NCBI RefSeq assembly: GCF_009936175.1
Contig: NZ_AP019773.1
Location: 1,187,501-1,251,500, forward strand
From: Bartonella quintana
GTDB taxonomy: Bacteria; Pseudomonadota; Alphaproteobacteria; Rhizobiales; Rhizobiaceae
Length of the DNA: 64,000 nucleotides
Reading direction: 5' to 3'
Shown: positions 1-64,000 of the stretch, one piece after another
Position numbering within the stretch: the first letter of the stretch is position 1
Layout: every line of letters starts with the position of its first letter
Position numbers and translations under genes: made by a program
The notes under the pieces: model-generated
Databases searched by the model: none
Told to the model about the DNA's origin: nothing
What the model saw: only the letters and a program-made list of their open reading frames with translations

Positions 1-160
1 AACCATAGCGGGTAAAATCAAAACTGAAAAGATAAAAACATCTCAATTTAAAAAATAGAATACTTTATTTATAGAAGTCTCACTTGTGGAATCATAATCA
101 CCATTGCACAAATATCTTGCACGTTTTATGTTTCGTCATGTTGTGAAAAGGAAAGGAACA

Positions 161-553
161 ATGCCATCTAAGCTTACGCGCAATCAAACCTTAGTTCTAA
201 ACATTCTAAAAAATGAACAAGGACCTTTGAGTGCTTATGTAATTCTTGATCGCTTGCGTGACGAAGGGTTTCGCGCTCCTTTACAAGTTTATCGTGCATT
301 AGAAGGGCTTCTTCAATTAAAGTGTATCCACCGCCTTGAAAGTGCAAATGCTTTTATGGCTTGTTTACATCCTGAAAATTGTCAATATGAACTCACAATT
401 TTCATAATTTGCGAAAACTGTGGTAAGGTAAATGAAATACAAAACAAAGCTCTTGTATCCAGCCTTAAACGAATGGTTCAAGCAGTTGACTTCCAAGCAC
501 GGAGAAGCATTCTAGAAGTACGAGGCATTTGTAAAAAATGTGCAACAGAGTAA
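161..553 (+). CDS. Fur-family metalloregulator, Zur-like
   Basis: A Fur-superfamily repressor of about 130 residues. The N-terminal half is a winged-helix DNA-binding domain (LTRNQTLVLNIL, then a YRALEGLLQ recognition region). The C-terminal half is the dimerisation and metal domain, with two CxxC pairs (CENC and CKKC) that build the structural zinc site usual in Fur, Zur and PerR. The ACLHPENCQ stretch with a short His/Cys segment before the first CxxC resembles Zur more than ferric Fur, but this is inference. I chose the ATG at 161 because AAAGGAACA lies just upstream; an in-frame ATG at 104 would add a 19-residue basic leader not typical of the family. The efflux pair begins about 155 bp downstream on the same strand. 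Confidence 0.8.
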   Translation: MPSKLTRNQTLVLNILKNEQGPLSAYVILDRLRDEGFRAPLQVYRALEGLLQLKCIHRLESANAFMACLHPENCQYELTIFIICENCGKVNEIQNKALVSSLKRMVQAVDFQARRSILEVRGICKKCATE

Positions 554-707
554 TACTCTTACTTGTAAGTTTGTATCTTTAGCATTATGTGTTAACAATT
601 GCCTCATTACTTGAAAAGCTCTTATTGTCCTCGCAGACATATTACTCTCTTCCTACAATGAAGCGCTTGTTTTACTCATTAAAACATAAAATTGAAGGTA
701 TAAATCC

Positions 708-1802
708 ATGTCCATATCTGAAACAATTGTTTCAACCAGACATTTCATCAGAACAAAACAAAAGGAAATAATCTGCGTTCTTCTGATCGTTCTTGCGCTT
801 TTTGTGATTTGGTTTAGTTATAAGTGGATAACACATTGGCGTTATATGATCTCCACTGATGATGCCTATGTACAAGGAGACATAGCAGCTATTGCACCTA
901 AATTAAATGGATATATTAAGAAAATTGCTATTAAAGCCAATCAAGTTGTAAAAAAAGACGATGTTTTGTTCCACTTAGACAATGGCGATTATCAAATAGC
1001 CTTGAAACAAACAGAAAACTGTCTCAATACACAACAAAAAACTCTTCTACGCATTGACGCGCAAATTATAGCTGCTCACAGTGCTTTAGATGATGCGCAA
1101 GCACAAAAGGCGGCCGCTTCAGCCATAGCAACCAATGCACAACTAACCTTAAAACGCATCACAGAACTTAAAGCTAATCGTTATGCTCCCCAGTCTGATG
1201 TTGATGATGCTAAATCAGCTTATGAACAAGCCATTGCTAATGTTAAACGTGCAGATGCGCAAATAGCTGCAGCACACGCTAACATCCAAGTGCTAGAAGC
1301 ACAACGAAGTGAAACAGAAAGCCAAACAAAGAGTTTAGAACTCACGCGTGAAAAAGCACAACGTGATCTTGATTCAACCATTATACGGGCTCCATTTGAT
1401 GGAGTTATTGGAAATTTAACAGCAAAAACGGGGGACTTTGTTGGGAATGGCCAACGTCTTGCAGCGCTTGTCCCTATACATGCACTTTATGTTGAAGCGA
1501 ACTATAAAGAAACACAGTTGCAAAATATTCGTGCTGGACAAACAGCTTATATTGCTGTTGATGCCTTCAAAAAAGATGTTTTTACAGGAACAGTGCTTTC
1601 TATTGCACCCGCAACAGGAGCTGTTTTTTCTCTCCTCCCTCCACAAAATGCCACCGGCAACTTCACCAAAATTGTCCAACGCATTCCAGTACGTGTTTCT
1701 ATCCCGAAGGAAGCATTAAAAGGCGGGCGTATCCGAGCAGGAATGAGTGTTTCTGTACAAATTGATACACGTACGAAGCCGCAAAATGAAAATCTCTCAT
1801 AA
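708..1802 (+). CDS. emrA: HlyD/EmrA-type membrane fusion protein
   Basis: Periplasmic adaptor of a multidrug efflux pump. Residues about 22-42 form one inner-membrane helix (IICVLLIVLALFVIWFSYKW). A biotinyl/lipoyl-like half follows (YVQGDIAAIAPKLNGYI), then a long Ala/Gln-rich coiled-coil hairpin (about residues 110-220) and the second lipoyl half with the family motif APFDGVIGNL, then a beta-barrel region. The length of 364 aa is normal for EmrA. GAAGG about nine bases before the ATG supports the start. The transporter gene follows 23 bp downstream, so the two should be co-transcribed and work with an outer-membrane TolC partner that is not in this window. Confidence 0.9.
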   Translation: MSISETIVSTRHFIRTKQKEIICVLLIVLALFVIWFSYKWITHWRYMISTDDAYVQGDIAAIAPKLNGYIKKIAIKANQVVKKDDVLFHLDNGDYQIALKQTENCLNTQQKTLLRIDAQIIAAHSALDDAQAQKAAASAIATNAQLTLKRITELKANRYAPQSDVDDAKSAYEQAIANVKRADAQIAAAHANIQVLEAQRSETESQTKSLELTREKAQRDLDSTIIRAPFDGVIGNLTAKTGDFVGNGQRLAALVPIHALYVEANYKETQLQNIRAGQTAYIAVDAFKKDVFTGTVLSIAPATGAVFSLLPPQNATGNFTKIVQRIPVRVSIPKEALKGGRIRAGMSVSVQIDTRTKPQNENLS

Positions 1803-1825
1803 TTCAAAGAAAAAATGATCTTTTC

Positions 1826-3397
1826 ATGACATCTCCTACACCCGAATCCGATCATTCTCAAAAGCACGTAGGAATCCGTGAAATCGTGGTTTTTACTGCT
1901 ATGGCTTTTGGTATGTTCATGGCTATTTTGGATATCCAAATCGTTTCCTCATCTTTGGCTGAAATTCAAGCTGGTCTCTCAGCAAGTTCTGAAGAAATTT
2001 CATGGGTTCAAACCTCCTATCTCATCGCTGAAGTTATCATGTTGCCCCTTTCTGGATTTTTGGGAAGAGTGCTTTCAACACGGATTTTCTTTAGCATTTC
2101 AGCTATCGGTTTTACTCTTACCTCTATTCTTTGTGCAACAGCCACATCTATCGAAGAGATGATTCTTTATCGAGCAGTTCAAGGCTTTATCGGTGGTGGT
2201 ATCATCCCCAGTGTTTTTGTCGCTTCCTATACACTTTTTCCTCCTTCCAAACGCCCAATTGTGACCCCTATCGTTGGATTGGTAGCAACGTTAGCACCCA
2301 CCATCGGTCCAACAGTGGGAGGTTATCTTTGCAATATCCTATCATGGCATTGGCTCTTTCTTATTAATGTGCCTTGTGGAATTATTATCTCAATTCTCGC
2401 TTGGAAATTGATTGATTTTGACAAAGCTAACTTTTCTTTAATGGCTAAATTTGACTGGTTAGGCTTTATTTCCATGGCGACCTTTCTAGGAACTTTGGAA
2501 TATATTCTAGAAGAAGGCGCACGGAATGATTGGCTAAAGGATAATCTGATCTTTAATTTTTTCATCATCATGATCGTATCTGCTGGCATATTCTTCTGGC
2601 GCGTTTTTACGGCAAAAGAACCAATTGTTGACCTCTCTGCTTTCTCTAATTTTAATTTTTCGACTGCAGCAATTTTTTCCTTTATGCTTGGAATAGGTCT
2701 TTATGGACTCACATATATTTATCCTGTCTATTTGAGCCAAATCCGCCATTATGATGCTCTCATGATCGGAGAAACATTATTTATTTCGGGTTTAATTATG
2801 TTTTTTACTGCTCCTCTTGCCGGATTTCTTTCAACACGAATTGATGCACGTCTTATGATAGCGATGGGGCTTTTTGGCTTTGCATTAGGAACCTGGATGG
2901 CCAGTGGCATCACAGATAATTGGGATTTTTGGGAGCTCTTTTGGCCTCAAGTTTTTCGTGGTGCGTCAATTATGTTATGTATGGTGCCTATTAATGATAT
3001 TGCCCTCGGAACACTCCCACCAGAACGAATGAAAAATGCCTCTGGACTTTTTAATCTCACACGCAATCTTGGTGGAGCCGTAGGACTTGCTATTATCAGC
3101 ACTCTTATGATGAAACGCACAGATCTGCATTATGGACGAATAACTGAAACTCTCCAACAAGGAAACAGCAAAGTAACTGAAATGCTTTCAAGCCTCACTA
3201 TGTATTTCAAATTTGCAACTTTTGATCCCCATACTCTTGCACTCTTCCAACTTTTTAATATGGTGCGTATACAAGCAATGGTGATGGCTTTGAGCGACAT
3301 TTTCTTTATAATAACCATCATCTTTAGCATCTTAACATTCTTAACTATTTTTCTTAAGAAAATCCCACCAATCACTGATACTCCTCCAAAGCACTAA
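1826..3397 (+). CDS. emrB: DHA2-family MFS drug exporter, EmrB type
   Basis: A proton-driven exporter of 523 aa with the length and hydrophobic pattern of the 14-helix DHA2 group. The antiporter motif C appears as APTIGPTVGGYL near residue 155, and MAILDIQIVSSSL in the first helix is typical of EmrB. Together with the upstream adaptor it would move hydrophobic compounds across the envelope. The Shine-Dalgarno is weak (AAAGAAAAAATGATC), which fits translational coupling to the upstream gene. The substrate cannot be read from the sequence. Confidence 0.9.
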   Translation: MTSPTPESDHSQKHVGIREIVVFTAMAFGMFMAILDIQIVSSSLAEIQAGLSASSEEISWVQTSYLIAEVIMLPLSGFLGRVLSTRIFFSISAIGFTLTSILCATATSIEEMILYRAVQGFIGGGIIPSVFVASYTLFPPSKRPIVTPIVGLVATLAPTIGPTVGGYLCNILSWHWLFLINVPCGIIISILAWKLIDFDKANFSLMAKFDWLGFISMATFLGTLEYILEEGARNDWLKDNLIFNFFIIMIVSAGIFFWRVFTAKEPIVDLSAFSNFNFSTAAIFSFMLGIGLYGLTYIYPVYLSQIRHYDALMIGETLFISGLIMFFTAPLAGFLSTRIDARLMIAMGLFGFALGTWMASGITDNWDFWELFWPQVFRGASIMLCMVPINDIALGTLPPERMKNASGLFNLTRNLGGAVGLAIISTLMMKRTDLHYGRITETLQQGNSKVTEMLSSLTMYFKFATFDPHTLALFQLFNMVRIQAMVMALSDIFFIITIIFSILTFLTIFLKKIPPITDTPPKH

Positions 3398-3792
3398 ACT
3401 TAACCTTATGGATTTCGAGAAATATTCTTTTCTCTGTCAAAAGCTTTCTTCCATTCCCTCCTTTAAATATGTTTTAAGACACAAAACCTTATACTTAATA
3501 ATTCGCTCAATGACATCTTGGTAAACACAACACACTGGTACGCTTTCAATGATTATCCATCACAAATTTTGATAAAACCATTTTAAAACTACGCAAAATC
3601 GTTGATATATCACCATGGATCAACAAAAAATTATTAAAGGAAATAAAGTTTACGGCAAAGGAGAAATCATACTACGAAATAAAGCTTCTCTCACACCTTG
3701 CTGAGAAAAACAAGAGACCAAAAAAACGAGTACTAAAACAGTCATCCTAAAACAGTCATCATAGGAAAAATAAAATTAAACAAACAAGTTCC
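3398..3792. other. intergenic region between convergent genes
   Basis: About 395 bp of AT-rich DNA between the end of the exporter gene and the end of the GNAT gene. I see no open frame with a good ribosome-binding site, no RNA gene and no clear hairpin terminator. AAAACAGTCATC occurs twice close together near 3736-3762. Confidence 0.5.
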
Positions 3793-4377
3793 TTAAGCAA
3801 CTTTATGGTGCTCAAAAGAATTCCAATCCTCTAATTCTCCGCTTGGTGTCAAAACACCATGACACGATGTAAGATGTTGAGGAATCAATTCCAACGCTTG
3901 AAAACGATGTTTTTCATAAGGACCAGGCATTGCCAAATTTTTTGTGAGACTACTTGAAAAACCAAAACGTTGATAAAACGCACAATCACCCACAAGGAAG
4001 ATAGCACCATAACCCAATTTTTTTGCCGTTTCAATCGCATGCCGCATAAGAACCGACCCTATCCCCATACCGGAGTATTCCACCGAAACAGCTAAGGGGC
4101 CCAAAAGCAAAGCATGCTGTATCTCATCTCGTCCTTTATTAAACTGAACATGCCAAAGACGCACAGTACCCACAAGCTCTCCAAGCACATTTTTGACGAC
4201 AAAAGAAAGCCCATATGCAGCCAACCGACCACGACGTAAAACTTCTGACGATTTACGCTTACGCCCTTTTCCTAGAGTCACGTCAAGTAAGTGCTCCCGA
4301 TAAGGCTTATCGGCTTCTTGCTCCAATGCGAGCATAAAAAGTGTACCATCTTTTGTCTGAAAATTAATCATCTTCAT
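3793..4377 (-). CDS. GNAT-family N-acetyltransferase
   Basis: An acetyl-CoA-dependent N-acyltransferase of about 194 aa. The acetyl-CoA-binding motif A is clear: LGPLAVSVEYSGMGIGSVLMRHAIETAKKLGY, with the Q/RxxGxG/A loop in the form EYSGMGIG. GAIFLVGDCAFYQRFGFSS then gives the C-terminal motif of the YhbS-like subgroup. The gene starts about 47 bp after the ornithine decarboxylase stop on the same strand, an arrangement also known in other Rhizobiales, so it may acetylate a polyamine or related amine; that is inference. The start is uncertain among ATG 4377, ATG 4371 and GTG 4386. Confidence 0.82.
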   Translation of the reverse strand: MKMINFQTKDGTLFMLALEQEADKPYREHLLDVTLGKGRKRKSSEVLRRGRLAAYGLSFVVKNVLGELVGTVRLWHVQFNKGRDEIQHALLLGPLAVSVEYSGMGIGSVLMRHAIETAKKLGYGAIFLVGDCAFYQRFGFSSSLTKNLAMPGPYEKHRFQALELIPQHLTSCHGVLTPSGELEDWNSFEHHKVA

Positions 4378-4424
4378 CTTTGCCACACGCCCCAATTACT
4401 TTACGACCACCACAAAGGAAAAAC

Positions 4425-5558
4425 TTAAATCACATAGGATGGTAAAGGCTCAAAACCATTAAATGCAACAGACGCGTAAGTCGCCGTATAAGCACCAGTT
4501 CCATGAATTAATAACTCATCCCCTACTGTGAGGGATAAAGGTAACAAGTAAGGTGTTTTTTCATAGAGAACATCCGCCGAATCGCATGTTGGTCCCGCCA
4601 AAATACAAGGCTCCATTGCCTTATCATCATGAGGTGTCTCAATAGGATAGCGAATAGCTTCATCCATAGTCTCGGTAAGACCGTTAAATTTTCCAACATC
4701 AAGATAAACCCATCGAACATTATCATTGTCTGCTTTTTTAGATATAAGAACAACCTCTGTACGAATAACACCAGCGTTGCCAACCATCCCACGCCCTGGT
4801 TCAATAATCGTTTCAGGGATACGATTGCCAAAATATTTTTTTAATGAATCAAAAACAACCGTGCCATAAGCCTGCGTTGTAGGAACGTCTTTCAAATAAC
4901 GCGTTGGAAAACCACCCCCCATATTAATTAATTTCAACGAAATTCCTTCTTGCTCCAAATGCCGAAAAACTGTCGCCGCATCTGATAAAGCACGATCCCA
5001 TGCCCTGAGATCTGTTTGCTGTGACCCAACATGAAAGGAAACACCATGCGCTTGCAAGCCTAATTGATGTGCACGACGCAACACATCAACCGCCTTAGCA
5101 GGAACACAACCAAATTTACGTGATAATGGCCACTCTGCGCCTTTTCCATCAGTAAGAACCCGACAAAACACGCGAACTCCTGGAGCAGCACGAGCAATCT
5201 TTTCCACTTCTTCAACACAATCAACCGCATAAAGAGAAATACCCAACGCATATGCCTGCACAATATCACGCTCTTTTTTAATAGTATTCCCAAAAGAAAT
5301 ACGATCAGGTGTTGCTCCTGCTTTTAAAGCCATTTCAATTTCTGCTACCGAAGCCGCATCAAAAGAGGATCCTAAAGAAGCGAGCAAATTTAAAATTTCA
5401 GGCGCTGGATTCGCCTTTATCGCGTAAAAGATACGGGACTGTGGAAGAGCTTTTTCAAAATTTAAATAATTTTCACGGACAACATCAAGGTCAACAATTA
5501 AGCAGGGACCTTCAAAACGATGTGTTGCAAGAAAATCACGAATACGTTGCGTTGCCAT
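4425..5558 (-). CDS. ornithine (or lysine/ornithine) decarboxylase, alanine-racemase-fold
   Basis: A PLP-dependent decarboxylase of 377 aa making putrescine from ornithine, the start of polyamine synthesis. It belongs to the fold III (eukaryotic-type) family. The PLP lysine is K48 in FYAIKANPAP. FHVGSQ, the GGGFP glycine loop and EPGRGMVG form the cofactor phosphate site, and CDSADVLYE carries the conserved catalytic Cys and Asp. The motifs alone do not exclude lysine decarboxylase activity. CTGGGAG ends about nine bases before the ATG. The gene is preceded by a long structured leader of the speF type, and the GNAT gene follows as a likely second cistron. Confidence 0.9.
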   Translation of the reverse strand: MATQRIRDFLATHRFEGPCLIVDLDVVRENYLNFEKALPQSRIFYAIKANPAPEILNLLASLGSSFDAASVAEIEMALKAGATPDRISFGNTIKKERDIVQAYALGISLYAVDCVEEVEKIARAAPGVRVFCRVLTDGKGAEWPLSRKFGCVPAKAVDVLRRAHQLGLQAHGVSFHVGSQQTDLRAWDRALSDAATVFRHLEQEGISLKLINMGGGFPTRYLKDVPTTQAYGTVVFDSLKKYFGNRIPETIIEPGRGMVGNAGVIRTEVVLISKKADNDNVRWVYLDVGKFNGLTETMDEAIRYPIETPHDDKAMEPCILAGPTCDSADVLYEKTPYLLPLSLTVGDELLIHGTGAYTATYASVAFNGFEPLPSYVI

Positions 5559-5573
5559 CTGTCAATTCTCCCA

Positions 5574-5990
5574 GGGGATAATTTCATCCCCCTATGCCTG
5601 GACAACATAGAGCTGCCAATAGCCAAAGGACAAAATACATACAAGCACCTTTTGCACCCTGATCCTTTAATAACCAGGAAGAAAGCAACATTGCATGCAG
5701 CGAAAAACAGCGTGAAAATCACGTTGCTCTACTTTTTCTGCCTTTTTGATTGGAGTTGAGAAAACCACTTCCGCACTGAAGGCAATGAGGTGTGCCTCTA
5801 TAGTTATCCCAGCATTTTGACAGCTGGAAGACACCAGAAAGGCCCGCACCGTCGTTGCTTCAAGATGTCCTCACTCTTTCGGTTGGCCGTAAGAATGACT
5901 GGAGTGGTTAGTTCCATGTACCGTACCGGTTAATCTCACCATTTGAGAACCAGCGGACACCCACAGGCACGTGCGACTTTGGGCAGGCTC
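5574..5990 (-). promoter_or_regulatory. speF-like leader RNA upstream of ornithine decarboxylase
   Basis: The roughly 400 bp before the decarboxylase start are richer in GC and in local pairing than the DNA around them, and contain a short upstream reading frame (listed separately). Next to the gene, a hairpin with arms GGGGAT and ATCCCC (5574-5591) sits just upstream of the Shine-Dalgarno. The known alphaproteobacterial speF RNA motif occupies exactly this position before ornithine decarboxylase genes, and the sequence around the upstream frame looks like it. The exact 5' end and any polyamine response are inferred. Confidence 0.65.
5804..5863 (-). CDS. putative speF leader peptide (uORF, 19 aa)
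   Basis: A 19-codon frame opening with TTG and ending in TAA; its middle reads KQRRCGPFWCLP and its end AVKMLG. TGAGGA lies about five bases upstream, a good ribosome-binding site. It has a basic start, two Cys and a Pro/Trp core, and it sits some 245 bp before the decarboxylase. Upstream arrest peptides are known to sense ornithine in enterobacterial speF leaders (SpeFL); a similar role here is inference, because this peptide does not resemble the enterobacterial one. Confidence 0.5.
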   Translation of the reverse strand: MKQRRCGPFWCLPAVKMLG

Positions 5991-6548
5991 CGATATAGGA
6001 CGAATTCTTACTCATTTCAATCATTTTTTTAATTTTAAATGTTTTTTAATCTTTAAAGACAAATTGATGCAAAAAAGCAACACTTCTCTCAAGCAGAGAA
6101 GTCACCCTATCTCCTTTAATGAAACCGCAACCTTCACAAAAAAACATATTATTGTGCGACGAATTCACGATATTTCCTTTAAAAGAGCTTCTTTGCTTGG
6201 CTGCCTAAACCTATCTGTCAACATCACCCATAGTAAGGTATCACGCAAGATCTATTTGACCACCATCTTTATGTTTTATGAAATCATAAGCTGTTTCTAT
6301 AACTATATTTATCCACGCCAGTATTACACTCGCATTCAAACAGCTCCTTAATAATTGCCTGTTTTATCCATTCTAAAACTATTTTTTAAGTCACACGCAC
6401 CTCTATGGAAATGTCATTGAACAATTTTTGCTGTTTCAGAATTAAGAGGGTTTGAAACAAACCAAATACTACAAAGATCAAGGATATCTAATTCAAAATG
6501 TGCAGCGCTGATTTATATCTCTAAATCAATAGCTTAATTTTTCATACA
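5991..6548. other. gap without a supported gene
   Basis: AT-rich DNA between the decarboxylase leader and the trhO terminator. One open frame crosses 5971-6351 on the plus strand, but its start lies in the leader RNA, it lacks a ribosome-binding site and its composition is not protein-like, so I do not call it. Confidence 0.5.
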
Positions 6549-6572
6549 AAACAAAAGACCGGGCAATGCCCA
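6549..6572 (-). terminator. rho-independent terminator after trhO
   Basis: On the minus strand a GGGCA/TGCCC hairpin is followed by GGTCTTTTGTTTTG. It lies about 105 bp beyond the trhO stop codon. Confidence 0.6.
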
Positions 6573-6678
6573 GCCTTATAAAACACTTTTCCGCTAACAA
6601 TGAAAATTCTTTTTTCTTAACAATAAAAAAAGAAAAAACTTGAAGCCCCACAGTACGCTCGCTTGTATCACGCTTGTA

Positions 6679-7593
6679 TCACTCTTGATGAGAATGCATT
6701 GCGCGCAATTTTGATAATTGGATCTGCCTATGACGTTCGCGAAAGCGCTCTCTATCAACTTCACTTCGCTTATTATAACAAGCATCACACGAGACACCTG
6801 CCTCATAATGAGGCGATAATTTGCCTTCAGCATTAAGAGGATAACGACATGCGCGACATAATTCGCGTCCGCATTCTTCAAGACCATGTTTTACAGAAAC
6901 ACGCTCATCAAAAACAAAACACTCACCCCACCACAAACTCTCTTCTTTTGGAATTGTTTCCAAGTATTTAAGAATCCCACCTTTTAAATGGTAAACCTGC
7001 TCATAACCAAGCTCACGAACATAAGCTGTTGATTTTTCACACCGAATACCGCCTGTACAAAACATAGCCATTTTCTTTTTCTTTTTTAAATCAGCTTCAT
7101 GTTTGCGTACCCATTCAGGAAATTCGCGAAATGTTTTAATACCCGGATCAATCGCCCCTTGAAAACTGCCAATCGCATATTCATAATCGTTACGCGTATC
7201 GATGAGAAGCGTTTCTTCATCTTGAATAAGGGCATTCCAATCTTCAGGATCCACATAAGTCCCAACAATTTTTAATGGATTAATGCCTTCAACCCCCATT
7301 GTTACAATCTCTTTTTTCAACCGTACTTTCATGCGATGAAAAGGCATTTTTGATGCCCATGAGTATTTAATCTCGGGCGTTTGAAATGCTGGCTCAGTTT
7401 TAATAAAATTGACCAATTCCTCAATCGCCCTACAAGATCCAGCAATAGTTCCATTAATTCCTTCTTGTGCTAAAAGTAGAGTACCTTTGATATCCTTTGC
7501 TTGACATAAATCTAGCAAAGGCTTTTGTAATTGGCGATAATGCTTCAAATCCGCGAAACAATAAAGAGCCGCAACTTTAAAATTCTTTTCCAT
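6679..7593 (-). CDS. trhO: tRNA uridine(34) hydroxylase, rhodanese-type (TrhO/YceA)
   Basis: A 304-aa member of the UPF0176/TrhO family, which uses oxygen to hydroxylate U34 in some tRNAs on the way to 5-(carboxy)methoxyuridine. An N-terminal acylphosphatase-like domain (about 1-95, with [13 protein letters not shown]) is followed by a rhodanese domain with the active-site loop [10 protein letters not shown]; its catalytic Cys is near residue 179. A Cys-rich tail ([12 protein letters not shown] and CDACYNKRS) is typical of the long form. The start codon is the obvious ATG matching the [16 protein letters not shown] family N-terminus. It appears monocistronic. Confidence 0.9.
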
Positions 7594-7708
7594 AATCTTG
7601 CCATAACGCGCGTTTCATTCAATTTCAAGACCTATTCATGTGTTCTTAAGGATATTTGTGCTGACTCAGACTATACGCATCACGTCATCTTTACAGAGAA
7701 AGAACACC

Positions 7709-8376
7709 ATGCGCCAAAAAATAGAGCGCCTTTTATCACTTCTCCAAGAACAAACCATTATAATAACTGTTTTGCGTATTGATGATCTACAAAGTGCTAT
7801 CCCCTTAGAACGCTCTCTTGTCAAAGGGGGATTGAAAACAATTGAGATCACATTGCGAACACCAAACGCACGCAATGCAATTAAAGCAATTACACAAGAA
7901 GTACCCGAATCAATTTTCGGAGCAGGAACAATTCTCAACCGTATACACTATGAACAAACTGAACGCGCAGGAGCAAAATTTATCATTAAGCCCCGGCTTA
8001 TCAAAAAATTAATCGATTGTGCAAAAAACAGCAAAATTCCTCTTCTCCTCAGTACTGCTACATCAAGTGAATTAATAAAAGCATTGGATAAAGGTTATTC
8101 ATATCTTAAATTTTTTCCTGCTGAAGCAGCTGGAGGTATTGCCTTTGCATAAACTTTAGCCTTCTCCTTTTCTGAAATCCAATTTTCTCAACAGGCGACA
8201 TTACACAAAAAAATGCTGCTTCATGGCTCCAACTTTCTAATGTCTTCTATGTTGGCGGTTCTTGGATAGCTGCTAGAAATCTTATCACACCGGGGAATTG
8301 GGATGCAATTAGCGCATTAGCACAGACTGCAGCACAACTATCCTCTCACCCTACAAACGCGCGCTCTACAACATAA
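7709..8376 (+). pseudogene. eda: KDPG/KHG aldolase (eda), frameshifted
   Basis: The intact family cleaves 2-keto-3-deoxy-6-phosphogluconate in the Entner-Doudoroff pathway. The first 147 codons from ATG 7709 read well: an EIT-containing strand (GGLKTIEITLRTPNA), GAGTIL, and the Schiff-base lysine region YSYLKFFPAE. The frame then meets a stop near 8150. The C-terminus continues in another frame (SNVFYVGGSWIAA, then PGNWDAISALAQ) up to 8376. At least one indel near 8150 and another near 8200 separate the parts. The last 31 bp overlap the 3' end of the convergent reductase gene. It should not make an active enzyme unless the lesions are sequencing errors. Confidence 0.85.
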
Positions 8377-9176
8377 GTAGCAGGTGCATTGTTGGCACCT
8401 TCAATAAGACCAAAGGATTCACACATTCTTGCACAATCTTTCAGCATCGCCATGGAACCGCAAATCATTACCCGATCTTCATTAGAATGAATTTTCGGTA
8501 AACCGGTTGTTTCAAAAAAAGCACCACTCTCCATAACAGTCGTAATGCGCCCCATATGCTTAGAAGATTCGCGAGTGGTCATGGGATAAAACTTCAACTG
8601 TTTCACATATTCACCAATCAGCGGATCTTGCTGCAAAGAGTCAACAAGATCTTTTGCATAAGTAAGCTCATCTCGCTCACGGGTTGTTTGAATAAGGACT
8701 ACTTCTGAAAATTTTTCATAGGTTTCAGGATCACGGATAAGACTTGCAAAGGGAGCAACCCCTGTCCCCGTTGACAGAAGATAAAGGCGCTTTCCAGGAA
8801 TAAGGGCATCAAGAACTAATGTTCCAGTAGATTTTTTACGCATTAAAACTGTATCACCAATTTTAATTTTTTGGAGATGTTCAGTTAATGGTCCTCCTGG
8901 AACTTTAATCGAAAAAAACTCAAGCTGTTCATCCCAAAATGGACTTGCGATCGAATAAGCGCGATAAATTGGCTTTTCTGCATTTGGCAAACCGATCATA
9001 ACAAACTCACCTGAACGAAAACGAAAACTTTCCGGACGATTCAGACGAAATTTAAACAAACGGTCTGTATAATGATAAACTTCCTGAACGGTAAGCGCAA
9101 ACACATTTTCAGGAATCGGAAAACTTGATGAAACGCTGTTGATGTTTGACTGAACATGGGTGGCAGGCGTATTCAT
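8346..9176 (-). CDS. fpr: ferredoxin/flavodoxin-NADP reductase
   Basis: An FAD enzyme of 276 aa that moves electrons between NADPH and ferredoxin or flavodoxin. The FAD-binding signature is RAYSIASPFWDE and the NADP-binding start is STGTGVAPFASLIRD. VMICGSMAMLKD is the usual second NADP motif, and VERAFVG is the typical C-terminal end of the bacterial subclass. I place the start at 9176, where AGGGAAGAG precedes the ATG; a longer frame starting at 9254 would add an unlikely 26-residue leader. Confidence 0.9.
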   Translation of the reverse strand: MNTPATHVQSNINSVSSSFPIPENVFALTVQEVYHYTDRLFKFRLNRPESFRFRSGEFVMIGLPNAEKPIYRAYSIASPFWDEQLEFFSIKVPGGPLTEHLQKIKIGDTVLMRKKSTGTLVLDALIPGKRLYLLSTGTGVAPFASLIRDPETYEKFSEVVLIQTTRERDELTYAKDLVDSLQQDPLIGEYVKQLKFYPMTTRESSKHMGRITTVMESGAFFETTGLPKIHSNEDRVMICGSMAMLKDCARMCESFGLIEGANNAPATYVVERAFVG

Positions 9177-9822
9177 AAAACTCTTCCCTAATTTTTTATT
9201 GAATATGAACTTAAAATTCAAAAATGATATAATGCTTGCACAACCATCTGCCAATATTTCTGTTAAAACATAAACCTCTAAATTAACATTTTAGCATAAA
9301 AATTGGCTTAATAGATAAATAGCGAGAAAAGCCTATCATATTCAATAAGTGTAAAAAACCAGATGACCAACAAGTTCAGCACCACCTTTAGTGGCAATCT
9401 ATAATTAAGCAAGACATATTGACTGCATCAAATTATTTTTAACTTCAAAATATTGGGGAATACTCGTAGAATAATGAAGAATTTTTATGATTGGCAGCAC
9501 GCATTTGTCCTCTCTACAAAACCCTAAGAGGGAGAAAGCCTTTAATTAACACATACTTAACCACAAATCCGCTACTCATTATATGTCACAATAACGCACA
9601 CAACAGAAAACAAATCTGCCTATTTTATCAAAAATGAAACATTTTACATCAAACGATTGCTATCATAGCGTATAAATCAGTATAAATACCGCATAATTGG
9701 TATAAAATATTCAGGACTTTGAAAATCACAAACAATATTTGCATCCTCTTGGCCATCATAGGAGCATCTATGCAATACTTAAAGGGAACTTTGTGACTTA
9801 TCGATAAAGATAGGATTTTAAA
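9177..9822. other. intergenic region between divergent fpr and alr
   Basis: About 645 bp, strongly AT-rich, that must hold the promoters of both divergent genes. Near 9670-9710 there are three TATAAA-containing runs (TATAAATC, TATAAATAC, TATAAAATATT), possible -10 elements for alr. No gene or stable hairpin is evident. Confidence 0.5.
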
Positions 9823-10941
9823 ATGAACAAATCCATGAATAATAAAGCAAACCCATTACTTCCTTATACAGCTGTAGCAACCATCGATGTGAGTGCCATT
9901 GTTGCTAATTATAAAACTTTAGCCCAACATGTTGCTCCAGCTGAATGTTCAGCAGTTGTGAAAGCCAATGCTTATGGGCTGGGTGCTGATAAAATTGCCC
10001 CGGCACTCTATCGTGCTGGTTGCCGCATTTTTTTTGTAGCTCAAATCGAAGAAGCACTTCAATTAAAAGACATTTTACCGTCAAATGTTACACTTGCTCT
10101 TCTTAATGGACCTCCACACGCTACAGAAGAGTTTATAGCTCAAGCAGGTATTGTCCCTGTTCTAAACTCTTGGAATGCCATTGAAAATTGGCAAAAACTT
10201 TGTCAAAAAAAGGATAAAAAATTTCCCGCAATCATTCAAATCGATACCAATATGAATCGATTAGGACTTGATAAAAAAGAATTACAACAACTTATCAAAA
10301 AACCGACTGTTTTTGAAAAAGCAGAGATAAAATATATCCTCAGTCACCTTGCGAACGGAGATGATGCAACACATTCCTCCAATTATACACAATTGGCTGC
10401 TTTTAAAACCGTACTTACACAATTGCCTACCTGCAGAGCTTCCTTTGCCAATTCTGGTGGTATTTTTCTTGGTCCAGATTTTTATTTTGACCTTGTTCGC
10501 CCAGGCATTGCACTTTACGGAATCGATCCCCAAGGAAAACATCCAACCCTTTTCAAACCTGTTTTAAAACTTGAAGCTCAAGTCATTCAAAGCCGCTCTA
10601 TTGAGGCAGGAATCCCCGTTGGTTACGAAGAAAGTTTCATTACCAGAAGACCAAGCACTCTCATAACCATTTCTATCGGCTATGCAGACGGTTGGCTACG
10701 CATTCTTTCAAATAAAGGAACCGTTTATTTCAATGGGCACAAACTCCCTATTGTTGGACGTATTTCGATGGATTCCATGACAGTGGATGCTACCAATCTT
10801 GATAAAAAACCTCAAAGCGGTGACTGGGTAGAACTCATCGGACCTCATCAAACACTTAAAAAAGTATCGATAGATGCCAACACCATTCCTCATGAAATTC
10901 TGACTTCTTTAGGATCTCGCTATCAACGTATTTATATTTAA
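9823..10941 (+). CDS. alr: alanine racemase
   Basis: PLP enzyme converting L- to D-alanine for peptidoglycan. The PLP lysine is K47 in VVKANAYGLG; the second catalytic Tyr lies in the C-terminal domain (TISIGYADGWLR), and VGRISMDSMTVD is the conserved strand of that domain. The length of 372 aa is normal. AGGA eight bases before ATG 9823 supports the start; ATG 9835 is an alternative. It stands alone between long noncoding stretches. Confidence 0.95.
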   Translation: MNKSMNNKANPLLPYTAVATIDVSAIVANYKTLAQHVAPAECSAVVKANAYGLGADKIAPALYRAGCRIFFVAQIEEALQLKDILPSNVTLALLNGPPHATEEFIAQAGIVPVLNSWNAIENWQKLCQKKDKKFPAIIQIDTNMNRLGLDKKELQQLIKKPTVFEKAEIKYILSHLANGDDATHSSNYTQLAAFKTVLTQLPTCRASFANSGGIFLGPDFYFDLVRPGIALYGIDPQGKHPTLFKPVLKLEAQVIQSRSIEAGIPVGYEESFITRRPSTLITISIGYADGWLRILSNKGTVYFNGHKLPIVGRISMDSMTVDATNLDKKPQSGDWVELIGPHQTLKKVSIDANTIPHEILTSLGSRYQRIYI

Positions 10942-12141
10942 ATTATGACAGCACTATCAAAGAAACAAAAGAATGAAAATCATCATTCTCAGAAAGTACT
11001 CTTGTGAGCAAACCTTTCAAAAAAGACATCACGACAGCTAACCATATAACATGCTCATAGCACTGTTTTCTCACACGCATGGGAATCTTATCTGATCAAA
11101 CGACTTTTGATTTCCTGCTGTATTGAAACTGTTTTCACTAAAACCACAAGACTTTGTTCATAAGCTTTTCGCTCCACAAGCGAACATAAAAGAATACCCT
11201 GCAAAGTTTTTAAAATTGATTGCCGTTATGAAGAAATAAGCCAGAACCATCCTTTTCTTTCCCAGTCCCCAATGTTGCTTATCTTCTCTTGCATTAAAAT
11301 GATTCACAAAAGGCAAATCGAGTCCTTTTTTAAACGATTTTTATCCCCAAACCTATCCCTCTTGTAACGTACAAACAAATAGTTCTTTTCATGACTCTGA
11401 ATCAGAGAGGATGAAAGGAAAAAATTTTTCTGTACTCAGAACTTTCATTCAAGAGGAAAAAGATGTATTATCATTATAAATCAATATCTTAAATTTATAC
11501 ATCTCTGTGTTATAACATTGGCGTTTCAAACATCAATCGATCTATGTAAATAACCTACAGCTTTCCATTGAAAAGATTTGATCAAATGAAAAAACTAAAG
11601 CCTCAGTTTGAATAAATTATAGTTTCAATGATCCCCCCCTAGGAGATTATTGATCCTAACGCACCTGCCTATTTTAATAATATGTTATCCTTTTAAAGGG
11701 ATTTTAACGAAACTTTCTAAGCCTTCCACAACCTCTTCATCAATATTCCTTCTGAAAATACGAAAAGGAAACAGAGCAAGCAAAATGATCAATGCGTGAA
11801 GCATACCACCAATGAAAAAAATGATATAACGTCTGTTGATCACATTACGGAAAAAGCACACTCTTATAAACTCTAGCGGATTGATATAGATACGAATCTA
11901 ATAAATTCTAATCCTCAATTACACACCGCAATCAATTAATTTTATTGATATTTTTAAGGATTAGGAATCCTGTAATATCGGGAAGAGGATTTTCAACCGT
12001 GCCTCTACAAAATGCATCCTTTTTTTGCGAGCTTTCTCTCCTAATTTTTTTAATTCTCCTAAGTTACGCTGCACAAAACTCATCAAAATTTTAGAAAACA
12101 TGTAAGCAAACTTCATAGCTAAAAAGATCAGTACGTGATTC
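10942..12141. other. long gap without a supported gene
   Basis: About 1.2 kb after alr. There are no long open frames, only AT-rich DNA. A short minus-strand frame at 11961-12188 lacks a ribosome-binding site and runs into the gcvP terminator, so it is not called. The stretch may hold decayed genes that I cannot recognise. Confidence 0.5.
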
Positions 12142-12171
12142 AAAAAGCCCACACAAAATATGTGGGCTTTT
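12142..12171 (-). terminator. terminator of the gcv operon
   Basis: A strong hairpin with arms AGCCCACA and TGTGGGCT, flanked by A-runs on one side and T-runs on the other, 24 bp beyond the gcvP stop. The symmetry would let it work in both directions. Confidence 0.8.
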
Positions 12172-12194
12172 CTCGTCAATGCAAACAAATAAAT

Positions 12195-14999
12195 TTAAGA
12201 GGTGTTTCCCAATGGTGGACAAGAACAAATGAGTACTCTGTCCCCCGCAACATTATCAATACGGGAAACAGGAGGCCAATATTTATTCGTTGGATCAAGA
12301 TGATGATTGGGAAAAGCAGCCTCCTGTCGCGAATAAGGATGTACCCAAGCATCATCTAGTGTATCCACCAATGTATGTGGTGCATTGACCAATGGATTAT
12401 CATCTTTTGGCCAAACACCTGCACCAACTTTCTCAGCTTCTTCAGCAATAGAAAGCAAAGCATCACAAAAGCGATCAATCTCTGCTTTTGGCTCTGATTC
12501 TGTTGGCTCAATCATCAAAGTCCCGGGAACTGGAAACGACATCGTCGGCGCATGGAATCCATAATCTATGAGACGTTTTGCGATATCATCAACACTTACT
12601 CCATACTGCTCTTTCAATACGCGTGTATCCACAATACATTCGTGTGCAACACGTCCATGCTTGCCCCGATACAGAATGGAATAAGCCTGTGAAAGACGCT
12701 CAGCGATATAATTGGCATTCAAAATTGCTGTTTGCGTCGCATATTTCAAGCCTTCAGCACCCATCATCCGAATATACATCCATGTAATCACAAGAATCGA
12801 TGCACTTCCATAAGGGGCTGCGGAAACCGCATGTGTTGTTCCGTTTTGTGCATGTCCTGGTAAAAATGGCTTTAGATGTTCAGCTACTCCAATCGGGCCA
12901 ACACCAGGACCACCACCACCATGGGGAATTGCAAATGTTTTATGAAGGTTCATATGACAAACATCCGCCCCAATATCTGCCGGACGAGTAAGCCCAACAA
13001 GTGCATTGAGATTAGCACCATCAAAATAAACTTGTCCTCCATTTTCATGGATAAGCGAGCAAATGTCCTTAATATTTTCCTCATAAACACCGTGTGTTGA
13101 AGGATAGGTGATCATTAAAGCGGCTAAACGATCCTTATGCAATTGTGCTTTCATTTTGAGATCATCAATATCAACATCACCATCGCTTAAGCATTTCACC
13201 ACAACAACTTCCATACCCGCCATATGGGCTGAAGCCGGATTGGTACCATGTGCTGATGCAGGAACAAGACAAAGTGTGCGTTGATTTTCCCCACGTGACT
13301 GATAATACCGGCGGATAGCCAAAAGCCCGGCATATTCACCTTGTGCACCAGAGTTTGGCTGAAAAGAAACCTGTGCAAACCCTGTAATTTCACACAACCA
13401 CGCATTTAACTGATTAATCATTTCCTGATAACCCGCCGCATCCTCTTTAGGAACAAAGGGGTGTATATTGGCTACCGTAGGCCAACTTACAGGCATCAAT
13501 TCAGCGGCCGCATTAAGCTTCATTGTACAAGAACCAAGCGGAATCATTGCCCGGTCCAATGCCAAATCCTTATCTGACAAACGACGCAAAAAGCGCATCA
13601 TGTCCGTCTCTGAATGAACCACATGAAAGAAAGGCTGTGAAAGAAAAGCGGCATCACGTCCTTTACCCCAAAGTCGTGGAGAAACCTGATCAACGAGTTG
13701 TGCCCCAAAAAGCTGTGCTAAAGTACAAGCATCCTCTTCTGTTGACAATTCATCAAAATTGACCGCAACTCTGTCATCATCAAGAATACGAACAAGGCGT
13801 CCACCTGCTTTCGCTTGGCGCGCAATCTCTTGAGCTTTTCCCTTCACAACGACGCTTACACAATCGAAAAAGGACTCTCCTTCACAAGGGATACCTGCTG
13901 CCTCTAAACCACCCATAAAACGGCATGTTAAAGAATGAATCCGCTGAGCAATTTCCTGTAAGCCTTGTGGCCCATGCCAAACAGCATAAGCTGTTGCCAT
14001 ATTTGCCAACAAAGCTTGTGCTGTACAAATGTTTGACGTTGCTTTATCGCGCCGGATATGTTGTTCACGTGTTTGCAACGCTAAACGAAAACCAACACGC
14101 CCTTTTGTATCCACTGATTGACCAACAATACGCCCTGGAATGAGACGTGTTAGCGCATCACTGACCGCAAGATAACCAGCATGTGGACCACCAAATCCCA
14201 TTGGAACTCCATAGCGCTGCATAGAGCCAACAACAATATCAGCCCCCCATTGAGCTGGCGGTTCCATAAGCGTAAGCGCCAAAGGATCAGCAACAACGAT
14301 CACCAGTGCTCCTTTTGCCTTTGCCTCTTTAATGACTTCACTGTAATCGTTAAAAAAGCCTTTTGTATCTGGCCAAGACAAAACGATCGCAGCTGTATTA
14401 GAACAAATTTCGCTATTTTCACTAATGGAAATGCCTTGTGTTTCAGCACGCGTTTGTACGACACTCAAAATTTGAGGATGCAAAAGACTCTGAAGGGAAA
14501 TTTTTGTTTTCTTTTCACGCGCAAAACGTACAGCTACCGCATTGGCTTCGGCTAAAGCTGTTGCTTCATCAAGAAGTGAAGCAGCTGCAACAGGCAAACC
14601 GGTGAGTTCACTAATCAACGTCTGAAAATAAAATAAAAGCTCTAAACGGCCTTGGCTAATTTCGGCCTGATAAGGCGTATAAGCAGTATACCAAGCTGGA
14701 TTTTCAAAAAGATTCCGCAAAATAACCGGAGGCACGCATGTTCCATGATACCCCTGCCCAATAAAACTTTTGTGCACATGATTACGCCCCATAATCTTGG
14801 AGAGTTCTTCTAGAGCTTGTCCTTCACTCACTGCCTTTGGGAGATTAAGCACCCGTCCCAAATGGATAGAGTGAGGAATAGCTTGAGAGACGAGTGTATC
14901 GATACAATCAAGTCCCAAAACATCAAGCATTTTTTGTGTTTCATCGGAACGAAGCCCAATATGCCGAGAAAAAAAAGAGCGTTCTTGCATAACACTCAT
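12195..14999 (-). CDS. gcvP: glycine dehydrogenase (decarboxylating), P-protein
   Basis: The 934-aa homodimeric-type P-protein of the glycine cleavage system. It decarboxylates glycine with PLP and passes the aminomethyl group to the lipoyl arm of GcvH. The PLP lysine is in [16 protein letters not shown] (near residue 685); [12 protein letters not shown] and [15 protein letters not shown] are other family signatures. The N-terminal half is the catalytically silent repeat. The ATG overlaps the gcvH stop in the form ATGA, showing coupled translation. It is the last gene of gcvT-gcvH-gcvP. Confidence 0.97.
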
Positions 15000-15364
15000 C
15001 CAATCAATGTTTTATAAGCAGCCTCATCCAGCAACCCTTCAAGTTGCGTTTCATCCTGCACTGTCATTTTCCAGAGCCATCCTTCTTTTTCAGCTTTCTG
15101 GTTTACAAGTTCAGGACTATTTGCCAAAGCTTCATTAATTTCGACCACTTCACCATCAAGAGGTGCATAAACATCTGAAGCCGCCTTCACCGATTCCACA
15201 ACAGCAGCAGCATCTCCCTTGGAAAGTTTCGTCCCGCTTTGTGGCAAATCAACAAAAACCAAATCACCTAACTGTTCTTGGGCATAATTTGTGATCCCGA
15301 CAGTCACTACTTGTCCTTCAACGCTAAGCCATTCATGATCTTGTGTAAAATAAATTTGAGACAT
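14996..15364 (-). CDS. gcvH: glycine cleavage H-protein
   Basis: Lipoyl carrier protein of 122 aa that shuttles the aminomethyl group between P-, T- and L-proteins. The lipoylated lysine is K60 in [17 protein letters not shown], and the HEWL motif near the N-terminus is typical. AAGGAT precedes the ATG. It starts 8 bp after gcvT and overlaps gcvP by 4 bp. Confidence 0.97.
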
Positions 15365-15372
15365 AAAAAAAA

Positions 15373-16491
15373 TTATCCTTTTAAATAACGTTGTTCAACA
15401 AAAGGAAGTGAATGAACAGACAGCGCAATCCTTTTACCACGCAGCTCTGTAAAGACTTCCGTTCCCACAGCTTTCCAACCAACAGAAACGTAACCCATCG
15501 CTACAGGACCATCAAAAGAAGGACCAAAACCACCTGATGTCACCACCCCGATCTGATTTCCTAGATCATCGAGAAGCACAGCACCTGCACGAATAGGTTG
15601 GCGCGTTTGCGGTTTTAATCCAACACGACAACGAGAGGGTCCTTTTTCAAGAGCTTCAAGAAAAGCTTTCGCTCCATAAAATTGGGCCTTTTCTCGAACA
15701 TTTTTAGGAACAGCCCATGCCAGAGCAGCGTCAATAGGCGTAGTATCAGGTGTAATATCATTTCCATGCAAGCATAACCCCGCTTCTAACCGAAGACTGT
15801 CGCGCGCCGCAAGACCAACCCACTCAACACGAGAATCACACAGCAATTTTTCAGCCAATGCTTGTCCTTGCCTTTGCGGAAGAGCAATTTCAAAACCATC
15901 TTCTCCCGTATAGCCAGAACGCGCTATAAACCAATCTTGTTGTGGTTCAAATCCTTGCATAAACAACAGCTCATTACCAGGCAACCCTGCATCAGCTATA
16001 ACAGCTGCCGCTTCCGGACCTTGAAGAGCAAGCAATACCCTTTCAAGAGCAATCACTCGACACTCAAAACCAACAGCACGCTTCTCAAGTTCAGCAAGAT
16101 CGGCTTGTGCATTACCAGCATTAGCGACCAGCATAAAACGGCACTCTGCTAAACGAGTAAGGATAAGATCATCAAGAATGCCTGCCTGCTCATTAAGCAA
16201 ATAGTTATACCGTGATTGCCCAATCTTTAATAATGCCGCATCAATAGGAAAAGCGTATGATAAAAACTCAACGGCCTGCGCTCCCTCAACAGTGATCAAT
16301 TGCATATGAGAAATATCAAAAAGGCCGGCATGCGCACGTGTATGAAGATGCTCTTTCAAAACTCCAAGAGGATAAGTCAAAGGCATTTTCCAACCGGCAA
16401 AAGCACCAAATTTCGCTCCGGCTTTTTCATGCAGTTCATGTAAGGGAAGTATTTTTAAAGAAGATGTTTCGAATTCTTGTACTGTGCCCAT
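15373..16491 (-). CDS. gcvT: aminomethyltransferase, glycine cleavage T-protein
   Basis: T-protein of 372 aa, which moves the methylene group from the H-protein arm to tetrahydrofolate and frees ammonia. Family signatures include GLFDISHMQ, the folate-domain stretch [13 protein letters not shown] and [22 protein letters not shown] before the ATG is a good ribosome-binding site. It is the first gene of the operon, directly behind the glycine riboswitch. The L-protein is not in this window. Confidence 0.96.
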
Positions 16492-16524
16492 AATATCTCC
16501 AAAGTCGCGCTAACGCCCACACGA

Positions 16525-16735
16525 TGTATTCATCTCTGCATTCCTCTGTCACGAACCTGAGAGACTCGCGAAAAGAGCTTTCGCTTACACCTTCGGCGCG
16601 GATCCTCCCGACTTTCCAGATCTGCCTTCCTTCTTTTACGGTCCTTAGAGCATGAGGAGACTCTGGGCTGTTTTCCCCTTCGGCTGCAGATACGAAAAAA
16701 AGAAACAACAATGTTCTTTCCAATATATTCCGATC
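16525..16735 (-). promoter_or_regulatory. tandem glycine riboswitch controlling gcvTHP
   Basis: On the minus strand two copies of the aptamer core appear. The first contains GCAGCCGAAGGGGAAAACA and ends with CTCTAAGGACCG, closed by a U-rich/A-rich P1 (TTCTTTT with AAAAGAA). The second contains GCGCCGAAGGTGTAAGCG and ends with CTCTCAGGTTCGTGACAGAGG. These are the known signatures of the glycine aptamer. They lie 30-240 bp before gcvT. In known cases glycine binding switches on the operon. Confidence 0.88.
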
Positions 16736-17190
16736 TATAAACTATCTCTTTCACACTGTCACCAGCAAAATGACTAGAGTGCTCTAATTTTAAACTTGCA
16801 TAGACTATTTTAAAGGGCATATAATAATATTCATTTTTGAGCAGTATAAAAACCGTCAGTGTTCGCAGTTCCGTAAAGAAGGAGAAGTAGCTTATGCATT
16901 ACCGGTACGCACACGACCAGCAGAAAAAGGAAATTGCGAAAAGCCACAAACAAAAACACCACTTGAAAACAATATAAAATTTCATGAACGAAAAGGATCA
17001 AAATAGTATCCTCTCTTGCACGATCCAATCATAACTGCAAAGTTTACTATCCTCTAACAGTACATACTGAAAAGTATCTAGAGATATGATCTCAACACAC
17101 AAGGAGTTGGCCTTTTTTACCACTAAGTGGTATTGTAAACTGTGCTTCTTTACACACCCAACCTCACCAGATAAAGGTTCAAAAATATTT
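16736..17190. other. promoter region between divergent gcvT and the LonN gene
   Basis: About 450 bp holding the gcv promoter and, toward the right, the promoter of the LonN gene. No further gene is supported; a 65-codon minus frame at 16831-17028 is very hydrophobic but has no ribosome-binding site. Confidence 0.45.
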
Positions 17191-17853
17191 ATGAAAGCTG
17201 GTAATATCCATTATAATTGCGAAAATGATCTACCAAAGCAAATTGCTCTTTTTCCTTTAGAAGGTGCACTCTTACTGCCAGGTGGTTTTTTATCGCTCAA
17301 TATTTTTGAACCAGAAGCTCTCGAAATGGTTGAAGACGTTATGGTATCCAATCGTTTGTTAGGTATTATTCAACCACTTACGTCGGGGACAGACCGCTTT
17401 TCGACACAACTTTACAAAATAGGCTGTATAGGTCGCATCATACACTACAACGAAACAGGAAATGGACAACTCTTCATTATATTACAGGGAGTTTGCCGCT
17501 TCACCTTAAAACAAGAACTGATGAAGATAAAATCTTATCGGATTGCCGTCATCCAATCAAACATAAAAGACCTACAAGAGACAAACGTTTCAGAAAGCAT
17601 TAATCGAGAAAACTTACTCAACATTGTTGAGCAATATCTTACCATACATGAAATAGAATATAATTGGAGCAATATCATAAAAACACCCACACCTATATTG
17701 GTGAATGCTTTTTCATCGCTTATTCCCTTTACACCCGCAGAAAAACAAGCTCTACTCGAAGCTCCAGATATTGGAAGCCGTGCCCAAACTCTTCTCGCTT
17801 TAACTGAACGCTCACTCATGAAACAAACAGGGGCACATCACCATTTAAACTAA
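17191..17853 (+). CDS. LON N-terminal (substrate-binding) domain protein
   Basis: A stand-alone Lon N-terminal domain protein of 220 aa; it lacks the AAA+ and protease domains of true Lon. The start of the domain is QIALFPLEGALLLPGGFLSLNIFEP and the end is GSRAQTLLALTERSL. Such proteins are common in alphaproteobacteria beside a Trm112-like gene, as here, but their role is not established. A frame can be read back to 17086, but the family N-terminus fits ATG 17191, which has a weak AAAGG upstream. Confidence 0.85.
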   Translation: MKAGNIHYNCENDLPKQIALFPLEGALLLPGGFLSLNIFEPEALEMVEDVMVSNRLLGIIQPLTSGTDRFSTQLYKIGCIGRIIHYNETGNGQLFIILQGVCRFTLKQELMKIKSYRIAVIQSNIKDLQETNVSESINRENLLNIVEQYLTIHEIEYNWSNIIKTPTPILVNAFSSLIPFTPAEKQALLEAPDIGSRAQTLLALTERSLMKQTGAHHHLN

Positions 17854-17866
17854 TGAACACTAAAAC

Positions 17867-18073
17867 ATGAAAAAAATGATCACCGACCCCAAAATGCTCG
17901 AATTGCTTGTTTGCCCAATTACAGGAGGAACACTCTCTTTAAACAGAAAAACGCAAGAATTAATCTCGTTCAAAGCAAAACTCGCCTATCCTATTCGCGA
18001 TGGTGTTCCCATTATGCTTGCCTCAGAAGCCCGTCCTTTGCAGCACAATGAAAAAAGAGTCCATAAAAAATAA
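17867..18073 (+). CDS. Trm112-like (UPF0434) protein
   Basis: A 68-aa protein with the family core [12 protein letters not shown] and [18 protein letters not shown]. In eukaryotes and archaea the family activates methyltransferases; in bacteria the partner is uncertain. The second Cys of the usual CPxC pair is missing (CPIT), as in many alphaproteobacterial members, so a zinc site is unlikely. It starts 13 bp after the LonN gene and is probably co-transcribed. Confidence 0.9.
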
Positions 18074-18669
18074 AGTGGCTTTGTTCAATTTTTCTTTCAC
18101 AAACGAAAACGACATCTCTGTTTGAATTAACCTTCTTTTTTCGCAACTCGTTTTTTGTGAATTTGTTAAAAGCGTATTTTATATGCTCTTGAAAAAACTT
18201 GTTAAGTAAGATTTTTGAAAAGGTCATTATACATTCCTTTTCGTAAATCGTTTTTTTCATCAAAAAGGACGAAGAGAAAGTGAACTGAAGTCTCATAAAA
18301 TAAGGAGAAGCATTATACAACGGTTGAGTATAAATTTGAGCAAAATCAACAAGGAAAATTGTTTTAATTCTGAGTGACGATTTAAGGAAATGATCCTATG
18401 AATGAGCTTGTGATTTTGATCGTATACGCAACGATTAATAGGGCCTGGAAGATTGAAAAACTCAAATACTAAAAAATATGCTTTGCGGGTATTCCGCAAT
18501 TTCCGGGGGCTTTTGTTATGTCCAAGTAGCTATCAGCACGAAAAGCAAGAAGCTGATTTGAGTTCAGTGCTTCTAGATCTTGGAATACCAATGCGAGGGC
18601 GCTCACTCCCGGCGTAGAACTTTCAGAATACAAACCAAAAATCCACGTTTTAATGACATTTCTGTAAGC
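18074..18669. other. gap with unrecognised remnants
   Basis: About 600 bp, AT-rich up to 18,480, then richer in GC from 18,500 to 18,620. That last part reads in one frame as GLLLCPSSYQHEKQEAD and then LDLGIPMRGRSLP before a stop, which could be a gene scrap, but I cannot assign it. Confidence 0.4.
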
Positions 18670-18885
18670 AAAAAAATTTGCTTAAGAAGAAGCAAATGGG
18701 ACTTTCTCAAAAACAATTAGGCTATCATTTAGGCGTACCTTTCTAACAAATCCAAAAGCATGAAATAAGGAATAAATCGCGTAAGTGCAGGACGCTTACA
18801 GGAAATTGCCGAATACTGGATGTGCCTGTTTCCTTCTTTTATGCTGATATTTCAACACAAGAAGATGCCCTCTGCCACCATGAGG
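18670..18885 (+). pseudogene. XRE-family HTH regulator, broken
   Basis: A helix-turn-helix of the Cro/CI type can be read as KKQMGLSQKQLGYHLGVPF, then a TAA where Gln is expected, then QIQKHE. A frameshift follows, after which NRVSAGRLQEIAE and LDVPVSFFYADIS appear in two frames. This closely matches the standard LSQKQLG...FQQIQKYE...NRVSAGRL architecture of alphaproteobacterial XRE regulators. At least one nonsense and two frameshift lesions make it a pseudogene. Bartonella has families of such regulators placed after Brt RNAs; whether this was one is unknown. Confidence 0.75.
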
Positions 18886-19161
18886 ACAGAATATCGTGCA
18901 AAGTAGAATATTTGCTCTAAAAATTTCAGAGTATTCATCCTTCTAAAAACAAAGAGCAATCTTCAGTTGATTTCTGATAGGAATGAAAACATTACCTTAT
19001 TTCATGATTTCGGCGAGCGTTTCTTAAATGAACGCCTTTATAATATGAAAAGGATTTATTTAAGTAAGAATGAGAACCACAAAGCAAAAAGCAAGAACAA
19101 TACCGGAAAAACCACATCAAGAGCCGCTCTCTTAACCTACATATAAAAACACTTAATTGTG

Positions 19162-19380
19162 ATGAAATCTAAAAATTTCACCAGTGCAATACATGATGCA
19201 CTTGGTGTAAAATTTAAAATTTCTCAAGGGAAACAATTGACAGAAGATAAGCAATTCACTAGATTGAACTACTGTCAAGGAAATGTCCTTACAGCTTGGC
19301 ATAAAGTATTCAAGCTTTCTCAACTCTTAAAGACTCACGAAGACGGTGCATTCGAAATGAGCCGACGTGTGTGGTTTTAG
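19162..19380 (+). CDS. hypothetical protein or gene fragment, 72 aa
   Basis: An open frame reading MKSKNFTSAIHDALGVKFK and ending EMSRRVWF. I do not recognise a family. It has no good ribosome-binding site and lies between a dead regulator and asd, so it may be a remnant. Neither a signal peptide nor a membrane helix is visible. Confidence 0.25.
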   Translation: MKSKNFTSAIHDALGVKFKISQGKQLTEDKQFTRLNYCQGNVLTAWHKVFKLSQLLKTHEDGAFEMSRRVWF

Positions 19381-19509
19381 GTTATGATTGCCGTACACAA
19401 AAATGAAATCTATGAAACCGACGATATGATTTAATATTCCTTGGCCAACTCGCCCTCTCTCGGGTATAGCCCGGGGAAGAAAAATGGAGAAGGACAGGAG
19501 TGTACAAAA

Positions 19510-20541
19510 ATGAGTTTTAAAATTGCAGTTGTCGGCGCAACCGGAAATGTTGGTCGTGAAATGCTAACAATTCTGGAAGAACGGGGTTTTCCTGCTCATG
19601 AAGTTGTCCCTTTAGCATCACGACGTTCATTAAGACAGGACGTTTCTTATGGTGACAAAACTTTAAAAGTAAAGGCACTTGATACGTATGATTTTTCCGA
19701 CACGGATCTATGCCTCATGTCTGCTGGAGGAAGTATTTCCAAAGAATATGCCCCTAAAATCGGTGCTGCAAACTGTGTGGTGATCGACAATTCATCCACT
19801 TGGCGTTACGATGCCAGTATCCCTTTGATTGTACCAGAAGTGAATGCACACGCTATTGGTGAATTTTCCAAGCGCAACATTATAGCCAACCCCAATTGTT
19901 CAACAATTCAACTTGTCTTAGCTCTCAAACCTCTCCATGATGCTGCAATTATTAAACGCGTTGTTGTGTCCACTTACCAATCGGTTTCCGGAGCTGGTAA
20001 AGAAGGAATGGATGAACTTTTTGAACAATCACGCGCGGTTTTTGTTGCAGATCCCATTTCATCGAAAAAATTCACCAAACGCATTGCCTTTAATGTCATT
20101 CCCCATATCGATGTTTTCATGAAAGATGGCTATACGAAAGAAGAATGGAAAATGATGGTTGAAACGAAAAAAATTCTTGATCCTAAGATCAAGTTAACAG
20201 CCACGGCTGTTCGGGTTCCAGTTTTTATCGGTCATGCTGAAGCCGTTCATGTTGAATTTGAAAAACCACTCAATGCCCATGAAGCGCAAGTCCTGCTACG
20301 CGATGCGCCTGGTTGCCAGCTTATTGATAAACATGAAGATGGCGGCTATATCACTCCCTATGAATGTACTGGAGAAGATGATACCTTTATTAGCCGTGTT
20401 CGCGAGGATATCACCGTTGAAAATGGCTTAGCTTTCTGGATTGTTGCTGACAATTTAAGAAAGGGAGCAGCATTAAATGCAATTCAAATTGCTGAATTAC
20501 TCATTTCTCGTAATTTGATCAAGCCTAAGTCAGCGAATTAA
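19510..20541 (+). CDS. asd: aspartate-semialdehyde dehydrogenase
   Basis: NADPH enzyme reducing aspartyl phosphate to the semialdehyde, the branch point to lysine/diaminopimelate, threonine and methionine. The Rossmann start is IAVVGATGNVGREML; the catalytic Cys is in ANPNCSTIQLV, and the substrate-site stretch YQSVSGAGKEGM follows. The product is 343 aa, normal for the family. The start is ATG 19510, with AGGAG nine bases before it. The frame is open back to 19441 but without family similarity. Confidence 0.95.
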   Translation: MSFKIAVVGATGNVGREMLTILEERGFPAHEVVPLASRRSLRQDVSYGDKTLKVKALDTYDFSDTDLCLMSAGGSISKEYAPKIGAANCVVIDNSSTWRYDASIPLIVPEVNAHAIGEFSKRNIIANPNCSTIQLVLALKPLHDAAIIKRVVVSTYQSVSGAGKEGMDELFEQSRAVFVADPISSKKFTKRIAFNVIPHIDVFMKDGYTKEEWKMMVETKKILDPKIKLTATAVRVPVFIGHAEAVHVEFEKPLNAHEAQVLLRDAPGCQLIDKHEDGGYITPYECTGEDDTFISRVREDITVENGLAFWIVADNLRKGAALNAIQIAELLISRNLIKPKSAN

Positions 20542-20628
20542 ACAAAAATGGCAGCATAAAGCGGAAAAATATCTCATACTCTGTACTTCTTTTCTGTCCT
20601 TCCAAGAACTGTGGATTTTTGTTATCCT

Positions 20629-21255
20629 TTATCGAGCAGGATAAGTCACAACGCGGTAGCGCGTTTCGTTGCGTTCAAAATTTCTGAAATTGACATTATC
20701 GGGAAAAAAGGGATTATAAGCGGTTACGTGCTTTACAGATACACCGTGCGTCTTCAATGATGGATTCAAAATTGTGCGTTCATCCCTTTTTTTCACACCA
20801 GTAGAATCAATAATCATGTCTGTTCTGTAGAATTTCTGAACATGTTTTCGTGTTTTCTGAGGCACCGTGGGAGCTTTAAAATCAGAAATACCCTGCTTCA
20901 TTTCTTTCTTTTGTGCTTTTATCATAGAATTTGGCTTCACACGCATATGAGCGAAAGCAATCGTGGGAACATTGGTGACGTTTAAATAACGTGCTGATGC
21001 CCAACCAACCTTTCCATTATAACGAAGAGAACACCAAGCTTTATTGGAGAGACAGCCATAAATTTGCACTTTTGCTCCAGTTGGAACTGTTGCGATAACT
21101 TTGTAAGCTGTCGCTGGACCTGTGCGTAAAATCGCCTGACCTGATGCTACGCGAGCAACTGTTCCAACGGCCGCATGAGAAACAGTTATTCCCAACCCTG
21201 ATCCAAACAAAGCTAACAAAATTATTGTGGTTGATAAAAAATTCTTGTTTAACAT
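20629..21255 (-). CDS. secreted bacterial SH3-domain protein
   Basis: A 208-aa exported protein. Residues 1-29 form a signal peptide ending in SHAA. Residues about 32-90 form one SH3b domain (GQAILRTGPATAYKVIATVP, then GKVGWASARYLNV), a fold that often binds cell wall. The rest is low-complexity and basic, without a known domain. GGAGAGGGAG upstream of ATG 21255 fixes the start. Its exact role is unknown. Confidence 0.8.
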   Translation of the reverse strand: MLNKNFLSTTIILLALFGSGLGITVSHAAVGTVARVASGQAILRTGPATAYKVIATVPTGAKVQIYGCLSNKAWCSLRYNGKVGWASARYLNVTNVPTIAFAHMRVKPNSMIKAQKKEMKQGISDFKAPTVPQKTRKHVQKFYRTDMIIDSTGVKKRDERTILNPSLKTHGVSVKHVTAYNPFFPDNVNFRNFERNETRYRVVTYPAR

Positions 21256-21779
21256 TATTTTTCTCCCTCTCCAGAATGTGAAAGACAAAATTTTCACCTT
21301 TGCAAAAATTTGCCGTATTTCAGTAAAATGGTGGTCAATGCTTTATCTCCGTAAAGATCCACCACATTGCGAGAAAAGTTCTCTTACCCCATCCCCCACC
21401 GCCCCTATTATACACGGTCTATTGTCTTGATTGCGGTTTCACCTTATGGATTCATTGCTCTCAAGGAGGTAATCTGATCGCTTGGCTATTCAGCCAACCG
21501 TTCTCAGCCAATCATCACTTAAAGAAGTTTTGAAACCGTCATTGGTTCCTCAAAAAAATGATTGCAACACAAGAATGTCTGCTTAAATCTGAAAAAATAC
21601 CCCTGGCTCATGCATGTTGCTTATTCAAAAATGCTTACAGGAGAGGAGAAAATGATACTGTTTTTAAAAAGAAAAATGATTGAAGATTGTATAAAGCTTT
21701 TATAAGGTCAAATTCTCGAAAATAAGAGTATATTGATCACCCCTAAAAAAAATCTCTCGGAAAAGAAAGACATAAGCAC
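21256..21779. other. intergenic region
   Basis: About 520 bp between the SH3 gene and the dead metQ. It must hold the SH3 promoter and the former met promoter. CTCAAGGAGGTAATCTGATCG near 21459 looks like a ribosome-binding site without a following gene. Confidence 0.4.
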
Positions 21780-22552
21780 ATGACATTACAGAAGTTATCC
21801 CGACGTGTCATTATCGGATTATTCCTTTCTCTTTTTGCGCTTTTTTTGTCTCCTCTCTTTTCCATGGCAGCAAACAAATCAAACATCAAGCTCGGTGTTA
21901 TGGAAGGACCTGAAGCAACCATTTGGAAAGTCGCTGCCGAACAAGCTAAAAAAGTTTAAATATTGAACTTGTTTATTTTTCTGACTACACTTTGCCTAAC
22001 GATGCTGTTCATGAAGAACATACTGACGCCAATGCTTTTTAGCACACACCTTAATCTTAATAATCAAATTAAATAACGTGGTTACAAACTTTCAATTTCC
22101 GCATATACATTTATTATGCCCATTAGTGTTTATCCGCATAAATTAAAGATATAAAAGAACTACGGGATAGAGCATATGTTTGGGATTCCTAACGGCCCAT
22201 CAAATGGTAGAAGAGCCTTACTTCTTTTCAATTCTCTAGGTCTCATTAATTAAAAGACCCCCACAACATTCTCGCATCTGCACTTGATATTATTGAAATA
22301 TCCTAAAAACTTGCAAATTCGTGAATTAGATACTGTATGTTAAGGTGAGCAATCAATGATTTTGACATTGCGGTTGTAAATACAAATTGGGCTTTAGTCT
22401 CCGGATTAAACTCACAAAAAGATGCGATTGCATGGGAAAAAATCGATAAAGATGATCTGTGGGTTTAAAAATTAGTTTCTGCCTACAATAACGAACCTGT
22501 CCGTGCAAAAATCAAAGAAGTTTTTGGCACAGCCGCTCAAGCATCTTGGTAA
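21780..22552 (+). pseudogene. metQ: D-methionine ABC transporter binding lipoprotein (metQ), decayed
   Basis: The frame opens well with a signal sequence and IKLGVMEGPEATIWKVAAEQAKK, the standard start of mature MetQ/NlpA. A stop follows at about 21,957. Later pieces include AVVNTNWALVSGLN-like coding around 22,370-22,410 and the proper C-terminus KEVFGTAAQASW ending at 22552. Several frameshifts and stops lie between. It heads the order metQ-metN-metI. Confidence 0.85.
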
Positions 22553-22554
22553 TT

Positions 22555-23584
<1,030 letters not shown>

Positions 23585-23585
<1 letters not shown>

Positions 23586-24260
23586 TGTTCTCTCTCATTA
23601 ACTCCCCTGTGCCGTTTTTGATACAGTATTGATGACAATAAGTGCTTTTTTTATGGCACTTATTATAGGACTTCCACTTGGTTTTCTGCTTTATACAACC
23701 GCACGTGGAGGAATTTTTGCCTTATATCTTATCAATCTTCCTCTGAGCATCATCATTGACAGTATTTGTGTCATTCTATTTATTATTCTCGCATTTTACC
23801 TTCTCTCCATTATCCGTATAGTTTTTAGGAAGAGGTGTGGAATGTTTTCGGTAATTTTTGTTCTCACCATTTTCAGCTATTCCTTTTTATGCACGAATGG
23901 CAGAGCTCTTTTTTAAAATAGTTGAGAATAGCCTCATTGAAGCCGTTCGTTCCATTGGAAACAAGCCGTCTTCAAATTGTGTTAGGCATGTTCTGATTTC
24001 TGAAACACTCCCGAACCTGATTACGGGTTTTACTGTTATGGTTATCTCTCTTAATCGGGGCCACTTCACTTGCTGGATATCTCGGTGGAGGCGGTTGGGG
24101 GGGACACGGCGATCTGATCTGCTATGGCTATCAGGATTATAACACCTCTATCATGACGATAGTGATTATCCTTTTGATCATCCTTAATGTTATTATACAG
24201 CGATCTTCTGATAAAATTGTAGAGAAATTAGACAAAATATTAAAACATTTAAAAATTTGA
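23585..24260 (+). pseudogene. metI: methionine ABC transporter permease (metI), decayed
   Basis: Membrane segments such as TISAFFMALIIGLPLGFLLYT and the EAA-loop region ENSLIEAVRSIG are recognisable, followed by ETLPNLITGFTVMVISL. At least four frameshifts split the gene. The last part, from about 24,140, reads through to the C-terminus LDKILKHLKI. Confidence 0.85.
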
Positions 24261-24728
24261 CTATTGCTCCCCCACCATAGCAACGATAAGCCACTGAGCA
24301 GTAAGAGCTGGCTTTTTTAACTGTTCAATTTCCACCGTAGCTCCATAATGAAAAACAACCCGGCCAGAAGGGCGAATCTCAGCATCATTTAAAACAAAAC
24401 GCGCACGCACCCTTGCACCTGTTTTCACCGGACTTATAAAGCGTACTTTATCAAAACCATAATTAATCCCCATTGTTGCACCTTCCAATTCTGGAAGTGC
24501 TTCATAAGCGAGCGTAGACAAAAGTGATAATGTTAAAAACCCATGAGCGATAGTGCCACCAAAAGGTGTTTTTTTAGCCTTTTCTTCATCTACGTGGATC
24601 CATTGATGATCATCTGTTGCGCATGCAAATTGATTAATCATATCCTGCGTAACAAGACGCCATTGCGACAATCCTACTTCTTTCCCAATAAAATTGGCTA
24701 TATCTTGTACTGCTATTTTTTGCTGCAT
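24261..24728 (-). CDS. MaoC-like dehydratase / (R)-specific enoyl-CoA hydratase
   Basis: A single hot-dog-fold protein of 155 aa. The catalytic hydratase 2 motif is present: FACATDDHQWIHVDEEKAKKTPFGG, with the Asp/His pair, followed by TIAHGFLTLSLLSTL. It would hydrate trans-2-enoyl-CoA. AGGAAGAGG precedes ATG 24728, which decides the start over an upstream frame extension. It is divergent from the next gene. Confidence 0.88.
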   Translation of the reverse strand: MQQKIAVQDIANFIGKEVGLSQWRLVTQDMINQFACATDDHQWIHVDEEKAKKTPFGGTIAHGFLTLSLLSTLAYEALPELEGATMGINYGFDKVRFISPVKTGARVRARFVLNDAEIRPSGRVVFHYGATVEIEQLKKPALTAQWLIVAMVGEQ

Positions 24729-24897
24729 AACGCCTCTTCCTGTTTTATTTGCTAAAAGGACCACTCCCCTCTTGCTTTTATAAAACCCATTGATTAGAGC
24801 ATCAAGAATAAAGAATGAACTCTTTATAAAAGAAAATGCACCTTATGAAGTAAGAGAATACCTCTTTAGTAGAGTAATTTTCAAATGGGAAAAAAGA

Positions 24898-26235
24898 ATG
24901 GCAAGCAATGTGAGCCTAACAGGTTTAGCGCGTGATTTAAAGCAGCGTGCAGAAAACCACCCCCCCATCCGTATTGGACTTATTGGCTGTGGTGAAATGG
25001 GCACGGATTTGCTATCCAGCATTGCGCATATGGATGGCATAACGGTCGCAGCTGTTGCCACCCGAACGCCGTCGCGTATTTTTGATGCTGCTACATTAGC
25101 CTATGGCGAAGAGGGGCATGTGCGTGAAGTTGAAAACACCACTGCCCTAACCCAAACCATTGAAAAAGGTTTGATTGCAGCCACAAGCGATATTGACCTT
25201 CTTTTACGCCATGAACAAATTGATATTATCGTTGATGCAACAGGCTATCCTGAAGTTGGGGCAGAAATTGGCTTTAAAGCGCTTGAAAACAACAAACATC
25301 TTGTCATGATGAATGTTGAAGCGGATGTTACAATTGGTGCCTATCTGAAACATGAAGCAGAAAAACGAGGTCTCATTTATACACTTGGTGCTGGTGATGA
25401 GCCTACCTCTTGTATGGAACTTATCGAATTTGTTTCAGCCCTTGGACATAAAATTGTTGCAGCTGGTAAGGGCAAAAACAATCCACTTATTTTTGATGCC
25501 ACGCCTGATGTTTATGAAGAAGAAGCGTCACGACGTAACATGAATGTGCGCATGTTGGTTGAATTTATTGATGGTTCCAAAACGATGGTTGAAATGGCAG
25601 CAATTGCTAATGCAACTGGGCTTCTTCCCGATTGCTCAGGAATGCATGGCCCACAAGTGATGCTCCAAGATTTAAACAAAGTACTTATTCCTAAACAGGA
25701 TGGTGGTATTTTGAAGCAATGTGGTGTTGTGGATTATTCAATAGGTCAAGGCGTTTCTCCAGGTGTTTTTGTCATTGCAGAAATAGTACACCCACGTCTA
25801 CGCGAACGTATGGAAGATTTAAAAATGGGTCAGGGACCTTATTTCACCTTTCATCGCCCCTATCATTTAACAGCAATGGAAGTTCCCCTCACCTGTGCAC
25901 GCGTTATGCTTTATGGCAAAAAAGATATGGCACCACTTAATCACCCCGTAGTAGAAGTCTGTGCTGTTGCTAAGAAAAATTTGTATCCTGGTGATCAGTT
26001 AGACTTTATCGGTCTTTACAGTTATCGCGCTTGGATAATGGATATTGCAGAAGCGCGTGCGCACCAAGCCATTCCTTGTGGTCTACTGGAAAAAGCAACA
26101 GTTACAGCTGAAATTAAAAAGAATGAACTTATTACGGTACACAATACCGCTATTCGTGAAAATCAGTGGATTGCTCGTCTTCGCACAAAACAAGACCTTT
26201 TGCTTAATTGCCCACCTCCCTTTGCTCATGCATGA
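24898..26235 (+). CDS. NAD(P)-binding oxidoreductase with SAF domain (homoserine-dehydrogenase-like)
   Basis: A protein of 445 aa with an N-terminal Rossmann fold (IRIGLIGCGEMGTDLL) and a homoserine-dehydrogenase-like catalytic region, and a C-terminal SAF-type domain (KKNLYPGDQLDFIG). This is a known alphaproteobacterial family often annotated as homoserine dehydrogenase-like or FlgA-like, but its substrate is not fixed by sequence. GGGAAAAAAG upstream supports ATG 24898; a longer frame from TTG 24790 is possible. Confidence 0.75.
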   Translation: MASNVSLTGLARDLKQRAENHPPIRIGLIGCGEMGTDLLSSIAHMDGITVAAVATRTPSRIFDAATLAYGEEGHVREVENTTALTQTIEKGLIAATSDIDLLLRHEQIDIIVDATGYPEVGAEIGFKALENNKHLVMMNVEADVTIGAYLKHEAEKRGLIYTLGAGDEPTSCMELIEFVSALGHKIVAAGKGKNNPLIFDATPDVYEEEASRRNMNVRMLVEFIDGSKTMVEMAAIANATGLLPDCSGMHGPQVMLQDLNKVLIPKQDGGILKQCGVVDYSIGQGVSPGVFVIAEIVHPRLRERMEDLKMGQGPYFTFHRPYHLTAMEVPLTCARVMLYGKKDMAPLNHPVVEVCAVAKKNLYPGDQLDFIGLYSYRAWIMDIAEARAHQAIPCGLLEKATVTAEIKKNELITVHNTAIRENQWIARLRTKQDLLLNCPPPFAHA

Positions 26236-26400
26236 GCAAACCCTTATTAATCATTATAAATCAATTCATTTGTTTAAAAGATAATTCATCATTTTGCCTA
26301 TCAAATAAGAATATTGAAAATAGGCATTTTTTCTCATTTCACCTTCTCTTATTGAGAATCATTAAAAAACGTTTACTTGCACATCACAAGAAAGCAACGT

Positions 26401-26935
26401 GTGGATAAACCATTTGAGAAAAAACCCAATTCCTCTTACGAACCGTCTCAATGTAAAAACAGATGGGCAACATTGAAAATTGGGAAATGTAATAATGCTG
26501 CTGCCTTATACTTTCATAAGTGTAAAGATGGTGATGCCTTAGAAATTTCGCGTTATTCGTTTCACTGGCACCGCCAAGAAATGGAATTCAAAACAAAATA
26601 AAATGTTTTTAAAGAAAGTTCGTGAATGAGCAACGCAATGGGTACTGTTTCTTCTAGAAAGACAGGATCCCACTAAAGAACAGGAGAAACAAAAATGTTA
26701 GGAGTATCTCTATAATTTTAAAAATATTGCCTCTAAATGCTTTTGAAAGCCATAAAGCTGAATTAAAAAGAAACAGTGAAAATGGATGATATTTTATATC
26801 TTTACTGGAAGACAGTAACAAACTTTAAAATAGCTACAAGTTTTAAAACCCATCTGTTTAGGAAAGGTATCACTGAATGGTTTTGCACTTTCACCGATGC
26901 AGATCGAGAAAATGTTTCCTCTTATCTTCAATAAT
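26401..26935 (+). pseudogene. P4-type tyrosine integrase, N-terminal part, decayed
   Basis: Fragments in shifting frames match the N-terminal arm-binding domain of P4-like phage/island integrases: RWATLKIGKCNN, then ALYFHKCKDGDALEISRYSF, then ATQWVLFLLERQDPTKEQEK, then ESHKAELKRNSENG. It reads on toward LGKVSLNGFALSPMQI and stops there. The catalytic half is missing here; a matching C-terminal remnant lies near 59 kb on the same strand. Confidence 0.72.
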
Positions 26936-27042
26936 GTCCCCCCTTTATTGAATTCAGCAGAACCACTCTCGATATTGGTTTTTCAAAAATAATGAAATAG
27001 TAAACGAAATTCACCAACAAAATAGGTAAATCTTTGTCAAAT

Positions 27043-27387
27043 TTAACAAAACAACGCCATAATAGACACCACAACACCACAGATATTCGCTGTACATAAA
27101 GAAGCAAGTAACGAAACAATACCCACACCGCCCCAAAGTACATTAAATAAAGAGACTTTCTCAACTTTCCCAAAAGCTAATTCGTCTTCTCCATGGCCCC
27201 CAGCATCGCCGATAACAGGCATATCTACCAGCTTCATAACTGTATTTTTTCCTGATACAACAACAATCATTCCCTCTTGAAATCGGTCTTCTACTCTATG
27301 TGCATTACTTTCTAAAGTTTGTGCAAAAAAAAGAATAAAGGATGTAAAAAAAAACGATAATATACGATTTTTAAAGAGTTTAAACAT
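27043..27387 (-). CDS. small exported/membrane protein, lineage-specific
   Basis: A 114-aa protein. Residues 1-29 are a signal-like leader (MFKLFKNRILSFFFTSFILFF, ending ESNA) that resembles the leaders of the two minus-strand autotransporters in this window (pattern M-x-x-hydrophobic-F-K/R-N-R). Residues 80-114 form one or two hydrophobic helices ending in Phe-Cys. I know no function. An AAGAGGAGC ribosome-binding site lies somewhat far upstream of the ATG. A 23-bp perfect palindrome lies about 125 bp upstream. Confidence 0.6.
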   Translation of the reverse strand: MFKLFKNRILSFFFTSFILFFAQTLESNAHRVEDRFQEGMIVVVSGKNTVMKLVDMPVIGDAGGHGEDELAFGKVEKVSLFNVLWGGVGIVSLLASLCTANICGVVVSIMALFC

Positions 27388-27510
27388 AGCTTTCTTTTGC
27401 TCCTCTTGTTCTTCACTGAAAAAGTGAAAAATATTCACATAGCTAAAAAATAAAATTTGTCTTTAAATTTATTTCAAAAAGCATAACACAATGTGATATA
27501 TTACAGATAT

Positions 27511-27533
27511 ATATAATACATTATGTATTATAT
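27511..27533. promoter_or_regulatory. palindromic candidate operator
   Basis: Two perfect 11-base arms (left arm ATATAATACAT) flank a single central base. The core on the minus strand is ACATAATGT, the same core as in the palindrome between the large autotransporter and the siderophore importer. It lies in the promoter region of the small membrane protein gene. Confidence 0.45.
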
Positions 27534-28404
27534 GTAAATACATAAAAATAACATTATTCAAATTATCAAAACAACAATTAAGCAAATATTAAAGTTACAA
27601 ATAATTGCGCAATACAAAAGGAAAATTCTTTCATGAAATACCAGTTTCAGACAGTTTATCTAAAAATCAGAGTACCATAAAACCAAATATTTATAAAAAT
27701 TAAATTATATCGCTAAACTGTAATGAATTTCATCGCCAAAAACTTATAGAATATTTATTTTATCATAAGAATTAATGATACATTCATCAAAAGATTTTAG
27801 ATAAAAATTGCAAATTAAAAAAACAAAATATTTTTCCTCTTTTTTTTAATATGCAGAAGAATAATTTAATATTCAAAAAGTCAACATATTTACAACAATA
27901 TACACCATGATTACGCAAAGGGACTACATACCCTTCCTCCCTCCATCGTAACCATTGTATTTTGCAGAGGACCATGGAATTGCCTTCGCACCCCATTACC
28001 TGCTAACCTAAGCTTTCCTCAAGTTATCCTACCCATTACATCAAGTTCCATCAAAACACAAAAATTGCATGGACACTGTTAAAAATTATTTGATCAAGCG
28101 AACATTTCCAGCATTTTGACATATTTATACAGACACATTTTTTGAATGACATCGGCGATGATCTGCTTGTTCAGACAGAAGTGAAGGCCTGTTCACGAAC
28201 CACCTTTCCGACCTTATATTCCTGCTGAATAGTGCATTAAAAATGCCAAACATAAACCTAATTAGAACAAACGGATATACAAAAAAAGAGAGTGTGATTT
28301 TATATATACGCCTTCAACATCCTGGAATCTTGATAAGAAACCAAAGTCAGTAATCGCTCTATTCTTCACATCAATAACCGTTCCTTATCCTTTTACCTCC
28401 ACAG
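27534..28404. other. AT-rich gap
   Basis: Nearly 900 bp without a supportable gene. The DNA is very AT-rich to about 27,860 and mixed afterwards. Short open frames here lack ribosome-binding sites. Confidence 0.5.
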
Positions 28405-28575
28405 CAGCAATAAATTTTCATAATAAACAAGCTGATACAATTCCAATTATCAGTATTTATTCGCTTATGATCCTCATGCTTTTGGATGGATAATGCGTAA
28501 TCTTAACCTGCAACGAGTAACAGGCAATACAAGTAAAACAACATCGCAAACAGGAGGAGTAATTTTTGGCTCTCG
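28405..28575 (+). pseudogene. decayed partial copy of the creatininase gene
   Basis: This stretch is clearly homologous to 29,438-29,605 of the intact gene downstream: both carry NFHNKQAD, then CCTCATGCTTTTGGATGGA, then a TGCAA-rich part and CAACATCGCAA. The copy contains frameshifts and stops. It covers only about the last third of the gene. Confidence 0.75.
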
Positions 28576-28928
28576 CCTAAATTTACGTTTTGAATAGAGA
28601 AAAAGAGGATTTATTTTAAATTCCGTCATGTGAAGTATTTGAGTATCGCTGGATACTCGCTTTTCAAAAACAAGAGCGCCACTGTAAAATCTCACAAGAT
28701 ATGCTTAATTCTTGCGTATTGCGCTGTTACTATTACATCAAAAATTCAGGTAATTTTTCAATGACATCCCACCCTTTTTGACAAAGCTCTTCTTATCTGT
28801 CGCATACAAATTTGATATGAAAATGCTCTTAATTTGCGTTTCTCTGGCATATAGATTAAAATTGAAAAGAACACCTCTATCACCTTTGACCATTCCGCAT
28901 CTGTTGACTTTTTTTAGGCAATAAATTT

Positions 28929-29669
28929 ATGACATCTGATACGCCTTTCCTTGCTCTTTTGCCCTTGGGTGCACACGAATATCACGGAAATCATCTCCCC
29001 TTTGAAACCGATTGGATTATTGCTGAAGCTTTTGCAAAAGCACTTATTTTACAAACGAAAAAACAATTTTCTATCGCACTCTTACCGGTTGAAAAGATTG
29101 GCTATTCGGTAGAACATATGGATGTTGCTGGTACACAAACACGCACCTTTTCTAACGCTATTGAGCGATGGATAAATATTGGTGAAAACTGCTACCGTAA
29201 AGGTATTAAGCGTTTTCTTCTTCTCAACGCCCACGGAGGAAATTCACCTTTAATGAGCATCGTTATTACCGAATTACGAAGGCGTTTTTCAATGCTCGCG
29301 GTAGCAACAAGCTGGAACCGTTTCGGTCTACCGCAAGGTTTAATGAAACCGTCTCAACACCATCTTGATATCCATGGAGGATTTATTGAAACCTCCTTAA
29401 TGCTCTATTTAGCACCAGAAAAAGTGCATATGGAGAAGGCAGAAAATTTTCATAACAAGCAAGCGGATATGATTGCCAATTATCAGTATTTACGGGCCTA
29501 TGGTCCTCATGCTTTTGGATGGACAATGCGTGATCTTAATCTGCAAGGAGCAGCAGGCAATGCACGTGAAGCAACATCGCAAGCAGGTGAAGCAATTTTT
29601 TCTCATGTTCTTTGTGGACTTCGTGGTTTACTTGATGATATTAATCGATTTAAAATAGATGCCTTATAA
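28929..29669 (+). CDS. creatininase-family amidohydrolase
   Basis: A metal-dependent amidohydrolase of 246 aa. The N-terminal metal motif is LPLGAHEYHGNHLPFETDWI, with conserved Glu, His and Asp, and the central motif is LLLNAHGGNSPLM. HGGFIETSLML supplies a further conserved His/Glu. Family members hydrolyse creatinine or related cyclic amides, and some act in cofactor or flavin metabolism, so the substrate is open. The mature family usually has a slightly longer N-terminus. A weak AGG lies before ATG 28929. A CobW-family remnant follows 15 bp downstream. Confidence 0.85.
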   Translation: MTSDTPFLALLPLGAHEYHGNHLPFETDWIIAEAFAKALILQTKKQFSIALLPVEKIGYSVEHMDVAGTQTRTFSNAIERWINIGENCYRKGIKRFLLLNAHGGNSPLMSIVITELRRRFSMLAVATSWNRFGLPQGLMKPSQHHLDIHGGFIETSLMLYLAPEKVHMEKAENFHNKQADMIANYQYLRAYGPHAFGWTMRDLNLQGAAGNAREATSQAGEAIFSHVLCGLRGLLDDINRFKIDAL

Positions 29670-29684
29670 TAAAAAGGCGCACCC

Positions 29685-29950
29685 ATGGAAAAGACACAAA
29701 ATATGCCCGATAAACTTCCTGTTACGGTTCTTACAGGCTATCTTGGATCAGGAAAAACTGCTCTTCTCAATTACATTCTCAGCGAAAACAGCTATCTCTC
29801 ATGGATAATATCCACACGCCCATTCTTCAGATCAAAAGAATGAAATTCAGAACTGTTTGTTAAATTTTTGGTGATGTTCAAGAAAAATCCGATAATACTT
29901 GAAAACAACTTAGGGAAAAATGCGTAAGGCTGTTTTCCAAGAAAGCCTTT
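29685..29950 (+). pseudogene. CobW/COG0523 GTPase, truncated by internal deletion
   Basis: The first 35 codons read [22 protein letters not shown], the Walker A start of CobW-family metallochaperone GTPases. The frame then jumps to a stretch that in another frame reads HAHSSDQ and NFWGDVQEKSD, which looks like the His-rich linker and start of the C-terminal domain. The Walker B and GTP-specificity motifs are gone. An open frame of only 52 codons remains, ending at 29843. Confidence 0.7.
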
Positions 29951-30832
29951 AAAGCAACAGAAAACTTTGTTTAATCATACCCCTTGTTTTATGCAGAATC
30001 TTAGCATTTATTCTTTCAAGCTTTCCGGTTATAAGTTGTCCCTTTTTTTCAACCCTATCATCTGGAACATCAATACCGTGCTACACGCATCGCCTTAACA
30101 TCTTCTTGTACTACCTTAGCAATAAGGAGAATATATTGAAATCTACCTTTTTCAAAATTTGCATTTGTACTTTATTTTCTCAAATGCTGGTACAGTACTC
30201 TATCAATACTTCCACCAGTTAACTAATAAATTTTATTGGCAATTCCATGCGTTTTCCCCCAACGCACCCTAAGGCAATATAAAAATCGTCCCTTTTTAGA
30301 AGACCGCTCATTGGCATAAGCATTGTAAATAAAGAAAAGAACAACTGTTGGAAAGTACATAAAGAGAAATGATGTTGAGACACTTTGATCACAATTTTAC
30401 TGCAAACTTTCTTCCCCTTCTCATGAAAAATAAAAACACGCATTCTGCTTAATTGCTTTTATTATGCCTAAGCACAATAGATAATATATTTTGTGCTCTA
30501 CTAATCCGTTTTATGTAAAGTCAAAATCAAAAAAAAGCCTAAAAATATTACAAGATAAATTTATCATTTTTATAAAAAACTTGTGAAAATACAGCTGAAA
30601 AACAATGATGAAATTCACAGAAAAAAGCAACTCTCTAAAAAACAACTGATAAGTTTACCCTAGTAAGGAAAATTGCTATAAAACGCGAACACTAACAACC
30701 ATTGGGCTAAAAGCTTAACCTAGAAAAGAAGCAATAAACGCTTCTAGAAAACATCTTTTAGACACGTAAGAAACTTGTTTTCAAAATTGCTAGCACAATT
30801 AAAAGAAAGAAATATAACTTATCATTATTATC
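29951..30832. other. gap without a supported gene
   Basis: About 880 bp. On the minus strand, 30,232-30,443 reads as a short protein-like end (MSGLLKRDDFYIALG and GGKRMELPIKF), but it has no start signal or recognisable family, so I treat it as a possible remnant. Confidence 0.4.
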
Positions 30833-31114
30833 TTCAAAAGCTTGCCCAAAGATATGAAATGAAAAAAAGAGTATAGCGCAACAGGAAAACTGGTCTTAGA
30901 AAACCTAGCTTTGAGGGTGCAATTAAGTATATGGCGGATAAATCAGAGCACCTAAAGCAGAATATTTTAAGCAAGTTACACGTACACTGAAAGCCCCCAC
31001 TATCTTGAAATCCCCTAGAATAAAATCTCCCTCTTTATAAGAAAAAATATGGTGACTTTTGTTCGTGAATATCAAAAGGGTGAAGAACTTTTGAGAAATC
31101 AACGCAGATTTTAT

Positions 31115-31146
31115 AAACAAAAAAGGCAGCACACTGTGCTGCCTTT
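31115..31146 (-). terminator. terminator of the 1026-aa autotransporter
   Basis: AAAGGCAGCACA pairs with TGTGCTGCCTTT around one base; on the minus strand a T-run (TTTTTTGTTT) follows. The hairpin ends 37 bp past the stop codon. Versions of it follow the other autotransporter genes here. Confidence 0.85.
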
Positions 31147-31182
31147 AGATCAAAGTCTGTACTATATCTTATATATCTTATC

Positions 31183-34263
<3,081 letters not shown>

Positions 34264-34444
34264 AGCTCCATCAAAACTTCCCTTCCCCTCTCATTGAAAA
34301 CAAAAGCATTAGTAAAAACTTTCCCAAATACTAAACCAAAAGGGCGTATTTACTGCTCATTTGACTAGTGCAATGAAATTCCAAACAAGGTCGGCAAAAA
34401 ATTACTCGCGACAAAAACCCCTTATAAGTGAATAATCATTTTAC

Positions 34445-34475
34445 ACACTTTATAAGTGTATAATACATTCTGTAT
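34445..34475. promoter_or_regulatory. inverted repeats in the autotransporter promoter region
   Basis: A perfect repeat ACACTT-TAT-AAGTGT (34,445-34,459) is followed directly by ATAATACATTCTGTAT, which resembles the 27.5-kb palindrome with one changed base in the core. It lies 180-215 bp upstream of the 1026-aa autotransporter start. Confidence 0.4.
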
Positions 34476-34541
34476 GTCCTGTAAAGCGAAAATAAAACTA
34501 TAACAAGAAATTAATAAAATTAACAATCTATAATTGTATTT

Positions 34542-35852
34542 TTCAAAAGCTTGCCCAAAGATATGAAATGAAAAAAAGAGTATAGCGCAACAGGAAAACT
34601 GGTCTTAGAAAACCTAGCTTTGAGGGTGCAATTAAGTATATGGCGGATAAATCAGCGCACCTAAAGCAGAATATTTTAAGCAAGTTACACGTACACTGAA
34701 AGCCCCCACTATCTTGAAATCCCCTAGAATAAAATCTCCCTCTTTATAAGAAAAAATATGGTGACTTTTGTTCGTGAATATCAAAAGGGTGAAGAACTTT
34801 TGAGAAATCAACGCAGATTTTATAAACAAAAAAGGCAGCACACTGTGCTGCCTTTAGATCAAAGTCTGTACTATATCTTATATATCTTATCCTAAAACTG
34901 ATAACGAAGTCCCCCCACAAAACTCGTTCCAGAAAAACCAGCCTTGCTAAGCTTATGCTGATAAACAAGATCACCATGAAGGGCAAACTTTGAAGACAAT
35001 CGAGCATTAAAACCTAATCCAGCTTCTAAAGAAGAACCAAAAGCACCTAATTGGAAAGCATCTTTGAAATGGACTGATTGCTTTCCATCAAATCCATGCG
35101 CAAGGTAAAACTTACTATAGAAGGAAACAACACGTGCCTCATCGGTTACAGGAAAGGTCTTTGTTAAACGGCCACCCACACGCATCGCCCATTGATCAAG
35201 TTTTCCAAGCTCAATCTCAAAGTTGTCAATATCACGGGCCGGATTAATCCGGAGATGCTGATAAACAACCTGGACTTGGGGATCAAAAACAAATCCTTCA
35301 TATCCAGTTGCAAATGACTGACCACCTGTCAATGAAACACTGAGCGGATTTCCCTTTAATGTTGCCGTCTTGCCACGTGCAAGAGTCAGGACATCACCCT
35401 TAAACAAACCATAAGAGAGAAGACCATCCACATAAAAGCCGGCATCATACTGCATGGTACCATAGGCTGTCACTGACCATTTATCAAATGCGCTTTTTTG
35501 GCTTTGTTCAACAGCTAAAGGCTGCAAAGAAAGTCTCTCATAAGCCCCTATAACTCCAAAAAATGTGTTACTATAAGCATTCTCGATTGTTTTGAGCAAA
35601 ACACCTGCCTCAAGTGCATTATAACCAAGCTCCCCTCCGTAACCATATTCAAGGGCGGAAAGATTTGAGGAATAACGGTAATGACCAGCATAGCCACGCA
35701 AGAATAAAGCAGGGTTTTCATGAATTCTTGGCATTCCACCAGAAGTGGCCCGCAGTCTCTCCAAATGCTTATTTTGGTTGCTAATATTCACCAAACCAGC
35801 ATGGAATAAGCTATTTGGTAACAGCAAATAAGTCGGAACTTGCGGAACAACA
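34542..35852. repeat. 1.31-kb direct repeat, copy 2 (autotransporter 3' block)
   Basis: Second copy of the block at 30,833-32,143, covering the beta-domain of the 1911-aa autotransporter, its terminator and downstream DNA. Outside the block the two genes differ clearly. Confidence 0.95.
34824..34855 (-). terminator. terminator of the 1911-aa autotransporter
   Basis: Identical to the hairpin at 31,115-31,146, with the same 37-bp distance from the stop codon, since it lies inside the duplicated block. Confidence 0.85.
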
Positions 35853-38800
35853 GATCTTACAGCCTGTTCAGGAAATCTATTTTTAGAAACCGTAGAAGTA
35901 TACGCAGAATCACTTACTTCAACATATTGATTTTCTAGACGGAAATTCCAAAATTCCCCACCATCCTTCATAAATCTTTCATCAACATGGTCTTTAGTTG
36001 AAGTGGCTTTTGGAGCGTAAGAACGAAGAGTATATTTGTAAGGGGAATCCTCTAGCGCGACATAATCACCATTCAGTTGGAAAGAATCTTTCTCCGCTTT
36101 TCCATAAACCTGAATAATAGAAACACTATGCGCTATTTTATCGCTAGGGTTGTTTTCTCCCACACTTCCCGAAACGCCTTTTACATGCACTACAGTTTTT
36201 CCAGAGACATCACCATGAATTAAGAGACGGTCGGTCACTTGAGCATCACTCGAATCATTAGGATTCAGACGTGCATTGAAATAAATATGTGCATTACCTT
36301 GCGCATTATAAACAGCCCCCACGCCTTTTCCGATACGAAGTGTCTGATAACTATCAGCTGTATTGGATTCTGGTTTTTCAAAAGAAAGAGAACTATTAAT
36401 AAGATTTAGCGCTGAAATTGATGAATCACCTAAAGAGCCCAATTCTTGCAATTTCTCATGTTTCGGCCGCAATAAAGACCATTTTGAATTATTTGTTAAT
36501 CCCAATTTGGCAGTAGAATTTTCATCAACACGAGCTCCCCCTGCAATAACAGAGTCATCCACCCAAACCAATATATTAGAGTTATTTTCAGATTTTAATA
36601 ATAAATCTCCAGAGAGAAATGTTTTCTTTTGTATAGAAACAAGACCACCAGAATTATTACCATAAATAGCTACACTCTTTGGAACTTCGAAATTAGTTTT
36701 TTTCAATAAAGCTGTACCCGTTATACCTACAAGTGTTTGCTCTGGTGAAAATACAGAACTTCCATTTACAGGATGTCCCACTGACTCTGATACAATTTCC
36801 TCTGAGACCCTATTCTGATTCCGCTCAGCGACTCGTGCCATCCCATTAAAATATATACCGTAGGAACTATCACCTTCCACTTTAATATTAGAAGAGTCGA
36901 TATAAGCGCGATTCATAGAAGGAGCAACGTCAGAAGATCTTCTTCTCCTGGAAGCACCCGTCTCAACGGAACCATTAACATCCATAAACCACAAACCAGT
37001 GGCATCAGTAACAACATTCCCATTAGTAAAATCAACAGAGCCACGATCGCTCAACAAAAAAGCTGCACGTCCAGGTACTTCTGTAGAAGCTGACTCTATT
37101 TGTCCTTTTTTTGCAGTAATGTTAACTTTGTCTAATTTAACATTTCCCCCCAACTCTGACCTGACAGCTATTCCATCCGTAAGAGTAATAGTCCCAGAGC
37201 TCATGGTTATCTCACCGCCATTACTCGCCAAACCAGCCATAGCTTGTGATTTCATGCTAATATCTGTAGTATCCAATTGAACAGATGAACCAGCCCCCAC
37301 AAAAACACCTGCATAATCAGCATTGATCGTCCCATTAGTCATTTTGACTTTTCCACCACTTTGAGCCTCAAGCCCAATTTGGGAAGATTGAATAGTTGAT
37401 TCCTTATTCAAAACAATTTCTGCATCTTTTTCTGCAAGCACAGCACTCACAGGCCGTAATGTATTAAGATCAATTTGATTCTTACTATCAGAAGAAACCG
37501 CACCAATAATAACCACATTCTCCATCTTAAGGTTTGTCTTCTCTCCTACACTTACAGAATGCTGACTGCTATCACTTACTCTCAGTGTAGCACCACTTAT
37601 TGTATGTGATTTTCCATCACTGCACGAATAAGAAGTATGCTCACTCCCTGTAACATCTCTTCTCACTCTCCCTATACTTCCCGTATAATCACACGTAGGA
37701 GAAACAGCTCGTCCACCAACATTTGCAAAAGTAGATACATCAGATCCCCTAGTTACAGGAGATGTCTCAGATGCAGCAGAGAGAACAGGTTGCACAGGAG
37801 AAGTAGTCGAAGGCGCAATGGGTAATGTTTCAGATCTCGCAGATGTGGTAAGTAGAACCCGTCCTCTCGGTCCAGAACTCTGAATTACAGTAGGAACAGT
37901 ATCAGGTGCCTTGGAGGAAGGATTAGACTCTACATTTTCAGATAGAGAAGCCCCAGATGTAACTATAGATTCACCACTAGGCGTTTCACTATACTCTGCT
38001 ACAACAGTTTTTCCATCAGGTCCTATAATAACATAATCAACAACATCAGAAGCCTCTCCAGATCCCAAAAGTGATTCAGAATTCTCGGATGAATCAAAGT
38101 CCTCAGAATCTAAAGGATTTAAAGAAACTAACGTATTAATATCACTATCTTCTTCTTCAGATCTCGCTAATGAAGTAGGTTGAGGAGTTCTTAACTCAGA
38201 AGTCTCAGATATGGTCGAAGCAACAGGAATGGCTTGAGCTCCATCAGAATCTAAAGAATTTGACAAAATTGACGTACTAACACCACTATCTCCTTCAGAT
38301 CTCGCTAATAAAGTTTCAGATACGGGGGAAACAACAGAAATAGTTTGAGCTCCACCTGTCATAACAGGAATCCCTTCACTTTGTGCACCTGCAGAAGCTA
38401 AAACCACAGACTGACTCTCTAAACGGTAATCCCAAAACTGTGTATTCGTTTGCTTCAATTTAGGATCGAAAAACATCGAGGCTGAACCCGAAGAAGATTC
38501 TTGATGAGAATTTGGACCATAAGCACGAAGAGTGTATTGATAAGGTGCACTATTTAACGTAACATACCCACTATCCAGCTGGAAAGAATTTTCCCTTGCA
38601 CTTCCATAAACTTGAATAATCGAAACACTGTTAGGTTGATCCACCTTTTCTGATGAGGTGCTATCTGAAACAGAATGCACGTGCACGAAAGTTGTTCCAG
38701 AAACATCGCCATGAATTAAAAGTCTATCAGAGATTTGAACACTATCCGCATCGCTAGACATCAGATCTGCATTAAAGTAAATGCTAGAACGCCCATGAGC

Positions 38801-40627
38801 ACTATAAACCGTGCCCTTTCCATTTCCAATGCGCAGGGTTCGATACTTATTATTACCGCGACCTTTTTCACCATGTTTACTTGTTTCACTCTCTTCACTT
38901 TCTGAAGAAAGAAAAAATCTAATATTACTATTTACAAGTCTCATAGATGAAATACATGAATCTATACAATCCGCATCTGAATTTCCAAAATCGCTGCTAT
39001 ATACACTCTTCGTTAAATGCCACTCTGACCCACCGGATAAAAAAAGCCTAGCATGAGAATTTTCATCAATGCGAGCAGCACCTGCGATTACAGAGTCATG
39101 AACAAAAACTGACAGATCGGAACCAGCTTCAGCTTTTAACAACAAACCACCCGAAAGAGTTGATTCGTCTTTCACAATGACGTAACCACCAAAATTATCA
39201 CCATAAATGGCCACACCATCTGGAACTCTGAGACGACTATTTTTCAAAAGAACCGTACGTATTCCACCTTCATAACTGTCATTGCTTTCTTTAACACCAT
39301 CACTGTATCCAGCAGAAAGGCCATCTCCTCTAGCCAAATTTAACATATTTTCTGAATCTGAACTACGAAAATATATACCATAAGATCTTTTACCGTTGAC
39401 CTTAACAACTGAAGATTTGACACTGGCGCTCAAATCTAAAACATCAAGGCCCCCTTCATGGTTCGCAGCCTTTAAAACTTCTGTAACGTCATGCCCAAAA
39501 GAAGCAATATCATTGAGAATGGCAGGATCGACCTGAACAAAGAAGATGCCGTTATCCTCATCATTCTCATCAACATGAGAATTAAGATGGTAAACACCAT
39601 CTAGTCCACCCACTTCGGCTCTGACTGAACGTTCAGTACGTTGAGTTCCTTCTTCATCTTCTTCTTCATCTCCACTTATATTAGTGAAAAGATCTAAATC
39701 TGTTTCAATACTTTCACTGAGAGTATTCTGGAAATTTTTATCAACCAACAGCACAGCAGCATCGGAAATATTGATATTGCCATTATTAAAGGAAATAGCA
39801 CCTCCACTCGATAATAAAACGTAACGGTCAGGCTCAATATAAGAATCTATAGCTCCTTCTCCTCTTCCTTGACTCAACTTAGCAAGGCGAGAGAACATAG
39901 TAACATCAACTCCGTTCAATTGAACAAATCCCATATCTGTCGACATAACCCCTATCCCATCACCGCTAAAATCAATCGACCCAGATCGCATTATTATTGA
40001 AGATTTATCATTGCTCACCAGACCGATTCCAATGACTTCAATATCCACGCCATCCAAAACAATAGACGATTCCGAATTAGCCACCCCCCCTATATAAGTT
40101 TCTGTAATAGATCCACCTTTCATACTGATCTTTCCCTGTTCTTCACTTCGAAGCCCATAAAAAAAACCTTCAATATGTGATTTCTCCAAATTAATCGCTG
40201 TACCACCTGTATAGCCATTATCTGAAAATACAGCACCTCCTGAAATACCAAAAGTAACTATACTATCCATATCTGTAGAATCAGAACGACCAGCAGAATC
40301 ACTAGAAGCTGTATCGTCCACCCCAAAATCAATCGATACTTCTTTCACACTAATAACTGCCCCTCCCTCTGCATGTACAGCATAGTCATTATATTTTTTC
40401 GCTTTAATACTACCTCCTGTTATTGCGAGTGGACTACTGCCATTAGTGCCATCACACAAAACAGGAGCTCTTTGCTGCTTATCACTAACCTCAGCTTTAC
40501 ACTCATAGGTAGATGACGCCTTAGGAGAACTAGCATTCCCCACAGAAATATCCACACCTTGTAAAAAGAAGAGAACGCTTGTTGTAAGAGCATATAAATG
40601 GGTACGATTTTTAAATACGTTAATCAT
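34892..40627 (-). CDS. giant autotransporter with two passenger units, 1911 aa
   Basis: A type Va autotransporter, about twice the usual size. Residues 1-31 are a signal peptide (MINVFKNR leader). Passenger unit 1 spans about 32-735: it opens with a Cys pair (YECKAEV and PVLCDG) and ends with the pre-barrel signature SFQLDSGYVTLN, YTLRAYGP, FWDYRLESQ. A Ser/Glu/Thr-rich linker (about 742-985) contains repeats of the kind SETS and ARSE. Passenger unit 2 (about 990-1565) again opens with a Cys pair (CDYTG and YSCSDGKSH) and ends SFQLNGDYVAL, YTLRSYAP, FWNFRLENQ. One barrel (about 1592-1911) follows. Both units contain KSYGIYFRS or SSYGIYFNG and LLIHGDVSG motifs. This looks like a fusion of two autotransporter genes that lost the inner barrel. 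It is divergent from the iron importer. Confidence 0.9.
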   Translation of the reverse strand: MINVFKNRTHLYALTTSVLFFLQGVDISVGNASSPKASSTYECKAEVSDKQQRAPVLCDGTNGSSPLAITGGSIKAKKYNDYAVHAEGGAVISVKEVSIDFGVDDTASSDSAGRSDSTDMDSIVTFGISGGAVFSDNGYTGGTAINLEKSHIEGFFYGLRSEEQGKISMKGGSITETYIGGVANSESSIVLDGVDIEVIGIGLVSNDKSSIIMRSGSIDFSGDGIGVMSTDMGFVQLNGVDVTMFSRLAKLSQGRGEGAIDSYIEPDRYVLLSSGGAISFNNGNINISDAAVLLVDKNFQNTLSESIETDLDLFTNISGDEEEDEEGTQRTERSVRAEVGGLDGVYHLNSHVDENDEDNGIFFVQVDPAILNDIASFGHDVTEVLKAANHEGGLDVLDLSASVKSSVVKVNGKRSYGIYFRSSDSENMLNLARGDGLSAGYSDGVKESNDSYEGGIRTVLLKNSRLRVPDGVAIYGDNFGGYVIVKDESTLSGGLLLKAEAGSDLSVFVHDSVIAGAARIDENSHARLFLSGGSEWHLTKSVYSSDFGNSDADCIDSCISSMRLVNSNIRFFLSSESEESETSKHGEKGRGNNKYRTLRIGNGKGTVYSAHGRSSIYFNADLMSSDADSVQISDRLLIHGDVSGTTFVHVHSVSDSTSSEKVDQPNSVSIIQVYGSARENSFQLDSGYVTLNSAPYQYTLRAYGPNSHQESSSGSASMFFDPKLKQTNTQFWDYRLESQSVVLASAGAQSEGIPVMTGGAQTISVVSPVSETLLARSEGDSGVSTSILSNSLDSDGAQAIPVASTISETSELRTPQPTSLARSEEEDSDINTLVSLNPLDSEDFDSSENSESLLGSGEASDVVDYVIIGPDGKTVVAEYSETPSGESIVTSGASLSENVESNPSSKAPDTVPTVIQSSGPRGRVLLTTSARSETLPIAPSTTSPVQPVLSAASETSPVTRGSDVSTFANVGGRAVSPTCDYTGSIGRVRRDVTGSEHTSYSCSDGKSHTISGATLRVSDSSQHSVSVGEKTNLKMENVVIIGAVSSDSKNQIDLNTLRPVSAVLAEKDAEIVLNKESTIQSSQIGLEAQSGGKVKMTNGTINADYAGVFVGAGSSVQLDTTDISMKSQAMAGLASNGGEITMSSGTITLTDGIAVRSELGGNVKLDKVNITAKKGQIESASTEVPGRAAFLLSDRGSVDFTNGNVVTDATGLWFMDVNGSVETGASRRRRSSDVAPSMNRAYIDSSNIKVEGDSSYGIYFNGMARVAERNQNRVSEEIVSESVGHPVNGSSVFSPEQTLVGITGTALLKKTNFEVPKSVAIYGNNSGGLVSIQKKTFLSGDLLLKSENNSNILVWVDDSVIAGGARVDENSTAKLGLTNNSKWSLLRPKHEKLQELGSLGDSSISALNLINSSLSFEKPESNTADSYQTLRIGKGVGAVYNAQGNAHIYFNARLNPNDSSDAQVTDRLLIHGDVSGKTVVHVKGVSGSVGENNPSDKIAHSVSIIQVYGKAEKDSFQLNGDYVALEDSPYKYTLRSYAPKATSTKDHVDERFMKDGGEFWNFRLENQYVEVSDSAYTSTVSKNRFPEQAVRSVVPQVPTYLLLPNSLFHAGLVNISNQNKHLERLRATSGGMPRIHENPALFLRGYAGHYRYSSNLSALEYGYGGELGYNALEAGVLLKTIENAYSNTFFGVIGAYERLSLQPLAVEQSQKSAFDKWSVTAYGTMQYDAGFYVDGLLSYGLFKGDVLTLARGKTATLKGNPLSVSLTGGQSFATGYEGFVFDPQVQVVYQHLRINPARDIDNFEIELGKLDQWAMRVGGRLTKTFPVTDEARVVSFYSKFYLAHGFDGKQSVHFKDAFQLGAFGSSLEAGLGFNARLSSKFALHGDLVYQHKLSKAGFSGTSFVGGLRYQF

Positions 40628-40738
40628 AGATCCAACTTTCTAAAATAGACATCTTGTAAAAGCTCTAGAAGTAAAAGCTCTAGAATTGAGTAAAAATGAG
40701 ATAAGCAGCTGGCTTTTAACATATGTTAGACGTCTTTA

Positions 40739-40751
40739 CAACATAATGTTG
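40739..40751. promoter_or_regulatory. palindrome between divergent autotransporter and siderophore importer
   Basis: CAACAT-A-ATGTTG is a perfect 13-bp inverted repeat about 110 bp from each start codon. Its core ACATAATGT equals the core at 27.5 kb. TTGTGCATAAA occurs twice in tandem just downstream (about 40,773-40,794). A shared regulator of both divergent genes, for instance iron-responsive, is inference. Confidence 0.45.
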
Positions 40752-40847
40752 TTTATGAATTTATCATATTGTGCATAAATTGTGCATAAAAAAGTCTAAA
40801 TTACGCTTTTTAATAACCCTTTGTGATTTATAGAAGAGGATGAAGCG

Positions 40848-41783
40848 ATGATGATCAAATATCTGAAATGGGTAACTTCTGTCTTGGTTGTTGCAATTAA
40901 CTTTGCGACATTTTCGTGGGCAAATGTGAATGCAGAAAATGTGATCATTAATCATGTTTCAGGCACCACCACTGTTCCTATCTCTCCTCAAAAAGTTATT
41001 GTATTTGACCTTGCATCGCTTGATAATATGAACCGCCTTGGAATCAAAGCAATTGTCGGTGTTCCTGAAGGAAAAAAACCTGCTTATTTGCAACAATTTG
41101 ATGATGCAAAATATGAAAAAATTGGCACCCTTTTTGAACCGAATTATGAAAAAATTGCCACCCTTCAACCTGACCTCATTATTATTTCATCACGGACTCA
41201 AGCTAAATATAAAGATTTATCCAAAATCGCTCCAACCATTGACCTTACAATAGGAAATCAGAACTCTCTTAAAGATATTATACGTAATGTGTCTATTTTT
41301 GGGAAAATTTTTGGTAAAGAAAAGGAAGCCGAGGAAGAAATTGCGGAACTTAACGAAAATTTAGCAGAAGTTCGTAAGAATATTCAAGGAAAGGGCACAG
41401 GGCTTATACTTATGACCTCTGGTGGAAAGATAAGTGCTTTAGGTCCCCAGTCACGTTTTGATATTTTGCATTCCGCATTCGGCATTGCTCCTGCAACCGA
41501 TAAACTAATCGTGCAAAAACATGGACAACCTATTTCCCCTGAATTTATTCTCGAGACCAATCCTGATTGGCTATTGGTCATCGACCGAGATGCAGCAATT
41601 GGACGAGAAGGACAATCCGCAGCACAACTCCTTAATAATGAACTTGTTCAACGTACAATAGCTGGAAAGCAAAACCAAATTATTTATCTAGACTCTTGGA
41701 GTTGGTATCGAGCTAGTGGTGGTCTAACTGGGCTTAACGAAACAGTTCAACAACTTAATAAAGCCTTTACAACAAGCAAATAA
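40848..41783 (+). CDS. siderophore/iron ABC transporter substrate-binding protein
   Basis: A periplasmic binding protein of 311 aa of the FatB/YclQ-like class for ferric siderophores. Residues 1-28 form a signal peptide (VLVVAINFATFSWA). The TroA-type fold is indicated by VIVFDLASLDNMNRLGI, YEKIATLQPDLIIIS and PDWLLVIDRDAAIG. No lipobox Cys is visible, so it is probably soluble in the periplasm. AGAGGA eight bases before ATG 40848 supports the start. It leads the importer operon; the siderophore is unknown. Confidence 0.88.
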   Translation: MMIKYLKWVTSVLVVAINFATFSWANVNAENVIINHVSGTTTVPISPQKVIVFDLASLDNMNRLGIKAIVGVPEGKKPAYLQQFDDAKYEKIGTLFEPNYEKIATLQPDLIIISSRTQAKYKDLSKIAPTIDLTIGNQNSLKDIIRNVSIFGKIFGKEKEAEEEIAELNENLAEVRKNIQGKGTGLILMTSGGKISALGPQSRFDILHSAFGIAPATDKLIVQKHGQPISPEFILETNPDWLLVIDRDAAIGREGQSAAQLLNNELVQRTIAGKQNQIIYLDSWSWYRASGGLTGLNETVQQLNKAFTTSK

Positions 41784-41882
41784 GTGCACAAGCATTTACT
41801 TGTCTAATCATGAAATAAAGTTTTAAGAGTCGAAGTTGCCCATGAAAGACTTCTGCTCTTTTCTGTTAGAAAATAATTTAAC

Positions 41883-42839
41883 GTGAAAAATTACTGGATA
41901 GCCATAATAGTTCTCGTCTTGCTATCTATCCTGAGCATTTTTGTTGGTTATTCTGATGTGACACTTTCCGAGCTGTTATTAGGCGATCCACATGTGTGGC
42001 TTATTTTCTGGCAAACACGCCTTCCTCGTACAGTCGCAGTGCTCTTGGTTGGACCGGCACTTGCACTTTCAGGCCTGATTATGCAATTGCTTGCACGTAA
42101 TCGCTTTGTAGAGCCATCAACTGCTGGAACTCTTGAATCTGCATCTCTTGGCATCCTTTTTGTCATGATTTTCCTCCCCAATATCCCTGTTTTAGGAAAA
42201 ATGGTCATTGCCGCAATTTTTGCCATGATTGGTGCATTACTGTTTATGCTTTTATTGCGCCAGATCCCTTTAAAATCCACTTTCATTGTACCACTCACAG
42301 GGATTATACTGGGTTATATGATTGGCTCCCTAACCAATGCTATTGCTGATCATGAAATGCTGCTGCCTTCTCTTCAAGCCTATTTATTTGGCAGTTTTGC
42401 AATGATTCTTGATGGAAAATACGAACTCTTGTGGCTATCTTTTCCCCTTTGTACTCTTGCCTATTTTACTGCTGATCGCTTTACAGTAGCTGGTCTAGGA
42501 GAAGATTTAACTAACAATCTTGGACTTAATTATCGTACTGTTATGTTCTTTGGTCTTTTTATTGTCTCATCAATCACCGCTGTTGTAGTCTGTACAATTG
42601 GCCGTATTTCCTTCGTTGGACTGATTATTCCAAACATTGTTTCAAATTTCATGGGCGACAATATGCGCCATACTGTTCCTTGGGTAGCAATCAGTGGCGC
42701 AGGACTGCTATTAATCTGTGACATCTTAGGGCGAATAATTCATCCTTCTCTTGAAATTCCTATCAGCACCATGATGGGGGTTATTGGGAGTTTTATTTTT
42801 ATCATACTGCTTCTACGCTGGAGAAAGCGTCTTGGATAA
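41883..42839 (+). CDS. iron-siderophore ABC transporter permease 1 (FecCD/BtuC family)
   Basis: A 318-aa membrane protein with multiple helices. The family signature RLPRTVAVLLVGPALALSGLIMQ is followed by VEPSTAGTLESASLG. The cytoplasmic loop that meets the ATPase is GRISFVGLIIPNIV. The start is GTG with a weak ribosome-binding site, 99 bp after the binding-protein gene. It pairs with the next gene as a heterodimeric channel. Confidence 0.9.
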   Translation: MKNYWIAIIVLVLLSILSIFVGYSDVTLSELLLGDPHVWLIFWQTRLPRTVAVLLVGPALALSGLIMQLLARNRFVEPSTAGTLESASLGILFVMIFLPNIPVLGKMVIAAIFAMIGALLFMLLLRQIPLKSTFIVPLTGIILGYMIGSLTNAIADHEMLLPSLQAYLFGSFAMILDGKYELLWLSFPLCTLAYFTADRFTVAGLGEDLTNNLGLNYRTVMFFGLFIVSSITAVVVCTIGRISFVGLIIPNIVSNFMGDNMRHTVPWVAISGAGLLLICDILGRIIHPSLEIPISTMMGVIGSFIFIILLLRWRKRLG

Positions 42840-42878
42840 AAAAAAGCAACAACGCTTGTACTAACAACGCTTATCATA

Positions 42879-43781
42879 ATGGCATGCATCGTAATTAGTC
42901 TTTATATGACATGGAATATCAACATTTATACTTGGACATTCCGTCTAACGAAACTTGCCTCTCTTCTTCTCATTGCCTATGCAATAAGCGTTTCTACCGT
43001 TTTATTTCAAACAATTGTCAATAATCAGCTCCTCAGTCCTTCTATTATGGGGTTTGATCAGCTTTATATTTTAATAAAAACCATCACGATTTATTTTCTC
43101 GGTTCTCTTTCTTTGCCCTTTTTAAATGAAGAAGGACAATTCATTCTTGAAGCTCTCATTCTCATCATCTTTTCAATAAGCCTTTTTCGCTGGCTGTTCT
43201 CAGGGAGCTTAAAAGGACTTCATTTGACCCTATTGATTGGTGTTGTTTTAGGTGGCTTTTTTTTCAGCTTACGCATATTCATGCAATTACAATTGAGTCC
43301 AGATCAAATAATGAATTTAACGGACATCATGTTTGCAAATTTTAATAAATTCAATACGGCATTAATAAGCTTTGCCACAATCATTGTCTTCATTGTGAGT
43401 CTGCTTGGTTGGCGTTCACGTCACCTGCTTGATATTCTTGCGCTTGGACGCGAAAACGCTCTCAATCTTGGAGTTGATTATCACAAAAGCGCTACGGCTA
43501 TTCTTATTTTTGTTTCTATTCTTGTATCCATTTCAACAGCACTTGTCGGACCTATCACCTTTTTTGGATTGTTAGTTGCCAACCTTTCCTATGAGCTTTC
43601 CCCACAAGTAAAACACAGTGTTGTTGTACCAATGGCAATATTATTGGCTATTATTTGTTTGGTTGGTGGACAATTTATTTTAGAACAAGTTTTCAATATG
43701 GCAGGACGCTTAAGTTTTATCATTGAATTTTGTGGTGGAACAGTCTTCTTAATTTCACTGATGAAGGAAAAACTAAAATGA
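42879..43781 (+). CDS. iron-siderophore ABC transporter permease 2 (FecCD/BtuC family)
   Basis: The 300-aa partner permease. Signatures are RLTKLASLLLIAYAISVSTVLFQTI, LSPSIMGFDQLYIL and GPITFFGLLVANL. Similarity to the family could begin a few codons upstream of ATG 42879 (KKATTLVLTTLII reads in frame), but no normal start codon lies between the stop of the first permease and 42879. The stop overlaps the ATPase start as ATGA. Confidence 0.88.
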   Translation: MACIVISLYMTWNINIYTWTFRLTKLASLLLIAYAISVSTVLFQTIVNNQLLSPSIMGFDQLYILIKTITIYFLGSLSLPFLNEEGQFILEALILIIFSISLFRWLFSGSLKGLHLTLLIGVVLGGFFFSLRIFMQLQLSPDQIMNLTDIMFANFNKFNTALISFATIIVFIVSLLGWRSRHLLDILALGRENALNLGVDYHKSATAILIFVSILVSISTALVGPITFFGLLVANLSYELSPQVKHSVVVPMAILLAIICLVGGQFILEQVFNMAGRLSFIIEFCGGTVFLISLMKEKLK

Positions 43782-44536
43782 TTAAAATCAATCACCTTTC
43801 CAAATCTTATGGAGCTAGATTGATTATTGATGATTTATCCCTTCATCTTCACAAAGGAGGAATTATTTCTCTTATTGGCCCCAATGGTTCTGGAAAATCA
43901 ACTCTTCTGATGATGATAAGACGTCTTTTACCAAGTAACAAAGGAATCATTAGCGTTGACGGTTTTGATATTGATAAAATGCCTCTCGATATTTTGGCTC
44001 AAAAACTTTCAATCTTGCGTCAAGATAATCCTTTATCCTTTCGCTTAACCGTGTACGATTTAGTAAGTTTTGGGCGCTATCCTTACTCTAAAGGCTGGTA
44101 TAACAACGAAGATAAACAATATATTGACAGCGCACTGCGATATCTCGACTTACAAGACCTAAAAAATCGCTTTTTGGATGAACTTTCTGGCGGACAGCGT
44201 CAGCGGGCTTTTATCGCGATGGTCATCTGTCAAGATACCGATTACCTTCTCTTAGATGAGCCATTAAACAATCTTGATATGAAACATTCCGTTTCCATGA
44301 TGAAACAATTACGTCGCACAGCCGATGAGCTTAAAAAAACCATTGTGATTGTCATGCATGATATTAATTTTGCATCATCATATTCGGATAGGATCGTTGC
44401 ACTCAAAAATGGTAAAGCAGCTTATTGTGGAACACCGAAAGAAATTATGCAGATAGAAATTCTTAAAGACATTTATGATGTAGATATTCAGATCAAAACA
44501 ATCGATGGTGTACCAATCGCCCTTTATTATCAATGA
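43778..44536 (+). CDS. iron-siderophore ABC transporter ATPase
   Basis: A 252-aa FepC/YclP-type ATPase that powers the two permeases. Walker A is GPNGSGKST, the ABC signature LSGGQRQRA, Walker B DYLLLDEPLNNLD, and the switch His is in VIVMHDINFAS. The start is ATG 43778, overlapping the previous stop by four bases. It ends the importer operon. Confidence 0.95.
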   Translation: MIKINHLSKSYGARLIIDDLSLHLHKGGIISLIGPNGSGKSTLLMMIRRLLPSNKGIISVDGFDIDKMPLDILAQKLSILRQDNPLSFRLTVYDLVSFGRYPYSKGWYNNEDKQYIDSALRYLDLQDLKNRFLDELSGGQRQRAFIAMVICQDTDYLLLDEPLNNLDMKHSVSMMKQLRRTADELKKTIVIVMHDINFASSYSDRIVALKNGKAAYCGTPKEIMQIEILKDIYDVDIQIKTIDGVPIALYYQ

Positions 44537-44624
44537 ATTCCTCTCACTTATCAATAATCATAAAGATTCTTTTTTGAGCTTGCGTGCACTGTAAAATCTG
44601 CTAAAAATGACGACACCTTCCCGT

Positions 44625-44698
44625 TGGGGAATAGTTTAAAGGTAGAACAACGGACTCTGACTCCGTGAATCTTGGTTCGAATCCAGGTTCCCCAGCCA
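44625..44698 (+). tRNA. tRNA-Gln (anticodon CUG)
   Basis: A complete cloverleaf: acceptor TGGGGAA pairs with TTCCCCA, the anticodon stem ACGGA/TCCGT surrounds the loop CTCTGAC (anticodon CTG, codon CAG), and GGTTCGAATCC is the T arm. A genomic CCA follows the discriminator G. Position 1 is U, as in other bacterial tRNA-Gln genes. It lies about 90 bp after the importer ATPase. Confidence 0.95.
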
Positions 44699-44897
44699 AT
44701 CTTGATACCATCAATGCGTAAGATAGAAGTTTAGGAATTTTGATTCCATTGAATTTATTTAATTTATTTTTTGAAGCTTTTTGATTGATTCTATGGCGCC
44801 CTTTTTATAATTTACACATTTAATATACAGGGATACCATGCTGTCTTTTCTAACTAAAAAGCGCCTTCATTTGCAAAATTCAAGCCCCCTTTATTTT

Positions 44898-45056
44898 TTA
44901 GTCTATTGTATTAGCTGCACGTGTTTCTCCTGACTTCCTCAAATCATTTACTGATTTCTTGATAATGCCCCATAGTTGAAAAAAATCATTTAAAGCTCTC
45001 AAAAGTTGAATGCTCTGTCTTCTTTTTGCCACATCAGAAATATGATATCTCTTCAC
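44898..45056 (-). CDS. small ORF, 52 aa, unknown
   Basis: A GTG-started frame reading KRYHISDVAKRRQSIQLL, then FFQLWGIIKKSV, and ending GETRAANTID. Its composition is protein-like, helical and basic. No clear ribosome-binding site is visible and I do not recognise a family, so it may be a remnant of a larger gene. Confidence 0.3.
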   Translation of the reverse strand: MKRYHISDVAKRRQSIQLLRALNDFFQLWGIIKKSVNDLRKSGETRAANTID

Positions 45057-45593
45057 GCTTTTATGATGAGCACAATCACCAGTATTTTGCTAAATATAAA
45101 GTGTACAAACCAATCAAAAAAGCTTTTTAAAACTGAAACTTTTTAGGTTTTCTTAAAATACTCTTTTACACTTCTTTCAAAGCAAGCATCAAACTGTCAA
45201 CACATGTTGTATATATTATGAGTCATATGGTAAATACGGGGCCATAAACAAAAACAGCTTGCTTGACAATTCCGGATGAAATGTGCTGACGAAATTATGA
45301 ACGTCCCTGGCAGCTTACTCTCACCCTCAAAGGTATAAACCTCGAAAGAAAAGCAAAGAACAGAAGAGCAAACAATGAAACAAATTACTATTTCCTATTT
45401 GGTTTGCATTAAACTATTGCACATATGACACAGCCCCTAAGATCTCGGTAGCTCTGTAAAAAGATACAATAACAACATGTCTCATTCTTCTCGCCCTCTT
45501 TCTGAGTGATACTTAGAGACTACCATTAGTCTTCCAGTCCGAGCATACAACATGCTTTTCCCCTTATACTTTAAAATAAGGGAGAAAACCCTC
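45057..45593. other. gap without a supported gene
   Basis: About 540 bp between the tRNA side and the phosphoesterase gene end. No RNA gene, repeat or credible frame was recognised. The last 100 bp should include the phosphoesterase terminator, but no strong hairpin is seen. Confidence 0.45.
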
Positions 45594-46724
45594 TTACAAC
45601 TGACTGCAACTTTCGAAAAATTGTGTACCTTCTCCTATAATGCCGAGGTCTTTAATTAAAAGGGGTCTTCCTATTACTCCATTATAAGCTTTAACATGAA
45701 TGGTCTTGCCCTTCACCTCTACAAGGTAATAATCTCCATTGAAGAGTGCACCTGCTGTATAGACAGGAATATTGCCAAAAACCTTATCATTCTTTGCACG
45801 GCAATAAGACTGATAATGTGTGTGCCCAACGAATATTGCTTTGACATTATGAGCAGTAACGATTGACTTAAACACCGACAAATCTTTAGCATTCTTTTTA
45901 CGAATAAAAAATGATTCACCATCAATGGAAGCCGCACGAGCATCGTGAAAATTGATAATTGTAACTTTACCTCTTGCATCAGCAGCAGCTAGATCTTTTT
46001 TCAGCCAATCCAAAGATTTATTGATGTACACTTTTGTAGACTGTCCCTTCAAACGAACCGTATAGCTTGGATAATTGTGAAGCTGCACATAGTGAACATC
46101 GCCATAATCCCAGGAATAACTCAAGCTCCCTTTAATTTCATGAATGTTTCCATCGGGAAGAAGAATTGAACTTTCAGTAACGTCTGCATCAAAATAAGAT
46201 AATTGACGACGATATTGTCTTATTTCCGAGAGCATTCTTAAAACTGCACTGAGAGCGCAGGCATCTTGATAAAAATCGTATGCTTCAGGAATTGTACAAT
46301 GACCAACATTATTGGCATAATCGTGATTACCTAACCCCTCATAAACAGGAGCTTCAAATTTTTTATAGACATTTTTATAATCGTCATAGGTTCTTTGGCG
46401 ACCAAATTCCGTCAGATCACCATTGACAATATGAAACGCGGCTTTCTGGGCTTTTATGACACTGGCAACCTGCTCATTTATCTTTAACCATGGCTCCCTG
46501 TTGGATATTCCATTGGGGTCACCAGAGTTCAGACGCCACGGTTGCGGATCAGCCATAATGATAGCAGTATAATTTTTTGCAAGAGACTTTTTTTTCATAG
46601 ACCAATCCATAAATGCACTATGATGAAATCTCTCATCGCTTTTTATTTTTTCAGAATCCAGATTAAAACAACCAGAAAGAGCAAAAGCAATTATTATAAT
46701 GATATATAAAATTTTATATTTCAT
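45594..46724 (-). CDS. calcineurin-like metallophosphoesterase lipoprotein
   Basis: A 376-aa secreted phosphoesterase. Residues 1-19 form a lipoprotein signal with lipobox ALSGC (KILYIIIIIAFALSGC). Metal-binding blocks are in the family order: IIMADPQPW, VNGDLTEFGR, GLGNHDYAN, IINFHDAR and VGHTHYQ. The first block has Gln where His is common. It is anchored to a membrane and faces the periplasm or surface; the substrate is unknown. ATG 46724 gives the lipoprotein signal directly. Confidence 0.85.
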   Translation of the reverse strand: MKYKILYIIIIIAFALSGCFNLDSEKIKSDERFHHSAFMDWSMKKKSLAKNYTAIIMADPQPWRLNSGDPNGISNREPWLKINEQVASVIKAQKAAFHIVNGDLTEFGRQRTYDDYKNVYKKFEAPVYEGLGNHDYANNVGHCTIPEAYDFYQDACALSAVLRMLSEIRQYRRQLSYFDADVTESSILLPDGNIHEIKGSLSYSWDYGDVHYVQLHNYPSYTVRLKGQSTKVYINKSLDWLKKDLAAADARGKVTIINFHDARAASIDGESFFIRKKNAKDLSVFKSIVTAHNVKAIFVGHTHYQSYCRAKNDKVFGNIPVYTAGALFNGDYYLVEVKGKTIHVKAYNGVIGRPLLIKDLGIIGEGTQFFESCSQL

Positions 46725-47352
46725 AAATGCGTCATCCCAAAAAAACACATCACATTATAAAAAGAGTCCTCAAAACAGCAATCTTTTAGACTTTTTTGTC
46801 GAAAATGTGTCAAAAATTCAAAATAATGACTTTTTAATAAATGTGCGGTTTGCTTATACCAAAGCATTGTTAGTTTTAAGCCTTCAACTTGAAGCAGTGC
46901 ATTGGTTGAGATTTATGAGCTTTGGGTATGCCCATCTTATTGGAATATGTCTATTCCAAATGCCATCAATATGACACTTATCACAAAGTGAGCCCTTAGA
47001 GGAAACCTAGGAGCTATTGGTATGCTCTGAAATGTCGCCAACAGAAAAAGTGAGACACAAACCTATGTCCTATGTTTGGGCAGTTAGTTTCCATGGGTTT
47101 TAAGTACAAATATATTTAACAAGAATAATTTACAATCAACAGTGCTTGGTATTATCATTATATACTTTTTAAATTATAAATAAAAATAAAATAATTTCTG
47201 TATATAAATATTCATAACAACTTCATATCAATTAAATATCAACTTTGATAAAGAAATAAATTACAAAAATTAAAAACAACTATCTATTTTCTATTCTTCT
47301 TATGAAGGCTGCGGGGGAATAAATATTGGGGAGTTTTAAAAGAGAATACTGA
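46725..47352. other. intergenic region
   Basis: About 630 bp, very AT-rich after 47,100. The part just before 47,353 (TTTTCTATTCTTCTTATGAAGG and onward) resembles the DNA just before the second decayed autotransporter at 53.2 kb, so both descend from one promoter/leader region. Confidence 0.5.
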
Positions 47353-48302
47353 TGTATAAAAAATCCCTTTTATCGTGCACAGCGGTTGCAGCAATTGTGC
47401 TTATTTATCGCCAATTTCAACACATATTCTAAAAAGCTTGAAGTTGGTCAAGGGAAAACAGCAATACCTCCCTAGAAACACTTATAGATGCTTTTGGAAA
47501 AAGATGGTAGCGCAATTTATGATACTGATTTAACAATTACAACAAATTCCGATCAATATACCTCTCAGTGATTCTCTTTTGGCCTTTGTAGTATTATTGA
47601 ATTGTATGCAATAACAACCATTAAAAGTTCCACCATTGCTCTTAACCGATCTAATAACGGTACAGTCAAAATGGTGGGAGGAAAATAATAAAAGAAACTA
47701 CATTGATTGCAAGCAGCGACAGTCACATTGATGTTACGAATGTTCTCACAACAGTTACAGGTGATCCTGATCCTATAGAAATGCCAGCTGTTTATGGTTT
47801 ACTGGGTACTGGAGATTTCTATTTTCTCCCTAAAATCATAAGATAAATTTGACTAATACAAAACTTTTCATTGAAAATAGTATGGTATAGACATAAGTTT
47901 TTCAAACAATAAAATTAACCTTAAAGTTTCGACAATGAGCGTCAATGTTTTATTACAAGTCACAGAAAATCATTCAATAAAATAGCCTCTTATAAACAAC
48001 ACCACCAGCACTCTCGTCCTAAATGCCGATCACTCCATCTTAAAAAAGTGGAGCAAGAGTTGATGAAACATCCACTTTAATTTCAAATCTAAAAAATAGC
48101 ACAACATGGTTTTTTTAAAAAAGTACAAATTGGCCGATGACTTTCCCCATGATCCTGCAGAAACTTTCACTGAAAACGGGTTTGCTATCAATGCGCAACT
48201 GTCTTGTAATTTAGCCCTCCACGATATCAGCTATCAAAAAAAACTGCAAAAACCGGTATAACAGGAGCAAGTTTTACCTATGAAGTACGCTATCAGTTTT
48301 AA
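47353..48302 (+). pseudogene. autotransporter, badly decayed and internally deleted
   Basis: It starts MYKKSLLSCTAVAAIV, a signal peptide like that of the intact 1086-aa protein, and soon hits frameshifts. Passenger-type phrases remain (TIKSSTIALNRSNNGTVKMVGG). Around 48,100 the passenger jumps straight to the end of a beta-domain (DDFPHDPAETFTENGFAINAQLS). Most of the barrel is therefore missing. Confidence 0.85.
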
Positions 48303-48348
48303 AGAAAAACTGTAAAAATAAGCGTATTTTATTCTATTCGTTTTAACA

Positions 48349-48377
48349 AAAAAGGCAGCATATTATGCTGTCTTTTT
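48349..48377 (+). terminator. terminator after decayed autotransporter
   Basis: AAAAAAGGCAGCATA pairs with TATGCTGTCTTTTT, a slightly diverged version of the hairpin that follows the intact autotransporters. Confidence 0.75.
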
Positions 48378-49423
48378 AATTTATAAATCCGAATTTCTTT
48401 ATTATAGCCCCCTCTTTTACTTTCAACATAAAAAAGAAAAAGCGCTTTTGTAAATTATCACAGCTGATAGCAATATTGTTCTTTCGCTAAGAGCAAAATC
48501 TTTTGATCAAAAAAAGCTTTTTTCGTTTTGCTATATAAGCCTTAACAAACTGAACTGAACCTTATTATCATAAAAAAAACAATCATAATCAATAAATTAT
48601 ATATTTTTATTTTTTTAAAGTCCCTTTCAGGAGCCACCTTCTAATGTATGATTTAATCACTCATTTATCACAAAAATTGCTTGTGTACATAAACAGAAAA
48701 AGCGGAAAGTAATGATTTGATTAATTACACCTAAATTCACAACCCAAAAACATTATGAATCGGTGCTATAATCAAAAGTTTTTAAAAATTAATTTTTTCA
48801 TGACTTTTATCGAAATCACAAATCTCTCCTAAACGATAAAAAGGAAAGAATACTATTTCTCACAGCATCTGAGTGTTTTTTAGAGTGGAAAAAATGGTGC
48901 CATTCGCGCGATAAAGAAACATCTTCCTGCTTTGCGAATAATTAGAAGAAATTTTTAGAAAATAAAAAAGATAAAAATTTCTCAAATATCAATGATATAC
49001 CCCCTAAGTTATAAGTAAAAAATATTTTTATCTTAAATAATAAAACTGTCTCATAGATATTTATCTATTTTTATGCCATAGAATGAAAACAATAAAGCTT
49101 TTACAAAAAAAATAAAATCTTAAATAGAATATATTTGCAATAAAAATTTATCATCAACTTTCACTTATGAATAAAAAATTCACAATAATATTAACATTTA
49201 CAAAATATTAATATTATTGTAGATAAATAAATACTAATTTTTAAGAATAATTAATTTAGATGAATTGCATTTTATAAATTAAATAAAGTATTTTATTTTT
49301 AATAGAGATTAATTTTGGAATTTACTTAAATTCAAATAAGATAAATATTTTTTATCCTTCTTATTAAACTGGAAGGATGACATATAAAACTTATATGGAA
49401 CTTACAAGTTAGGATGATATTGG
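48378..49423. other. AT-rich promoter region of the 1086-aa autotransporter
   Basis: More than 1 kb with extreme AT content between 48,950 and 49,380. No gene is supported. It presumably contains the promoter of the autotransporter gene. I do not find the ACATAATGT palindrome here. Confidence 0.5.
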
Positions 49424-52400
49424 ATGTCTAAAAAATCTCTTTTATCATACACAACCACAGTAGCCATAATAGTGTTCAGTACCCACTTCAACGCATATGC
49501 TAAATCTTTTTCTGCTGATAAAGGAGAAAATAAAATTGCTCTACCCCAAGAAAGCTACAAAAATATTTATGCATTCGACGGTGGTAAAATTTATGGCAAG
49601 GATCTCAAGATAACCGGTCTCCCAATAAAAGAAGGATCAATCATAAAAGACATAAGCGGTGCAAAAGCCGAAAACCCTGGAAGCATGATTGAATTAGAAG
49701 GAGATACAACAATAAAAAACGTTGCGATCGGTCTATGGGCAAAAGAAAGCGGTACGATTAAAATGACCGATGGTTCTATTCACGTAAAAAAGCTGAATAT
49801 ACAAACGCCAATTGGCATAGAAGCTAAGTCAAATGGTGCCATTGCGTTATATAATGTAAAGATTAAAGCAAGCAATCAAGACCAAAGCACAAAAACAATG
49901 AATGAAATAGGAGATGGAACGGGAGCAAGCTTAAAGAATGGGGGAACATTGAAAATGATTGGAGGCTCCATTAAAGCCAATCACTTAGGCGTTGCTTTAG
50001 AAGAAAGCAATAGTGATAAAAATGAGTTAAAAAATGTAACAATTGACCTCATGGATCTCACAAATACCGCAACAGAGAGCATAGGAATAAGCGCCATTAA
50101 AACAAGTAAAATTGTTTTAAAAAATGTAACAGTTAAGCATGCAAGAACCAGCATATATGCAAGTGATAATTCTCAAATAACAATATCTGGGGGCTCAATT
50201 CAAGGAAATCATACAGGAATAAATGTTGAAAAAGAGAGTGTCATAACTCTAAAAGATAATGTTGAAGTTTTATCGAATGGCCATGGACTTTCTGCAAACG
50301 GTCTGCAATCAAAAATTACTATGATAGGAGGAACACTTAACACAGCCGGTTTACAACCTGCAGTCTTAGCGGGGTCTGGAGGACAGATCAATCTTACCGA
50401 TGTTGTTGTGCACACTGATGATAATGGAACACAAATGCAAGAACTAGAGATGAAAGATGCACTCTTAACAACGCAAGGTTTACAGGCACAATATATGCAA
50501 TCAAAAATCACCATGATAAGAGGGTCTATTACCACAACTGGTTTGAATCCTGCAGTCTTAGCGGGATCTGGCGGGAAAATTGATCTTACCGATGTTTCTA
50601 TGAATGCATATAATGTTGGACTACAAGCCCAAGGTGAACAGTCGAAAATTGTCATGAAAAAAGGAGCACTTACCACAACTGGTCTACAACCTGCAGTCTT
50701 AGCGGGATCTGGAGGACAGATTCATCTCGCTGATGTTTCTATAAAAACCAATGATATTGGGCTCCAAGCACAAAATGATCAGTCGAAAATCATCATGAAA
50801 AGAGGAACACTTATCAAAACCGGACCACGATCTGCTCTCTTTGCAACACGCGGCGGACAAATTAGTTTGCTGAGTGCTCAAGTCCATACTGACAGCGTAG
50901 GACTGGCAATACGAGGAAAACAATCAAAGATCACACTCAAAGATTCGAAGGTCCTTGCCAATATTGTATTAGTAGGGAGACCCAATGAAGGTGATCCTGG
51001 CGAAGCTAACGTAATTGCAGATCATTCTCTCTTAGAAGGCGGAGCAAGAAATTCCAAAAAGAATCCCACCCAAACAATCTTTAGTTTGATTAACGGCACA
51101 ACATGGTATTTAAAGGCGAGCACAAAAAACGATATTAGACACCAAGCTGATTTGATTAAAAAATTACATTCTGAAGTTTTTATGCTTAATCTCAACAACA
51201 GTACTATTGTTTTTAAGAAACCAAGAGAAGATCATTACCAAACATTACATATAAGCAGTCAAACACCTAACATCATAAACGATAACACAACAAACAAAAC
51301 AGTCTACACTGCGACAGGTGATGCAAGGATTTATTTTAATACTGAATGGAGTAATGGTTTGCCAAAAGACCAACAAAAAACAGACCGTCTTCTTGTTCAT
51401 GGCGATGTATCAGGGAGCACAACAGTTCATTTCAGTAACCTTTCAAAAAATGAGCCATCAAATATAGAGAACACCATCCCTTTGAATATGCGTGGTGTTT
51501 CACTCGTTCAAGTTTCTGGAAAAGCAAATGAAAATGCATTCAAATTAGCAAATGGTTATGCCACAATAGGCGGTTTGCCTTATAAATATACACTGAATGC
51601 CTATGGACCAACATCCAGCCATGGCAAAGCGAGTCTTGAGCAAAGCCTCGTGGGAGAAGAGCAGAATTTTTGGGATTTCCGCTTGCAAAGTGCCACTCTT
51701 GATCGTGAGGAAAAAATCAAAGCTCTTGTGCCACAAGTAGCAAGCTATTTGGTGATGCCCAACGCTTTATTCTCCGCTGGATTCACTGATGTAAACAATC
51801 AAAATGCATTGTTAAACGATATGCAAACAGCACTGTTTGCACCAGAAAGCCATAAAAAGAGTGGGATCTTCTTATCCTCCTATGGCAATAAGATCACATT
51901 ATCTTCTAACCGTAATCCACTACAATATGGTTATGGTGCTGATGTCCAGCATACTGCATTGCAAGCAGGCATTGCACTGGCAGGATTAGAAAAGCAAAAC
52001 ATTACCACAAGTCTTGGACTTTTGGGGACATACGGAAAGCTAGCTTTTACCCCTAAGGATATCGAAGGCGCTGAGAAAAGCACCATTGATAAATGGTCAT
52101 TCACCGTATACGGCAACATCCAGCATAACAATGGCATATATCTCGATACGCTTTTTTCTTATGGAACTCTCAAGGGAAATATCACCACCGCCTTCATCGG
52201 AACTACCACGCAACTGAATAAGACAAAAACATTGAGTGCATCTGCCACCGTTAGCCAAAAATTGGGAACCGGTGTTGAGGGGTTGGTCTTTGAACCACAA
52301 GCACAGTTTGTTTATCAGCGTCTCATGTTTGAAAAACTCTCAGATATTGATGGCTTTGAAGTAAATATGGGCAAGCCTCATCAATGGCTGGTACGTGTTG

Positions 52401-52684
52401 GCGGACGTTTGATACAAACTGTAATGCCTGTTGAAAGAAACCGTGCTGTTTCCTTCTATGGTAAAGTGAATTTCATCAAAGCTTTTAGTGATAATGGTAC
52501 GATAAAGATTGGTGATACTTTCCATCGTGATTCTATGGGATCTTCCCTTGAAGGCGGTTTTGGTGTGAATGCTCAACTCTCTCAGAATATCGCCCTTCAT
52601 GCTGATGTTAATTACCAACACAAGCTCCAAAAAGCTGGCATATCTGCAATTAACTTTTCCGGTGGAATACACTATGGCTTTTAA
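49424..52684 (+). CDS. autotransporter (type Va), 1086 aa, with 47-aa passenger repeats
   Basis: Residues 1-26 are a signal peptide (LLSYTTTVAIIVFSTHFNAYA). The passenger (about 27-750) is beta-helix-like; between about residues 295 and 505 a unit of about 47 residues recurs, with the pattern QSKI-x-M-x-x-G, TGL-x-PAVLAGSGGQI and LTDV. The pre-barrel signature is FKLANGYATIGG, YTLNAYGP, FWDFRLQS. The barrel spans about 765-1086, starts VPQVASYLVMPNALFSAGF and ends GGIHYGF. From residue 625 on it is virtually identical to the 767-aa protein. AGGAT about nine bases before the ATG supports the start. It is a probable surface adhesin. Confidence 0.9.
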   Translation: MSKKSLLSYTTTVAIIVFSTHFNAYAKSFSADKGENKIALPQESYKNIYAFDGGKIYGKDLKITGLPIKEGSIIKDISGAKAENPGSMIELEGDTTIKNVAIGLWAKESGTIKMTDGSIHVKKLNIQTPIGIEAKSNGAIALYNVKIKASNQDQSTKTMNEIGDGTGASLKNGGTLKMIGGSIKANHLGVALEESNSDKNELKNVTIDLMDLTNTATESIGISAIKTSKIVLKNVTVKHARTSIYASDNSQITISGGSIQGNHTGINVEKESVITLKDNVEVLSNGHGLSANGLQSKITMIGGTLNTAGLQPAVLAGSGGQINLTDVVVHTDDNGTQMQELEMKDALLTTQGLQAQYMQSKITMIRGSITTTGLNPAVLAGSGGKIDLTDVSMNAYNVGLQAQGEQSKIVMKKGALTTTGLQPAVLAGSGGQIHLADVSIKTNDIGLQAQNDQSKIIMKRGTLIKTGPRSALFATRGGQISLLSAQVHTDSVGLAIRGKQSKITLKDSKVLANIVLVGRPNEGDPGEANVIADHSLLEGGARNSKKNPTQTIFSLINGTTWYLKASTKNDIRHQADLIKKLHSEVFMLNLNNSTIVFKKPREDHYQTLHISSQTPNIINDNTTNKTVYTATGDARIYFNTEWSNGLPKDQQKTDRLLVHGDVSGSTTVHFSNLSKNEPSNIENTIPLNMRGVSLVQVSGKANENAFKLANGYATIGGLPYKYTLNAYGPTSSHGKASLEQSLVGEEQNFWDFRLQSATLDREEKIKALVPQVASYLVMPNALFSAGFTDVNNQNALLNDMQTALFAPESHKKSGIFLSSYGNKITLSSNRNPLQYGYGADVQHTALQAGIALAGLEKQNITTSLGLLGTYGKLAFTPKDIEGAEKSTIDKWSFTVYGNIQHNNGIYLDTLFSYGTLKGNITTAFIGTTTQLNKTKTLSASATVSQKLGTGVEGLVFEPQAQFVYQRLMFEKLSDIDGFEVNMGKPHQWLVRVGGRLIQTVMPVERNRAVSFYGKVNFIKAFSDNGTIKIGDTFHRDSMGSSLEGGFGVNAQLSQNIALHADVNYQHKLQKAGISAINFSGGIHYGF

Positions 52685-52893
52685 AAAAGGCAGCACATTG
52701 TGCTGCCTTTTGTATATATGAAACCTGTTTTTCTTTCCCTCTCAAAGAACCTCTTCACCCTTTTCACCCCCGGGACATATGACAGAGCACCTCTTTGCAA
52801 AGCTCATCCAACCAGATCCAAAACAATAAGGTATTGCACCACAAATTGGTGCAAAATAACCATCCAGTAAAACAAAGAGAAAAAATATAGGAA
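51298..52893. repeat. 1.60-kb direct repeat, copy 1
   Basis: Matches 56,661-58,256 at a constant offset of 5,363 bp; I noticed two mismatches (near 51,312 and 52,813). It spans the end of the passenger, the barrel, the terminator and 180 bp of noncoding DNA. Confidence 0.95.
52685..52711 (+). terminator. terminator of the 1086-aa autotransporter
   Basis: AAAAGGCAGCACA pairs with TGTGCTGCCTTTT around one base, starting directly after the stop codon. Confidence 0.85.
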
Positions 52894-53269
52894 GCATCAA
52901 TCAATGCTCTTTAGAACAAACATAAAATGCGTTTGAGCTCAAAAAATTAAGACAACTTTCTTACAAATTCTGCTTATTCACTTGCCCTGCCCCTTTCCTT
53001 CTCTTTTTCCTCAAGTCGCAAAAAACATGGACAAAGAAGATGCTCGCCTTCAACGAAAGTTTTTTAGCAACCTATCATTCACTTACAATATCTTTGCTGA
53101 ATAGATATTCACTCTTTTAAAAAAAGCTGTAAAAGATAATATCTCAAACCTAAATTTTGCAGATAACAAAAAGTAAATTACTAAACCTAAAAAACTATCC
53201 ATTTTCTATTTTTCTTATAAAGTTTGCTGGGAAATGAATATTGAGGACTTCTAGATAAGGAGAATATTG
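52894..53269. other. intergenic region
   Basis: About 375 bp leading into the second decayed autotransporter. The last 80 bp resemble the leader before 47,353. No separate gene is seen. Confidence 0.5.
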
Positions 53270-55584
53270 GTGTCTAAAATCCCTTTTCTCATGGACATTT
53301 GTTGCAGCAATTATACTGTTTGACGCCCATATCAGTGCATGTGCTGAAAAACTTGAAATTTTTGGAGAAACAAAAGAAGTATCTGACACAACTTATGAGA
53401 TTATTTATGCTAAAGACAGTGGAAAAATCACCGGTAAGCATTTAACGATAATCGGGAATGAAGAGACAAACCACCCCCCCAAAGAGCATGAAGCGAATAT
53501 TTTTGCTGCTGTAACAGCTGATAGCCTTGTTAGTGTGATTACTTTATTAGAACATACAGTTATTTATAGCGGATAAACGAATTCTCCGATTAATGTAGCA
53601 CTTATCACAGAGAATGGTGGATCAATCTGTTTCCAAAGGCTGTATTGCAGCTACATTTGCTGCTATTTTCGATACCACCAATGATAAAGGAATCAGCCTG
53701 ACAAATGTGAAAATATAGTGAAAATAGCAATACAAGCCAACAAAGGCCAAGTTACTTTGAAAGATGTAACCATATAATAAAGCAGAAACCAGCATTGTTA
53801 CACAATCTGATTCTCAAGTAATAATATCCGGAGGATCCTTTGATGGAAAAATGTTCGCTCTCAACAGCAGTACTATTACTTTAAATAACAAGCTTACGTA
53901 ACATCTTCTAATGGTGATAGACTATATCCAGATGGCTTAAATTCCACGATTACCATGACGGGAGGAAGCGTAATAGGGGAAACAACATGCATTGTTAGCA
54001 GAAAACAGCGGACAGATTCACGCCATAAATGTTGTTCTCACTACAAAAGATGGTAAGGCAATCGGTGCAATTACATTTGACTCTGGCAGCATGATTAAAC
54101 TGCATGGAACGATAACGATTAACAATACTTTTGACGATCTTGGAACAAGAGAAGATGAAAAATTGTCAGTGAAGATTTAACAATAATCGGTTCTGAAACT
54201 AAAATTTTGATCCTGAAAACGAAAAAAATGGAGTATAGACCGAGAACCCTGGTATTGAAATTCAGTCAAAGAGTAAAACATTGATGTTGGTATTTCTAAA
54301 GTCAATAGAACACAATTAAGATGGTCAATGGCACTCTTGATGAAAATTCAAAACCCACAGATTTCGATATCGAATCTAAAGTACTACAGAGTATAATGGG
54401 AAATAAAATAGAAGCAAACAAAATTGCATTGTTATCGGTAGCGGACAGCAGGTAGGCATATTAATCTAATGGATGTTTCTGCTACAGCTGGGGTTTCTGG
54501 CTTGCAATTTATGAGTTTATCTACTACTGATTCAGCTAAACTACAAAAGCATCGAAACAATGAAATCAATTTGACCAATACAAAGCTACTGGAAAATGGC
54601 ACCAGAATTCTCCTTGCAGTTCTTGCTAAAAAACGTTGAAAATGTTACAAATTTATCAATCGGTACAATCAATCTTAACAATTCAGAAACCCGCGCTGGT
54701 GTCTTATTAGGAGACAGAGAAGGTGTTTTGGGGGGATAAGTTAGCAACACACCCTGAGAAACAGAACGCTTTCTTCCTCTCCATCTATGAAGACAGCAAG
54801 CTTATCATCTACCCATGGTCCTCTCCGACATGGGTTATGGCGCTGATATTTGCTATGCTGTTGGACAAGCAAGTGACACATTAGCCCCTCTAGAAAACCA
54901 AAATTTCACCATGCATTGGGGACTTATAGGAACCTATGAGCGACACTGCTTCACCCCAAAGCACATGGAGGATGCCGACCCAATAAACGGGTCCTCACAG
55001 CTTACAGAAGTCTAAAACATAATAATAATGGGTTATCTGTCAATATCTTCACATCCCATCCTGTGGTATGCTAAACAAAGATCTTACCACTGCCCTCATC
55101 AAAAGTACTGCAAAATTGAATGATACAAAAACATTTAGCGCTTCGGCCACCGTTAACAACAATTTGCCAAAGGTATGGTCAGGGACAGAGTTTGAACCAC
55201 AAGCACAGCTTGTGTATCAACAATTGTCATTTGATACCCTTTCAGATGCCGATAACTTAGAAATCGATATGAAAAATCCTCACCAATGGTTAGCGCGAAT
55301 TAGCGGACATTTAAACAAAACTGTTTCCGCTGAAAGCAACCATTCCTTTTCCTTCTATGGAAAAGTGAATCTCCTCAAAACTTTTGGCGATGATAAAAAA
55401 ATACAAATTGGCCGATGACTTTTCCCCTGATCCTGCAGAAACTTTCACTGAAGGCGAGTTTGGTATCAATGCGCAATATCTCAAAATTTCCAATATTATG
55501 ATTCATGGTGATACTCTGTTGACATCTTATCAAAATAAGTTTTCTGAAATCCTTTTTTCCACTAGTCTGCATTATCGTTTTTAA
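53270..55584 (+). pseudogene. autotransporter, decayed, full-length remnant
   Basis: It opens with a GTG and a frameshifted signal peptide similar to that at 47,353. Recognisable passenger phrases recur in several frames (GGQIHAINVVLTTKDGKAIG and FDSGSMIKLHGTITI). Barrel remains begin around 54,810 (DMGYGADICYAVGQASDTL), continue with SASATVNNNLPKVWSGTEFEPQAQ and end SLHYRF at 55,584. Many stops and frameshifts make it inactive. Confidence 0.85.
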
Positions 55585-55743
55585 AGATTTTCTGAAGCAA
55601 ATTTTTAAAGTATAAAAGAACTCTGCATAAAAACTCATTTTGATATTTACAATAAAAACATAATGATATAATAGCCTTCTTGGTACGTGCACCATCAAGG
55701 ATGATGGAGTATGCATGAAGGATATATCAATATAGGGTGTACT

Positions 55744-58047
55744 ATGTATAAGAGAAATTTTTTATTATGTACAATTGCTGGATCTTTGATTTTCTCCTAT
55801 TTAAGTTCGGCTTATGCAAATACACCACCTCGTGAAATTCCCAAGGTTTATGTAAAAGAGGGAGAAGAGACTTTTAATAACGTTGTTATCCGCGATAGAT
55901 ATAATCCAGTGATCGCTGGTGGATCACAATCAGTCGCCACAATTACAGAAGCGATAATAGCCTCAGAAATTGTAGGGTTGAGTGCAACGAGAGGTGGGCG
56001 CATTAATGCTACAGAAATTGATACAAAAACCCTGATAAAAGGTTTAGAAATTACAAACGGTATAATCAATCTTGAAGATTCAATCGTACATGTCAAAGGA
56101 AATCATGAAAGCTATGGTATTGTTTTTGGAAAGGTCTTTGATTTCCATGTAAATAAAGGCGAAGAAGTTGTTAATAAGGCATTTCTTACCAATACAAAAC
56201 TTCTTGTGAGAGACGGCATAGGTATTCTGGGACCGTACTCAAATGCTGAGATTAGACTTAAAAATTCAGAAATTCTTTCTGATATGTTATTGAAAAATAG
56301 CGATGAAACAGAGATTGATCCTGTCACTCTTACATTAACTGCTGACCATTCAATTTTGGAAGGAAGAGCAAAAACATTACAAAAGAACACAACAGTTTTT
56401 ACTCTGAGCAATAACAGTAAGTGGTACTTAAAGATTAGTCAAAACGAAGTAGATAATAGTAGTAGTCTATTTAACTACGTCCTCCTTGACATTAATAAAC
56501 GAGCACATTCTAGTGTTTCAGTCCTTAATCTTAACGATAGCGCCATCGTGTTTAATGCGCCAACTGTGTTGACGGAGGGCCATTATCAAACCTTGAGTGT
56601 AGGACGAGAGCAAACGGCTGAATATTCTGACCCACAGAGCAATAGGGACCTTAATGAAAAAACAGTCTACACTGTGACAGGTGATGCAAGGATTTATTTT
56701 AATACTGAATGGAGTAATGGTTTGCCAAAAGACCAACAAAAAACAGACCGTCTTCTTGTTCATGGCGATGTATCAGGGAGCACAACAGTTCATTTCAGTA
56801 ACCTTTCAAAAAATGAGCCATCAAATATAGAGAACACCATCCCTTTGAATATGCGTGGTGTTTCACTCGTTCAAGTTTCTGGAAAAGCAAATGAAAATGC
56901 ATTCAAATTAGCAAATGGTTATGCCACAATAGGCGGTTTGCCTTATAAATATACACTGAATGCCTATGGACCAACATCCAGCCATGGCAAAGCGAGTCTT
57001 GAGCAAAGCCTCGTGGGAGAAGAGCAGAATTTTTGGGATTTCCGCTTGCAAAGTGCCACTCTTGATCGTGAGGAAAAAATCAAAGCTCTTGTGCCACAAG
57101 TAGCAAGCTATTTGGTGATGCCCAACGCTTTATTCTCCGCTGGATTCACTGATGTAAACAATCAAAATGCATTGTTAAACGATATGCAAACAGCACTGTT
57201 TGCACCAGAAAGCCATAAAAAGAGTGGGATCTTCTTATCCTCCTATGGCAATAAGATCACATTATCTTCTAACCGTAATCCACTACAATATGGTTATGGT
57301 GCTGATGTCCAGCATACTGCATTGCAAGCAGGCATTGCACTGGCAGGATTAGAAAAGCAAAACATTACCACAAGTCTTGGACTTTTGGGGACATACGGAA
57401 AGCTAGCTTTTACCCCTAAGGATATCGAAGGCGCTGAGAAAAGCACCATTGATAAATGGTCATTCACCGTATACGGCAACATCCAGCATAACAATGGCAT
57501 ATATCTCGATACGCTTTTTTCTTATGGAACTCTCAAGGGAAATATCACCACCGCCTTCATCGGAACTACCACGCAACTGAATAAGACAAAAACATTGAGT
57601 GCATCTGCCACCGTTAGCCAAAAATTGGGAACCGGTGTTGAGGGGTTGGTCTTTGAACCACAAGCACAGTTTGTTTATCAGCGTCTCATGTTTGAAAAAC
57701 TCTCAGATATTGATGGCTTTGAAGTAAATATGGGCAAGCCTCATCAATGGCTGGTACGTGTTGGCGGACGTTTGATACAAACTGTAATGCCTGTTGAAAG
57801 AAACCGTGCTGTTTCCTTCTATGGTAAAGTGAATTTCATCAAAGCTTTTAGTGATAATGGTACGATAAAGATTGGTGATACTTTCCATCGTGATTCTATG
57901 GGATCTTCCCTTGAAGGCGGTTTTGGTGTGAATGCTCAACTCTCTCAGAATATCGCCCTTCATGCTGATGTTAATTACCAACACAAGCTCCAAAAAGCTG
58001 GCATATCTGCAATTAACTTTTCCGGTGGAATACACTATGGCTTTTAA
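55744..58047 (+). CDS. autotransporter (type Va), short passenger, 767 aa
   Basis: Residues 1-25 are a signal peptide (FLLCTIAGSLIFSYLSSAYA). The unique passenger part is only about 300 residues, with SYGIVFGKVFDFHVNKGEE, a degenerate version of the 'SYGIYF' motif of its relatives. From residue 306 on it is virtually identical to the 1086-aa protein, including barrel and terminal GGIHYGF. I set the start at ATG 55744, which begins the signal peptide; ATG 55711 would add 11 residues before it. It is likely a passenger variant created by recombination at the shared block. Confidence 0.88.
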   Translation: MYKRNFLLCTIAGSLIFSYLSSAYANTPPREIPKVYVKEGEETFNNVVIRDRYNPVIAGGSQSVATITEAIIASEIVGLSATRGGRINATEIDTKTLIKGLEITNGIINLEDSIVHVKGNHESYGIVFGKVFDFHVNKGEEVVNKAFLTNTKLLVRDGIGILGPYSNAEIRLKNSEILSDMLLKNSDETEIDPVTLTLTADHSILEGRAKTLQKNTTVFTLSNNSKWYLKISQNEVDNSSSLFNYVLLDINKRAHSSVSVLNLNDSAIVFNAPTVLTEGHYQTLSVGREQTAEYSDPQSNRDLNEKTVYTVTGDARIYFNTEWSNGLPKDQQKTDRLLVHGDVSGSTTVHFSNLSKNEPSNIENTIPLNMRGVSLVQVSGKANENAFKLANGYATIGGLPYKYTLNAYGPTSSHGKASLEQSLVGEEQNFWDFRLQSATLDREEKIKALVPQVASYLVMPNALFSAGFTDVNNQNALLNDMQTALFAPESHKKSGIFLSSYGNKITLSSNRNPLQYGYGADVQHTALQAGIALAGLEKQNITTSLGLLGTYGKLAFTPKDIEGAEKSTIDKWSFTVYGNIQHNNGIYLDTLFSYGTLKGNITTAFIGTTTQLNKTKTLSASATVSQKLGTGVEGLVFEPQAQFVYQRLMFEKLSDIDGFEVNMGKPHQWLVRVGGRLIQTVMPVERNRAVSFYGKVNFIKAFSDNGTIKIGDTFHRDSMGSSLEGGFGVNAQLSQNIALHADVNYQHKLQKAGISAINFSGGIHYGF

Positions 58048-58256
58048 AAAAGGCAGCACATTGTGCTGCCTTTTGTATATATGAAACCTGTTTTTCTTTC
58101 CCTCTCAAAGAACCTCTTCACCCTTTTCACCCCCGGGACATATGACAGAGCACCTCTTTGCAAAGCTCATCCAACAAGATCCAAAACAATAAGGTATTGC
58201 ACCACAAATTGGTGCAAAATAACCATCCAGTAAAACAAAGAGAAAAAATATAGGAA
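56661..58256. repeat. 1.60-kb direct repeat, copy 2
   Basis: Second copy of the block at 51,298-52,893. The 5' junction lies inside coding sequence (just before the YTVTGDARIYFNTEW motif). Confidence 0.95.
58048..58074 (+). terminator. terminator of the 767-aa autotransporter
   Basis: The same hairpin as at 52,685-52,711, directly after the stop codon. Confidence 0.85.
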
Positions 58257-58664
58257 AGAGTATTTTGTTGCATAAGAAGAGTTTATTATCATGTACATCT
58301 CCTTGTGCTTTGTTTTTTATCTTAACTTAGACAAGTAGGTACCTCTGATCTCAATAATCAAACGCTCAGATCTTCACCACCATCCCTCAGTAATTTGATC
58401 AGCACTTCAATATCGGTAGCTAACATCTCTGAAACGGTGGATTCTTTTGCTATGGTCGGACACAAATCCGTATTTCAATCAGACAATTATGGTTTTTACC
58501 CTTGAAGCTTCCTCTTTTTCCCAAATGAGGCTGCCCTCCCATTTCAGAGATAAACTAAACAGATATCCACAAATACTCCTTGTCCTCATCTGGCAAAAGC
58601 TGTAACAAAAGAAAGCACTGAATTGCTTAACATCAAACATGCAGCTACCTTAGAGGTGGATGTT
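58257..58664. other. gap without a supported gene
   Basis: About 400 bp after the repeat. It starts with a leader-like TTGCATAAGAAGAGTTTATTATCATG that resembles an autotransporter start (HKKSLLSC), but no frame continues. Confidence 0.4.
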
Positions 58665-58850
58665 GATTTACAGTTCACCTCCTCCCCGCCCTAAAGGACG
58701 ATGGTTCCCCCTAGCGCCAATCTGTAAACAGTCTAGCTTCTTTCGGGGGATTTCCCTGCTGACCACTTATGCGGTTTACTTCAGAGGCTCTATGGGCAAA
58801 TCCTGCCCTAAATATTCTCTTTAACTTCACTCTTATATACTTAAAAGAAA
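58665..58850 (-). mobile_element. remnant of an IS200/IS605-type right end
   Basis: On the minus strand the sequence ends GAACCATCGTCCTTTAGG followed by GCGGGGAGGAGG, with the small hairpin CGTCC-TTTA-GGGCG. This is the characteristic look of the 3' end of IS605-family elements with tnpB, which also forms the end of their guide RNA. Just before it, AEVNR-like coding (RASEVNRISGQQGNPPKEARL) resembles the tail found after tnpB. No intact transposase or TnpB is visible. Confidence 0.5.
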
Positions 58851-58959
58851 ACTGAAACCATACATGAACGTCATTGTATTTTTGATATGCATGAATGTTC
58901 CGTATATCAACGTCCTGAAGGACAATGTTTCAAGGCACTATAATAAAAAGTATGGACTT

Positions 58960-59560
58960 CATGAGGAATAACAACGTCATAAAACGCAAAACATACTAGC
59001 GATAGATTGGAGAGATGTCACAGCTTTTTATCAGACACTGAGCAAAACAAAAATAACAACACATCTGGCTTTTTTACGTTTTCTCATCCTTATGGTTGCT
59101 CACACTCATCCCTCGAGTCATCTTCATGAAAACCAAATTGAAGAGAATCTACGGACAATCCCTGCTGAAGGTATGAAAGGAAAGCATAATGCTACAACAG
59201 ATTTTCACATGCCTTTATCCTCTAAAGCACTGAGAGCGATTGAACCAACCCATTTTCTCTCCCAAATTTGTTTTCTCCTTTTCATTTGCAGCCATGTTCC
59301 CTTTTCAAAGAAAAGGCATATCACAGCAACTTGACTTGTGGGATATGTCCCTATGGTTTTCGTTCTAATTTACCTAATTGGCAAGAAGAAACAACTGATA
59401 TTCTAATGAGGTAACAGCAACAATTCTAAGACATATATGATGGGGAGGAAAGGAAAACGGGCTTATCGTCTTACAATTTTTTTAAAAGCGCTGTGTCTTT
59501 ATGGCCATCCCATTAACAATGGTTGGTACGTATTTGCGAGCATTGCCACAAACTATAATC
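58960..59560 (+). pseudogene. P4-type tyrosine integrase, C-terminal part, decayed
   Basis: Read in shifting frames: QRHKTQNILAIDWRDVTAFYQTLSK, then TIPAEGMKGKHNATTDFHMPLSS, then a GYVPYGFRSNLPNW-like stretch, and RKGKRAYRLTIF. This is the catalytic domain of a P4-like integrase, with the His-x-x-Arg region and the C-terminal 'ERAYRR' region. Stops and frameshifts are frequent. It may be the other half of the fragment at 26.4 kb. Confidence 0.75.
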
Positions 59561-59675
59561 ACCACTGAAGAAGGCAATACTGCCTAAGTATTCTATAGAT
59601 GACGAGATATCTATCAATAATTTGGATATGAAAATATTAGATTGGTTGCAAAAGTTTATTACCTATTTTGCTAAG

Positions 59676-59711
59676 AAGGCTGCTAAACAAATACACACGC
59701 CCAGGCAATTA
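59676..59711. repeat. 36-bp direct repeat, copy 1
   Basis: Starts AAGGCTGCTAAACAAAT and ends CCCAGGCAATTA, with one mismatch to the copy 682 bp downstream. Confidence 0.85.
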
Positions 59712-60119
59712 CAGTGTTGTAACCATACATAATAGGAATTTCTTAGATCGAACTGCATATGTTAGCACCCCAATGCGATGCGATGGTCACTGGATTTGTA
59801 CGCTAGGCGTTTATACTGATATGACAGCATAAAGCAAGCTGCACTGTTACAGTATACAAAATTGCTGCAACGTAAACAGCTGTCAAAGCATCTTATCTGG
59901 GATCATCTAAAACCCATCTTATCACGAGAAAAATATTTTCAAAAGGTGACGGACTATCGTAAAAACTTTTAAGGATGATCTTATAAGATAAGAAAAGACA
60001 TCCACCATCGATGTGATAACATAGAGACCACCCATCACCCACTCTTCCTGTCGTTCATTTGTAAATTTTTTCTATAATACGCAGATATGAAAGACACTCT
60101 CCCATAAAAAAGAGGCGTT

Positions 60120-60129
60120 CCCCCCCCCC
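60120..60129. repeat. poly-C tract (10 bases)
   Basis: Ten consecutive C in a genome of low GC content. Such tracts are slippage-prone. It lies inside an open 81-codon minus-strand frame (60,035-60,280) that I cannot confirm as a gene. Confidence 0.8.
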
Positions 60130-60357
60130 ACGACGCAAGAAGCCGCCATCTTCCTCCTGAAAAACGAAGGAGCAATCCCTCTTCTCTCCGTAGCAGCCCC
60201 GCCGCGTTTCTCTCAAAGGGAAAATTCTTTTCAATCAACCCAAATAGAAATTCCCACACCTTCTCTCCATCAAAAATCAATCTCTCTTAAGGAGCAGATT
60301 TTTTGCAGTGTGAGAATCAAGATTGCATCAATCGTGCCATAAGAGATTAAAATACCC

Positions 60358-60393
60358 AAGGCTGCTAAACAAATCCACACGCCCAGGCAATTA
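60358..60393. repeat. 36-bp direct repeat, copy 2
   Basis: Second copy of the repeat at 59,676-59,711, ending 45 bp before the stop of the FlgN-like gene. Confidence 0.85.
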
Positions 60394-60438
60394 TTGTAAT
60401 CACTTACGCCCGGTATTAATCAAAATTGGATCACAGGT

Positions 60439-60840
60439 TCAATCCGCTTCTTTTGTACGAGCAGCGGTTTGTATATCTTGCGAAAGATCGTTTACTGCAT
60501 CCAAATGAATTTGAAGCAATTCACTATTACGACGTAATTTTTCCTGTAAATCTGATAACAAGCTTTCGACCTCACTCGAAATATCTTCATTCATGTAGCG
60601 TTTTATATCGCTCATAGATTTATTAAGATCACGTAAGCCACGTGTTTTACATAAATTTATTTCTTCGTAATCTGGAATACCACTGCTCTCTAGCATGTTA
60701 CTTTCATAATCGATCACTTGTGCTAACCCTTTAACAGCAGCCACAAATTTTGTCATTGCCCAATCACGATCGATAAGGTCGTTATCAAAGACTTTTGCTT
60801 TTGATGCAACACTATCATCCCCATATTGCACGACAGACAT
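60439..60840 (-). CDS. coiled-coil protein, FlgN-like
   Basis: A 133-aa largely helical protein. Its C-terminal half (SDLQEKLRRNSELLQIHLDAVNDLSQDI) has the pattern of FlgN, the export chaperone for flagellar hook-associated proteins. This is a weak, pattern-based call. No other flagellar gene is near, and many Bartonella lack flagella, so it may be a leftover or an unrelated coiled-coil protein. I take ATG 60840 as the start; ATG 60936 would add 32 residues. Confidence 0.4.
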   Translation of the reverse strand: MSVVQYGDDSVASKAKVFDNDLIDRDWAMTKFVAAVKGLAQVIDYESNMLESSGIPDYEEINLCKTRGLRDLNKSMSDIKRYMNEDISSEVESLLSDLQEKLRRNSELLQIHLDAVNDLSQDIQTAARTKEAD

Positions 60841-61799
60841 TTTTATTTCCCCTTCAACAGTATTGTTCAATCTTGATCTCAAATGAAGAAGATTAAACAA
60901 CCTTTCTTTAATGCTGGTACACTCGATTGAGTTCATTGTGCGAATATTGTACCAACAATAGCACGACGATCCTTAAAAGCGTATACCTGTTCAATTTTCA
61001 AATTATCGTATAAAATATATTTTTTCTTATTTGCTCCAAATCCCCCCCTTGGTGCGATACCAATTCTATAAAACGCTAAAAATCTCTACACCAATGTGCT
61101 GCAGATATCACGAATTGCCGATCTTCGACAAAAAACGATCATGCGTTAACGGATAGGCTCAACAAAAATTTGTAACATATAAAGATTGAGATTTTTAAAA
61201 GATTTCAGTATTTTACCCTCCATAGCTTCTGGCTTTCTATGCATCTAACGCTGCCTGTCATTTGGCATTACATACGATCAAATTACACTCATCCAGAAAG
61301 ATTCATTCTTCTCACATGTTTTGTTCTCCATACGCACAATATTTCACACAAAACACAAGAAAAACACTCTCTGAACAAACCACACGACAACATCAAAAAA
61401 GCTATCTAAAAATAGCTAAACAGCCACAGATTTCCCTTTTTAATTATCATTCGCTTTTCTTTGCACATATTATAGTATAGGATTTTTCTGACCCTTTCAA
61501 GAGTTCCTGACAAAACGTAAAGCCTCTATAATCCTTCAATCCATAAATTTTCAAATCTTCCCATAGAGACGTTTTCATCCTTTTGTTTGCAAGATAACCC
61601 TCTCGCATCTCACCAAATAACCCACAGCTTTGCTCTTGATATAGCTTTTTTGCTCCTTAAACAAAAAAAGAAATCATAAGAACAATAATTTCTTCTGCGA
61701 AAAGAAAGCTTCTGCCGAAAAATCTACCTTGACTCCCAACATTCAGGATCGCGCTCCATCGCTGCTCTTCTCTTGCAATGATCATTTATAATCTTATTT
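60841..61799. other. gap without a supported gene
   Basis: Almost 1 kb without a recognisable gene. A 72-codon plus frame at 61,262-61,480 lacks a ribosome-binding site and family features. Confidence 0.5.
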
Positions 61800-61994
61800 G
61801 ATACACCTTCAACGCAGGGACCCTTCTTGAAACCAGTGAGCTGTTACATTTTCTTTAAATGGTGGCGGCTTTTAAGCCAATATCCTTGTTATTTTGGAAG
61901 CTTCACATCCTTTCCCACTTAACCATACCTGGGAACCTTAAATGGTAGTCAGGATTGTGTCCCTCTCCACCACGACGGACGTTGGCACCCACCA
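61800..61994 (-). pseudogene. degenerate 23S rRNA fragment
   Basis: On the minus strand this reads GGTGGGTGCCAACGTCCGTC, then GAGAGGGACACAATCCTGAC, then AAGGTTCCCAGGTATGG and TTAAGTGGGAAAGGATGTG, then GGATATTGGCTTAAAAGC, then CACCATTTAAAGAAAATGT and AACAGCTCACTGG. These steps match, in order, the domain II segment of bacterial 23S rRNA (around E. coli 960-1110), with many substitutions. It is far too short and diverged to work as rRNA. Confidence 0.85.
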
Positions 61995-62958
61995 TTTCAT
62001 AAAAAGCAGCTTTAGCCGATCTTGTCATGGCGTAAAATCAATCAGAACACTTGTATAAAAAGAGCTTTTTGTTACACGACTATACAGAAAAAACAAAGGC
62101 ACAACAAAGTTTCACTCTATTTTATAGCCTACAGCGCTAAAGCGCTTCAAATCCTTATAAAAAAGAAAGATTTTAAGCTTGCCAAGTATATTGTATCAGC
62201 ATATATTACAGACTGTAACATATCGTTATTAAAAAAATTGATACCACAAAGAACAGAAAGAGGTTCTTATGGCCGATATAATAAAAACCGCTATGCTTTA
62301 CTCAACGTTGATTGTCACCATCAATGTTTTCGTTGTTCTAGCTCTTGTAATAGAGATGCATTAAACATAATCTCTTAGTTTTTTCGTGAACCACACAAAT
62401 GAGGGTCTCAAATTCTCATAAGATCATAGAAAGACTTTAAGTAAGCTGATAAATCGCGTTACCAATTCCAAATGTCGCTTCCAACTCTTCCGACGTTAAT
62501 TTTTGCTTTTTGTATGCATTTTTAACAATCAGGTTTATTTCGTTCTACCTTGAATTACCACTCTTCCTCAGAGTGATTCTTTTTATCTTCTACTCTCTAT
62601 TGAAAAGCAGAACACAACAAAAACCTTAAACTTTGTTGGCTTTTTATGCGGTGGATGAGTGTAGACCACCTTGTGCTTAATATTTTAGACGCAAATCTTG
62701 TTTTGTCTCGTAGAGGCTGTTCTTTACGTCTAAAATAGAGAAAACCTCCACAACAGATAAGAGATTTCCCATTTATTGAAGTCTATTTCGTGGATATTCA
62801 AAACAAAATTCACTCTTTCTTGATCCAGAACAAAAACCAATACTGTCACAATTTATTTTTCATAATTGCACGGTTGTCTTGCTATTTTTCTGATTTACAA
62901 GGTTTTAAGAGTGATTTTTAGTGTCCCAAAAGAATATCTTGAGCCGCGGATCCTCTTT
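61995..62958. other. decayed DNA with an inverted repeat
   Basis: No supported gene except a possible small frame listed separately. TATTTTAGACG (62,681-62,691) and CGTCTAAAATA (62,727-62,737) are perfect inverted arms around a 35-base loop; the purpose is unknown. Confidence 0.4.
62269..62364 (+). CDS. possible small membrane protein, 31 aa
   Basis: MADIIKTAML, then a hydrophobic helix VTINVFVVLALVIE and a stop. AGAGG lies a few bases before the ATG. It fits a single-pass small membrane protein, but chance cannot be excluded. Confidence 0.3.
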   Translation: MADIIKTAMLYSTLIVTINVFVVLALVIEMH

Positions 62959-63081
62959 CTAAGGAACACTTCTTTTCCCATTTATTGAGTAACTTTTGAT
63001 CTTTCTAAACATAGTTTTTTCGCAACCAGCAGCAATAATCCCAGTGCAAAGAAGCAAAGTTATTATAATAGCTTTATGCAT
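62959..63081 (-). CDS. small lipoprotein, EexN/VirB7-like, 40 aa
   Basis: The sequence opens with a lipoprotein signal, MHKAIIITLLLCTGIIAAGC, followed by EKTMFRK. Small lipoproteins of this shape occur next to virB5 in conjugation-type secretion loci (entry exclusion EexN or VirB7/TrwH). No strong ribosome-binding site is present and the tail is short, so it may be a truncated remnant. Confidence 0.35.
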   Translation of the reverse strand: MHKAIIITLLLCTGIIAAGCEKTMFRKIKSYSINGKRSVP

Positions 63082-63084
63082 GAT

Positions 63085-63432
63085 ATGACGATGGCTTGAT
63101 TTGTAAGCTTTGCGTTGGTAACATTGCCTGCACAGCTATCAATGATGTTTAAAGTCTTTTACCTCTGGCAGCAGCTTTCGTACCTTTTCGCTTTTAATCG
63201 CTTCTTTTCTTTCATAAACTGCTCCATAAAGAAATTCACCTAAAGCTGTTTAACCTTGATGACAGACAGTATTGGTTTTGTTGATTTGCTGCTTGTAAAA
63301 ACATCAACTGCAGTTTCTGATCCTGGCTCCTTAATAGTCCCCTCACTTGACAACCTTTTGGATAAGAATTTTTACCCCACTTTCTAATGTTGTTGCGAAT
63401 ATAAAAAACAATACCAAAATTAGTAAACGCAT
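63085..63432 (-). pseudogene. gene remnant with signal peptide, possibly VirB5/TrwJ-like
   Basis: A 29-codon frame (63,343-63,432) starts MRLLILVLFFIFATT, a signal-peptide-like N-terminus. After it, shifted frames read QDQKLQLMFLQAANQQNQY and GEFLYGAVYERKEAIKSEK, ending LLPEVKDFKHH just before the small lipoprotein. The order signal protein then lipoprotein would fit virB5-eex, but the similarity is too weak to be sure. Confidence 0.3.
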
Positions 63433-63790
63433 TATTTTTTTAGCATCCCCCAAAGAAAATTAAAAGAATCTTTAGAAACGAATAACCTTTCTCTTGTTTC
63501 AACAGCAGCAACAAAATCCGTTCTTTCGTAAAAGCCAGCCCGCCGCAAACCACTCATGCAACATATCAGACATAACCACTAAAACCAGAAAGACAAGACA
63601 TCATAAGATAGAACAATGAACAATATGTCTTAAGCGCATGTCATATTTTTTTCAACCAGGTCTTTTCTTCTAGACAGATAGCGCCTTTCTGTTAAGATAT
63701 TCTCTTATAAAACCTCATCTTTATAATGGTCTTTTTGGAGAGCAAACAAAAGAACAGTCTGAAGATATACCCTATCGGGAACGAACAAGG

Positions 63791-64000
63791 ATGAACTTAC
63801 AACAAATTGAACCTGATATTTTCATCAGTGCCCAAATCAGCGTTGAAAACATTAAAAAATTAGCACAAATGGGCTTTAAAACGATTATCTGCAACCGCCC
63901 CGATCAAGAAGACCCCCATCAACCTGATTTTTCCATCATTAAAACAGAAGCACACAAATATGGAATCAAAGCCTATCACATTCCTATTGTACCTCCTACC
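63791..64000 (+). CDS. BLH/DUF442-type phosphatase-like protein, 5' part
   Basis: The first 70 codons of a gene cut by the window end: MNLQQIEPDIFISAQISVENI, then MGFKTIICNRPDQEDPHQPD and AYHIPIVPP. This is the TIGR01244/DUF442 domain (beta-lactamase-hydrolase-like, dual-specificity-phosphatase fold) with the standard NRPD motif. The catalytic Cys loop lies outside the window. Family members often carry a C-terminal metallo-beta-lactamase domain linked to sulfide handling or biofilm control. Confidence 0.85.
   Translation, partial: MNLQQIEPDIFISAQISVENIKKLAQMGFKTIICNRPDQEDPHQPDFSIIKTEAHKYGIKAYHIPIVPPT

Follow-up and report, generated by a model that had tools for sequence, protein, structure and literature searches.

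A probable CFA-type autotransporter of Bartonella quintana with paired beta-helical passenger units on a single barrel

Two passenger units share a single barrel

The minus-strand open reading frame at 34892..40627 of the window (the whole stretch of B. quintana DNA analysed, 64,000 nucleotides) encodes a type Va autotransporter of 1911 aa with two passenger units, and is likely the CFA of a B. quintana strain. We consider it probable that the protein is of the CFA type and that its two units are beta-helices placed one after the other, the outer bearing an exchangeable head and the inner a possible cleavage site.

All parts of the gene lie on the minus strand. The N-terminal export signal region (residues 1-31, 40535..40627) was assigned from hydropathy, and its hydrophobic stretch at about residues 11-25 is, by hydropathy alone, a candidate Sec signal peptide. 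With refined borders, unit 1 covers about residues 32-744 and consists of an N-terminal beta-helix with the hypervariable distal head (residues 32-404, 39416..40534) and an autochaperone-type region (residues 405-744, 38396..39415). A linker rich in Ser, Val, Thr and Glu and predicted to be disordered (residues 745-975, 37703..38395) leads to unit 2, about residues 976-1572, which again has an N-terminal beta-helix (residues 976-1244, 36896..37702) and an autochaperone-type region (residues 1245-1572, 35912..36895). The beta-barrel translocator was placed at residues 1586-1911 (34895..35872) with an HMM built for this analysis; TIGR01414 covers 1441-1911 at 4.8e-30.

An earlier note on this DNA had claimed that the full series of passenger landmarks is present twice, and each landmark was indeed found at two places in the same order: SYGIYF at residues 415 and 1255, LLIHGDVSG at 636 and 1468, SFQL at 681 and 1515, YTLR at 698 and 1532, and FWxxRLE at 731 and 1559. 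Cys pairs are located at 43 and 58 in unit 1 and at 979 and 1002 in unit 2. The alignment of the two halves that the note had proposed proved significant, residues 1-760 matching 961-1600 with E 3e-76 and 31% over 710 columns when composition statistics and the low-complexity filter were off, and with E 4.7e-71 under default settings. Pfam AC_1 (PF18883) matches two stretches of the protein.

Structure prediction, also proposed there, gave a beta-helix for each unit. The AlphaFold model of unit 1 (pLDDT 71, pTM 0.77) has pertactin as its best PDB match (E 4.5e-8, TM 0.49 on the query). The second model, of modest quality (pLDDT 64, pTM 0.56), shows a confident helix from about residue 999, and pertactin is again the top PDB match (E 1.2e-6). 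All but two of residues 741-996, between the units, have pLDDT below 50. No match to solved structures was obtained by sequence at a threshold of 0.01.

The claim of two complete passengers on one barrel, with the inner barrel absent, is borne out by the linker, in which no barrel remnant was found (best E against the barrel 3.5). Likewise, hydropathy gave no strongly hydrophobic stretch at residues 900-1000 that could be a signal-peptide remnant before unit 2.

Beta-helical passengers are repetitive, and the protein could on that ground be taken for one ordinary long passenger whose second landmark set is the usual internal repetition of the helix. However, the repeat takes in the autochaperone region, the landmarks recur in order and, among the matches listed in an order-wide AC_1 search (297 genomes, 57 with any match), frames with two AC_1 matches occur only in the gene's own genome. 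With AC_1 doubled and the landmarks ordered, that reading is refuted as stated and we regard it as very improbable.

Sequence and models together assign the protein to the type Va autotransporters, with a C-terminal barrel and a predicted beta-helical passenger with autochaperone. It departs from the usual layout of one passenger per barrel in having two full units; the single-passenger layout is common among type Va autotransporters, not defining. Pfam PF03797 is absent among the matches listed for the 1911-aa protein. The same family matches the neighbouring single-unit autotransporter gene (31183..34263, minus strand, 1026 aa) at 3.8e-21, and the barrel DNA of the two genes is nearly identical; the miss is probably due to the filtering of matches to so long a protein. 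As a side observation, the order-wide search also returned four frames with weak neighbouring AC_1 matches.

Distribution within Bartonella

Of 71 Bartonella genomes, 37 yielded an intact two-unit gene, every time beside the same FatB-like gene, which in the window is the divergent neighbour at 40848..41783 (plus strand) and served as synteny anchor; FatB has a role with iron-siderophores. One doubtful double (G046) was left out of this count and of the furin-site count below, and was kept among the 38 rows of the head-exchange comparison and the 39 of the G-R-x-L-L count. In the careful tree the first units of different species fall into a single clade (100/99). Because of this clade and the 37 genomes, the two-unit architecture is old and inherited, and its wide distribution rules out a recent local fusion in B. 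quintana. The earlier note had seen here a fusion of two neighbouring genes; its two units, one barrel and missing inner barrel stand, but its local event does not.

At the same place beside FatB, a single-unit gene is found in G012, G037, G029 and G040, and in four relatives only one autotransporter gene was found beside FatB within the 14 kb covered. The double architecture is widespread and old, and the single-unit gene near FatB in several Bartonella makes a simpler ancestor likely. In one relative (G067) unit 1 sits directly on a barrel without unit 2, so unit 2 is dispensable there.

The tract at 34542..35852 (minus strand) differs by a single base from 30833-32143, which holds the barrel of the next autotransporter gene and downstream DNA, and we read this near-identity as gene conversion. 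Homogenisation of barrels is not a general rule, being seen in only 4 of 36 genomes; G023, one of the 36, lacks a second barrel to compare. Some two-unit genes are split, and their ORF pieces were used separately. Phase variation by simple repeats at the split genes was rejected on the evidence of L068, where the repeats listed near the overlap (9056-9492) flank it and none is listed inside.

A variable head that is exchanged between species

Alignments show the inner unit and barrel to be the more conserved parts and the outer unit to be hypervariable and to have moved between species. Among three B. quintana strains, identity is 55-63% in the N-terminal part of unit 1, 73-77% in its autochaperone, 81-87% in the N-terminal part of unit 2, 90-94% in the second autochaperone and 98-99% in the barrel; the export signal region has 87-94%. 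This order from head to barrel never falls in 17 of 22 within-species pairs (8 species). The other five pairs are all B. taylorii, where it is broken by 1-2 points inside unit 2.

The clearest sign of exchange comes from Bartonella sp. AU18XJBT (L110) and B. vinsonii subsp. vinsonii (L101), whose first units share 80% of their amino acids with 6% synonymous change, against 28% in unit 2, 21% in the barrel and 23% in FatB. Relatives of the former (L107 and L090) share its inner parts but not its head (43 and 36%), and the same is true of a relative of the latter (L096, 42%). Two further pairs have a breakpoint just after unit 1. On these comparisons unit 1 is a head cassette that has moved between species, with breakpoints in or near the linker. 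At dS 0.48-1.35, synonymous divergence of the head is high in 10 of 12 pairs; its variability therefore also owes something to old alleles or alignment noise, and not to selection alone.

Duplication or fusion

Two routes to the double gene were weighed on trees of the separate units. FastTree was run on 178 units and the careful tree on 57 rows hand-chosen from those; L119 and L129 (G038, broken frames) and L130 (a duplicate of G023) were left out of both, and window 49424 was left out of the careful tree for its long branch. The two trees disagree on the position of unit 1.

We give about an even chance to a passenger that was duplicated within a single gene ahead of the radiation of the two-unit clade, a route favoured by the careful tree, where units 1 and 2 group together (92/99). 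The single-unit gene at the same place in the four genomes named above agrees with it. However, the support is below the starred level and drops to 84/91 once the odd unit 2 of G001 is removed, and gene conversion between the array genes blurs the signal.

Joining of two neighbouring autotransporter genes with loss of the upstream barrel is an appreciable possibility, somewhat short of an even chance. FastTree sets unit 1 apart and places unit 2 beside some third-gene passengers (0.825), and the AU test does not reject the alternative clade (p 0.196 and 0.232). There is also a recent example in G064, where a passenger of third-gene type is followed by linker, unit 2 and barrel instead of its usual barrel, and this stretch matches the upstream two-unit gene with 99.1% identity across 3366 bp. 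Against fusion are the union of units 1 and 2 in the careful tree, with or without G001's odd unit 2, a linker without a barrel trace and the lone autotransporter gene found in the 14 kb beside FatB in four relatives.

A furin-type site in the inner unit

Residues 1227-1230 of unit 2 (36938..36949, minus strand) read R-x-[R/K]-R and are followed by Ser-Ser, within a loop at 1219-1236 with pLDDT below 50. The site is present at this place in 90 of 94 two-unit homologues and in 0 of 109 genuine single-unit relatives. It occurs in 23 of 25 representatives (<65% identity; the set of 25 includes L084 and L085, two copies from one assembly) against 1.8 in shuffles. The 38 two-unit genes in the site count include the second two-unit gene of G064. 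In an alignment made without the pattern, the first column is R in 91 of 94, the third R or K in 90 and the fourth R in 90, while the second is free, holding R, K, T, Q, S, I, G or M among matching sequences. Two of the four homologues without the motif before the second autochaperone show R-R-R-K or R-R-A-R in its place, and the other two carry R-x-[R/K]-R elsewhere in the protein. Three other copies of unit 2 also lack the site: those of G050 (in its two-unit gene), of G035 (in a split gene, with the basic run missing from the loop) and of the partial protein P0088.

The loop has the features of a furin substrate, R-x-[R/K]-R plus a small residue in a flexible loop that low model confidence suggests to be exposed. 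Our tentative reading, a little below an even chance, is that a host furin-type convertase cuts it between the fourth Arg and the Ser and releases or loosens the head.

A bacterial protease may act there instead. Shigella offers an example in its omptin IcsP, which cleaves the IcsA passenger at a dibasic site near the autochaperone, a position like that of the cut proposed here. The B. quintana genome encodes three proteins with a trypsin fold, whose frames of 468-508 aa are of HtrA-like length. Neither omptin (PF01278), the family of IcsP, nor S8 subtilisin/kexin (PF00082) was found in that genome by searches that did find them in control genomes, and the columns, with Arg strict at P4 and P3 left free, follow the furin-type pattern. 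We therefore hold a bacterial protease to be unlikely.

It is also possible, though short of an even chance, that the loop stays uncut and either has a structural role or forms a basic patch that binds heparin, sialic acid or lipid. Most sequences have R or K at all four positions, and the site has been lost from a few copies of unit 2. A charge patch, however, need not leave position 2 free while R1, R/K3 and R4 hardly vary. Such a polybasic loop could bind heparin-like glycans. The conserved G-R-x-L-L before unit 2 was dropped as a cleavage site, being present in just 15 of 39. In the literature searched, the one paper retrieved on Bartonella, autotransporters and furin speaks of furin in connection with a virus.

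Relation to CFA and to other autotransporters

We think it most likely that the two-unit gene is the form taken in B. quintana by CFA, the CAMP-like factor autotransporter (Litwin and Johnson 2005; Siewert et al. 2022, as cited in excerpts of PMC10288214 and PMC10936683). Those excerpts describe a Bartonella autotransporter that is widespread in the genus, has a hypervariable exposed region and CAMP-like cohemolytic activity, and has a reported role in erythrocyte infection; excerpts of PMC10936683 also call it a protective antigen and hypervariable target of neutralising antibodies, with an unclear mechanism of variation. The gene studied here shares the genus, the autotransporter type and a putatively exposed region that is hypervariable within species. 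An excerpt of PMC3595295 gives BQ10290 and BQ10280 of B. quintana as adjacent CAMP-like factor autotransporter homologues, and from order and similarity we infer that BQ10290 is the two-unit gene. Among the full-length homologues are sequences named B. henselae and B. taylorii, and the B. taylorii 8TBB locus (L095) lies beside FatB.

In the working we propose, the barrel would export the chain C-end first, the inner autochaperone would fold the inner helix, and the outer autochaperone would then fold the outer head independently. Since the head would fold itself, very different heads could be exchanged without disturbing export. Less surely, a host furin-type convertase might cut the loop and free or loosen about residues 32-1230, comprising head, linker and the first part of the inner unit, with a stub left on the cell. 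A C-terminal R-x-[R/K]-R motif is bound by neuropilin-1 on endothelium, and as the freed fragment would end in this motif it might be a receptor ligand. That CFA is a host-protease-gated protein, shed by a convertase that frees head and linker as antibody decoy or soluble ligand and swapped between strains and species as head cassettes via the linker, is a speculative extension that we consider somewhat unlikely.

The outer unit varies and is swapped between strains, and the inner one usually keeps a signal that seems suited to a host protease; together they hint at a way in which the bacterium might alter its coat or cast it off. The furin-type loop would add a step at the host interface. On the variation of CFA, the two-unit anatomy offers a concrete answer, a self-folding head cassette bounded by the linker and replaced by recombination. 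Of all the parts, the more conserved inner unit would have the least freedom to vary, a point of use in the study of immunity. Since it has two autochaperone regions, this natural protein also lends itself well to testing how the passengers of autotransporters fold.

Pertactin, Ag43, UpaB and other beta-helical type Va proteins have an autochaperone and a C-terminal barrel, and the fold matches, pertactin being best for both models, liken their beta-helix passengers to the units here. To our knowledge each of them has one passenger unit and one autochaperone, whereas two of each are present here. In the literature searched, no paper on two passenger domains or on a Bartonella inducible autotransporter was found. 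BafA, as described in excerpts of PMC7366657, is a type Va autotransporter of Bartonella whose passenger resembles pertactin, but that passenger is single, about 490 residues long, released and angiogenic. The single-unit gene at G000:C1:747 kb may be BafA; in the careful tree it falls outside the groups of unit 1 and unit 2.

Architecture of the two-unit autotransporter

The protein is encoded by a single ORF of 1911 codons at 34892..40627 on the minus strand. The earlier note had proposed that the passenger landmarks are present twice within it, and this was borne out: the second series repeats the order of the first, and aligning the halves with each other gives E 3e-76 over about 700 columns (4.7e-71 under default statistics). 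Two matches to AC_1, the Pfam autochaperone family, are found in the protein. A profile built for this analysis places the autochaperone regions at residues 405-744 and 1245-1572 and the barrel, also matched by an NCBIfam search, at 1586-1911. AlphaFold models, one of residues 28-755 and one of 560-1600, predict a beta-helix in each unit (unit 1, the head, at about 32-744; unit 2 at about 976-1572), and both models have pertactin as their top solved-structure match. Nearly all of residues 741-996, which take in the linker (745-975), have pLDDT below 50. Cys 58, Cys 979 and Cys 1002 are invariant in alignments of 25 and 22 rows. In the next autotransporter gene (31183..34263, minus strand), a tandem repeat with 12-base spacing (32182-32247) encodes a Pro-Glu run that separates the passenger from the barrel, and is possibly a length-variable spacer.

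Distribution within Bartonella and the wider order

A match was found in 58 of 71 genomes of the genus (numbered G), with none in the other 13. An intact two-unit gene with its barrel is present in 37 of the 71, and the divergent FatB-like gene (40848..41783, plus strand, in the window) adjoins it in all 37. In G023 the FatB-like gene is itself broken. Three genomes (G011, G035 and G030) have the two-unit gene split, either inside unit 1 or past its end, and one (G038) has it with broken frames; in G067 the barrel directly follows unit 1. Eight genomes (G012, G037, G029, G040, G006, G047, G007 and G008) carry a one-autochaperone gene near FatB, and G002 has separate ORFs for passenger and barrel. 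No such gene was found beside FatB in five (G036, G041, G042, G015 and G010, the last counted from the AC_1 list, as the stretch examined stops at FatB). One gene is cut by a contig end (G046) and one genome gave a weak match only (G063). Among 30 named FatB loci (numbered L), 25 hold an intact two-unit gene, two a split one (L087, L103), one a gene with broken frames (L099) and two a single-unit gene (L104, B. melophagi; L105, Bartonella sp. WD12.1). Any AC_1 match was obtained in 57 of 297 genomes of the wider order, and among these 297 two listed matches in one frame occur only in the window's genome.

The split genes at L066, L068, L127 and the named loci L087 and L103 leave a head without its own barrel. 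The single gene of G067 at the FatB place (L079:4360-7872) sets a unit of the unit 1 clade directly on the barrel, without unit 2. In G002 a passenger ORF and a barrel ORF overlap by four bases twice in succession (L115:2927-8173 with 1866-2930, and 9391-14400 with 8330-9394), as though one autotransporter came in two parts. At L045:13507-19899 both the FatB-like gene and its following neighbour occur twice beside the two-unit gene.

Exchange of the head

Sequence comparisons indicate that the unit 1 head is a cassette. Between three B. quintana strains identity falls from 98–99% in the barrel to 55–63% in the N-part of unit 1. Of 22 within-species pairs, 17 keep this order of conservation; the set includes some B. 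taylorii pairs that compare paralogous two-unit genes rather than alleles, and a B. henselae pair whose alignment covers only 38% of the head N-part. The five exceptions, all B. taylorii, break the order by 1–2 points inside unit 2. Synonymous divergence in 10 of 12 species pairs is higher in unit 1 (0.48–1.35) than in the barrel (0.14–0.47), which suggests that heads are older than the genes carrying them.

In a few pairs, picked from a scan of all 703 pairs among 38 rows, the head is instead the younger part. Between L110 (Bartonella sp. AU18XJBT) and L101 (B. vinsonii subsp. vinsonii), unit 1 is 80% and the linker 76% identical in amino acids, and synonymous change is 6% in unit 1 and 4% in the linker, against 28% in unit 2, 21% in the barrel and 23% in FatB. 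Sliding windows place the edge of the shared block a short way beyond unit 1 in G021/G039 and G018/G028; for G053/G069, whose figures are the same as those of L110 and L101, it falls in the early part of unit 2. Values of dN/dS in the two parts of unit 1 are 0.81 and 1.49 for G021/G039, a pair whose N-part begins with an unshared stretch, and 1.40 and 0.97 for G018/G028. Much protein change against few silent changes within shared blocks suggests that diversifying selection may act on them.

A furin-type loop in unit 2

Shortly upstream of the second autochaperone region the window's protein reads S-R-R-R-R-S-S, with R1227-R1230 fitting the furin pattern R-x-[R/K]-R. In the AlphaFold model the surrounding loop (1219-1236) has pLDDT below 50 and is flanked by confident strands. 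The motif lies between -130 and +30 of the second autochaperone start in 90 of 94 two-unit homologues, its second position being R in 60, K in 17, T in 6, Q in 2, S in 2, and I, G and M in one each; ahead of the first autochaperone it occurs in 6 of 94. A pattern-free alignment of the 94 rows gave Arg at position 1 in 91, R or K at position 3 in 90 and Arg at position 4 in 90, with three gaps. By gene, it is present in 37 of 38 two-unit genes of the genome set and 24 of 25 of the named set. Among 25 representatives below 65% identity it was found in 23, where shuffling gave an expectation of 1.8 and a maximum of 6. This comparison covered the whole region, and the hit printed for the window's row is a second motif near the unit 2 start. 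This second R-x-R-R (residues 987-990, just inside unit 2) is retained in one of the two other B. quintana strains.

The raw lists of single-unit genes show the motif in 2 of 26 and 2 of 91. The list of 26 includes three homologous proteins that are fragments starting in two-unit linkers (the site is present in P0086 and P0087 and absent from P0088) and P0098, of unit 1 type and matched to G067 by length and contig; the list of 91 includes three split-gene unit 2 halves (G011 and G030 with the site, G035 without) and G067. After inspection, none of the remaining 109 (22 and 87, sets that may overlap in genes) has the motif. The unit 2 copies lacking the site, P0088 and the G035 half, count against putative cleavage there; the odds given to it are unchanged, since the contrast between two-unit and true single-unit genes stands. 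Searches of the window's genome gave no omptin or S8 protease matches; it encodes three trypsin-fold proteins.

If the order of export and folding in known autotransporters applies, export would start from the C-end, the inner helix being folded by its own autochaperone and the outer head next by the second. The second autochaperone would allow heads to be exchanged with no need to adapt the inner unit, and a putative cut in the loop would release the head or leave it more loosely held. To judge from the gene of G067, where unit 1 sits straight on the barrel, unit 1 can in some cases do without unit 2.

Relation to CFA

The two-unit protein is most likely CFA (CAMP-like factor autotransporter), an already known kind of protein. 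Its nearest full-length relatives bear the name Bartonella quintana and are 77 and 74% identical, and its gene stands head-to-head with the FatB-like gene. In the available part of PMC3595295, BQ10280 and BQ10290 are adjacent B. quintana genes annotated as homologues of the CAMP-like factor autotransporter, listed in its table at 22.3-fold and only 1.27-fold respectively; the pair agrees with the window in gene order, the agreement being by order and not by locus tags. As far as the accessible portions of two reviews (PMC10288214, PMC10936683) go, CFA is a hypervariable protective antigen, and according to one of them B. taylorii requires it to infect erythrocytes. Neither a head cassette with mapped breakpoints nor a conserved furin-type loop was met in the literature searched, CFA's main papers lying outside that search.

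Origin and recombination in the gene array

In trees, first units from the different species fall into a single clade, and second units come close to doing so. The careful tree groups units 1 and 2 (92/99), which favours an origin by duplication; a topology placing unit 2 next to the passengers of a further autotransporter gene type (third-gene) was not rejected. The proposal of a fusion of neighbouring genes was partly right, and the event is older than had been thought. In G064 a third-gene-type passenger has gained a linker, unit 2 and barrel that match the upstream two-unit gene at 99.1% identity over 3366 bp. The product is the second two-unit gene of G064, at L053:11993-17308.

Recombination takes place within the gene array. 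The window barrel and downstream DNA (34542-35852) match the next autotransporter gene (30833-32143) over 1311 bp with one mismatch, although the passengers differ, a likeness that is probably recent gene conversion. Of 36 genomes, 4 have a barrel that resembles another of their own genes more closely than it does a two-unit gene of any other genome. The window holds another converted pair, genes 49424-52684 and 55711-58047, which have in common a 1.6 kb stretch (51296-52893 and 56659-58256, two mismatches) taking in the barrel and part of the autochaperone region. Three barrel fragments in the window's genome (G000), at C1:1242559-1242900 (window 55059-55400), C1:745892-746392 and C1:1137542-1138001, the last two with internal stops, are apparently relics of autotransporter genes since lost.
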